Source: Actinomycetes bacterium (GTDB taxonomy: Bacteria > Actinomycetota > Acidimicrobiia > Acidimicrobiales > RAAP-2). Taken from it: a stretch of 38,930 nt of DNA. The notes under the pieces were generated by a model, which saw only the letters and a program-made list of their open reading frames with translations, was not told the origin of the DNA and searched no databases. A program made the translations under genes and the position numbers. The DNA lies in contig JAKAFH010000011.1 of assembly GCA_021818025.1 (NCBI GenBank), positions 1 to 38,930 on the forward strand. The letters are read 5' to 3'. Shown piece after piece: positions 1-38,930 of this stretch; position 1 is the first letter of the stretch, and each line of letters begins with the position of its first letter.

Positions 1-924
1 CTGTTGATTCCCTTCTCGTTGACCTGGACGTTCGGGGTCATGGTGAAGCGACGTCGACAGGGGATTGCCATCCTGGCCGCCATGGCCCTGCTGTGGGCCG
101 GTTCGGTGCTGCCCGCGATGTACCTCGAGGCGCACGGGAATCCGCTCTTGGGCCGCGGGATCGACCAGCACGCGAGCGCCACCGTGGTCGGGGGCAACAT
201 GACGGGCAAGGAAGTGCGCTTCGGCGCCGCGCCGTCGGCACTCTTCAACGCCTCGGCCACAGCCACCTCCACGGGTGCGGTGAACTCGATGAGCGACAGT
301 TACACCGCGCTCGGCGGCGGCGTGCTGTTGGTCAACATGATGCTGGGCGAGGTCAGTCCCGGCGGCGTGGGGTCGGGACTGTACGGAATGTTGATTCTCG
401 CGATCCTGTCGGTCTTCATCGCCGGGCTGATGGTGGGGCGCACGCCGGAGTACCTGGGCAAGAAGGTCCAGGCGGCCGAGATGAAACTCATCGGGCTCTA
501 CATCCTGATCGTTCCGGCCAGCGTGCTGGCCGCGACCGCGCTCAGTCTCTCGATACCGTCGGTGCGGACCTCGCTGCTCAACCACGGGGCCCACGGGCTC
601 ACCGAAATGCTCTACGCCTTCACCTCGGCGTCGAACAACAACGGCTCGGCTTTCGCGGGACTGAGCGGCAACACGACCTTCCTCAATACGCTGCTCGGTG
701 CCTGCATGCTTATCGGGCGGTTCGCGTTAATCGTCCCGGTCATGGCGATTGCGGGCTCACTGGGTCGCAAGGGCCGGATCCCCGACAGCGCCGGCACCCT
801 GCGCACTGACACCGCGCTGTTCGCGACCCTGCTGATCGGTGTCACCGTCATCGTAGTGGGACTCACCTACTTCCCGGTCGTCACGTTGGGTCCCGTCGTC
901 GAGCACCTCGTCACGCACGCCTAG
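1..924 (+). CDS. kdpA: Potassium-transporting ATPase subunit KdpA, 3' part
   Basis: This is the C-terminal part of KdpA, the channel-like subunit of the high-affinity K+ pump KdpFABC in the cytoplasmic membrane. The reading frame is open from base 1, so the gene begins outside the window; about 307 of the usual 550-600 residues are seen. The stretch [17 protein letters not shown] (about residues 207-223 of the visible part) is a conserved KdpA pore-loop segment. Several hydrophobic helices are visible, for example around VFIAGLMVG and [17 protein letters not shown]. It lies 7 nt upstream of kdpB in the standard kdp order. Identity is secure; only the 5' end is missing, and whether kdpF is present cannot be judged. 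Confidence 0.96.
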
Positions 925-931
925 GAGAACT

Positions 932-2974
932 ATGAGCACCGTGTCCGTCACCCAGTCCGGTTTGCGCCGAGACCCCGCCCTCCTGCGTCGCGCGGGCGTC
1001 GAGGCGCTGCGCAAGCTCGACCCCCGGACGCTGGTGCGCAATCCCGTCATGTTCATCGTCGAGGTCGTCACGGTGCTGGCGGCGTTCTTCTGGCTGAAGG
1101 GTCTGGGCACGAGCTCGAGCGCGACCAACGTCTTCGCCGGCGTGACCGTGGCGTGGCTCGCGGTCACGGTCCTGTTCGCCAACTTTGCCGAGGCCGTCGC
1201 CGAGGGCCGTGGTCGGGCCCAGGCCGACGCCCTTCGGCGCACGCGCGCCGACACGGTCGCTCGGGTGCGACGCGATGGCGCGGTGATCGCGACGCCGTCG
1301 GCCGACTTGCGCGTGGGCGACGTGTGTGAGGTCGGGCCGGGCGAGATCATCCCGGGCGACGGCGAGATCATTGAGGGCATCGCGACCGTCGACGAATCGG
1401 CCATCACCGGGGAGTCGGCGCCGGTGATCCGCGAGTCCGGCGGCGACCGCTCGGCGGTGACCGGTGGCACGCGCGTGCTGTCGGACTTCATCGTCGTGCG
1501 CATCACCTCGAATCCGGGCGAGACGTTCCTTGACCGCATGATCTCGCTCGTCGAGGGGGCGAGCCGCCAGAAGACGCCCAACGAGATCGCCCTGGACATC
1601 CTGCTCGCGGGACTGAGCCTCGTCTTTATCATCGTGATCGTCACGCTGCAGCCACTGGCCGCCTACTCGCACGCCACCCAGTCGATCGTCGTGCTGGTCG
1701 CGCTCTTCGTGTGCCTGATCCCGACGACCATCGGGGCGCTGCTAAGCGCGATCGGCATCGCCGGCATGGACCGGCTCGTCCAGCGCAACGTACTCGCCAC
1801 CTCCGGACGGGCCGTGGAGGCGGCCGGGGACTGCTCGACGCTGCTGCTCGACAAGACCGGCACGATCACCTACGGCAATCGTCGGGCGGTCGACCTGGTC
1901 CCGGTAGGCGGTGCCGAGGTCGCGGATCTCGCCCAGGCGGCGCTCTGGTCGAGCCTTTCGGACGAGACGCCCGAGGGTCGATCGATCGTGGAGCTGGTTC
2001 ACGAGTCCTACGACCTAGCCGACGAGCTTCCCGGGGCGGCGGACCTCATCCCCTTCAGCGCGCACACGCGCATGAGCGGGGTGGACGTCGGGGGCCGCCA
2101 GATCCGCAAGGGCGCGGGCAGCGCCGTGACGGCCTGGGCCAACTCGCTCGGGCTCGCGACCCCGCCGGACCTCGCCAGCGTCGTCGAGTCGATCAGCGCC
2201 GACGGCGGCACGCCGTTGGTGGTGGCCGATGCGACACGGCTCCTCGGGGTGGTGCACCTGAAAGACGTCGTCAAGCCCGGCATGGCCGAGCGCTTCGCCC
2301 AGTTGCGCGCCATGGGGATACGCACCGTCATGATCACCGGCGATAATCCGCTGACCGCGCGAGCCATCGCGGGCGAGGCGGGCGTCGACGACTTCCTCGC
2401 CGAGGCTACGCCCGAGGACAAGATGAACCTCATCCGGCGTGAGCAGGCCGGCGGGCACCTGGTGGCGATGACCGGTGACGGGACCAACGATGCGCCAGCG
2501 CTCGCCCAGGCTGACGTGGGCGTGGCGATGAACTCCGGAACCCAGGCCGCCAAAGAGGCGGGCAACATGGTCGACCTCGACTCGGACCCGACCAAGCTGA
2601 TCGACATCGTCGAGATCGGCAAGCAGCTGCTGATCACGCGCGGCGCGCTCACCACGTTCTCCATCACCAACGACATCGCGAAGTTCTTCGCCATCGTGCC
2701 GGCGATGTTCGTCACGCAGTTCCCCGCGCTGCGTGCGCTCAACGTAATGGGCCTGACGAGTCCCCACTCCGCGATCCTCTCGGCGGTCATCTTCAACGCG
2801 CTCGTCATCGTCGCGCTGATTCCACTGGCGCTGCGCGGCGTGCACTTCCGGGCCGCGGGCGCCTCGTCGATTCTGCGGCGCAATCTGCTCGTCTACGGCC
2901 TCGGGGGAGCGGTGCTGCCCTTCGTCGGGATCAAGCTCATCGACGTGGTCGTCACGGCCCTGGGGGTGCGATAA
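932..2974 (+). CDS. kdpB: Potassium-transporting P-type ATPase subunit KdpB
   Basis: KdpB is the ATP-hydrolysing subunit of the Kdp K+ pump, a membrane P-type ATPase of about 680 aa; this protein is 680 aa. The phosphorylation motif DKTGTIT puts the catalytic aspartate at residue 307, as in E. coli KdpB. The actuator motif TGES puts its serine at residue 162, the position where E. coli KdpB is phosphorylated to inhibit the pump. The hinge motif [21 protein letters not shown] is present towards the C-terminus. AGGAG lies 5 nt before the ATG start. The stop codon overlaps the kdpC start by one base, so translation is probably coupled. Confidence 0.98.
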
Positions 2975-3564
2975 TGCGTCGAGTCATCCGTGCGTCCCTC
3001 GTCATGCTCGTAAGCCTCAGCGTGCTGACGGGGCTCGCCTACCCACTCGTCCTGACCGCCCTCGCCCAGGCGAGCGTGCCCGGCCGGGCCAACGGCTCGC
3101 TCGTCTACGTCCGTGGTCGCGCCGTGGGTTCGGCGCTGATCGGCCAGTCCTTCACGAACGCCGCGGGCCGGCCGCTGGCCCAGTACTTCCAGCCGCGACC
3201 GAGCGCCGCCAACTACGACGCCCTGGCCTCGGGCGGCACGAACCTGGGCCCGTCAAGCCCGGTGCTGTTGCGCAGTGTCGCGACACTGGCGCGCGCCTAC
3301 CGCGCCTTCAACCACCTGACACCGGGGACGCCCGTGCCGGTCGACGCCGTCACGACATCGGGATCCGGGCTCGATCCGGACATCTCGATCGCCAACGCGC
3401 TCTTGCAGGCGCCGCGCGTCGCCGCGGCCCGTCACCTCAGCCGCGCCGTCGTTCGATCCCTGGTCCAGCGCTACACCCAGGGCCGCATCCTCGGTATCCT
3501 GGGTGAGCCGGTCGTCAACGTGCTCGAGCTCAATCTGGCGCTCGAGCGTCTCGGTCGGCATTAG
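2974..3564 (+). CDS. kdpC: Potassium-transporting ATPase subunit KdpC
   Basis: KdpC is the single-span accessory subunit of the Kdp pump. The protein is 196 aa, normal for the family. It has one N-terminal membrane helix (about residues 7-29) followed by an extracytoplasmic domain. The family stretch with RPSAANYDALASGGTNLGPSSP is present near the middle. The ATG shares its first base with the last base of the kdpB stop. An AGGAGG sequence right after its stop is the ribosome-binding site of kdpD. Confidence 0.96.
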   Translation: MRRVIRASLVMLVSLSVLTGLAYPLVLTALAQASVPGRANGSLVYVRGRAVGSALIGQSFTNAAGRPLAQYFQPRPSAANYDALASGGTNLGPSSPVLLRSVATLARAYRAFNHLTPGTPVPVDAVTTSGSGLDPDISIANALLQAPRVAAARHLSRAVVRSLVQRYTQGRILGILGEPVVNVLELNLALERLGRH

Positions 3565-3573
3565 GAGGCGTGG

Positions 3574-6045
3574 GTGCGCGGCAGGCTCCGCATCTACCTA
3601 GGGGCCGCTCCCGGCGTTGGCAAGACCTACGCGATGCTCGACGAGGGCGCTCGACGGCTCGGCCGCGGTTCTGACGTCGTCGTCGGCTTCGTCGAGACCC
3701 ACGATCGAGTCCAGACCGCCGCGCGCCTGGAGGGACTGACCGTCCTCGCGCGCCGGCGGGTCGTCTATCGGGATCAGGTGTTCGAGGAGATGGACCTGCC
3801 GGCGATCCTGGCGCGCCACCCGAGCGTCGCACTGGTGGATGAACTGGCGCACACCAACGTGCCCGGCGTGGAGCACGTGAAGCGGTGGGAGGATGTCGAG
3901 GAACTGCTCGAGGCGGGCATCGACGTGATCTCGACAGTCAACCTGCAGCACCTCGAGAGCGTGAACGACGTCGTCGAGGCGATCACGGGCATCGCCCAGC
4001 GCGAGACCGTCCCCGACCGGGTCGTGCGCGCGGCCGAACAGGTCCAGCTCGTCGACCAGACGCCCGAGGCCCTGCGCCGACGTCTCGCGCACGGCAACAT
4101 CTACCCGGCCGAGCGCGTGGACGCGGCGCTGAGCAATTTCTTTCGACCCGGGAACCTGGCCGCCCTTCGCGAATTGGCGCTGCTCTGGCTCGCCGATCGG
4201 GTCGACGACGAGATCCAGAGCTACCGCGAGCGGCACGGCATCGTGCGAACCTGGGAGACCCGCGAGCGAATCGTGGTTGCGATCGCCGGGGACACGTCGG
4301 CCGAGCGCGTGATCCGGCGCGGCGCGCGCATGGCGGCTCGCTCACACGCCGAGCTCGTGGGGGTCCACGTCACGAGGGGTGACGGCCTGAGCACCACGCA
4401 CGCCGGGCTGGACGCCGCACTGGGGCTACTCGAGGAGCTCGGTGGCCGCTACGTGGAAGTCGTGGGCACCGACGTCGCGGCGAGCCTCGTGGCGGTGGCG
4501 CGATCGGAGAACGCCACGCAACTGCTCCTCGCGGCCTCGCCCAAGTCACGGCTCGCGACCTTCCTGCACGGCTCGGTGGTGGCGCACTGTGTCGCACTGA
4601 CCCGCGGGGAGATCGACCTGCACGTGATCGGTGCGGCCGAAGCGGAGAACCCCGAGCCCCGGGCGCGCAATCGGCGCCGCTGGTCCAACCCGGTCGGACG
4701 GCGCCGCGAGCTCGCGGCGGCCGCCATCGGGGCGGCCGGGTTCGTCGCGCTGACGCTGGCGCTCGGCGGCGGGGGATCGCGGAACTTGCCCCTGGCCATC
4801 AGTGCGCACCTGCTCGTGGTACTCGCGGTCGCGGGTGTCGGCAGCGTGCTCGAAGGCCTCGCCGCGGCCATCGTTGGCTTCGCGCTCATCAACTGGGAGT
4901 ACACGCCGCCGGTGCACACTTTCTCCGTCGCCGATGCACGCGACGTCGCGGCGCTCGTCGCCTACCTGGCGGCGGCGCTGTCGGTCAGCGGACTGGTGGA
5001 CCTGGCCACGCGGCGCACCCGGGCGGCCCGACGCGCCGAACGCAACGCCCGGGCCCTCGCGCGACTGGCGCGTAGCGTCGCGGGGGGCCAGGAGGGCATG
5101 CGCGACCTGGTGACCCAGGTGGTGCGCGTCTTTGAGTTACGCGGCGCCTCGTTGCGTGCGACGACGTCGCCCAACGGGGACGTCACGGTCGGGGTCATTG
5201 AACCCGACGATCCCGTCGTGCCCCTCGGCGAGGGCTACGAATTGCGCGTGGGCGGGCGCATGGACCCGGCTGAACGCGAGCTGCTCGTCGGCGTGGCCGC
5301 GCAACTGGTGCTAGCCCTCGAGCGCCGGCGTCTGCAGGCTGAGGCCAATGAGCGCGACGCACTGGCTGAAGGCGATGCGTTGCGTGCGTCACTGCTGGCC
5401 GCGGTCAGTCACGACTTGCGAACTCCGCTGGCTTCCATCAAGACTGCGACGACGACCCTGATCAGCGCACGAGACCGATTGGAGGATGGCGAGGTGGCCG
5501 AACTGCTCGAAGGCATCGACGCCGAGTCCGATCGGTTGAACGGACTGGTGGGCGACCTGCTCGACATGAACCGAATCCACGAGGGCACCGTCGAGATCAC
5601 GTCGCAGCCGGTCGATCTCGTCGAGATCGCCGAGCGCGCCATCGCCGAAGCCCGTCGCGCCGTAGCCACGCCCGAGGACGTGTCGCGCCACGGCGCGCCG
5701 AGCATGCCGGTGACGACCGATCCGGTATTGGTGGAGCGCATCGTCGCGAACCTGGTTCGCAACGCCCTCGAGCACGGCGGCGCGCCGGTGAGCGTCGATC
5801 TCGATCGAGCGGGCGGCGGCGTCGTGTTGCGGGTGATCGACCACGGTCCGGGCATCGACCGCGACCAACGCTCGCACGTCTTTGAACCCTTCCAACGGCG
5901 CGGCGACATCACCCGGGGCCGGGGCGTGGGCCTGGGGCTGGCAATCGCGCGTGGGTTCGCTACGACGGTGGGTGCAGTGCTTGACATCGAGGACACCCCG
6001 GGCGGCGGCTGCACGATGGTGCTGAGCCTGCCGGAGAAATCGTGA
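3574..6045 (+). CDS. kdpD: Osmosensitive K+ channel sensor histidine kinase KdpD
   Basis: KdpD is the membrane sensor kinase that phosphorylates KdpE when K+ is limiting. The 823-aa protein begins with the cytoplasmic KdpD domain, with Walker A GAAPGVGKT at residues 10-18 and DELAHTN further on. A universal-stress-protein-like domain follows (about 225-350), then four hydrophobic helices (about 375-475, DUF4118-like), a linker, and a HisKA domain with phospho-acceptor His613 in AAVSHDLRTPLASIKT. A HATPase domain (NLVRNALEHG, DHGPGID, GLGLAIA) completes it. I chose the GTG at 3574 because AGGAGG lies at 3563-3568, 5 nt before it. It overlaps kdpE by 4 nt (GTGA). Confidence 0.96.
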   Translation: MRGRLRIYLGAAPGVGKTYAMLDEGARRLGRGSDVVVGFVETHDRVQTAARLEGLTVLARRRVVYRDQVFEEMDLPAILARHPSVALVDELAHTNVPGVEHVKRWEDVEELLEAGIDVISTVNLQHLESVNDVVEAITGIAQRETVPDRVVRAAEQVQLVDQTPEALRRRLAHGNIYPAERVDAALSNFFRPGNLAALRELALLWLADRVDDEIQSYRERHGIVRTWETRERIVVAIAGDTSAERVIRRGARMAARSHAELVGVHVTRGDGLSTTHAGLDAALGLLEELGGRYVEVVGTDVAASLVAVARSENATQLLLAASPKSRLATFLHGSVVAHCVALTRGEIDLHVIGAAEAENPEPRARNRRRWSNPVGRRRELAAAAIGAAGFVALTLALGGGGSRNLPLAISAHLLVVLAVAGVGSVLEGLAAAIVGFALINWEYTPPVHTFSVADARDVAALVAYLAAALSVSGLVDLATRRTRAARRAERNARALARLARSVAGGQEGMRDLVTQVVRVFELRGASLRATTSPNGDVTVGVIEPDDPVVPLGEGYELRVGGRMDPAERELLVGVAAQLVLALERRRLQAEANERDALAEGDALRASLLAAVSHDLRTPLASIKTATTTLISARDRLEDGEVAELLEGIDAESDRLNGLVGDLLDMNRIHEGTVEITSQPVDLVEIAERAIAEARRAVATPEDVSRHGAPSMPVTTDPVLVERIVANLVRNALEHGGAPVSVDLDRAGGGVVLRVIDHGPGIDRDQRSHVFEPFQRRGDITRGRGVGLGLAIARGFATTVGAVLDIEDTPGGGCTMVLSLPEKS

Positions 6046-6713
6046 GCACCGTGCTCGTCGTCGACGACGACCGGGCGCTGGTCCGGGCGCTAAGCATTGG
6101 CCTGCGCGTGCACGGCTTTGACGTCCACGCCGCGACGACCGGGCCCGAGGCGCTGCGCGTGGCCGGCAAGGTACACCCTGACGTCGTGCTCGTCGATCTC
6201 GGTCTGCCCGGGCTCGACGGGATCGAGGTGATCGAGGCGCTGCGTGGCTGGAGCGAGGCCGCCATCATCGTGCTCTCGGCGCGCCCCCAGGAGGCGGTGA
6301 AGGTGGCGGCCCTGGACGCAGGGGCCGACGACTATCTGACCAAGCCCTTCGGCATCGACGAGCTGCTGGCCCGGGTGCGCGCTGTTTCGCGACGGCGGGT
6401 GTCCGCCACTGAGCCCGTGGTGCACGTGGGGGCAATCACTATCGACCTCTCGGCACGGCGCGTCGAGCGCGATGGTGCGCTCGTGCATCTCACGCCAAAG
6501 GAATGGGCCGCCCTGGCGGTCTTGGTGCGCCACCCGGGCCAGCTCGTGACCCACCAGACCCTGCTCGAACAAGTGTGGGGCGAGGGGTACGGCACCGAGA
6601 CCGAGTATCTGCGTACGCTCTTCGCGCGACTGCGGCGCAAACTGGAAGATGATCCATCCGCTCCCCGCCATCTCATCACCGAGCCGGGTGTCGGCTACCG
6701 CCTCGAGTCGTAA
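6042..6713 (+). CDS. kdpE: Response regulator KdpE, OmpR/PhoB family
   Basis: KdpE is the DNA-binding partner of KdpD and activates the kdp promoter. The 223-aa protein has a receiver domain with the acidic pocket VVDDDR at residues 6-11, phospho-acceptor Asp52 in VDLGLPG and the conserved TKPF lysine. A C-terminal OmpR-type winged helix follows (LTPKEWAALAVLVRHPGQLVTH to YLRTLFARLRRKLED), ending in GVGYRLES. The GTG start overlaps the kdpD stop. It is the last gene of the kdp operon; a perfect hairpin lies 31 nt downstream. Confidence 0.96.
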   Translation: MSTVLVVDDDRALVRALSIGLRVHGFDVHAATTGPEALRVAGKVHPDVVLVDLGLPGLDGIEVIEALRGWSEAAIIVLSARPQEAVKVAALDAGADDYLTKPFGIDELLARVRAVSRRRVSATEPVVHVGAITIDLSARRVERDGALVHLTPKEWAALAVLVRHPGQLVTHQTLLEQVWGEGYGTETEYLRTLFARLRRKLEDDPSAPRHLITEPGVGYRLES

Positions 6714-6743
6714 CGAAGCGGTGACGAGTCTAGAAACGGGGAC

Positions 6744-6760
6744 GCGAGGACTCTCCTCGC
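6744..6760 (+). terminator. Hairpin after kdpE, possible terminator
   Basis: A perfect 7-bp stem (GCGAGGA / TCCTCGC) closes a 3-nt loop, 31 nt after the kdpE stop. No T-run follows, so it would be a non-canonical terminator or an mRNA-stabilising hairpin. Confidence 0.4.
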
Positions 6761-6815
6761 CGTGAGCAGAACGGAGAGACCCCAGTGATTCCAGGGCCTT
6801 TCGGCGCTTGGGTTC

Positions 6816-6856
6816 TTGGTGGGCCGCCCGGGTCTCGATCCCGGCACCTTGGGATT
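6816..6856 (-). repeat. Orphan 3' half of tRNA-Lys: left attachment-site repeat
   Basis: This 41-bp block is identical to 11293-11333. In the right-hand copy it is the tRNA-Lys sequence from the anticodon loop to the CCA end plus one base. Here the 5' half of the tRNA is absent and the sequence diverges (GGATCT instead of AAAAGT) at the anticodon loop. This is the expected scar of integration into a tRNA gene by a tyrosine recombinase that crosses over in the anticodon loop. Weaker similarity between the two loci continues leftwards to about 6750. Confidence 0.75.
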
Positions 6857-7216
6857 GGATCTGGCCCGTCCGAGCGCATCCGTGAAAATCCATCTGACCT
6901 GGTCAGATCCGTTGGCAAATTCGCCGACGTCCGCCGAAATCCTCTCGAATTTGGGCCCTGGGCTACACCAGTGGCGACATGAAGCGGGCTCCGGGGCTGC
7001 CGGAGTTGTGAGCTTCGACAGTTCCAGTGGTGAGTCGTTTGAGCTTCGGATCGACCTCTGAGGCACGGCAAGTTTCTAAGAGCCAACGAATGAACCGGGT
7101 CGGACCACCGCGATCCCCGCAACCTGACTGAACGAAGGTGCTCGAGTTTCTCGCGAACATTCCCGTCGCCGCCGTTCGGGAGATGGTCGTGTTCGATTGG
7201 CGCGAGCGTCGCGCAA

Positions 7217-8221
7217 TTAGTCTCGCCGGTGTTTGCTCGCCACGTAGTCGTTCAGCCATGCGCGGGTGCTGCGCCACTGTCCATCGGGACCTTTCTGTGC
7301 GCGAAGGCGCCCGCGCTCGATTGCTGCGCGAAGCGACACGACGCTACGTTCCTTCGTCGCCAACGCCGCGAGTGGGACAAGGCGGTTGGGCCCGGCGACC
7401 GCAGGAACAACGAAACGGTAAAGGTTGTCCGTGATCGCGCGCGCGATCAACTCACCAAGAGGACCTGGGTCTTCTTCGTCCGCTCGCTGCAGGGATCGAA
7501 GGTACTTGATTCGGTCTCGCTTGTAGATGATGACCGGCGGGTAACCCATACGAATCAGCACCAGGTTGAGCAGGAGCCGACCGGTGCGACCGTTGCCGTC
7601 GAGGAAGGGATGGATCCGCTCGAACTCACCGTGGGCGGCTGCGAGTGACTCGATGTGATTCTCGGCGGTGCTGATCCGAGAAAGTGACGACACCCAGTCC
7701 GACATCGCGGATTCGACTTCGACCCACGATGGTGGGGTCATGCCGCTCGGGAATGACTGGATGTCGTGGCGACGAAAACTGCCCGGTCGCTCCTCTGCGG
7801 TGGCGTTGGGGTGGGGAGCGACGCCCCACACCGGACCGAGGGCTAACTCGTGTACGTAACGCACTTCGGTCATGTTTAGTGGGGCATCGGGAGCCCAGTC
7901 ACCTGGATCGAGGGCCTGCCCGTAGACCCACTTCGCGGCGTCGGCGTAACCCGTGACCTCCATGTACTCGCGAAGTTCCTTGTTCCCGACGGCGAGGCCC
8001 TGGGCGAGGAGCGCTTCGACCTGTTCGAGTACGAGGGTGTTGCCTTCGATCGCGGTCGACTGATGAGCCTCCTGGTACCAGATGGACGTCCAGATGTCCT
8101 CGGCTTCCGCGGGAGACGGCAGACCGCCCATGCGTTCGCGCAGCTCCTCGACGGCTTCGCTCAGTCGTTGGTAGATGGCTTGGCGAGATGGCCGCCCCCG
8201 TCGTGATTTGTTGGGTTCCAC
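7217..8221 (-). CDS. Fic-family protein AMPylase, class II self-inhibited
   Basis: Fic proteins transfer AMP, or occasionally another nucleotide moiety, onto hydroxyl side chains of target proteins. The 334-aa protein carries the complete catalytic motif [12 protein letters not shown] at residues 204-215. The inhibitory-helix motif STAIEG (Ser55 to Gly60, with Glu59) lies N-terminal to the Fic core, which defines class II and means no separate antitoxin is needed. The C-terminal ~60 residues look like a small winged-helix domain. The start is GTG at 8221; no Shine-Dalgarno is visible and a -10 box lies 8 nt upstream, so the mRNA is probably leaderless or nearly so. The gene sits inside the tRNA-Lys-bounded island, next to IS elements, which suggests horizontal acquisition. 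The target is unknown. Confidence 0.92.
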
Positions 8222-8229
8222 GAGAAATA

Positions 8230-8258
8230 ATTATAACACAACAAATTAGGTTTGTCGT
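8230..8258 (-). promoter_or_regulatory. Sigma70-type promoter of the Fic gene
   Basis: On the minus strand, ACGACA (8258-8253) and a consensus TATAAT (8235-8230) are separated by 17 nt. The -10 box ends 8 nt before the GTG start, so transcription should begin at or within two bases of the start codon. The stretch is strikingly AT-rich compared with its surroundings. Confidence 0.7.
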
Positions 8259-8401
8259 GGAGCGAATAATTCTGCTCAAACTCGACAATTCACTCTGAAG
8301 TAGTTCGGTAATTCAGGGTCCCGAAACACAAAGACCTCGCATCAGGCTCCGCGATGACCCGCCAGTGGCTGATACTCAAGCCGCCATCGGTGAGACGGGC
8401 G

Positions 8402-8425
8402 GCGCTGCTGTCGATTTAGTTGACA
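8402..8425 (+). repeat. Left terminal inverted repeat of the IS3 element
   Basis: These 24 bp are the exact reverse complement of 9638-9661. Confidence 0.9.
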
Positions 8426-8465
8426 TCTAACATCCAGGCAATTGCCCTGGGGAAGGATGGCAGCG

Positions 8466-8750
8466 ATGGCAAGAAGGTATCCCAAGGAGTTCCGTGACGA
8501 CGTGGTCAAGGTAGCCCGTCTGCACCAGTCTCCCATGACCCAGATTGCGAAGGACTTCGGCATCTCCGAGGCGACGCTCTATGAGTGGATGAAGAAGGCC
8601 GACGTCGAAGACGGTGCTCGTCCGGGCGTCACGTCGTCACAGGCCGAGGAGAACCGCGAGCTGCGCCGGCGCAACCGCGTGCTCGAGCAGGAGGTCGAGA
8701 TCCTGCGCCGCGCGACCGCCTACTTCGCCAAGGGTCTCGCCCCAAAATGA
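8466..8750 (+). CDS. IS3-family transposase OrfA, helix-turn-helix protein
   Basis: OrfA supplies the end-binding helix-turn-helix part of an IS3 transposase. The 94-aa protein contains the HTH (about residues 5-42, with YPKEFRDDVVKVAR and IAKDFGISEATLYEWMKKA) and a leucine-zipper-like segment (ENRELRRRNRVLEQEVEILRR). The ATG at 8466 is preferred because GGAAGG lies at 8451-8456; an in-frame ATG at 8457 is possible. Its stop overlaps the orfB start in AAAATGA. It is intact, but its partner orfB is not. Confidence 0.88.
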   Translation: MARRYPKEFRDDVVKVARLHQSPMTQIAKDFGISEATLYEWMKKADVEDGARPGVTSSQAEENRELRRRNRVLEQEVEILRRATAYFAKGLAPK

Positions 8751-9621
8751 TCTACCCGCTCGTCCGCGAGTTGGCCGATGACGGTATTCCGGCCGGTGAC
8801 GTGCCGGGTACTTCGCTTCTCCCCCCAGGGTTACTACAAGTGGTTAAAGGCGCCGTGCTCGAAGCGCGACTACGACAACGCGCATCTCACGAACGCCTTG
8901 ATCGACCTGCACCGCGACGACCCGACCTTCGGCTACCGCTTCATGGCCGATGAACTCGAGATGCTCGACGAGTCGGTCAGCGAGCGACGGGTGTGGCGGC
9001 TGTGCTCGGAGATGTCGATCTTCTCGGCCTTCACCAAGAAGGGCAGGGCGGCGAAGAAGCCCGGCGCCCCGGTCCACGACGACCTGGTCCAGCGCAACTT
9101 CACAGCGTCGCGTCCGAACGAGAACACGAACGGACTGCTTCGTCAATACTTCCCGAAGGGCACTGACGTGTCACGGTGGACGGCCGAAGAGCTCGAAGCG
9201 GTTGCCCACGCACTCAATACTCGGCCACGAAAGACCCGTGGTTGGAAGACGCCCGCAGAAGTTCTCGATGAACACCTACGCTTGGCCCAACAAGCCAGTG
9301 TTGCTTCCACCGATTGAATCCGGACAATTTCGAAGCCGGGACTTCGTCATGCTGCTAAAGAACAACGGACTGGTCGGTTCCATGGGACGCGTCGGCGCCG
9401 CGGGTGACAACGCCCGCATGGAGTCGTTCCACTCACTGTTGCAGAACAACGTGCTCGACACGAAGAAGTGGGAGACGCGCGAGGAACTGCGCATCGCGAT
9501 CGTCACTTGGATCGAGCGGACATACAACCGTCGGCGCCGCAAGCGCAGTCTCGGTCGCATGACGCCAGTGGAGTTCGAAGCCGTGTTTCAGGCCGTTGAC
9601 GATGCGCATGTCGCAGCGTGA
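8747..9621 (+). pseudogene. IS3-family transposase OrfB, frameshifted and with its core replaced by IS30 sequence
   Basis: The frame starts with MIYPLVRELADDGIP, typical of IS3 OrfB. It changes frame at about 8783-8800 to continue as VTCRVLRFSPQGYYKWLK and the HTH_21-like part up to VQRNFTA (about 9105). The DDE core that should follow, with the first two catalytic aspartates, is missing. About 208 bp instead encode the C-terminus of an IS30-family transposase (NENTNGLLRQYFPKGTD, ALNTRPRKTRGWKTP, stop at 9315-9317). From about 9325, in another frame, the OrfB C-terminus resumes (QFRSRDFVMLLKNNGLVGSM, WIERTYNRRRRKRSLGRMTPVEFE). No working transposase can be made. Confidence 0.88.
9108..9317 (+). 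mobile_element. IS30-family transposase C-terminal fragment inside the IS3 orfB
   Basis: In this frame the protein reads SRPNENTNGLLRQYFPKG, then EELEAVAHALNTRPRK and GWKTPAEVLDEHL, and ends in QQASVASTD with a stop. That is the conserved tail of IS30-family transposases, including their natural C-terminus. No IS30 inverted repeat is obvious on either side. It takes the place of about 220 bp of IS3 OrfB core. The left junction is placed by eye, to within about 6 bp. Confidence 0.8.
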
Positions 9622-9637
9622 AACTATGGAAAGGAAC

Positions 9638-9661
9638 TGTCAACTAAATCGACAGCAGCGC
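9638..9661 (+). repeat. Right terminal inverted repeat of the IS3 element
   Basis: These 24 bp are the exact reverse complement of 8402-8425. Confidence 0.9.
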
Positions 9662-9689
9662 GGCTGTCGTCGGCGACTAGAGGCCTTTG

Positions 9690-9712
9690 GGGGGTCTCCA
9701 TCTAACCGGAGT
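9690..9712 (+). repeat. Left terminal inverted repeat of the IS1595 element
   Basis: These 23 bp are the exact reverse complement of 11110-11132. Confidence 0.88.
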
Positions 9713-9744
9713 GGATTTCGCCAACTCGCAGTAGGGTCACGAGT

Positions 9745-10775
9745 GTGCTGGTCGCTTCTCGTGCTCACTGGGACTATCCCGCTGATTTTGGCGAGTTCGC
9801 CACGTGGTTCTCGACGGACGCTGACTGCTTGGACTATCTGAGGTGGTTGCGTTGGCCCAACGGCTTCGCCTGTGGGGTCTGCGGAGAGTCGGGCTGGCTC
9901 AACGGGGACGGGCGCCATGAGTGCTCATCGTGTCACCTACGCACAAGCGTCACCGCCGGCGCCATCTTCGACCGCACACGGACTCCCCTCACGGTCTGGT
10001 TCTACGCGGCGTGGCTTTTCGCGACAAGCAAGGACGGCATCTCAGCTATGGCGTTACAGCGCCAACTCGGTCTTCGCAGTCACCAGACAGCCTGGACGAT
10101 GCTCACCAAGCTGCGGACCGTCACGGTCAATCCTGGTCGCGACCTGCTGACAGGAGATGTGGAGGTCGACGAGACCTTCTACGGCGGGCGCACGCCGGGT
10201 CAGCGAGGAGGCCGCCAGTACGGCGCGAAGCTGCCCGTAATCGTGGCCGTCGAACGCCGTCAGCCCCGCGGGTTCGGTCGCTGTCGAATGGTCATCGTCG
10301 ATCGCATCAACCACGCGACCCTTCGCCAGTTCCTCGTCGAAAACGTCGCACCTGGCTCAACGATTCACAGCGACGGGCTCAACTCCTATATCCGAGCCAC
10401 CAGGGGCCTTTACACGCTCAACGCGCAGCCGGCCCCTGGCGTCTTAGCGACGGTCGTACTGCCGGGAGCCCACCGGGTGGCCTCGCTCTTCAAGCGCTGG
10501 ATGCTCGGCACCCATCAGGGCAGCGCCGACTGGGACCACCTGGCCCTGTATCTGGACGAGTTCGTCTTTCGATTCAACCGACGAACGAGTCGCCATCGGG
10601 GCCTGTGTTCTTCCGCCTGATGGAGCAAGCGGTTGCGCACGGCCCCGCGCCCTACCACGAACTCATCGTCGCCCCGCGTCCCAAGCGAGTTCCGCCCACG
10701 CCACCAGTGCCGACGCTGCGCGGACGAACGCTCACGCTCGAGAGACCTCGGGCAGTCCGACCCTGGAGAGGCTGA
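9745..10775 (+). pseudogene. IS1595-family (ISXO2-like) transposase with a late frameshift
   Basis: The upstream frame gives 291 aa (stop at 10618-10620) with a zinc ribbon (Cys43, Cys46, Cys60, Cys63) and an ISXO2-like DDE domain: Asp142 in EVDETFYGG, Asp210 in HSDGLNSY and Glu272/Asn278 in DEFVFRFNRR. After NRRTSRHRG the family normally continues with an FYRLLEQAV-like tail. Here that tail (VFFRLMEQAVAHGPAPYHELI) lies in another frame, reaching a stop at 10775. About one base appears lost near 10600-10606. All catalytic residues precede the shift, so residual activity or recoding cannot be excluded. Start GTG at 9745; the upstream boundary is uncertain. Confidence 0.82.
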
Positions 10776-10811
10776 AACGAGCTCTCGAGCTGGCGCCACG
10801 TTGAGGGTGGC

Positions 10812-10985
10812 TTACGACGGGCGATGCTGGATGGCGCGCCAGACCCACGCGGCCTCAACAACGACCAGCAGGCCGAGCACGACATAGGCACCGACCGCGC
10901 CGGCAAACTTCCCGACCACTAAGGTCAGCAGCACTATGGCGACGAGTGTCAGCCAGAACTTGACCGCACCAAATACGAACCTCAT
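10812..10985 (-). CDS. Small membrane protein carried within the IS1595 element
   Basis: The 57-aa product starts MRFVFGAVKFWLTLVAIVLL and has two hydrophobic stretches (about residues 8-23 and 28-47), ending in a short basic tail. AGGTGG lies 5 nt before the ATG. I do not recognise the family. It lies between the transposase and the right inverted repeat, on the opposite strand, so it would move with the element as a passenger. A longer frame reading upstream through the tRNA-Lys is not credible. The function is unknown. Confidence 0.55.
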   Translation of the reverse strand: MRFVFGAVKFWLTLVAIVLLTLVVGKFAGAVGAYVVLGLLVVVEAAWVWRAIQHRPS

Positions 10986-10993
10986 CTCGCCAC

Positions 10994-11107
10994 CTAAAGA
11001 CCGTTGAGTTTCTTCAAGTACCGTACCCCTTCGGCAGTGAATGCCAATCGATCGTCTTGTACCTCTGGCAAACCGAGGCCGCGGTGGGAAAACCACCAAT
11101 CTCGCGT
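10994..11107 (-). pseudogene. C-terminal gene fragment resembling a winged-helix tail
   Basis: From a TAA at the edge of the right inverted repeat, this minus-strand frame reads 37 codons to a TAG at 10996-10994. It contains TRDWWFSHRGLGLPEVQDDR and then LAFTAEGVRYLKKLNGL, which has the look of the last helix of a winged-helix protein. There is no ATG in it. Its stop lies 8 nt before the start of the small membrane protein, as in a two-gene operon. It may be the cut-off end of a gene captured with that small gene. Confidence 0.35.
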
Positions 11108-11109
11108 TT

Positions 11110-11132
11110 ACTCCGGTTAGATGGAGACCCCC
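11110..11132 (+). repeat. Right terminal inverted repeat of the IS1595 element
   Basis: These 23 bp are the exact reverse complement of 9690-9712. Confidence 0.88.
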
Positions 11133-11292
11133 TAGAGGCCTAGTCTGACGCGACCACGCCTTACCCACGCTTTGCCCACGGAAAGTGAGCAAGGACAGGT
11201 AGAAACTGGTAGAAACTGAGAGGCGATGATCTTTCTCGCAACGAGCAGAATGGAGGACCCCAGTGATTCCAAGGCCTTTGGGCGCTTGGGCT

Positions 11293-11333
11293 TTGGTGGG
11301 CCGCCCGGGTCTCGATCCCGGCACCTTGGGATT
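11293..11333 (-). repeat. Right attachment-site repeat within tRNA-Lys
   Basis: These 41 bp are identical to 6816-6856 and in the same orientation. They cover the tRNA-Lys from its anticodon loop to the CCA end. Together the two copies bound 4.4 kb of accessory DNA. Confidence 0.75.
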
Positions 11334-11369
11334 AAAAGTCCCCTGCTCTTCCCGATGAGCTAGCGGCCC
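11294..11369 (-). tRNA. tRNA-Lys (anticodon TTT)
   Basis: The 76-nt minus-strand sequence folds as a full cloverleaf. The acceptor stem is GGGCCGC/GCGGCCC, the D stem GCTC/GAGC, the anticodon loop CTTTTAA and the T stem CCGGG/CCCGG with loop ATCGAGA. The CCA end is encoded. The first anticodon-stem pair is a G-A mismatch, and the T loop starts with A rather than T. Its 3' half is duplicated at 6816-6856; the intact copy probably supplies the functional tRNA after integration. Confidence 0.93.
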
Positions 11370-11507
11370 GGCGGATGGAGAAATGCGTTGAGAAATGCTC
11401 AACCCCCGGACCACGCAGTTTAGCCGGGGCCGATTGCCAAGGATTTCTGGTCGAGATCGCCGCACTTAAAGTTGCCGAGATTCATTGGCGCGAGAGGCAA
11501 GTTCGGT

Positions 11508-11890
11508 TCAGCTCACCAATTCGAGCACCGGCTCCGTGACGTCCGCTCCTCCACCGTGAACCATTTGGTCCACGACCTTCCAGCCGGTTTGGAAGTACCA
11601 CGACTTGGCATTGTCGTAGATGAAATAGAAATAGAGGTGCGCGTCAAGCAGGATCGGGATGCGACCAACTGCCTGAGCACGCTTGTGGGGATAGGTGACC
11701 TTGTGGTGCGCGATTCCACCCTCTGACGTGTTTCGGCCGGCTCCGAAGAGGCTTGAACACGTCGTCATCTTCCGGGAAGACGCGGTAGTTCTCGGCTACC
11801 TTGTGGCCGTAGTCTCCGTTCTCCTTGTGCGGCGAGTCCCATACGGCCGTTTGGTCTTCGTGGAATGTACAAATAGCGACTTTAGTAACT
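11508..11890 (-). pseudogene. Disrupted gene, two overlapping minus-strand frames
   Basis: A minus-strand frame reads protein-like sequence (VAICTFHEDQTAVWDSPH, ENGDYGHKVAENYRVFPEDD) up to about 11752. The next good stretch lies in a different frame (NTSEGGIAHHKVTYPHKRA, then LLDAHLYFYFIYDNAKSWYF and QTGWKVVDQMVHGG), ending at the stop at 11508. Joining them needs one frameshift near 11745-11760. I do not recognise the family. An alternative is a complete 86-aa gene starting at the ATG at 11768. The upstream end is not defined and would abut or overlap the divergent gene at 11898. Confidence 0.45.
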
Positions 11891-11891
11891 T
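11886..11891 (+). promoter_or_regulatory. -10 box (TAACTT), leaderless start of the 349-aa gene
   Basis: TAACTT lies exactly 6 nt before the ATG at 11898. A GGTGA between them could also act as a weak ribosome-binding site. No good -35 is visible. Confidence 0.45.
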
Positions 11892-11897
11892 GGTGAA

Positions 11898-12947
11898 ATG
11901 TCAGCCGCACCCCCATCATCTTTTGCGGAGAAGCTCGTGCGAGCACCCGCCGGTGTCGCACTCTTGGCCCGCTTGGAGGCCACGCAACGCGATGACATTC
12001 CTTGGTTCGGGTGGCCAAAAGACTCGAATCTGAACGCGGTTGATCGTGCGGTGTCTTCCCTTTGGGATATGCCGTATGGAGAATTACTCGAACTGGCTGT
12101 CTACTCCGCCGAATTTCTGGCTGGACCATGGAGTGGCGAAGCACTCTTGTCGCTCCCTTACTTGTATGAGCAGGCCGTGCATCGTCGCCCGATAGCCGAG
12201 GTCGTATCCGAAAGGCTCCACACAGAGCTCCACCGAGACGCGGACTTTGGCGCACAACAGTGGTGGTACGAAGAGCCACAAGATTCAATTTCTAGTGCGA
12301 CCCCCTGCTTCACCAACTACTCGAACGTATACGGCAACGGCGAGTTCACGTGCAGCGGGCTTTGGACCACGACGAACCCGCCACCAGAAGTTCACGACGC
12401 CCTCATTTCAGCGTGGGACTTTTTCGGACGACCCGTCTCGCGCTGGCTACTTCCCGTTCGACCGAGCGCGCGCGTATGGAACATCAACGGACCCGAAGAC
12501 TGGGCGCATTTGGTCGAGACCTATCCGAAAGTGGCGACTCGACCGCATGCTGGTTGGGAGCTGCCTGGCCCCAACCAGCATCCATCCGATACCAAGATGT
12601 TGAGGTCTATCGCTGCTCAGCACGCTGTGAGAACCGAGATCACTGTTCACGTGCTGCCCGACTGGGAGTGCGTCGCGACCGACTTCGACGGGGTTCATCT
12701 CAGTTGGGCGGGGTTTCTCACTGCCGAGGGTTATATCAGCGACCTGTCCGACGGAGGCGTCACGATGTTGCGGTACTGGGGCAGCGAACGTACCCTTTGG
12801 CTCCACGACGTTTTCGACGAACCAATTCCCCTCGGAGCCCCTGCGCTTACTGGGCAAGTCGGTGGCGGAGTTGGAGTTGATGCATCGAGCGACACCGAGC
12901 GCCAGGCGTCGGACAGGTCGATAGTCGAAACACTCTTGGGCCGCTAG
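11898..12947 (+). CDS. Hypothetical protein, 349 aa
   Basis: The frame is long and its composition is protein-like: rich in Trp, Tyr and Pro, soluble, with no signal peptide or membrane span. I do not recognise a family. It has clusters such as QQWWYEEPQDS, FFGRPVSRWLLPVRP and ITVHVLPDWECVATDFDGVHL. The C-terminal ~35 residues are low-complexity (Gly, Asp, Ser). Codon third positions are less GC-rich than in the kdp or hem genes, which suggests foreign origin. It is divergent from the disrupted gene at 11508-11890 and lies just outside the tRNA-Lys-bounded segment. Confidence 0.7.
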   Translation: MSAAPPSSFAEKLVRAPAGVALLARLEATQRDDIPWFGWPKDSNLNAVDRAVSSLWDMPYGELLELAVYSAEFLAGPWSGEALLSLPYLYEQAVHRRPIAEVVSERLHTELHRDADFGAQQWWYEEPQDSISSATPCFTNYSNVYGNGEFTCSGLWTTTNPPPEVHDALISAWDFFGRPVSRWLLPVRPSARVWNINGPEDWAHLVETYPKVATRPHAGWELPGPNQHPSDTKMLRSIAAQHAVRTEITVHVLPDWECVATDFDGVHLSWAGFLTAEGYISDLSDGGVTMLRYWGSERTLWLHDVFDEPIPLGAPALTGQVGGGVGVDASSDTERQASDRSIVETLLGR

Positions 12948-13091
12948 GGCATTGGACGCCACGCAACAAATATGCGTGCCTGCACCCAACCCAACCAGGC
13001 CCCATTGCCGTACAGCCCAGCCCACTTTTCGGGAACTAGCCCAGGGCGGTTTCAAGGGGTCAGCGCAATGCCCGACAGGCAATGACCAGGG

Positions 13092-14351
13092 TTACGTGCG
13101 ACAGTGCAATGTCGCAAGCGGGACGACGACGGCTGCTTTCTTCGTTCCGTCCATCGCAATCGGTGACACGAAAGTAATCACCAACGCCGACTTGCCCGAC
13201 TGCATTGTGACGACGGGGTCGCTTCGAGTTGCCACCGGCAGGAGGGCATTAGTGGCGCACCACGTATTCGATTGCGGCTTGAGCATCGCCAGATGCTCGG
13301 CCGTCTGGAACGGCGAGCCGGTGACCGCCACGAGGGCGCCGGTTGAAGTGATGGTCATCACCGGCCCGTACGGGTAGGCGCTGCTTCCGACGCGCGCGCC
13401 GCCGAGCCTAGGGAGTGACACCGTGTTCCAGTGGGTCCCGTCGCGGGTGTAGAGCAGGGCGCTCTGCCTCGTGCGATCGATCAGGAGTTCGCCGCCCGAC
13501 GACGTGGTGACCAGCTGCTCGCCGGCACACGGGTTCACCGACGCGACAGCACCTGCCGCGCGCCACGTCGTCCCCCGATACTCATTGGCCGAGCCCACGA
13601 GCACGGACTGCCGCCATTGCGACATCCCGCACGCTCCCTGGGGCGACTCGGGCCCAAAGATCACGCACGGCGCGCCCGATGGGCAGCTCAGGTTCACGTC
13701 GGTCCACGTCCGACCACCCGTCGCCGACGTCGTGGCCACGAACGCGACGGACTGGCCGGGCCCAGGCGGAAAGAAGTAGTTGGCTTCATAGAGCATCGCC
13801 ACGCCAGTGGGACGCTCGACGAAGCCGGCGAAGTCGGTCAGCGTGTAGCCCGTGGGCGGTGGCACGAAGCGCCAACTCCGACCCATGTTCGTCGTCACCA
13901 GTGCCACGCCGTAAGACGGGGGAATGGTTCCGCCCTTGCTCGCCTGGAACCCGGCGTAGATGGTCGATGGATGCCTCGGATCCAAGGCCACGTCCTCGCA
14001 CACCGCGACCGCGGCGGGACTCCCAGCAAGATGACCCAGGGCCAGGTGTGCTCGTGCGAGCATCGTGGTCACGGCGCCGTCGCCAGCACGAGTGAAGCGG
14101 CCCCCACGCGAGGAGATCACCACGCCCGTCGGGGTGCACCAACCCACGGTGGTGTTGCCGGGCTGGGCGGCAAGTGGACTGCCCCATCCCGACGGCTGGA
14201 CGAGTGTGGGCCGGACGACGCTGAGCGATGCCCACGGTACCGACTGGACGTTCGCCGCCGCGCTCGACCGTGTCGCAGCAGTCACGCTCGCCCCCAGCAG
14301 CGCGCTCAGGAGAACGATTCGCCACAGCCTGGTCACGCCACACTGTGCCAT
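13092..14351 (-). CDS. Secreted BNR/sialidase-like beta-propeller protein
   Basis: The 419-aa protein begins with a signal peptide (MAQCGVTRLWRIVLLSALLG, cleavage probably near SSAAA). The rest looks like repeated beta-propeller blades, as in BNR or photosystem-II-stability-factor-like proteins: LDPRHPSTIYAGF, LVTTNMGRSWRF, ATSATGGRTWTDV and LLYTRDGTHWNTV are Asp-box-like repeats. No catalytic residues of true sialidases can be assigned by eye, so an exported binding or structural protein is equally possible. I chose the ATG at 14351 rather than an in-frame start 33 nt upstream because AGGGAG lies 6 nt before it. Confidence 0.75.
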   Translation of the reverse strand: MAQCGVTRLWRIVLLSALLGASVTAATRSSAAANVQSVPWASLSVVRPTLVQPSGWGSPLAAQPGNTTVGWCTPTGVVISSRGGRFTRAGDGAVTTMLARAHLALGHLAGSPAAVAVCEDVALDPRHPSTIYAGFQASKGGTIPPSYGVALVTTNMGRSWRFVPPPTGYTLTDFAGFVERPTGVAMLYEANYFFPPGPGQSVAFVATTSATGGRTWTDVNLSCPSGAPCVIFGPESPQGACGMSQWRQSVLVGSANEYRGTTWRAAGAVASVNPCAGEQLVTTSSGGELLIDRTRQSALLYTRDGTHWNTVSLPRLGGARVGSSAYPYGPVMTITSTGALVAVTGSPFQTAEHLAMLKPQSNTWCATNALLPVATRSDPVVTMQSGKSALVITFVSPIAMDGTKKAAVVVPLATLHCRT

Positions 14352-14706
14352 AGTCGACTCCCTACTAGGCAGCAGGTGTCGCATCGAGTTAGGGGCGCAT
14401 CGTTTCGGGGCTCGCGGCGCAGGAACGTGCGCGCTCGCAAAGCCTCCGAACGGGATCGGCCGCTATCGATTCCCGCTGCGTCCTCTGGCTACTCGGGGGA
14501 CCGAGAGTCCAGTCAACCGGTCCTGTTGTCATTCGTGGACCAGGTGGAACGCGTACTGTCCGCAGTATTGCGTCGTCAGCCGACCGTGTCGATTCGCCGC
14601 GGTGAGGGCGCCGTCTGCCCGTGAACGCCAGCGGGTACCTGTCAGCCTGGCTCGCTTACGCATCCAGAGTCGCGATGGATGCTGCGCAGTACCCTCGCGT
14701 CGTGCG
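14352..14706. other. Gene-free stretch upstream of the BNR-like gene
   Basis: This 355-bp stretch lies between the BNR-like gene and the end of the GNAT gene, both on the minus strand. It should contain the promoter of the BNR-like gene. Frames that cross it do not look like protein. I see no repeats or RNA genes in it. Confidence 0.4.
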
Positions 14707-15153
14707 TTAGGGCTGCTGGTAGACGTCAGGATGCCGGACTTCCATGAAGCGCCAGGCATTACTGATCGCGCTGAAGCCGAATTGCGCGTAGAGCCCGTGG
14801 GCGTCAGACGTGAACAGCAAGAGGCGACGGAGTCCTTGCAGATCCGGGTGCTTCATGACCTCGTGCATCAGCCACTTCGAGAGACCCTTGCCCCGGTGCG
14901 CTTGGACGATGAACACGTCAGCCACGAGGGCGAACGTCGACTTGTCCGTTACTATGCGCGCGAAGCCGACCTGGGTCGCGTCGTGATAGACGCCGAAACA
15001 CAGCGAGTTCTCGATCGACCGCGCCACGACGTCCCGGGGGATGCCGCGGGCCCAGTACGACTCGTCAGACAGAAAGTGATAGATCGTGTCGACGTCCAGC
15101 CGTTCTCGGTCGGTCGAGATCTCGTAGCCACTAACGCCCATGGGAGTTTCCAC
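14707..15153 (-). CDS. GNAT-family N-acetyltransferase
   Basis: The 148-aa protein fits a single GNAT domain. The acetyl-CoA-binding motif A is ADVFIVQAHRGKGLSKWLM (about residues 78-96, with the Q/R-x-x-G-x-G/A core), and the C-terminal motif is YAQFGFSAI. The substrate cannot be told. The start is GTG at 15153; on the minus strand CAGAAT lies exactly 6 nt upstream of it, so the transcript may be leaderless. Confidence 0.88.
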   Translation of the reverse strand: METPMGVSGYEISTDRERLDVDTIYHFLSDESYWARGIPRDVVARSIENSLCFGVYHDATQVGFARIVTDKSTFALVADVFIVQAHRGKGLSKWLMHEVMKHPDLQGLRRLLLFTSDAHGLYAQFGFSAISNAWRFMEVRHPDVYQQP

Positions 15154-15224
15154 AGATCCATTCTGACGTCACGGTCACACTTGACTGCGCCTCGACACGA
15201 GAAGGGCGCCACCGCACCGACGCG

Positions 15225-15794
15225 TCAGTCCGAGCGCGCGACCAGGCGTGCGTGCCACTCGCGACGCAGCAATCCGTACACAAAGGAGTCCGACACGTCG
15301 CCGTCGACGACGCAGTCCTCGCGCAGGGTTCCCTCGCGCACGAACCCGAGCCTCTCGAGCACGCGGGCCGATGCCACATTGCGCGTGTCGACTTCGGCCT
15401 GGACTCGACGCAGGTCGAGCTGGTCAAAGGCCCACCGCAGCAACTCGCCCGCGGCCTCGGTGGCGTAGCCCTGGCCCCAGGCGTCACGCGCGAAGCAGTA
15501 GCCGAGTGCCGCGCTGGCGTACTGGGGATTCCACCGTCGAAGACTGCACCAGCCAAGAAAGGCGCCGTCGCGGGTGCGCTCGGCCGCGACCCGCACGCCC
15601 GTTCCCTCCCGAGCGATCTGCTCGCTCGCCTCGACGAAGGCGTGCGCCTGGTCGAGCGTTCGCCACCGCGGCGAGTCCCAATAGCGCATCACGAGTGGAT
15701 CGCTGTGCAGAGCGAAGAGTTCGTCGTGGTCGTCGTCGGACACCGGCCGCAGCCGCAGCCGGTCGGTTGAAAGGAGGGGCGTCGTCAACGGCAC
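15225..15794 (-). CDS. RimJ/RimL-type GNAT N-acetyltransferase
   Basis: The 189-aa protein has the Acetyltransf_3 arrangement: N-terminal LLSTDRLRLRPVSDDDHDEL, central ALGYCFARDAWGQGYATEA (acetyl-CoA loop WGQGYATE) and C-terminal VASARVLERLGFVREGTLR. RimJ/RimL relatives acetylate N-terminal amines or small molecules; the substrate here is unknown. It is preceded by the MFS gene on the same strand after a gap of about 105 nt. The start is GTG at 15794. Confidence 0.9.
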   Translation of the reverse strand: MPLTTPLLSTDRLRLRPVSDDDHDELFALHSDPLVMRYWDSPRWRTLDQAHAFVEASEQIAREGTGVRVAAERTRDGAFLGWCSLRRWNPQYASAALGYCFARDAWGQGYATEAAGELLRWAFDQLDLRRVQAEVDTRNVASARVLERLGFVREGTLREDCVVDGDVSDSFVYGLLRREWHARLVARSD

Positions 15795-15900
15795 GGCGTC
15801 AGTCTCGTCGTGAAACGAGCGATCGTCAACGCGGCGACGAAGGCGACGGTCGGGTGCACGGTGGCGTCACCCGATCGTGTTACGCGCGGTGGGTTTGTCA

Positions 15901-17259
15901 CTAGTGCGAGTGACGCCAACGCAGGTGGTGCAGGTGCCGGGTGGTCGGTGGCCGGTGCTTCACCCCGTCGGCGAAGACGGTTTGGTCGATCCGGCGCATC
16001 GTGGGCAGCCCCGGCAACACCGCGAGCGTGACCGCGATGCCGATGAGCGCGAGCCCGGTGCGCAGGCCGGTCCAGTGGATGAGCACGGTCATCATCAGCG
16101 ACCCGAGGGCCATCCCCGCGACCTCGCCACCCTCGAGGGCGCCGAGCACCCGTCCGAGCTTGTCGTTGGGCACGATGTGCTGGAGGATCGTGATGGCGTT
16201 CACGTCCACCACCGAATTCGCCGCTCCGATCAGCCACATCGACAGCAGCGCCGCACCCAGGGTTGGCAGCACCGCGATGATGACCAGGGGAGCGGCCCAC
16301 ACGATCACGCCCAGGGCAAAGTCCATCGCGAGCTGTGCGCGCTCCATCAGCATGAGCGCGACGAAGCCACCGACGAGGCCCCCGATGCCGAGCAGCGACT
16401 CCATGAGGCCCAGTCCCGAACTGCCGATGTGGAGCATCTTCAAGGCGATCGCGACGGTGAACACCGCTGACGCGCCCGCGACGACGCACTGCAGGACGTA
16501 GAGCACGACGAGGGTCAGCACGTTGCGGTCATTGCCGATGAGCCGAAAGCCCTGGATGGCGCGTGCGAGGAAGCTCTGGGCACGTGCGTCGCGTTCGTCG
16601 GGCGCCTGGCGGAGCAATTCGATGATCTCGGGCGAGCGTTCAGCGTCGGTTGGGGCGTGAATCGAGAAGACGACGATCGCCGACCACACGAACGTTGCCG
16701 CGTCGAAGCTGAACGCGGCGGACACGTTCGTGAACGCGAGCAGGAAACCGGCGAGAGCCGGGCCGGCGAAGAAGCCGACGCTCTCGATCGTGCTCGAGAC
16801 GACGTTCGCCCCGGCGATCTCGTCGTGATTCTTCGCGAGCGTCGGCAGGATCGAGGCCTGGGAGGGCCGGAACGCCGTTCCGGCGAGGCCGACGAGCACG
16901 ACGAGGGCGTAGACGTACCACTTCGAGCCGTGCAGGGCGACGATGGTCGCCGCGAGCGCTACCAAAACGAGCCGGACGAGATCCGACGCCACCATGATGA
17001 TCCGCCGGTCGTACTGGTCGGCCAGGGTCGACGTGAACGGCGCCACCGACGCGATGGCGACGTAGCGCACGACCGCGAGCACCCCGACGGCGGTCGCTCC
17101 ACCGCTGCGATAGACGAAGACCACGGCGCTGAGCGAGAAGACGCCGTCGCCGATGAGCGAGACCCCGAAGGCGAGGAAGATGCGCCGCAGGGCGGGATTG
17201 GCGAAGACGTTCGCCATAGCCGTCTTTGACGAGCGCAACTCCTCGCGAACCTGACTCAT
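15901..17259 (-). CDS. MFS transporter, EntS/multidrug-exporter-like
   Basis: The 452-aa protein shows about 12 hydrophobic helices. The MFS loop 2-3 motif appears as STLADQYDRRIIM (about residues 79-91). Similar proteins export drugs or siderophores; the substrate is unknown. A cytoplasmic loop near residue 210-240 is charged. GAGGAG lies 6 nt before the ATG at 17259. The His/Arg-rich C-terminal tail (HRPPTTRHLHHLRWRHSH) is unusual and could be metal-binding or simply a divergent tail. Confidence 0.88.
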   Translation of the reverse strand: MSQVREELRSSKTAMANVFANPALRRIFLAFGVSLIGDGVFSLSAVVFVYRSGGATAVGVLAVVRYVAIASVAPFTSTLADQYDRRIIMVASDLVRLVLVALAATIVALHGSKWYVYALVVLVGLAGTAFRPSQASILPTLAKNHDEIAGANVVSSTIESVGFFAGPALAGFLLAFTNVSAAFSFDAATFVWSAIVVFSIHAPTDAERSPEIIELLRQAPDERDARAQSFLARAIQGFRLIGNDRNVLTLVVLYVLQCVVAGASAVFTVAIALKMLHIGSSGLGLMESLLGIGGLVGGFVALMLMERAQLAMDFALGVIVWAAPLVIIAVLPTLGAALLSMWLIGAANSVVDVNAITILQHIVPNDKLGRVLGALEGGEVAGMALGSLMMTVLIHWTGLRTGLALIGIAVTLAVLPGLPTMRRIDQTVFADGVKHRPPTTRHLHHLRWRHSH

Positions 17260-17379
17260 CGACCGCTCCTCACGTCACCTTCACTCGAGAATGGCGACCT
17301 CGCCGCAACCCCCATTCGACAAACACCGCTGCCGTTGGCCTCAACCCGCCCGCGACTCGGTCCGCGGACCCGACCTGGC

Positions 17380-17721
17380 TCAGTCGACCGCGCGATTGGC
17401 CAGCATCTCGAAGTGCTCGTAGAGACGCGCTTCGCCGAGTTGACCGCGCAGCGTTTGGGCGTACGAACCGACCTTGGCCCACATGCCCTCGATCCAAAAC
17501 AGGTCGCTCAGCAGCTCCCACGCCAGCACGCCGTGCTTGACGAGCGCGCCCGCCGTCTCGCCGAACATAAGAACGGTGCGGGCCGCGTCGGCGCTCGCCG
17601 TGTCGGTCGTGGCGTCGAAGCCTTCGCGGAAGATATCGGACATGGCGGAATCAAGTCCGATTTCGCTGCTCCAGCGCACCAGGTCCATGAACACCTTTGC
17701 GTCGTCATGGGTTACCGCCAT
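17380..17721 (-). CDS. Small conserved hypothetical protein, DUF4760-like
   Basis: The 113-aa soluble protein is alpha-helical in appearance: AKVFMDLVRWSSEIGLDSAM, TVLMFGETAGALVKHGVL, LYEHFEMLANRAVD. The shape resembles short DUF4760-type proteins, but I am not sure. I chose the ATG at 17721 because AAGGGGGA lies just upstream; a frame extending to 17922 would overlap the divergent CoA-transferase start. The function is unknown. Confidence 0.65.
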   Translation of the reverse strand: MAVTHDDAKVFMDLVRWSSEIGLDSAMSDIFREGFDATTDTASADAARTVLMFGETAGALVKHGVLAWELLSDLFWIEGMWAKVGSYAQTLRGQLGEARLYEHFEMLANRAVD

Positions 17722-17900
17722 GTCGTCCCCCTTTGCGGCACCGCCGCTGGTCACTCGTCTGGTGGCCCAAGCACGCCCCGCTTCGGCCAACCATATAGAG
17801 CGCGAGTCCATTACGGCGTTTTGATAGTTGAGAGAATTCTTTGCGATTCGCGTGCGCATCTGCTCGTCCAGGCGCAAAGAGCACTCGTCGCTCGCAGCGT

Positions 17901-17906
17901 TAGGCT
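17901..17906 (+). promoter_or_regulatory. -10 box (TAGGCT), leaderless start of the CoA-transferase gene
   Basis: TAGGCT lies exactly 6 nt (CTCGCA) before the GTG at 17913, and no Shine-Dalgarno is present. Transcription should start at the start codon. Confidence 0.6.
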
Positions 17907-17912
17907 CTCGCA

Positions 17913-19439
17913 GTGACCCCACCGGACCAGTCTCGAATCCACAACGCCGCTATTGCGAGCCGGGTGATGACGCCCGACGAGGCGGCCGAGTTCATCCGGC
18001 CCGGTGACAACGTGGGCATGAGCGGGTTTACCGGGGCCGGGTACCCCAAGGAAGTGCCTGGCGCGCTCGTACGCCGGGTCGAGGCGGCGGCCGCACGTGG
18101 GGACCGATTCGCGGTGAGCGTCTGGACCGGTGCCTCGACCGCGCCCGAGCTCGACGGCGCCCTCGCGGCCGTCGACGCGATCGATCTGCGCATGCCCTAC
18201 CAGTCGGACCCGGTCAGTCGCGCCAAGATCAACGCCGGCCTCGTCGACTACCTCGACCTGCACCTCTCGCACGTCGCCCAGATGGTGTGGGAGGGCGCCT
18301 TCGGACACCTCGACGTCGCCGTCGTCGAGGTGGCCGGCGTCACCGCCGACGGCAATCTCATCCCGTCCTCGTCGGTCGGCAACAACAAGACCTGGATCGA
18401 CCAGGCCGATCGCGTGATCCTCGAGGTGAACGCCTGGCAGCCCGAGGCGTTTGCGGGCATGCACGACGTCTACTACGGGACCGCCCTGCCGCCGCACCGT
18501 AAGCCGATCCAGATCGTCTCGGCCTCGGACCGCATCGGCGTGCCTTACCTGCGCTGCGCGCCCGAGAAGATCGTCGCCGTGGTCGAGACCTACGCGCCCG
18601 ATCGCAATACCGCCTTCAAGCCGGTCGACGAGACCTCCCAGCTCATCGCCCAGCACCTCCTCGAATTCCTCGCCCACGAGGTGAAGCACGACCGTCTGCC
18701 GGCCGGGCTGCTGCCCCTGCAGTCGGGCGTCGGCAACATCGCCAACGCGGTGCTGCGCGGACTCGACGGGGGACCGTTCCGCCCGCTCACCGCCTACACC
18801 GAGGTCATCCAGGACGGCATGCTCGCCCTCTTGCAGTCGGGCACGATGGACTCGATCTCGGCGACCGCCTTCTCGTTGAGCGAGGAGGGCGCGGCCGACC
18901 TGCACGCCAACATCGCCGACTACCGCCAGCGGATCGTGCTGCGGCCCCAGGAGATCAGCAACCACCCCGAGGTGATCCGCCGACTGGGCTGCCTGGCGAT
19001 GAACGGCGCCATCGAGGCCGACATCTACGGCAACATCAACTCGACCCACGTCATGGGAACGGGCATCATGAACGGCATCGGGGGATCGGGCGACTTCGCG
19101 CGCAACGCCTACATCGCGATGTTCCTCACGCCCTCGACCGCCAAGGACGGCGCGATCTCCTCGATCGTTCCCATGGTGAGTCACGTGGACCACACCGAGC
19201 ACGACGTGCACGTCATCATCACCGAACAGGGTGTCGCCGATCTGCGTGGATTGGCACCGCGGCGGCGCGCCCAGAAGATCATCGACCAGTGCGCGCACCC
19301 CGACTACCGGCCGATGCTCCAGGACTACTTCGACCGCGCCAACGCGTCGAGTTCGGGCCGACACACCCCGCACCTGATCGAGGAGGCACTGTCGTGGCAC
19401 GCGCGCTACCTCCGCGAAGGCACGATGCGGCGCAACTGA
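17913..19439 (+). CDS. Acetyl-CoA hydrolase/transferase, succinyl-CoA:acetate CoA-transferase type
   Basis: Class I CoA-transferases of this type move CoA between succinyl-CoA, acetyl-CoA and short carboxylates through a glutamyl-CoA thioester. The 508-aa length fits the Cat1/AarC group. GMSGFTGAGYPKEVP is the N-terminal CoA-binding loop. The catalytic glutamate is probably Glu297 in AYTEVIQDG, after the conserved QSGVGNIANAV. The C-terminal part contains GGSGDFARNAYIAMFLTPST and ITEQGVADLRGLAPRRRA. It is probably monocistronic: divergent from the small gene at 17721 and followed by the LacI promoter. It could serve acetate metabolism. Confidence 0.93.
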   Translation: MTPPDQSRIHNAAIASRVMTPDEAAEFIRPGDNVGMSGFTGAGYPKEVPGALVRRVEAAAARGDRFAVSVWTGASTAPELDGALAAVDAIDLRMPYQSDPVSRAKINAGLVDYLDLHLSHVAQMVWEGAFGHLDVAVVEVAGVTADGNLIPSSSVGNNKTWIDQADRVILEVNAWQPEAFAGMHDVYYGTALPPHRKPIQIVSASDRIGVPYLRCAPEKIVAVVETYAPDRNTAFKPVDETSQLIAQHLLEFLAHEVKHDRLPAGLLPLQSGVGNIANAVLRGLDGGPFRPLTAYTEVIQDGMLALLQSGTMDSISATAFSLSEEGAADLHANIADYRQRIVLRPQEISNHPEVIRRLGCLAMNGAIEADIYGNINSTHVMGTGIMNGIGGSGDFARNAYIAMFLTPSTAKDGAISSIVPMVSHVDHTEHDVHVIITEQGVADLRGLAPRRRAQKIIDQCAHPDYRPMLQDYFDRANASSSGRHTPHLIEEALSWHARYLREGTMRRN

Positions 19440-19455
19440 GGCGCTCACGGCGCCT
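19439..19455 (+). terminator. Hairpin at the end of the CoA-transferase gene
   Basis: AGGCGC and GCGCCT form a perfect 6-bp stem around a 5-nt loop, beginning at the last base of the stop codon. No T-run follows, so this is only a weak terminator candidate. Confidence 0.3.
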
Positions 19456-19539
19456 GGCGTGGCGACACTTGTGGCGCGCCGCGAACGAGGTGTGTTCTGC
19501 CAAGTTCGAACGCTCGTGAACAAAACGTCAAGCGATGAC

Positions 19540-19568
19540 TTGACAGTGCTGAGGGCGCTCGTTACTTT
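19540..19568 (+). promoter_or_regulatory. Promoter of the LacI-type regulator and transport operon
   Basis: A perfect -35 TTGACA (19540-19545), a 17-nt spacer and a -10 TACTTT (19563-19568) form the best sigma70-type promoter in the window. The last base of the -10 box is the first base of the first operator, and the predicted start (about 19575) falls inside that operator. Confidence 0.7.
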
Positions 19569-19581
19569 GTAAGCGGTTACA
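19568..19581 (+). promoter_or_regulatory. LacI-family operator O1
   Basis: TGTAAGCGGTTACA is an almost symmetric LacI-type operator with the central CG typical of the family. It overlaps the -10 box and the predicted transcription start, so repressor bound here would block RNA polymerase. Confidence 0.72.
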
Positions 19582-19585
19582 TTGC

Positions 19586-19599
19586 TGTAAGCGGTTACA
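19586..19599 (+). promoter_or_regulatory. LacI-family operator O2
   Basis: This is an exact second copy of O1 (TGTAAGCGGTTACA), 18 bp downstream, just before the regulator's coding sequence. The close tandem spacing allows two repressor dimers to bind side by side. Confidence 0.72.
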
Positions 19600-19609
19600 A
19601 GTGCAGTGC

Positions 19610-20740
19610 ATGCACGAGTCCGAGGGGGAGTACGTGGTCGATTCACCTGCGACGATTTACGACGTCGCTGCGCGCGCCGGTGTCTCTATCGCCACCGTGA
19701 GCCGCGCGATCAATGCCCTCGACTCGGTCCGACCCGAGACCCGCGACCGAGTCTTGGCCGCGATGGAGGAGCTGGAATTCGTCCCCAATTCCGTGGCGCG
19801 AGGACTGTCGAGCGGCAAGCACTGGATCCTGGGTCTGGTCTTCATGCGCGCGGGCGTCGACAGCGGGGTCCTGGGTGTTGAAGAGGCGAGCCTGCTGTAC
19901 ACGGACATCGTCATCCGGGGTGCCGAGACCCGCGCCGCCCATCACGGCTTCGCTCTACTCCTGAGCAGCTCAGACGACAGCCACCCGTCGAACATGTCCT
20001 CACTGCTGAATCTCACCGGAACGGTCGACGGGCTGATTCTGCTCGATCGGGTCTTGAAGGACGAGGACGTTGCGTATCTTTCCAAGAAGATCCCCATCGT
20101 GCTCCTCTCGGGCAACGGCAACGTTCCCAACGTCGTCACGGTCCGGGTCGACAACGAACAGGCGATGCGCGACTTGGCCGAGCATCTCGTGACGGTGCAC
20201 GGCGTCTCGCGAATCGGCTTCGTCACGGGTTCCAACGAGAGTCCCGACAGCGTCGCGCGCACCAGCGCCTTCCTTGACGCAGTCACTGCCATGGGAGGGG
20301 TGGCGGACCCCAGCGACATTCTCCAATCTGACTGGACGTCGGCCGGCGGCGAGGCCGCCATGAGAGAGCGACTCAAGTCCGATCGACCCCTTCCGGACGT
20401 GTTCGCCTGCGCGAACGACCAGACCGCGGTCGGGGTCATCTACGCACTCGGGGAACGCGGGATCCGAGTACCTGGGGACGTCATCGTCACGGGCTTCGAC
20501 GACATCTCACTCACCCGGTACTTCAACCCGTCACTCACGACGATTCGCCAGTCGGGGAGCATCCTCGGCGAAGTCGCGGTGGACGCCCTTGTTTCGCTGC
20601 TCGACGATCCCGACGGCGCGAAAGCGACGATCGTGCTGCCGACGGAGTTGATCGTGCGCGCGAGCTGCGGCTGCGCCGAGGAGGGCGAATTGAAACGTGA
20701 GGCCCTCGGCGCCCGGCGTTCGGCGGGGGTTCTGTCGTGA
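19610..20740 (+). CDS. LacI-family transcriptional regulator, probable beta-glucoside/cellobiose repressor
   Basis: The protein is about 376 aa. Its N-terminal HTH and hinge read TIYDVAARAGVSIATVSRAI and FVPNSVARGLSSG. The periplasmic-binding-protein-like effector domain follows, with FACANDQTAVGVIYALGERG and VIVTGFDDISLTRYFNPSLT. It is followed with a 4-nt overlap by an ABC transporter and then a beta-glucosidase, so a sugar released from or related to beta-glucosides is the likely inducer. The start is uncertain: ATG 19610, GTG 19601, or GTG 19634 (which has GGGGGAG upstream) are all in frame, and 19634 would give MVDSPATIYDVA. Two operators over its own promoter imply autoregulation. Confidence 0.92.
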   Translation: MHESEGEYVVDSPATIYDVAARAGVSIATVSRAINALDSVRPETRDRVLAAMEELEFVPNSVARGLSSGKHWILGLVFMRAGVDSGVLGVEEASLLYTDIVIRGAETRAAHHGFALLLSSSDDSHPSNMSSLLNLTGTVDGLILLDRVLKDEDVAYLSKKIPIVLLSGNGNVPNVVTVRVDNEQAMRDLAEHLVTVHGVSRIGFVTGSNESPDSVARTSAFLDAVTAMGGVADPSDILQSDWTSAGGEAAMRERLKSDRPLPDVFACANDQTAVGVIYALGERGIRVPGDVIVTGFDDISLTRYFNPSLTTIRQSGSILGEVAVDALVSLLDDPDGAKATIVLPTELIVRASCGCAEEGELKREALGARRSAGVLS

Positions 20741-21717
20741 GAACCATCGCGCGCCGACTCGGTCTGTACCTGCTCACGGCTTGGGTCGCCGTCACCGCTA
20801 ACTTCATCTTGCCCCGGCTCATGCCGGGTAATCCCGTGCAGACCCTCATCGGCAAGATCACCAGTCAAGTAACGCCGGCCGAGATCCGCGCCATTCGACT
20901 TTCCTTCGGCATGGGTTTCAAAGAGGGAATCGTCGCACAGTATTTCACCTACCTCGGACAGCTCTTCCACGGCAATCTCGGTGTATCGATTACCCTCGGC
21001 GCGCCAGTGAGTTCAATTCTGCGCGAATCCGTACCGTGGACGATCGGGTTGATCGGCGTTTCCACCATCGTGAGTTTCTTCGTGGGCACAGTCGCCGGGG
21101 CCATGCTCGGCTGGACTCGTGGATCGCGGTTCGACTCGCTCATCCCGACCGCGACCTTCTTCCAGGCCATCCCGTACTTCTTTCTTGGCACGGTCATGCT
21201 GCTCATCTTCGGGAGCGACCTGCACTGGTTCCCGGTGCTCGGTGCCTACAGCCAGGGTGCGACGCCGGGGTGGAACTGGTCATTTATCGCCAGCGTGATC
21301 CGCTACGGCGAACTCCCGGTCATATCGATCATCTTGAGCTCCGTCGCGGGTTGGATGCTCGGCATGCGCAACATGATGATCACGATGATCGGGGAGGATT
21401 TCGTCCTGATGGCAGTGGCGAAGGGGCTGCCGCGACGCAAGGTGATCATGCACGCCGCGCGCAACGCCGTCCTACCGAGCATCGCGAATCTGTCGCTCGC
21501 CATCGGCCTCGTGGTTTCGGGGGCGCTCTTAGTGGAGCTCGTCTTCAACTACCCCGGCGTCGGCGACCTGCTCCTCCAGGCGGTCTTGAACGAGGATTAC
21601 CCACTCATCCAGGGCATCTTCTTGGTAATCACGTTTACGGTGCTCGCCGCGAATCTGCTCGCCGACGTGGTTTACCTGGTGCTCGACCCACGAACCCGCA
21701 GCGAGGCGGCGGTATGA
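20737..21717 (+). CDS. ABC transporter permease, DppB/OppB type
   Basis: The 326-aa inner-membrane permease has about six helices and the family's N-terminal pattern ARRLGLYLLTAWVAVTANFILPRLMPGNPV. The EAA-type loop that contacts the ATPase is ARNAVLPSIANLSLAIGLVV, and it ends with the typical GVGDLLLQAVLNEDYPLIQG. It pairs with the next permease to form the channel for the family 5 binding protein. The GTG start overlaps the regulator stop by 4 nt. Confidence 0.93.
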   Translation: MRTIARRLGLYLLTAWVAVTANFILPRLMPGNPVQTLIGKITSQVTPAEIRAIRLSFGMGFKEGIVAQYFTYLGQLFHGNLGVSITLGAPVSSILRESVPWTIGLIGVSTIVSFFVGTVAGAMLGWTRGSRFDSLIPTATFFQAIPYFFLGTVMLLIFGSDLHWFPVLGAYSQGATPGWNWSFIASVIRYGELPVISIILSSVAGWMLGMRNMMITMIGEDFVLMAVAKGLPRRKVIMHAARNAVLPSIANLSLAIGLVVSGALLVELVFNYPGVGDLLLQAVLNEDYPLIQGIFLVITFTVLAANLLADVVYLVLDPRTRSEAAV

Positions 21718-22676
21718 GAGGGCTCGCTCTACCGCGTTCACCCAAGGTCATCCTCGGGCTTGGCATCCTCGGCTTCTTCATCGTGATGACGGTGATCGGC
21801 CCGTGGCTAGCCCCCTACGACCCGAGTTCCACCGCGTTCCCCGCCCTGCTCACGCCGTCGTCGCACCACCTGCTCGGCACCACCAGCCTCGGCCAGGACA
21901 TCTTCTCCCAACTTCTGGTCGGCGCCCGCGCGACGATGGTCGTCGCCCTCGTCGCGGGTCTGGTGGCGACGGTACTGTCGATGGTCGTTGGCGTAACCGC
22001 GGGCTATCTCGGCGGTGTATCTGACGACGGGCTGACGTTGCTCTCCAACGTCTTTCTCGCCATCCCGGGCGTACCCCTACTCATTGTCATCGACAGTTAC
22101 CTACCGGTGAACAGTCGTTCGAACGAATTCGTGATCGGTCTGATCATCAGCCTCACCGGATGGGCATGGGGCGCGCGAGTCCTGCGCGCTCAGACGTTGT
22201 CGCTTCGCAATCGCGACTTCGTCGAGGCCGCGCGGATCATTGGCGAGTCACGCCGGCGGATCATGTTCAGCGAGATCGCCCCCAACCTCTTGCCGGTGCT
22301 CGCGTCCTCGCTGCTCTTCACGGTGCTGTACTCGATCGGCGCCTACGTCACCCTCGCCTACATCGGGCTCACGAGCACCGCCACGTGGAACTGGGGCACG
22401 ATGCTCTACTGGGCCCAGGCGAACAACGCACCGTTGTCCAACGAGTGGTACTGGTTTATCCCGCCGGGTATCTGCATCGCGCTCGTCGGCACCGGTCTCG
22501 CGTTGGTGAACTTCGGGATCGACGAGTTCATCAACCCCCGCCTGCGCGCTGCGGGACTCACCGCTCGCCAGCGACGTCAGTTGCACCTACCGCGCCGCGC
22601 GCGGTTAGGCCTCACGCCGGTGGTATCGCTCGCCCCCGCGCCGAACCGGCGTTCGACCCACGCGGTGGTCAAGTGA
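21714..22676 (+). CDS. ABC transporter permease, DppC/OppC type
   Basis: The 320-aa partner permease starts at the ATG at 21714, which overlaps the previous stop (ATGA). An upstream extension of the frame to 21036 lies wholly within the previous gene and is rejected. It has the OppC N-terminus with APYDPSSTAFPALLTPSSHH and LLGTTSLGQDIFSQLLVGAR. The EAA loop is DFVEAARIIGESRRRIMF with EIAPNLLPVLAS. The C-terminal ~45 residues are extra, basic and probably cytoplasmic. Confidence 0.93.
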   Translation: MRGLALPRSPKVILGLGILGFFIVMTVIGPWLAPYDPSSTAFPALLTPSSHHLLGTTSLGQDIFSQLLVGARATMVVALVAGLVATVLSMVVGVTAGYLGGVSDDGLTLLSNVFLAIPGVPLLIVIDSYLPVNSRSNEFVIGLIISLTGWAWGARVLRAQTLSLRNRDFVEAARIIGESRRRIMFSEIAPNLLPVLASSLLFTVLYSIGAYVTLAYIGLTSTATWNWGTMLYWAQANNAPLSNEWYWFIPPGICIALVGTGLALVNFGIDEFINPRLRAAGLTARQRRQLHLPRRARLGLTPVVSLAPAPNRRSTHAVVK

Positions 22677-23824
22677 GCGCCACCATCCCTCGCGAGGTCC
22701 AGTCCACCGCCGCCGAAGGCGGCCGTGCGTCAACGGGCCCAGTTCGCGACGGCGCGATTCGCGAGTCGGTGCTTGAGATCAATCATTTTAGCGTCGACTA
22801 CGGCGCCGGCGAAAACATGGTGCGCGCCGTCTCGGACGTCACGCTACGCCTGGAACGGTCGCGGGTGCTCGGCATTGCGGGCGAGAGCGGCTCGGGTAAG
22901 TCGACGTTGGTCTACGCAATGACTCGACTCCTGCGATCGCCCGGTCTGATTAGCGGCGGTGAGGTGATCCTTCACGTCACCGACGAAGGGGGGGCCGTGA
23001 CCCCGGTCAATCTCGTCACCGCCACCGAGTCCGAACTGCGCAGGGTGCGCTGGTCCCACGTGTCAATCGTGCTCCAGAGCGCCCTCAGCGCGCTCAATCC
23101 GGTGTTGCGCATCGGCCGCGAGTTCGACGAGGTGCTGAAGACCCACCGTCCGAACCTGACCAAGGCGCAACGACGCGCGAGGGCCGAGGAGCTTTTGCGG
23201 ATGGTCGGGCTCAGTGGGGATCGGCTCGAGCGGTTCCCTCACGAACTCTCGGGCGGACAGCGCCAGCGCGTGATGATCGCCGTGGCGCTCGCGCTCGACC
23301 CCGAGCTCGTCGTGATGGATGAACCGACGACCGCCCTCGACGTCGTCACGCAGCGCGAGATCATCGGCGAGTTGAGTACGTTACGCGCGCAATTCGGCTT
23401 CGCGATGATCTTTATCACCCACGACCTTTCGTTGCTGGTCGAGCTGGCTGATGAGATCGCCGTCATGTACGCCGGTTCCATCGTTGAGCGCGCCGGAGCG
23501 CGCGAACTCTATGAGTCGCCTCGCCATCCCTATACCCTGGGCCTACTCAACTCGTTCCCGCCGCTGCACGGCGAGCGCCGCGAATTGACCGGGATACCAG
23601 GAACGCCGCCCGACCTCGCGGATCCCCCGACGGGTTGCAGTTTTGCGCCGCGGTGTGCCTTCGCCATGGAACGGTGCGTGCTCGAGAAGCCGACGCTCGT
23701 CGAGGTCGATGACACGGGGCGAAGCGTGGCCTGCTGGCTGTTCGACGACGCGAGCGGATCGCGCGTGCCCGTGGAGCTTTCGCGGGTTGCCCCGCGCGCC
23801 GAGGCGCCGAAGGGGGGGTCGTGA
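22673..23824 (+). CDS. ABC transporter ATP-binding protein, DppD/OppD type
   Basis: The 383-aa ATPase has Walker A GESGSGKST at residues 70-78, the signature LSGGQRQR at 192-199 and Walker B VVMDEPT just after residue 212. The C-terminal oligopeptide-type extension carries GCSFAPRCAFAMERC. The first ~30 residues are a low-complexity extension. The GTG at 22673 overlaps the previous stop by 4 nt; the longer frame from 22160 lies inside the permease gene and is rejected. It works as a heterodimer with the next gene product. Confidence 0.93.
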   Translation: MSATIPREVQSTAAEGGRASTGPVRDGAIRESVLEINHFSVDYGAGENMVRAVSDVTLRLERSRVLGIAGESGSGKSTLVYAMTRLLRSPGLISGGEVILHVTDEGGAVTPVNLVTATESELRRVRWSHVSIVLQSALSALNPVLRIGREFDEVLKTHRPNLTKAQRRARAEELLRMVGLSGDRLERFPHELSGGQRQRVMIAVALALDPELVVMDEPTTALDVVTQREIIGELSTLRAQFGFAMIFITHDLSLLVELADEIAVMYAGSIVERAGARELYESPRHPYTLGLLNSFPPLHGERRELTGIPGTPPDLADPPTGCSFAPRCAFAMERCVLEKPTLVEVDDTGRSVACWLFDDASGSRVPVELSRVAPRAEAPKGGS

Positions 23825-24870
23825 GCGAGACCCGAGTAGAGAGGGACGTGGTCCAGCTCAGTGCGAAACACCTGTCGCGCGATTTCACGTCGCGCGTACC
23901 CGGGCGTTTCGTCAGCGCCAGGCAGGTCACGCACGCGGTCGACGACGTGAGCCTCGACCTCGTCGCGGGCCGGGTGGTCGCGGTGGTGGGCGAGAGTGGT
24001 TCGGGCAAGTCAGTCCTGGCGCGCATGCTGGCGCGCATTGTCCGGCCGACGTCGGGTGCCCTCGCGCTGCGCGGTACCCCGATACCCGCCCGAGCCAAAC
24101 GCGACCTCGCCTACGCCTCGATGGTGCAGCTCGTGCTCCAGGACCCGTTCGCGTCGGTCAACCCCGTGCACCGGATCCGCCACAGCCTCGAACGGCCGTT
24201 GTTGATCCACGGCGCGGAACGAACCCAAGTCGGCGAACTCGCCTCGGCTGTGCTGAAGAGGGTCTCGCTCGACTCGTCGGATCGCTTCCTCGACCGGTAC
24301 CCCCACGAGCTCTCCGGAGGTCAGCTCCAACGGGTATCCATTGCGCGCGCCCTGTGCGTGAAGCCGAAGGTCCTTCTCGCCGACGAGCCGATTTCGATGC
24401 TCGACGTCTCGGTGCGCCTGGGGATTTTGAACCTGCTGAAGGGTCTGTGCGACGACGAGAACCTCGCGGTGCTCTACATTACCCACGACATCGCCTCGGC
24501 GCGGTATCTCGCGGACGAGACGATCGTGATGTACGCCGGCCAGGTCGTCGAACAGTCCCACGGGACCGCGCTGGTTGACGCGCCGACTCATCCGTACACC
24601 CAGCTCCTGATCGCGTCGGTACCCGACCCGTCGGACCCGACGGCGGTCAGTGCGCGCGACGCCTCGCTCCGCATTCCCGCGAGTGCGTCGGCGGGCTGCC
24701 GGTTTGCGCCGCGGTGTCCTGATGCGATGGCGCGCTGTGCATCCGAGAGTCCGCCCGCCTTCGAGGTCAGACCCGGTCACTTCTCTCGCTGTTGGCTGAA
24801 CGAGAACGATCGAGTGGCGACCCTGGTGGCGCCGCTGACGCGACGAAAGGGGGAACCGACGACGACGTGA
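23821..24870 (+). CDS. ABC transporter ATP-binding protein, DppF/OppF type
   Basis: The 349-aa second ATPase has Walker A GESGSGKSV (about residues 58-66), the signature ELSGGQLQR, Walker B VLLADEPI and the H-loop ITHDIASARYLAD. The C-terminal extension has GCRFAPRCPDAMARC. The GTG start overlaps the previous stop (GTGA). A hairpin lies 17 nt after its stop, before the binding-protein gene. Confidence 0.93.
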   Translation: MSETRVERDVVQLSAKHLSRDFTSRVPGRFVSARQVTHAVDDVSLDLVAGRVVAVVGESGSGKSVLARMLARIVRPTSGALALRGTPIPARAKRDLAYASMVQLVLQDPFASVNPVHRIRHSLERPLLIHGAERTQVGELASAVLKRVSLDSSDRFLDRYPHELSGGQLQRVSIARALCVKPKVLLADEPISMLDVSVRLGILNLLKGLCDDENLAVLYITHDIASARYLADETIVMYAGQVVEQSHGTALVDAPTHPYTQLLIASVPDPSDPTAVSARDASLRIPASASAGCRFAPRCPDAMARCASESPPAFEVRPGHFSRCWLNENDRVATLVAPLTRRKGEPTTT

Positions 24871-24887
24871 CGACGACCATCCAGTCG

Positions 24888-24917
24888 GGCGCGCACCACT
24901 CTGGTGGTCATCGCGCC
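24888..24917 (+). terminator. Intra-operon hairpin before the binding-protein gene
   Basis: A two-part stem, GGCGCG/CGCGCC outside and ACCAC/GTGGT inside, closes a 4-nt loop between the second ATPase gene and the binding-protein gene. There is no T-run. It could be an RNA-processing or attenuation element that separates the levels of the two transcripts. Confidence 0.35.
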
Positions 24918-25028
24918 TTGGCAAGGACGCGCAGGTCCAACCGACCTCGCGTCAGGCAGTACGGACCCACACGGTTCATAAAGACGTCGGCGAGAGCCGG
25001 CTGGACGTTACCAATATAAAGGATGCGT

Positions 25029-26696
25029 ATGTTTAGAAAGTCAGGAGTCGCAGTACTCGCAATGTCCTGCTTGACCATCGGACTCGTCGGACTGAGTTCG
25101 GGAGCGGCCAACGCGAGCACCAATTCGGTGGTGTCGCTCGAGGGTAATACGGGAGTCACCTTCACGAACAACTTCAACCCGTTCGACTCGAGTTCGTTCG
25201 CCGCGCAGTTGAGCGTTCGCTCACTGGTGAATGAACCGCTGTTTGAATTCGACCTGTTGAAGGCCAATACGCAGTACCCGTGGCTCGCTACGAAGTATCA
25301 GTGGGCCAATGGGGGTCGGACCTTAACCTTCACGTTGCGCAAGGGCGTCAAGTGGAGCGACGGCAAGCCGTTCAGCTCGGCCGACGTCGCGTACACGTTC
25401 GATCTGTTGAACCGCGTTCCCGCGGCCAACGTCTACGGCGTGCCCACGATGTCGAGCAACGCGACGGTCGATGGTCCCTACTCGGTCACGCTCCACTACG
25501 CGACGCCCGAGTACCTCAACATCACCGCCATCGCGGGCAATGTGTTGATCGTTCCCGAGCACGTCTGGTCGAAGGTTCACAACCCGGCGACCGCGATCAT
25601 CACCAAGCCCATTGGCACGGGGCCGTACGAGCTACAGAGTTTCTCGACCCAAGCGGTCAAATACAGCGTGAACCCAACCTACTGGGGTGGTAAGCCAGCG
25701 GCGAGTGAGGTCCTTGTGCCATCGTACTCCTCGAACACGGCGGCCGCGACGGCCCTGGCCGACGGTCAGTTGACGTGGGCGGGTAACGACATCGCCAACG
25801 TCAACCAAATCTTCGTCAACAAGAACCCTCGGACGAATCACACGTTCTTCGCGCCTGGTTCGACGGTAACCCTGGAGTTCAACGTCACCGGAACCGGTCC
25901 ATTGAGCGACCCCGCCGTTCGTCAGGCCATTAGCGCCGGCATCGACCGCACGGCGCTCTCGGTCAAGGGTGAGACGGGCTACGAAAAGCCGGCGACGTCC
26001 TCGAGTGCGCTGATCCTACCCAACCAGGCGTCGTACCTGATCCCGTCGTTGAAGAACGACCTCTCACCGCACGCGGACCCGGCCAAGGTCGCCTCGATCC
26101 TCACCGCGGATGGCTACACCAAGGACTCGAACGGGTTCTACGCGAAGAACGGCAAGGAGATCCAGTTCTCGATCGAAGACCCGACCGCGTACTCGGATTA
26201 CTACGCCGACGACCAGTTGATCGCCAACGAGCTCCAGGCCGAGGGGATCGACGCCACGGTGAACGGCGTCCAGGCGTCCCAGTGGTACTCGGACTCGGCC
26301 ACCGGAAACTTCCAGTCGATCATCCACTGGGGTAACGGCGGCGTGAGCCCCTACGTGCAGTACGCCAACTGGCTGGATTACACGCAATCTGCCCCGATCG
26401 GCTCGTCGGCCAACGCGGACTACGGTCGCTACAACTCGCCGGCGGCGCAGGCGGCGCTGAAGCGACTCTCGACCATCAACCCAGCGAACGTCAAGGCGCT
26501 CCAGGCTGCGACTGCGGTGCTGGAGAACCTGGTCTCGACCCAGGTGCCGGTGGCCCCGTTGATGTACGGCGCGGACTGGGATGAGTACTCGACGGCCCAC
26601 TTCACGGGATTCGTCACGCCTCAGAACCCCTACGCGGACCCGTCACCGGGTGACCCGCAACTGCCACTCATCTTGATGCGGCTCAAGAAGGCGTAA
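25029..26696 (+). CDS. ABC transporter substrate-binding protein, family 5
   Basis: The 555-aa exported protein captures the substrate for the upstream permeases. It has a Sec signal peptide (FRKSGVAVLAMSCLTIGLVG, cleavage probably after ANA); a lipobox around AMSC is poor, so anchoring as a lipoprotein is doubtful. Family 5 features include TLTFTLRKGVKWSDGKPFSS with ADVAYTFDLLN, and the tail MYGADWDEYSTAHFTGFV. Family 5 proteins bind peptides, nickel or, in some lineages, cello-oligosaccharides; the GH1 gene next door favours the last. I prefer the ATG at 25029 because AAAGGA is at 25018-25023; the ATG at 25023 is in frame but too close. Confidence 0.92.
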   Translation: MFRKSGVAVLAMSCLTIGLVGLSSGAANASTNSVVSLEGNTGVTFTNNFNPFDSSSFAAQLSVRSLVNEPLFEFDLLKANTQYPWLATKYQWANGGRTLTFTLRKGVKWSDGKPFSSADVAYTFDLLNRVPAANVYGVPTMSSNATVDGPYSVTLHYATPEYLNITAIAGNVLIVPEHVWSKVHNPATAIITKPIGTGPYELQSFSTQAVKYSVNPTYWGGKPAASEVLVPSYSSNTAAATALADGQLTWAGNDIANVNQIFVNKNPRTNHTFFAPGSTVTLEFNVTGTGPLSDPAVRQAISAGIDRTALSVKGETGYEKPATSSSALILPNQASYLIPSLKNDLSPHADPAKVASILTADGYTKDSNGFYAKNGKEIQFSIEDPTAYSDYYADDQLIANELQAEGIDATVNGVQASQWYSDSATGNFQSIIHWGNGGVSPYVQYANWLDYTQSAPIGSSANADYGRYNSPAAQAALKRLSTINPANVKALQAATAVLENLVSTQVPVAPLMYGADWDEYSTAHFTGFVTPQNPYADPSPGDPQLPLILMRLKKA

Positions 26697-26703
26697 CGCG
26701 ATT

Positions 26704-26750
26704 CCTGACGAGGGGCGCACCGTTCCAATCCCGGCGCGCCCCTCGTCAGG
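26704..26750 (+). terminator. Strong hairpin between the binding-protein and beta-glucosidase genes
   Basis: CCTGACGAGGGGCGC (26704-26718) and its exact complement (26736-26750) form a 15-bp perfect stem with a 17-nt loop, 7 nt after the binding-protein stop. The following TCCCCCTA is not a T-run. It is either a terminator or a 3' stabiliser that raises binding-protein mRNA over downstream message. Confidence 0.6.
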
Positions 26751-26783
26751 TCCCCCTACCGAACTCACCAGGAGCACTGCACC

Positions 26784-28229
26784 GTGACCATCATTACCAG
26801 CCCATTGGGCATGACCCGCCCGTTCCCGCCCGATTTCCTGTGGGGCACGGCGACCGCCTCGTATCAGATCGAGGGCGCGGCCACCGAGGACGGCCGCGGC
26901 GTCTCGATCTGGGATACGTTCAGTCGCCAACCGGGCGCAGTCTTCCACGGCGACACCGGCGACATCGCCTGTGACCACTACCACCGGATGACCGAGGACC
27001 TCGACCTCCTCGAGCGGCTCGGCGTCGGCGCCTATCGCTTCTCCGTCGCCTGGCCGCGCGTGCAGCCGCGCGGATCGGGGCCGGCCAACCAGCGGGGCCT
27101 CGACTTCTATCGCCGACTCGTGGCCGGATTGCGCGAGCGAGACATCGAGCCGACACTCACCCTTTATCACTGGGATCTGCCCCAGCCGCTCGAGGACCGC
27201 GGTGGTTGGTGTGAGCGCGACACGGCCGATCGTTTCGCGGACTACGTCGACCTCGTGGCGCGCTCCCTCGGCGGCGACGTCGAGCGGTGGATCACCTTGA
27301 ACGAACCGTGGTGCTCGTCGTGGCTCGGCTACGGCGCCGGCTATCACGCACCCGGGATCCGCGACATTGGCAAGGCCGCGGCGGCCAACCACCATCTCCT
27401 GCTCGCCCACGGCAAGGCGATCCCGATCCTGCGCTCGGCCGTGGATTCGGCCAAGGTCGGCATTACGCTCAATCTCGGTGACCACCGACCTGGGTCCGAT
27501 CACCCACTCGACGTCGCGGCCGCGAGGCGAGCCGACGGCAACCTCAACCGTTTATTCCTCGACCCCATTTTTCACGGGCAGTACCCCCAGGACATGATCG
27601 ACCACTACGCGCCCTCCCAACCCGGCTTCTCGGTCATCCGAGACGGCGACCTCGAGTCGATCGCCCAACCGATCGACTTTCTCGGCGTCAACTACTACTT
27701 CCCCTCGACCGTGATCGACGAGTCGCGCGCGACCGAAGCGCGACTGGCCGGCTACGTCGTGGCCACTGAGAACCCGTTCCCCGATCTGAAGGTCCGGTCG
27801 GTCGAGACGCCCGGGCGCGACAAGACCGCGATGGACTGGGAGATCCACGCCTCGGGTCTCACGTCACTGCTCGTACGGATTCGCGACGAGTACCACTCGC
27901 TGCCGATCTACATCACTGAGAACGGAGCCGCCTTCGACGACTACGTTGATCCCAACGGACGGGTTCTGGACCTTAATCGGGTCGCCTATCTCCAAGAGCA
28001 CATTTCGGCCGTGCACGACGCCATCGACGCCGGTGTGAACGTGCAGGGTTATTTCGTGTGGAGTCTGCTCGATAACTTCGAGTGGTCGTTCGGCTACTCG
28101 CGGCGTTTCGGTATCGTGTGGGTCGACTTTCCGACGGGGAATCGTCTGCCCAAGGCGAGCTTTGACTGGTACCGCGACACGATTACGAAGAACTCCGTGG
28201 AATACGCCACGTCGGTTGGCGGCCCGTAG
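26784..28229 (+). CDS. bglB: GH1 family beta-glucosidase
   Basis: This cytoplasmic glycoside hydrolase of family 1 removes beta-linked glucose from cellobiose or aryl-glucosides with retention. The 481-aa length is typical. FLWGTATASYQIEGA is the N-terminal signature. The acid/base is Glu174 in TLNEPW and the nucleophile Glu379 in YITENGA. The aglycone/glycone site motif VWSLLDNFEWSFGYSRRFG lies near the C-terminus. The start is GTG at 26784 with AGGAG 8 nt upstream. No signal peptide is present, so substrate must be imported, consistent with the transporter upstream. The symbol is by analogy only. Confidence 0.95.
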   Translation: MTIITSPLGMTRPFPPDFLWGTATASYQIEGAATEDGRGVSIWDTFSRQPGAVFHGDTGDIACDHYHRMTEDLDLLERLGVGAYRFSVAWPRVQPRGSGPANQRGLDFYRRLVAGLRERDIEPTLTLYHWDLPQPLEDRGGWCERDTADRFADYVDLVARSLGGDVERWITLNEPWCSSWLGYGAGYHAPGIRDIGKAAAANHHLLLAHGKAIPILRSAVDSAKVGITLNLGDHRPGSDHPLDVAAARRADGNLNRLFLDPIFHGQYPQDMIDHYAPSQPGFSVIRDGDLESIAQPIDFLGVNYYFPSTVIDESRATEARLAGYVVATENPFPDLKVRSVETPGRDKTAMDWEIHASGLTSLLVRIRDEYHSLPIYITENGAAFDDYVDPNGRVLDLNRVAYLQEHISAVHDAIDAGVNVQGYFVWSLLDNFEWSFGYSRRFGIVWVDFPTGNRLPKASFDWYRDTITKNSVEYATSVGGP

Positions 28230-28481
28230 CAGTCGTCTCTTGCCGCCCTGGCGTCACGTGACGTGCGCCTCATCGGAGACACCGGCTCGCGCGGATGGCG
28301 GGTCGCGTGGTACCCATCGCGATGCGCTCACCGTATCGGCGTGGCGTCGGGGAACGGACCGATCGAGAACGCCGACTCGCAGCGAAGGTGGCAACACTCG
28401 CGCGGGACGATCTCGACGCGGCGCGTACGCGAACGACCGGTTCGTGGTCGGGTCACAGCGGTTCGACCTTCGAGAGCCGAG

Positions 28482-28487
28482 TAGATT
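28482..28487 (+). promoter_or_regulatory. -10 box (TAGATT), leaderless start of the zinc-finger gene
   Basis: TAGATT lies exactly 6 nt (CTCGCC) before the GTG at 28494, with no Shine-Dalgarno in between. Confidence 0.6.
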
Positions 28488-28493
28488 CTCGCC

Positions 28494-28682
28494 GTGAGCG
28501 AAATCACCAACGAGACCGTGGCGTCAATCGAGGCGACCCTCGCCAGCGTCGAACGAGCCCTCGAACGGCTCCGCGCCGGAACCTACCGGCAGTGCCAAGT
28601 GTGCGCTGGACCCATCGACGAGTCCGACCTCGTCGCCAACCCGTTGCTCAGCAACTGCCCGGAGCACCCCGAACTGGGCTGA
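28494..28682 (+). CDS. Small TraR/DksA-like zinc-finger protein
   Basis: The 62-aa protein has a helical N-terminus (VASIEATLASVERALERLRA) followed by GTYRQCQVCAGPIDESDL and then LSNCPEHPELG. The G-x-Y-x-x-C-x-x-C-G-x-P-I pattern is that of the TraR/DksA C-terminal zinc finger; the second pair is Cys-x-x-His instead of Cys-x-x-Cys. It is too short to carry the coiled coil of DksA that reaches into RNA polymerase. The function is unknown. The gene converges on sodN. Confidence 0.8.
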   Translation: MSEITNETVASIEATLASVERALERLRAGTYRQCQVCAGPIDESDLVANPLLSNCPEHPELG

Positions 28683-28683
28683 G

Positions 28684-28697
28684 CGCCTCGCGGCGCC
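28684..28697. terminator. Short hairpin between convergent genes
   Basis: GCGCC and GGCGC form a 5-bp stem around a 4-nt loop in the 20-nt gap between the zinc-finger gene and sodN. It may act in both directions but is short and lacks T-runs. Confidence 0.3.
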
Positions 28698-28702
28698 ACG
28701 GG

Positions 28703-29119
28703 CTACTTCTTGGTCGCCCAGAAGATCTCGGCGATCGCGTCGATCTCGCTGAGCAGTCGGTCGGCCACCACGACGTCGTTACTCTTCTTCGCGTCGCCGG
28801 CGGACTTGGTGGCCATCCAGAAGAGGTCGTGGAGGTTGGGGAACTGCTTGAGGTGCTCGACCTTGAAGTAGTCGGTCCACAGCACCCACAGGTGGTGCTT
28901 GACGAGCTCGCAGCGCTCCTCTTTGATGATCGTGGCGCGGACCTTGAAGTCGGGGTCACCGGAGGCGTTGTACTTCTCCATAATCGCCTTGACGGACTGG
29001 GCTTCGATGCGCGCCTGGGCGGGGTCGTAGACGCCGCACGGCAGGTCGCAGTGGGCGTAGACGGTCAGCGCAGTGGTGCGCGCGTCGAGCAGTGCGGTGA
29101 GACGAGAGACGATCGACAT
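28703..29119 (-). CDS. sodN: Nickel-containing superoxide dismutase
   Basis: NiSOD disproportionates superoxide in the cytoplasm. The 138-aa precursor carries a 22-residue propeptide (MSIVSRLTALLDARTTALTV, then YA) that must be cut off to free His23. The mature N-terminus HCDLPCGVYDP is the nickel hook, with ligands His1, Cys2 and Cys6. The mature length, 116 residues, matches Streptomyces NiSOD. I chose the ATG at 29119, which has AAAGG 6 nt upstream; a longer frame to 29143 exists. Its maturation protease is encoded divergently. Confidence 0.95.
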   Translation of the reverse strand: MSIVSRLTALLDARTTALTVYAHCDLPCGVYDPAQARIEAQSVKAIMEKYNASGDPDFKVRATIIKEERCELVKHHLWVLWTDYFKVEHLKQFPNLHDLFWMATKSAGDAKKSNDVVVADRLLSEIDAIAEIFWATKK

Positions 29120-29196
29120 GGTGGGCCTTTCGGGTGCTGGCACCTCGAGGGTGCGTTTCGCGGGTACTGTCAGGCAGGTTAGTCAGTTCCCTCGGA

Positions 29197-29202
29197 TATC
29201 GT
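29197..29202 (+). promoter_or_regulatory. -10 box (TATCGT), leaderless start of sodX
   Basis: TATCGT lies exactly 6 nt (TCGCTC) before the GTG at 29209, with no Shine-Dalgarno. The 89-bp sodN-sodX gap should also hold the sodN promoter. Confidence 0.5.
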
Positions 29203-29208
29203 TCGCTC

Positions 29209-29535
29209 GTGATCAGGCTGCTGACGACCGTCGTGCGCCGGATCACCGTCGTGGGCAGTTCGATGGAGCCGACCTACCGCGACGGCGACCGGCTGACCGC
29301 CGTGCGACGGTGGCGTCGCGTGCGCGTGGGCGACGTGGTCGTGGTACCCGATCCGCGCGACCCGACGCGCCCGCTGCTCAAGCGCTGCGCCGCGCGCGAC
29401 GCCAGGCGCCTGGACCTGCGCGGGGACAACCCGTCGGCATCCACCGACTCGCGCGACTTCGGCTGGGTCGAGGAGCGCCGGGTGCACTGGCTCGTGGTGC
29501 AGTCATCGGGTGGCCACGACCAGGGGCGCCGTTAG
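29209..29535 (+). CDS. sodX: Nickel-type superoxide dismutase maturation protease
   Basis: SodX is a small S24/S26-type serine protease that removes the NiSOD propeptide. The 108-aa protein shows the Ser-Lys dyad: Ser18 in VVGSSMEPTYRDGDRL and Lys58 in RPLLKRCAARD, followed by LRGDNPSASTDSRDFG. There is no convincing membrane anchor, which suits a cytoplasmic substrate. It is divergent from sodN, 89 bp apart. Its TAG stop forms the start of the -10 box of mshA. Confidence 0.9.
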   Translation: MIRLLTTVVRRITVVGSSMEPTYRDGDRLTAVRRWRRVRVGDVVVVPDPRDPTRPLLKRCAARDARRLDLRGDNPSASTDSRDFGWVEERRVHWLVVQSSGGHDQGRR

Positions 29536-29538
29536 GCT
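29533..29538 (+). promoter_or_regulatory. -10 box (TAGGCT) of mshA, overlapping the sodX stop
   Basis: TAGGCT lies exactly 6 nt (GCCCCT) before the ATG at 29545. Its first three bases are the stop codon of sodX. Confidence 0.6.
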
Positions 29539-29544
29539 GCCCCT

Positions 29545-30762
29545 ATGGCCCGTCTCGCGGTTCTCTCGTATCACACGTCGCCGCTCGCCCAGCCTGGCAC
29601 GGGCGACGGCGGCGGCATGAACGTCTACGTGCGCGAGCTCTCGAGCGCGCTCGCGCGCCTGGGCCACGAGGTCGACGTCTACACGCGCCGCGACGACCCG
29701 CACCTGCGCGACTCGATGCTCGTCGAGCCCGGCTTTCGGGTCCACCACGTCACGGCGGGCCCGCCGACGCCCCTCGGGCGCGAGGACTTCGAGCGTTACG
29801 TCGACGAGTTCGCCGACGGCGTGTCGGCGTCGTTTCGCTGCACCGGCGCCCCCGACGCGATCCACGCGAACTACTGGCTGAGCGCCCTGGCGGGCCACCG
29901 GCTCAAGCACGAGTTGAACGTGCCACTCGTGGTGACCTTCCACACCCTCGAACGCGTGAAGGCCGACGCCTTCGAAGCCGAGTCCGAGATCCGCTCGACC
30001 CAGGAGGCGGCGATCGTGGCCTGCGCCGACGCCGTGCTCGCCAGCTGCGAGGTCGAGGCCGACCAGTTCGTGCACTTCTACGACGCCTCGCCCTCGCGGG
30101 TGCACATCGTGCCCCTGGGCGTGCAGCACGCCTTCTTCGCGCCGGGTCACCGGCCCCAGGCCCGCCGCGCGCTCGGCCTCGAGCCTGACCGGACCCTGCT
30201 GCTCTACGTCGGCCGGCTCCAGGCATTGAAGGGCGTCGACCTCGCGCTCGAGACGCTGATCGAGACTCGCTTGCGCGGCCGTGACGCGACGCTGGCGATC
30301 GTCGGCGGTCCGTCGGGGCCCAACGGCCGCGCAACGCTCGCGTACCTGCACCAGCGCGTCGCCGACGCCGAGGTCATCGACCACGTCACCTTCGTCGCAC
30401 CCCAGAGCCACCAGCTGCTCTCGACGTGGATGCGCGCCGCTGACGCCACGCTCGTGCCGTCGCGCTCCGAGAGCTTCGGGCTCGTGGCCCTCGAGTCCTC
30501 GGCCTGCGGCACGCCGGTCGTGGCGAGCAACGTGGGTGGGCTCGCGAACCTCGTCGAGCCCGGCGTGAACGGGTTGCTGGTGGCGAGTCGCGCCGCCGGT
30601 GCCTGGGCCGACGCGGTCGACCAGGTGCTCGACGAAGACCACGCGACGACCATGTCGACGGCCGCGGTGCTGCTCGCCAAGCGCTACACCTGGCGCTCGG
30701 CGGCCGAATCGCTCGCGTCGCTCACCGACGCGCTCGCCGCGTCGGGCCTCGTCCACTGCTAG
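29545..30762 (+). CDS. mshA: D-inositol-3-phosphate glycosyltransferase, mycothiol synthesis
   Basis: MshA joins N-acetylglucosamine from UDP-GlcNAc to 1-L-inositol-3-phosphate, the first step of mycothiol synthesis. The 405-aa protein is a GT-B fold GT4-family enzyme. The N-terminal GTGDGGGMNVYVRELSSALA and HANYWLSALAGH are MshA signatures. The C-terminal donor site has LLYVGRLQALKGVDLALETL and PSRSESFGLVALESSACGTP. Close relatives in the family could have other acceptors, but the adjacent YbjN-domain gene is the usual neighbour of mshA in Actinobacteria. Confidence 0.9.
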   Translation: MARLAVLSYHTSPLAQPGTGDGGGMNVYVRELSSALARLGHEVDVYTRRDDPHLRDSMLVEPGFRVHHVTAGPPTPLGREDFERYVDEFADGVSASFRCTGAPDAIHANYWLSALAGHRLKHELNVPLVVTFHTLERVKADAFEAESEIRSTQEAAIVACADAVLASCEVEADQFVHFYDASPSRVHIVPLGVQHAFFAPGHRPQARRALGLEPDRTLLLYVGRLQALKGVDLALETLIETRLRGRDATLAIVGGPSGPNGRATLAYLHQRVADAEVIDHVTFVAPQSHQLLSTWMRAADATLVPSRSESFGLVALESSACGTPVVASNVGGLANLVEPGVNGLLVASRAAGAWADAVDQVLDEDHATTMSTAAVLLAKRYTWRSAAESLASLTDALAASGLVHC

Positions 30763-31244
30763 TGGACCGGTTCCCGATCACCGACCCCGACGCCGCCACT
30801 CGCCTCGACGAACGCCTGCGCGCCTGGGCGCGCACGGCCATCGACGATGGTCACGCCGTCACGATCGACCACCACGACGGCGCCGATCCCGCTGGTCACT
30901 ACCACTGGCTCGTGCGCCTGCGCGGCGAGGAGAAGGACGTCATCACCGCGTGGGTCTCGCTGCGCCAGCGCTCGGTGCACGTCGAGACCGAGGTCGTGCC
31001 CGCACCCGAGACTGGCGAGGAGGCGCTCTACCGCTACGCCCTCGTGCGCAACGCCGACCTGCGCAGCGTGCACCTGGCGATCGGCCCCGAGTCGGCGCTC
31101 TATCTCGTGACCGTGCTCCCGCTCGCCGAGCTGACGCTCGAGCGACTCGACGAGCTCATGGCCGCGATCGTGGTCTACGTCGACGAGCTCTACCCGACGA
31201 TGATGACCCTCGGCTTTTCCTGGTACCGGCGCCGTCGGCGCTGA
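30762..31244 (+). CDS. YbjN-domain protein, type III secretion chaperone-like fold
   Basis: The 160-aa soluble protein has the YbjN/Ta1-like pattern: WVSLRQRSVHVETEVVPAPE, EEALYRYALVRNADLRSVHL, SALYLVTVLPLAELTLERLD. The family's biochemical role is unclear. In many actinobacterial genomes it sits directly behind mshA, as here, where its GTG shares one base with the mshA stop, so the two are probably co-translated. Confidence 0.82.
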   Translation: MDRFPITDPDAATRLDERLRAWARTAIDDGHAVTIDHHDGADPAGHYHWLVRLRGEEKDVITAWVSLRQRSVHVETEVVPAPETGEEALYRYALVRNADLRSVHLAIGPESALYLVTVLPLAELTLERLDELMAAIVVYVDELYPTMMTLGFSWYRRRRR

Positions 31245-31259
31245 GGCCGGGTCCCTCGG

Positions 31260-31265
31260 TAACCT
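31260..31265 (+). promoter_or_regulatory. -10 box (TAACCT), leaderless start of proC
   Basis: TAACCT lies exactly 6 nt (GAGTCC) before the ATG at 31272; no Shine-Dalgarno is present. Confidence 0.58.
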
Positions 31266-31271
31266 GAGTCC

Positions 31272-32078
31272 ATGTCCTATGAACTGGTGATCGTCGGCGG
31301 CGGCAAGATGGGCTCGGCCCTGGCCGAGGGCCTCGTTCGGGCCGAGTGGTGCGCACCCGAGCGCCTCGCGGTGGTCGATCACACGGCCGCGACCCGCGAG
31401 TCCCTCGCCGCGCGCCTGCCCGGCGTGGCGATCCTCGCCGAGCTCGGGCTCGGCGACGTCGACGAGTCCACCGGGGCGCTGCTCTGCGTCAAGCCCGATC
31501 ACGCCGAGTCGGTCGCGCGCACGATCGGCGCGCTCGGGGTGCGCCGGCTGCTGTCGGTCGTGGCCGGACTGACCACCGCGCGCATCGAGTCGGTGATGGT
31601 CCAGCCCGTGGCGGTCGTGCGGTCCATGCCCAACACGCCCGTGCTCGTCGGCAAGGGGGTCTCGGCCATCGCCGGGGGCGCCCACGTCACCGCCGACGAC
31701 CTGGCCTGGGCCGAGTCGATCCTGGGCGCCGTGGGCACCGTCGTGCGCGTCACCGAGCGCAACATCGACGTCGTCACGGGCCTCTCGGGCCCCATGCCGG
31801 CGTACCTGTATCTCATCGTCGAGGCCCTCATCGAGGCCGGCGTCTACCAGGGACTGCCGCGCGCGGTCGCGTCGACGCTCGTCGTGGACAGCCTCGAGGG
31901 CGCGGCGGCGCTCTTGAAGCAGACCGGCACCGCACCCGAGGACCTGCGCCACCAGGTCACCTCGCCCGGCGGCACGACCGCCGCGGGACTGCGGGCCCTC
32001 GAGAACCGTGGCGTTCGCGCGGCGATGATCGACGCCGTCTCGGCCGCGGCGGACCGCAGCCGCCAGCTCGGTCGCTGA
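31272..32078 (+). CDS. proC: Pyrroline-5-carboxylate reductase
   Basis: ProC reduces pyrroline-5-carboxylate to proline with NAD(P)H, the last step of proline synthesis. The 268-aa protein starts with the Rossmann motif IVGGGKMGSALAEGL. RSMPNTPVLVGKGVSAIAGG is the substrate-proximal loop. The C-terminal dimerisation domain carries the ProC signature from VTGLSGPMPAYLYLIVEALI through AGVYQGLPRAVA, and ends with HQVTSPGGTTAAGLRALEN. It lies 21 nt upstream of rex. Confidence 0.96.
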   Translation: MSYELVIVGGGKMGSALAEGLVRAEWCAPERLAVVDHTAATRESLAARLPGVAILAELGLGDVDESTGALLCVKPDHAESVARTIGALGVRRLLSVVAGLTTARIESVMVQPVAVVRSMPNTPVLVGKGVSAIAGGAHVTADDLAWAESILGAVGTVVRVTERNIDVVTGLSGPMPAYLYLIVEALIEAGVYQGLPRAVASTLVVDSLEGAAALLKQTGTAPEDLRHQVTSPGGTTAAGLRALENRGVRAAMIDAVSAAADRSRQLGR

Positions 32079-32087
32079 CGGTACCGG

Positions 32088-32093
32088 TAGCGT
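32088..32093 (+). promoter_or_regulatory. -10 box (TAGCGT), leaderless start of rex
   Basis: TAGCGT lies exactly 6 nt before the ATG at 32100. The intervening GGAGAG is directly adjacent to the ATG, too close to work as a Shine-Dalgarno. Confidence 0.5.
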
Positions 32094-32099
32094 GGAGAG

Positions 32100-32816
32100 A
32101 TGACGTCCTCCCGGTTGCGTCGCCGAAAGCTCTCCGAGCCGACGATCGCGCGACTGCCCGTCTACCAGCGAATCGTGGAGGAGTGGATCGGCCAGGAACG
32201 GAGTCGCATCGACTCGGCCCAGCTCGGCGAGCTCGCCGGGGTGACGGCCACGACCGTGCGCCGCGACCTGGCCGGACTCGGCACGCTCGGCACCCGGGGC
32301 GCGGGTTACGACGTCGCGATCCTGCACACCTGTATCGGCGAGGCGCTCGGCCACGACCAGCACTGCGACGTGGTCGTGATCGGCATGGGCAACCTCGGCC
32401 GCGCCCTCGTGAACTCGTCAAGCTTCCTCACCCGCGGCGCGCGCCTGGTCGGGCTCTATGACGCCGACCCGTTGGTCGTGGGCACCGTAATCGACGGCCA
32501 CCTGGTGCGCGCGATCGACGAGCCGATGATCGCCGCGAGCGTCGCGGTGATCTGCGTGCCCGCCAGTGCCGCGCAGGCCGTCGCCGACCGGTGCGTGGGG
32601 GCGGGCATCCACGCGCTGCTGAACTTCGCCCCCCAGGTGCTCGCGGTGCCCCTGGGCACCGCGGTGCACGACGTCGACCTCTCGATCGAGCTTCAGGTCC
32701 TGCTCTATCACCTGCACAACGGGACCGGACCCCTCGGCGGCGGGCTGCTGCACGCGCTCGCGCGAGCCGACGCCCCGGCCCATCGCACCCCACCCGCGGA
32801 GACCCCGTGGCACTGA
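32100..32816 (+). CDS. rex: Redox-sensing transcriptional repressor Rex
   Basis: Rex represses respiratory and fermentative genes and is released from DNA when NADH binds. The 238-aa protein has the N-terminal winged helix (ARLPVYQRIVEEW, then SAQLGELAGVTATTVRRDLA) and a Rossmann domain with VVVIGMGNLGRALVNSSSF. The C-terminal swapped helix is DLSIELQVLLYHL. In Streptomyces and relatives rex leads the hemACD operon, and the same is seen here: hemA starts inside the end of rex. No clear Rex operator (TTGTGnnnnnnCACAA type) is visible just upstream. Confidence 0.95.
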   Translation: MTSSRLRRRKLSEPTIARLPVYQRIVEEWIGQERSRIDSAQLGELAGVTATTVRRDLAGLGTLGTRGAGYDVAILHTCIGEALGHDQHCDVVVIGMGNLGRALVNSSSFLTRGARLVGLYDADPLVVGTVIDGHLVRAIDEPMIAASVAVICVPASAAQAVADRCVGAGIHALLNFAPQVLAVPLGTAVHDVDLSIELQVLLYHLHNGTGPLGGGLLHALARADAPAHRTPPAETPWH

Positions 32817-34069
32817 TCGCGATCGGCGTGAACCACGAGCACGCCTCGCTCGACTTCCTCGAGCGCGCCACCGTGCCCGAGCACGAGTGGGGCAAGGTGC
32901 TGCGCACCCTCGTCAGCCACCGCAACATCCACGAGGCGGTCTTCGTCTCGACCTGCTTGCGCACCGAGGTCCTCGCCGACATCGACTTCTTCCACGGCGC
33001 CATCGAGGACGTCACGATGACCCTCGCCGAGGCGACGGGCATCGACGCCGCCGAGTTCGACGAACGCCTGAGCGTTCACTTCGACCGCGGTGTCGTCTCG
33101 CATCTCATGCGCGTGGCCGCGGGTCTGCAGTCGATCGTGCCGGGGGAGTTCGAGATCCTCGGCCAGCTGCGCCGCGCCCTCGAGCTCGCCGAGGAGGAGC
33201 ACACGACCGGCCAGGAGCTGCGCGAGCTCTTCCACCGCGCGATCGCGACCGGCCGGCGGGTGCGCACCGAAACCGCGATCGCGCGCGGCACGACGAGTTT
33301 CGCCTTCGCGGCGGTCTCGATGGCCCTCGACGAGCTCGGCGGCGCGCTGCGCGGCGCCGACGTCGTCGTCGTCGGTGCGGGCCAACTCGCCACCGGCGTG
33401 GTGAAGTCGCTGCTCGACACCGTCGAGGGGCTCAACCAGGTCACCGTGGTCAATCGAACCCACGCCCGCGCGCTGGCCCTCGTCGAATCGCTCGGCGATC
33501 CCCGCGCGGTCGCGCGCGACTACGGCTCGCTCGTGGACGCGGTGGGCGCCTCGCGGCTCACCATCGTCGCCGCCGAGGCGCCAGTCCCATTGCTCACCCA
33601 CGACGACCTCGCGCGAGCGACCGGTGAGCTGCTCGTGATCGACCTCGGCATTCCCCACGCCGTGGCGACCGACGTGGCCGACCTTACGGCGGTGCGACGC
33701 CTCGACATCGGCGCCCTGCGCGCCCGCATCGATCGGGTCATGGACGACCGCCGTGACGCCGTCGACGACGCGCGCCGTGTGGTCGACGCCGACGTCGAGA
33801 AGTTCCTCGCGGACCGGCGGGCCCGCGGCGCCGCGGGCATCGTCCGGGACCTGCGCGCGCACTTCGACGAGGTGGTCGCCGCCGAGCTCGAGCGTCGCGG
33901 GCCCGAGCTCGCGGACTTCGACGACGACCAGACCGAGCTGGTGCGCTCGATCGTGCGCTCGGTGGTCGCCAAGCTCGCGCACCGCCCGACGGTCGCGCTG
34001 AAGGAGTCGGCCGGGACCGACCAGGGCGTGCGACTGGCCGACGCCACGCGATCGCTCTTCGACCTATGA
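32807..34069 (+). CDS. hemA: Glutamyl-tRNA reductase
   Basis: HemA reduces glutamyl-tRNA(Glu) to glutamate-1-semialdehyde with NADPH, starting the C5 route to heme. The 420-aa protein has its catalytic Cys50 in STCLRTEV; the usual motif is STCNRTE, so the Asn after Cys is Leu here. IVPGEFEILGQLRRALELAE and the NADPH site VVVVGAGQLATGVVKSLL follow, then a C-terminal dimerisation helix bundle. I chose the GTG at 32807 because GGAG lies 5 nt upstream and homologues start with the same strand; it overlaps rex by 10 nt. Confidence 0.95.
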   Translation: MALIAIGVNHEHASLDFLERATVPEHEWGKVLRTLVSHRNIHEAVFVSTCLRTEVLADIDFFHGAIEDVTMTLAEATGIDAAEFDERLSVHFDRGVVSHLMRVAAGLQSIVPGEFEILGQLRRALELAEEEHTTGQELRELFHRAIATGRRVRTETAIARGTTSFAFAAVSMALDELGGALRGADVVVVGAGQLATGVVKSLLDTVEGLNQVTVVNRTHARALALVESLGDPRAVARDYGSLVDAVGASRLTIVAAEAPVPLLTHDDLARATGELLVIDLGIPHAVATDVADLTAVRRLDIGALRARIDRVMDDRRDAVDDARRVVDADVEKFLADRRARGAAGIVRDLRAHFDEVVAAELERRGPELADFDDDQTELVRSIVRSVVAKLAHRPTVALKESAGTDQGVRLADATRSLFDL

Positions 34070-34965
34070 GCGAGTTGCGCATCGCGACGCGCCGCTCGCC
34101 GCTCGCGTTGCGACAGGCCGAGTCGGTGCGCGAACGCCTGGCGAGTCTCGGCGTGGCGAGCCGACTGGTGGCCATCGAGACGAGCGGCGATCGACGCCTC
34201 GACGTGCCGCTCGCCGCCATGGGCGGCCAGGGCGTCTTCGCCGCCGAGGTCCAGCGCGCGGTGCTCGCCGGCGAGGCCGACGTCGCCGTGCACAGCGCGA
34301 AGGACCTGCCGTCCACCCCGCCCGATGGCTTGGTGCTGGCCTGCGTGAGTGAGCGGCGCGATCCCGCCGACGCCCTCGTCGGGCGCTCGCTCGCGGGTCT
34401 CGGTCCCGGTGCGACGGTCGCCACCGGTTCGCCGCGGCGCCGGGCCCTGCTCCTCGAGCGGCGTCCGGACCTCAACGTCGTGGGGCTGCGGGGCAACATG
34501 GCCACGCGCTTGGGAAGCGTTGGTCGCGACGGGATCGACGCGGTCATCGCCGCGATTGCCGCGCTCGAGCGACTGGGCGCCACGGATCTCGTCGCCGAGC
34601 GCCTCGATCCGACGTGGTTCGTTCCCCAGGTCGGCCAGGGCGCACTCGCGCTCGAGACGCGCGCGAACGACGACGTGGTGCGCGAGCGCCTCTACGCCAT
34701 GAACGACCACGAGGCCTTCGCCGCGGTGAGCGCGGAGCGGGCCTTCCTCGCCGAGCTGGGAGCGGGCTGTGCGATCCCGGCCGGGGCGCTCGCGCGCGTC
34801 GATGGCGGCGTCCTGTCGATCGCCGGCGTGATGATCGGCGTGGACGGCGCCACGAGTGTGCGCGCCACGCGTGCGGGTGAGGACCCACTCAAGGTTGGCG
34901 CGGCACTCGCGCGGCATCTGCGCGACGAGTGCCACGGTGCCGAGCTGCCCGGCTGGGAGCCGTAG
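34066..34965 (+). CDS. hemC: Porphobilinogen deaminase (hydroxymethylbilane synthase)
   Basis: HemC joins four porphobilinogens into hydroxymethylbilane on a dipyrromethane cofactor. The 299-aa protein has IATRRSPLALRQAESV at the N-terminus, catalytic Asp80 in VHSAKDLPST, ATGSPRRRALLLERRPDLNV, VGQGALALETR, and cofactor-bearing Cys235 in GAGCAIPAGA. The ATG overlaps the hemA stop (ATGA). Confidence 0.96.
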   Translation: MSELRIATRRSPLALRQAESVRERLASLGVASRLVAIETSGDRRLDVPLAAMGGQGVFAAEVQRAVLAGEADVAVHSAKDLPSTPPDGLVLACVSERRDPADALVGRSLAGLGPGATVATGSPRRRALLLERRPDLNVVGLRGNMATRLGSVGRDGIDAVIAAIAALERLGATDLVAERLDPTWFVPQVGQGALALETRANDDVVRERLYAMNDHEAFAAVSAERAFLAELGAGCAIPAGALARVDGGVLSIAGVMIGVDGATSVRATRAGEDPLKVGAALARHLRDECHGAELPGWEP

Positions 34966-35666
34966 TGCTCGTCGTGGTGACCCGCGAGGCGGGGCGCAAC
35001 GACTCGCCGCGCGAGTGGCTCACCCCCGCCGCGACCATCCTCGAGGTGCCGCTCACGACGACGAGCTACCGGCCGGTGGCCGACGTGGCGCGCGACCTCG
35101 GCCGCGTCGCCGTCGCTGGCCCGTTCGCGGTCCTCGCCGTCACGAGTGCTCGCTCGCGGGACTACCTCGAGGTGGCGTGGCGGGCCTGCGCGCCCGACGC
35201 CGAGGTCTGGACGGTCGGCCCCGCGACGAGCGCCGCCGTGGCGGCCGCGGGACTCGCGGTCACGGGCGAGGCGCCGAGCGCGCGCGCACTGGCCGAGCGT
35301 GTCACGCGCGGACCGGTGCTCGTCCTCGGGGCCCGCGCGATGCGCGACGAGCTGCCCGCCGAGCTCACGGTGCGCGGCATCGACGCTCGGGTCGTCGCCT
35401 GCTACGAGACAGTGCCGGTCGAACTCGACGAGGCCGCGCGGACCGAACTCGCCCGCGCCGACGCGATTCTCATCGGTGCGCCGTCGGCGTGGCGTGTCGC
35501 GCGCGACGCGGTACGCCCCGCCACCTGGGTCGTCGTGCCGGGCGAGACGACCGCTGCGGCCGTGCGCGCCGACCATCCTCGGGTGCTCGTCGGCTGGCGC
35601 GCCGAGGTCGCTCGGCGCCTCGAGGACCTGGTGGCGGGCGATCGCTCGTCGCAGTCGCCGCAATAG
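34965..35666 (+). CDS. hemD: Uroporphyrinogen-III synthase
   Basis: HemD closes hydroxymethylbilane with inversion of ring D to give uroporphyrinogen III. The 233-aa protein is poorly conserved in sequence, as usual for HemD. It has VLVVVTREAGRNDSP at the start, FAVLAVTSARSRDYL, WTVGPATSAAVAAAGL and LIGAPSAWRVARDAV. Position between hemC and hemB supports the call. The GTG shares one base with the hemC stop. Its TAG stop begins the -10 box of hemB. Confidence 0.88.
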   Translation: MLVVVTREAGRNDSPREWLTPAATILEVPLTTTSYRPVADVARDLGRVAVAGPFAVLAVTSARSRDYLEVAWRACAPDAEVWTVGPATSAAVAAAGLAVTGEAPSARALAERVTRGPVLVLGARAMRDELPAELTVRGIDARVVACYETVPVELDEAARTELARADAILIGAPSAWRVARDAVRPATWVVVPGETTAAAVRADHPRVLVGWRAEVARRLEDLVAGDRSSQSPQ

Positions 35667-35669
35667 GCT
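35664..35669 (+). promoter_or_regulatory. -10 box (TAGGCT) of hemB, overlapping the hemD stop
   Basis: TAGGCT lies exactly 6 nt (TACGGC) before the GTG at 35676, and its first three bases are the hemD stop codon. It predicts an internal leaderless promoter within the hem operon. Confidence 0.58.
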
Positions 35670-35675
35670 TACGGC

Positions 35676-36653
35676 GTGTTCCCCACTGAACGTCCCCGCC
35701 GGCTCCGGCGCACGGCCGCCCTGCGCCAACTCGTCGCGGAGACCTCCCTCGCACCCGACGACCTGGTGGCGCCGCTCTTTGTCGCCGAGGGCCGTGACGA
35801 GCCGTCCCCGATTGCCTCGCTCGCCGGCCAGTTCCAGCACACGCTCTCGTCCCTGGTCGCCGAGGTGCGCGTCCTGCGCGAGCTCGGCGTCGGTGGGGTC
35901 ATCCTCTTCGGCGTTCCCGCGACCAAGGACGAGGTTGGCAGCGGCGCCTACGACCCGAACGGCATCGTCCAGGAGGCCCTGCGCGCCGTGCGCGACGAGG
36001 TCGGCGACGACGTGGTGGTGATGGCCGACCTGTGCCTGGACGAGTACACCTCGCACGGTCACTGCGGACTGGTCCGTAAGGACGGGACGGTGGACAACGA
36101 CGCGACGCTGCCGCTCTACGGACGAGCGGCCGTCGAACAAGCGCGGGCCGGGGCGGCGGTGGTCGCCCCGAGCGGCATGATGGATGGCCAGGTCGGTGCG
36201 ATCCGCCGGGCCCTCGATGACGAGGGCTTCACCGAGACCGTCATCCTCGCCTACGCCGCCAAGTACGCGAGCGGCCTCTACGGGCCGTTCCGCGACGCGG
36301 TCGACGTGTCGATCGCCGACGGCGGCGACCGTCGCGGCTACCAGCAGGACCCGCGCAACCGGCGCGAGGCGCTGCGCGAGGCGCGCGCCGACGTCGCCGA
36401 GGGCGCCGACATCGTCATGGTCAAGCCCGCGATGACCTACCTGGACGTGCTGAGCGACCTGCGCCGCGAGCTCGACGTGCCGCTGTGCGCGTACCACGTG
36501 AGCGGCGAGTACGCGATGGTCAAGGCCGCCGCCGCGAACGGCTGGATCGACGGACCGGCCGTGGCGCTCGAGCAGCTGACCGCCGTTCGCCGCGCCGGCG
36601 CGGACTTCGTGCTGACCTACTTCGCCGCTGAGATCGCCCGGGTCCTGCAATGA
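35676..36653 (+). CDS. hemB: Delta-aminolevulinic acid dehydratase (porphobilinogen synthase)
   Basis: HemB condenses two 5-aminolevulinate molecules to porphobilinogen. The 325-aa protein has both Schiff-base lysines, Lys196 in AYAAKYASG and Lys250 in VKPAMTYLD. The metal-site segment reads DLCLDEYTSHGHCG: Cys120 and Cys130 are kept while the middle Cys of the E. coli zinc triad is Asp122, a form known from Actinobacteria. SGMMDGQVGAIRRALD is also typical. It overlaps hemL by 4 nt. Confidence 0.96.
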   Translation: MFPTERPRRLRRTAALRQLVAETSLAPDDLVAPLFVAEGRDEPSPIASLAGQFQHTLSSLVAEVRVLRELGVGGVILFGVPATKDEVGSGAYDPNGIVQEALRAVRDEVGDDVVVMADLCLDEYTSHGHCGLVRKDGTVDNDATLPLYGRAAVEQARAGAAVVAPSGMMDGQVGAIRRALDDEGFTETVILAYAAKYASGLYGPFRDAVDVSIADGGDRRGYQQDPRNRREALREARADVAEGADIVMVKPAMTYLDVLSDLRRELDVPLCAYHVSGEYAMVKAAAANGWIDGPAVALEQLTAVRRAGADFVLTYFAAEIARVLQ

Positions 36654-37927
36654 GCGAGACGAACCAGGACTGGTTCGACCGGGCGCTGCGCGTCATCCCC
36701 GGCGGCGTCGACTCGCCGGTGCGGAGCTTTCGCTCGGTGGGAGGCACGCCCTACACCGTGGTGCGCGGCGAGGGCGCCTACGTCGAAGACGTGGAGGGCC
36801 GTCGCTACCTCGACTTCGTCCAGTCCTACGGGGCGTCCCTGCTCGGTCACGCCCACCCCGCGGTCGTGTCCGCGCTCACCGAGGCCGTGGCGCTGGGCAC
36901 GACCTTCGGCGCGCCCACCCCGGGCGAGGTGCGCCTCGCCGAACTGATGTGCGCGCGCGTGCCGGGTCTCGAGCAGGTCCGCTTCGTCTCCTCGGGCACC
37001 GAGGCCGTGATGAGCGCGGTTCGCCTCGCGCGCGGCGCGACGGGGCGCAGCCGCATCGTCAAGTTCGACGGCTGCTACCACGGGCACTCGGACGCGTTGC
37101 TGGTCGCGGGGGGCAGCGGCGTCGCCCAGCTGGGCCTGCCCGGCTCGGCCGGCGTGACCGCCGGCGCGGTGGCCGACACCACGGTCGCGCCCTACAACGT
37201 GGTGCCCGAGCTCGACGAGACGGTCGCCGCCGTGCTGGTCGAGCCGGTCGCGGCGAACATGAACCTCGTGGCGCCGCGCGCGGACTTCCTCGCCGAGCTG
37301 CGAGCGGCCTGTGACCGCGTGGGGGCACTGCTCATCTTCGACGAGGTCATCACGGGCTTTCGACTCGACTACGCCGGCGCCTCGAACGCCTTCGGGGTCA
37401 CCCCGGACCTGTGGTGCTTCGGCAAGGTCATCGGCGGGGGACTGCCGGTGGGGGCCTTTGGCGGCTCGGCGCGGTTGCTCGCGTCACTGGCCCCGACTGG
37501 GCCCGTCTACCAGGCGGGGACCCTCTCGGGCAATCCGCTCGCCACGGCGGCGGGTGCGACGGTGCTCGAGTACGTCACGCCCGCGCACTACGACGAGCTC
37601 AGCGCGCGCGTCGAGCGCTTCGCGGCTGACATGACCGAGGCCGTCACGGCCGCCGGGCTCTTCGCGGCGGTTCCGCGGGTCGGGCCGCTGCTCGGCCTGT
37701 ACCTGTCGCGCGAGCCCCTCGCGGCGCCGGCGAACTTCACCCAAGCCAAGGCGACCTGTGACAGCGGGCTCTACGCGGGCTTCTTTCACGCGATGCTTGC
37801 GCGAGGCGTCGCACTCGCCCCGGGCGCGTACGAGATCCTCTTCGTCTCGATGGCCCACGGCGAGGCCGAGCTCGCCCGCGCCGTCGAGGCGGCCGGCGAG
37901 GCGGCCGCCGTCGTCGCCGCGACCTGA
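36650..37927 (+). CDS. hemL: Glutamate-1-semialdehyde 2,1-aminomutase
   Basis: HemL converts glutamate-1-semialdehyde to 5-aminolevulinate with PLP. The 425-aa protein has RVIPGGVDSPVRSFRSVGGT at its start, FDGCYHGHSDALLVAGGSG, LIFDEVITGFR, and the PLP lysine Lys259 in CFGKVIGGGLPVGAFGG. The tail YEILFVSMAHGEAELARAVE is normal. It overlaps hemB (ATGA) and the next gene by one base, so the hem run is translationally coupled from hemA to hemD and again from hemB on. Confidence 0.96.
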   Translation: MSETNQDWFDRALRVIPGGVDSPVRSFRSVGGTPYTVVRGEGAYVEDVEGRRYLDFVQSYGASLLGHAHPAVVSALTEAVALGTTFGAPTPGEVRLAELMCARVPGLEQVRFVSSGTEAVMSAVRLARGATGRSRIVKFDGCYHGHSDALLVAGGSGVAQLGLPGSAGVTAGAVADTTVAPYNVVPELDETVAAVLVEPVAANMNLVAPRADFLAELRAACDRVGALLIFDEVITGFRLDYAGASNAFGVTPDLWCFGKVIGGGLPVGAFGGSARLLASLAPTGPVYQAGTLSGNPLATAAGATVLEYVTPAHYDELSARVERFAADMTEAVTAAGLFAAVPRVGPLLGLYLSREPLAAPANFTQAKATCDSGLYAGFFHAMLARGVALAPGAYEILFVSMAHGEAELARAVEAAGEAAAVVAAT

Positions 37928-38930
37928 TGGAGCCCCTCAGCTCATCGGGCTGGTCGGTGCGGCCGAGCTTCGTGCCCCACGGGCCCACCGCGCCGGTGAC
38001 CCTGCTGTTCGGCGAGGACGGTCTCACGCAGTTGGCCGGCGTGTACCCCGTGGCGTGGCAGACGCCCTGGTCCGAGTTGGGCGACCTCGCGCTCACTCGC
38101 AGCGGCTCGTCACTCACCTTCGCGGCGAGCGTCGGTGGCGTGCGCTACGAGTGGCGCCGCCGGGGTCTCGACGAGTTCGAGGAGCTGCGCGAGCTGGTGC
38201 TCGCGCGCGGCGGCGCCGTGCAGCGCCGTCGTCGCCGCAGCGGCGCGGTCGTGATCGCCGTCGTGGTGCTCATCGCATCGATGGGCGGGGTCATCGCGTC
38301 GCTGCTCTCGGGCGGCTCGGGGATCGACACCGAGGTCGCCGAGGCCAAGCTCGCCAACCTGGGTGTGAGCGACCTGCCGGCGGGGTGGTCGACCCTGCAG
38401 GCGGGCTACCTCTCGTACCTGGTGCCCGCGGCGGGTCAGGTGATCACTTCGACCTCGACCACGACGCCGGCGGTCGACGTCGTCGCGCCGGTGGTGACCG
38501 CCCAGTTCCAGCGGTGCCTCGGGATCAGCAACGCAAAGGATCGCATCTTCGGCGCCGCGGGCCAGCTGCCCGACGTCCAGGTGAGCTCGCCGATCTTTCA
38601 CACGCTCGTGCCCGTGGAGACCGAGGTCGCCACGACCGCCCAGTACTACCGCACGACCGGGATGGTCCGTCGCGACATCGCCGAGATGTCCCGGGCCAAC
38701 TTCGGCGCCTGCTTCGCGGCGGCCAACGCCACGGTCCTGCTCAGTCAGTACGCGAGCCAGGTCACGGCCAGCCGGGACGGGACGAACTGGCAGCCCGTCA
38801 CCTTCGCCAAGGGCTGGGCGCGCGGTGGGCAGGTGTCGGTCGACCTGCCGGGCGTGACGACTGCCTACTCCCTCGTCGTCGCGGTCGTCGCCGGCGGGCA
38901 CTTCGAGGTCACCCTCAGTGCACTGGTGCC
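37927..38930 (+). CDS. Hypothetical single-span membrane protein, runs off the window
   Basis: An open frame with no stop begins at an ATG whose first base is the last base of the hemL stop and continues to the window end (about 334 codons). The first ~100 residues are cytoplasmic-like. A basic cluster (QRRRRRRSG) precedes one hydrophobic helix (about residues 106-127), with the rest (TEVAEAKLANLGVSDLPAGW, then FQRCLGISNAKDRIFG) probably outside. The outer part resembles secreted actinobacterial domains of unknown function. It is coupled to hemL by position, but no heme role is evident. I do not recognise the family. Confidence 0.72.
   Translation, partial: MEPLSSSGWSVRPSFVPHGPTAPVTLLFGEDGLTQLAGVYPVAWQTPWSELGDLALTRSGSSLTFAASVGGVRYEWRRRGLDEFEELRELVLARGGAVQRRRRRSGAVVIAVVVLIASMGGVIASLLSGGSGIDTEVAEAKLANLGVSDLPAGWSTLQAGYLSYLVPAAGQVITSTSTTTPAVDVVAPVVTAQFQRCLGISNAKDRIFGAAGQLPDVQVSSPIFHTLVPVETEVATTAQYYRTTGMVRRDIAEMSRANFGACFAAANATVLLSQYASQVTASRDGTNWQPVTFAKGWARGGQVSVDLPGVTTAYSLVVAVVAGGHFEVTLSALV

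Follow-up and report, generated by a model that had tools for sequence, protein, structure and literature searches.

The stretch of DNA analysed here (the window; 38,930 nucleotides), which belongs to an uncultured genus of the Acidimicrobiaceae type, probably holds the decayed end of an array of integrative modules anchored at a tRNA-Lys(TTT) gene, as judged from the sequence of the window and of its relatives. In the relatives, same-oriented att-like repeats bound different cargo; the window itself has two copies of the repeat.

The two copies form an exact direct repeat of 41 bp (Table 1), a match far beyond chance in 38.9 kb (about 1e-16, as a rough estimate made without calculation). The right copy lies within an intact tRNA-Lys(TTT), the only tRNA found by ARAGORN in the whole window, and the left copy lacks nucleotides 1-36 of the gene. 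The anticodon occupies nucleotides 34-36, and the identity starts at nucleotide 37, the base directly 3' of it. A preliminary description of this DNA had proposed an exact 41-bp repeat whose right copy completes the tRNA, whose left copy is without the 5' half and whose identity stops in the anticodon loop, and it was correct on all these points. Concerning the extent of the repeat, only the exact core stands: the true repeat covers 126 bp (6731-6856 against 11210-11333, 87% identity) and extends around 85 bp past the 3' end of the tRNA. A direct repeat of the 3' part of a tRNA lying opposite the intact gene, as found here, is the layout of a tRNA-targeted island. On the side of the intact gene, positions 11164-11870 are 91% identical to a contig of a close relative (G026:C7).

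Table 1. Features of the window related to the tRNA-Lys repeat (nt, nucleotide; coordinates are those of the whole window).
Feature	Coordinates	Strand	Basis
kdpA (cut by the contig end), kdpB, kdpC, kdpD, kdpE	4..6713	+	NCBIfam: above cut-off for kdpB and kdpC; best matches of KdpA, KdpD and KdpE below it
Extension of the left copy within the longer repeat (87%); end class 'D-native' (label coined here)	6731..6815	+	
Left copy: tRNA-Lys 3' fragment from nt 37, without nt 1-36	6816..6856	+	Repeat search, fragment-start mapping
Conserved module end adjoining the tRNA fragment	6857..7054	+	73% over 240 bp (fragment included) against the module end of the Fic module in G018
Fic-domain protein, putative module cargo	7217..8221	-	PF02661, E 1.6e-16; 78% nt identity to the G018 Fic module
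IS3-family-like element, 27-bp inverted repeats, transposase split over two frames	8399..9664	+	NF033516, 48.9 bits, below cut-off 160
IS1595 element, 32-bp inverted repeats	9686..11132	+	NF033547, 176.8 bits, cut-off 75
Counterpart of the left longer repeat, 3' of the intact tRNA	11210..11292	+	
Right exact 41-bp copy: tRNA nt 37-76 (3' half) and 1 base	11293..11333	+	Repeat search
Intact tRNA-Lys(TTT), anchor gene	11294..11369	-	ARAGORN

Between the copies lie, as had been described, a Fic gene and two insertion sequences. Inspection by eye revealed no target-site duplication at the IS3-type element, and an 8-bp direct repeat borders the IS1595 element on both sides (9678-9685 and 11133-11140, also read by eye). 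The module end next to the left fragment was assigned to upstream cluster 1 by clustering and left unclassified by profiles. The reported absence of a recombinase was corroborated: profile searches with PF00589 (tyrosine recombinase) and PF00239 (resolvase) found no integrase adjoining the site in the window, and all the matches in the window genome are located off this contig. The kdp genes left of the fragment may be chromosomal or may form a further module, and kdpE was perhaps not the original flank; no junction of kdpE with a fragment was seen in the relatives checked, a comparison limited by draft contigs.

The window was compared with its relatives on the basis of matches over 60 bp. 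The closest one according to the glycosyltransferase of the core flank is G085 (95% amino acid identity), in which the window can be aligned along the 5' flank and the tRNA itself and homology stops at the 3' end of the tRNA, where an integrase-bearing element is found. The site is occupied differently in G085 and G026, both close relatives. G086 (94% for the same glycosyltransferase) showed no match to a 181-bp repeat query. The proposal of a genomic island at this tRNA is supported by the break in G085 and by the presence of up to 23 copies of the fragment in relatives. With regard to the observations that had been suggested as support, an integrase-bearing element at this tRNA exists in G085, and a bare site with a single tRNA-Lys was not found among the relatives; a 4.4-kb segment common to all of them, which would have spoken against an island, is contradicted by G085, G026 and G018.

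In G018, the Fic gene of the window and the same element end constitute a module of 1,590 bp that runs from the intact tRNA to a fragment, with no match to PF00589 and little room for an insertion sequence. The sequence found 3' of the intact tRNA of the window differs from that of this module. From the anatomy of the window and from G018 we infer that two module remnants have probably been fused into the 4.4 kb: Fic would be the cargo of one module, whose tRNA-side end, to judge from G018, would since have been lost, and the IS3-type and IS1595 elements would today link it with the end of another module. The earlier idea of one 4.4-kb island holds as far as a tRNA island is concerned, and probably does not with respect to a single unit.

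The tRNA-Lys half is present in 51 of the 61 genomes of the genus, with 0 to 23 copies per genome and at least five in 17 of them, while the reversed pattern used as control gave 0 matches. Altogether 148 fragments or tRNAs were located on 63 contigs; 36 contigs carry at least two copies (121 copies), and mixed strands occur on none of these 36. Nine contigs combine an intact tRNA-Lys called by ARAGORN with a fragment (G000:C33, G001:C109, G008:C128, G009:C49, G018:C71, G023:C8, G034:C2, G073:C19 and G089:C14), and the fragments are always 3' of the tRNA. Outside the genus, 24 genomes of the same order contain at most two matches each among the at most 12 candidates scored per genome. Most of the genomes analysed are draft assemblies from metagenomes, and many contigs end at the repeats. 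Two further observations were made: i) tRNA-Gly(CCC), intended as a negative control, displays the same layout as tRNA-Lys and so failed as a control, ii) two complete tRNA-Lys genes lie 1.5 kb from each other in G089, and their 3' flanks are similar.

Complete modules between fragments amount to 83 (median 4,098 bp), and their cargo is mostly different. The 315 module proteins called fall into 240 clusters, approximate figures given the crude gene caller (0.72 genes per kb, several modules without any called gene); the Pfam scan covered 40 of these 315 proteins, hand-picked (10 from an island in G073 and 30 others). The same modules are met in other genomes as well, with their ends at fragments: of 330 alignment ends, 89 fall at most 70 bp from a fragment against 14.4 expected. 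For this count, blocks of at least 300 bp and at least 75% identity between different genomes were considered, each counted from both contigs, and the counts are not independent, given the draft assemblies broken at repeats, this double counting of every block and the near-identity of the G009 and G029 contigs.

The classified upstream ends of the modules are sharp. Fragments start at nucleotide 32 in three classes (56 fragments) and at nucleotides 37-39 in a fourth (38), and the boundary is not sharp in the 26 ends left unclassified. The boundary in the anticodon loop is thus common to the window (nucleotide 37) and to the classified ends of its relatives. Downstream, the commonest class is D-ACG (48 of 148), without a clearly assigned integrase. 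It is doubtful that the 'D-native' class represents the ancestral chromosomal flank, since in G004:C105 it is followed by a weaker further fragment. Both ends could be classified in 44 of 85 modules, and among these the pairing of end classes is weak (mutual information 0.338 against 0.207 after shuffling, 79 of 5000 shuffles being as high), and a link by class between the two ends of one element was rejected on this basis. An inverted motif (TGAYCAG / CTGRTCA) was likewise rejected as a pairing of ends, both forms being present in 1 of 85 modules (Fisher p = 1.0). The weak pairing and the null motif test thus assign no recombinase to a given module.

The mode of insertion of tRNA-targeting integrases is known. 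Fragments follow the tRNA in rows of a single orientation, and the reaction that would produce them can be deduced from the behaviour of such enzymes: crossover by tyrosine recombinases would take place in the anticodon loop or next to it; at every insertion the incoming DNA would supply a new 3' half for the tRNA and the old one would be displaced outward, so that every module would end in a same-oriented tRNA fragment. It could also be proposed, although it seems unlikely, that modules taken up by transformation or conjugation are gained and shuffled through homologous recombination at the tRNA fragments, which would be short tracts of homology that older insertions left behind. Many fragments of about 35-45 bp are identical to the tRNA, modules recur in new neighbourhoods and end classes are mixed within modules, which would agree with such exchange; however, the classified ends are sharp and lie at two fixed places at the anticodon, integrases adjoin tRNAs and fragments in several genomes, and 40 bp is a short tract for homologous exchange.

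In the array of integrative modules, which is the preferred reading, recombinases are scarce. PF00589 was matched in 4 of the 83 complete modules and PF00239 in none of them; serine recombinases were discarded as movers, PF00239 being without match on any module contig (25 genomes searched). A tRNA boundary and a tyrosine recombinase occur together in some modules of the relatives; the window is without recombinase. Most modules have one to a few cargo genes and, because they have no recognisable recombinase, they probably depend on integrases encoded elsewhere. One candidate is the 410-aa integrase of an ICE-like element located at the same tRNA. In G073, an ICE-like island of 51.6 kb at tRNA-Lys encodes a PF00589 integrase, a TrwC relaxase and a coupling protein of the TraG/VirD4 type (TraG-D_C / T4SS-DNA_transf), the combination at a tRNA by which an ICE is recognised. 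Copies of the 410-aa integrase that are 96.6-98.5% identical to that of G073 are encoded in G005, G074, G085 and G029 (partial in G029), and the gene in G085 starts 97 bp beyond the 3' end of the tRNA. As the three recombinase types of the arrays are represented in the window genome (draft, 97.5% complete) by distant relatives only, the block in the window is probably stranded.

Two origins had been put forward for an island without recombinase: loss of the integrase, probably through insertion of IS elements, and movement in trans. A single autonomous island deprived of its own integrase by IS insertion or deletion would explain the two IS elements between the repeats, the absence by eye of a target duplication at the IS3-type element (as after an adjacent deletion) and the integrase-bearing elements at this tRNA in relatives. 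Nevertheless, it is quite improbable, given that the G018 Fic module has no PF00589 match and little space for an IS, that 79 of 83 complete modules have no PF00589 match and that the window differs from the G018 module 3' of the intact tRNA; movement in trans fits better. An old partial tRNA-gene or segmental duplication without site-specific recombination, in favour of which the two genes of G089 show that duplication happens, is very hard to reconcile with a range of 0 to 23 copies and mostly different cargo, with classified partial copies starting at the anticodon region and with the same layout at tRNA-Gly(CCC), and it was rejected on the copy-number range and the changing cargo.

Taking the integrative modules as a whole, tRNA-Lys is the apparent docking site for changing accessory genes in uncultured actinobacteria of acid soil and peat. 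The arrays may be linked to part of the spread in genome size, as larger genomes have more copies (Spearman 0.74 over 61 genomes, a raw value that ignores kinship and assembly quality). Their small gene content and the lack of a recognisable recombinase make most of the modules well suited to tests of how the recombinases of other elements move minimal cargo DNA; the movement of islands without integrase is an open question in the field. Genes to the left of such a repeat, here kdp, should be treated with caution, as they may be mobile themselves. A more general proposal, rather tentative and on balance doubtful, is that the genus harbours a cassette system resembling an integron, in which half of a tRNA gene serves as the recombination site. 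A single docking site would be common to several different tyrosine recombinases with two anticodon crossover registers, integrases of ICEs and other elements would move in trans those cassettes that have one or a few genes and no recombinase, the system would also work at tRNA-Gly(CCC), and the arrays would be a main store of accessory genes.

Chromosomal integrons consist of a row of cargo cassettes with a repeated site between them and a fixed anchor. The arrays resemble them in the row of cassettes at a fixed anchor and in the repeated site; on the other hand, the repeat is a tRNA half, the modules are larger, and integrases A (G073) and B (G082) are far below the NCBIfam cut-off for integron integrases (TIGR02249: 31.2 and 32.0 bits against 265, the pair of 407 and 812 aa being left out). 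A search covering part of the literature found no published account of such arrays in this genus. Cassettes anchored at tRNAs are already known, also in this class: according to the portion of the report available, Ca. Actinomarinales has a flexible island, fGI1, with tRNA-targeted cassettes and partial-tRNA repeats, such repeats being present at tRNA-Ile and tRNA-Glu too (PMC7771536). Those genomes are marine and streamlined, with several tRNAs in one envelope island, whereas a genome of the genus studied here can have as many as 23 copies of a single tRNA half, and integrases and an ICE-like element occur at the site; that portion mentions neither a recombinase nor long rows of fragments of a single tRNA (PMC7771536).

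The additive island fGI-2 of Ca. Methylopumilus uses tRNA-Lys(ctt) with a 20-bp repeat, and the fragments described here are from tRNA-Lys(ttt) and longer, with several end classes and an ICE-like element, a recombinase being unmentioned in the available part of that work (PMC10872708). Tycheposons, as described in the same part, are tRNA-bounded cargo elements with a tyrosine recombinase that use more than one tRNA, and the arrays may resemble them in these features (PMC10872708). In Frankia, a tRNA-Lys gene is occupied by two related tandem elements, both of which encode an integrase and which excise singly or together, compared with the up to 23 copies and mostly recombinase-less modules of this genus (PMC3218068). 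Finally, the ssrA islands of Dehalococcoides, in the pages available, lie in tandem downstream of one RNA gene with direct repeats of its 3' end between them and variable cargo, and 15 of 31 have no integration module and were read as possible cis-mobilizable elements (PMC3146451). The arrays share with them the tandem order, the 3'-end repeats of an RNA gene, the variable cargo and the many units without integration genes (here 79 of 83 without PF00589); the Dehalococcoides islands target tmRNA by means of a CcrB-like serine recombinase with insertion in the T-loop, whereas those described here have tRNA-Lys, tyrosine recombinases and a boundary at the anticodon (PMC3146451).

A repeat search confirmed that the 41-bp direct repeat claimed in the preliminary description is exact and lies at the coordinates given there. 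The full repeat is longer, reaching 126 bp (87%; 6731-6856 against 11210-11333). According to ARAGORN the window contains a single tRNA, tRNA-Lys(ttt) on the minus strand, and the left copy holds only nt 37-76 of it. The G+C content is 60.7% in the Fic stretch (6857-8398) and 72.3% in the core stretch (28480-38930). The window is contig C33 of its genome (G000 in the handles used here, with C for contigs), a draft of 2.06 Mb in 148 contigs. The best 80 relatives of its core-flank glycosyltransferase come mostly from metagenome genomes titled Acidimicrobiaceae, Acidimicrobiales, Actinomycetes or uncultured actinobacterium, and many of them are of peat origin by name (palsa, bog, fen).

Features of the window (plain positions) and of other contigs (C) of its genome; L, stretches on such contigs
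Feature	Position	Remark
Left repeat copy	6816-6856	
Between repeat copies		Fic-domain gene, IS3-type element, IS1595 element
Right repeat copy	11293-11333	part of intact tRNA-Lys(TTT)
tRNA-Lys(ttt)	11294-11369	minus strand
Intact tRNA-Gly(CCC)	C64:18812-18885; C135:82-155	L264-L266, L093
tRNA-Gly(CCC) 3' fragments	C12:9378; C143:8161	L264-L266, L093
tRNA-Gly(CCC) copy	C143:11747	cut by contig end; L264-L266, L093 shared with the two rows above

Fragments of this kind, that is, 3' halves of tRNA-Lys(TTT), recur in the genus. A 31-nt pattern of the 3' half, with up to 3 mismatches and the intact tRNA counted as one copy, was found in 51 of 61 genus genomes, with at least two copies in 31, at least five in 17 and a maximum of 23; the reversed pattern, used as a control, had no match in any of the 61. 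The contigs read include 63 that carry 148 fragments or tRNAs; none of the 36 contigs with at least two copies (121 copies) has mixed strands, and where ARAGORN called an intact tRNA on a contig that also has a fragment (9 contigs), the fragments are 3' of the tRNA. Fragments starting at nt 32 have upstream ends of three classes, here labelled U-ATG (n=34), U-GGA (n=18) and U-GAAT (n=4), and those starting at nt 37-39 belong to U-CAG (n=38); another 26 ends, with a less sharp boundary, are unclassified. Pairwise similarity places the left copy of the window, starting at nt 37, in the U-CAG cluster, but end-class profiles leave it unclassified.

Modules, stretches that have a fragment at each end within the same contig, number 83 and range from 312 bp to 51.6 kb (median 4,098 bp). 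Their 315 proteins, as called, form 240 clusters. The cargo among 30 proteins scanned includes a peroxidase, P-type ATPases, GGDEF/EAL proteins, MFS and ABC transporters, an ArsA-type ATPase and an AMP-binding enzyme, besides a defence-like TOTE-type primase-helicase and OLD-like ATPase. Of 330 ends of alignments between different genomes, 89 lie no more than 70 bp from a fragment, where 14.4 would be expected, every block being entered from both contigs. For example, G005:C18 and G023:C8 have a 1.56-kb block in common that starts and stops at fragments in G023, and a 5.5-kb block common to G023:C8 and G074:C38 meets a fragment at one end in each.

PF00589 was detected in four of the 83 modules (G001:C109, G028:C22 with two genes, G073:C19 and G082:C182), and a PF00239 profile search matched none of the 83. 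In G073, G074, G029 and G085 the intact tRNA is followed on its 3' side, after 97 bp, by the start of the type A integrase (410 aa); relative to the G073 copy, identity of this integrase is 96.6-98.5% in G005, G074, G085 and G029 (the last over 267 aa). The G073 island extends 51.6 kb from the tRNA to the next fragment; it has further genes for a TrwC relaxase, a TraG/VirD4-type coupling protein and a type I methylase subunit. Both of its end classes recur in the 312-bp module of G035:C134, inside which no gene was called. The type B integrase (441 aa in G082) adjoins a fragment of the TAGCCA downstream class in G082, and its relatives adjoin tRNA-Lys fragments in G021, G026, G027, G035 and G069; a further relative is on G012:C54, a contig without a fragment among the 31-nt pattern matches. 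The type B protein alignment extends across the tRNA fragment (87-137; integrase B genes, e.g. L237:73-1371). Finally, one module of G028:C22 (L105:1716-5374) contains two tyrosine recombinases side by side, one of 407 aa and one of 812 aa, with a relative in G069:C33; the 812-aa protein has its PF00589 domain mid-protein. In the window's genome, the five loci with PF00589 match the array recombinases only distantly (22-29% identity), the best match (E 1e-12) being at a locus near tRNA-Gly.

As regards the window block, G085 aligns with 11294-11425 (93%) over the tRNA and the adjoining 5' flank, matches the left copy in the 40-bp tRNA part only, and has a type A element downstream of the tRNA. 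In G026 the tRNA 3' flank matches the window as far as 11164 (91%) and then diverges. G018 has a 1,590-bp module, from intact tRNA to fragment, with a gene 78% identical to the Fic gene of the window; 240 bp at its fragment end are 73% identical to the window, and its tRNA-side end class differs from the window's. We infer that the block combines the tRNA-side end of one module with the Fic half of another, both IS elements lying at the join. An 8-bp direct repeat is present at IS1595, and none was seen by eye at the IS3-type element. The latter is probably broken or chimeric, because its second transposase gene (8778-9621) is spread over two overlapping frames, one with HTH_21 and the other with rve_3, and about 9100-9317 resembles by eye the end of another transposase.

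On the other side of the left fragment, kdpE ends about 100 bp away. The kdp homology in G026, G027, G087 and G088 stops at the kdpE end, and a search at E 1e-3 of stretches in these genomes (only 3.7 kb in G087 and G088, where kdpE and the tRNA are on separate contigs) gave no fragment; kdp had no match in G085 at E 1e-70. In view of these comparisons kdp may be a further module; the window contig ends inside kdpA. G034, G018 and G008, in which about 2-3 kb separate the core flank from the tRNA, lack at this place the roughly 17 kb 5' of the tRNA (11370-28480) that hold LacI-type, ABC transporter and glycosidase genes in the window; 15905-28230 is common to the window and G085 (82%). G089:C14 carries two complete tRNA-Lys(TTT) genes (68612-68685 and 70104-70177), 1.5 kb apart and with similar 3' flanks, which are a whole-gene duplication inside an array.

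A tRNA-Gly(CCC) pattern, taken as a negative control, failed as such, its layout being the same as that of tRNA-Lys: the copies are on the same strand, a few kb apart, start at the anticodon region by eye and lie 3' of the intact tRNA-Gly where the contig has one. Rows of these fragments occur on G023:C77, G017:C66, G009:C79, G030:C16 and G028:C59, where the intact tRNA-Gly of the last contig (37.2 kb) is followed by four pattern copies as far as 42.3 kb. In the window's genome a tyrosine recombinase is 3.3 kb from the tRNA-Gly of C64.

Movement of the modules is what we infer from sequence. Related systems, as far as the cited accounts describe them, include the tRNA-inserted cassettes of Ca. 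Actinomarinales, marked by partial-tRNA repeats (PMC7771536), the islands in tandem at the 3' end of ssrA in Dehalococcoides, many without a recombinase (PMC3146451), an additive island marked by tRNA-Lys(ctt) end repeats in Ca. Methylopumilus (PMC10872708) and ICEs in tandem at a tRNA-Lys in Frankia (PMC3218068). The tRNA-Lys arrays described here are of the same kind, in a different genus, and the reading of integrase B through the tRNA fragment is like that of dsiB at ssrA in the account of Dehalococcoides (PMC3146451). Within what these sources report, copies per genome at one tRNA are more numerous here than in the tRNA cases (PMC7771536, PMC10872708, PMC3218068); in this genus several types of recombinase occur at one site, and there are at least two anchors.
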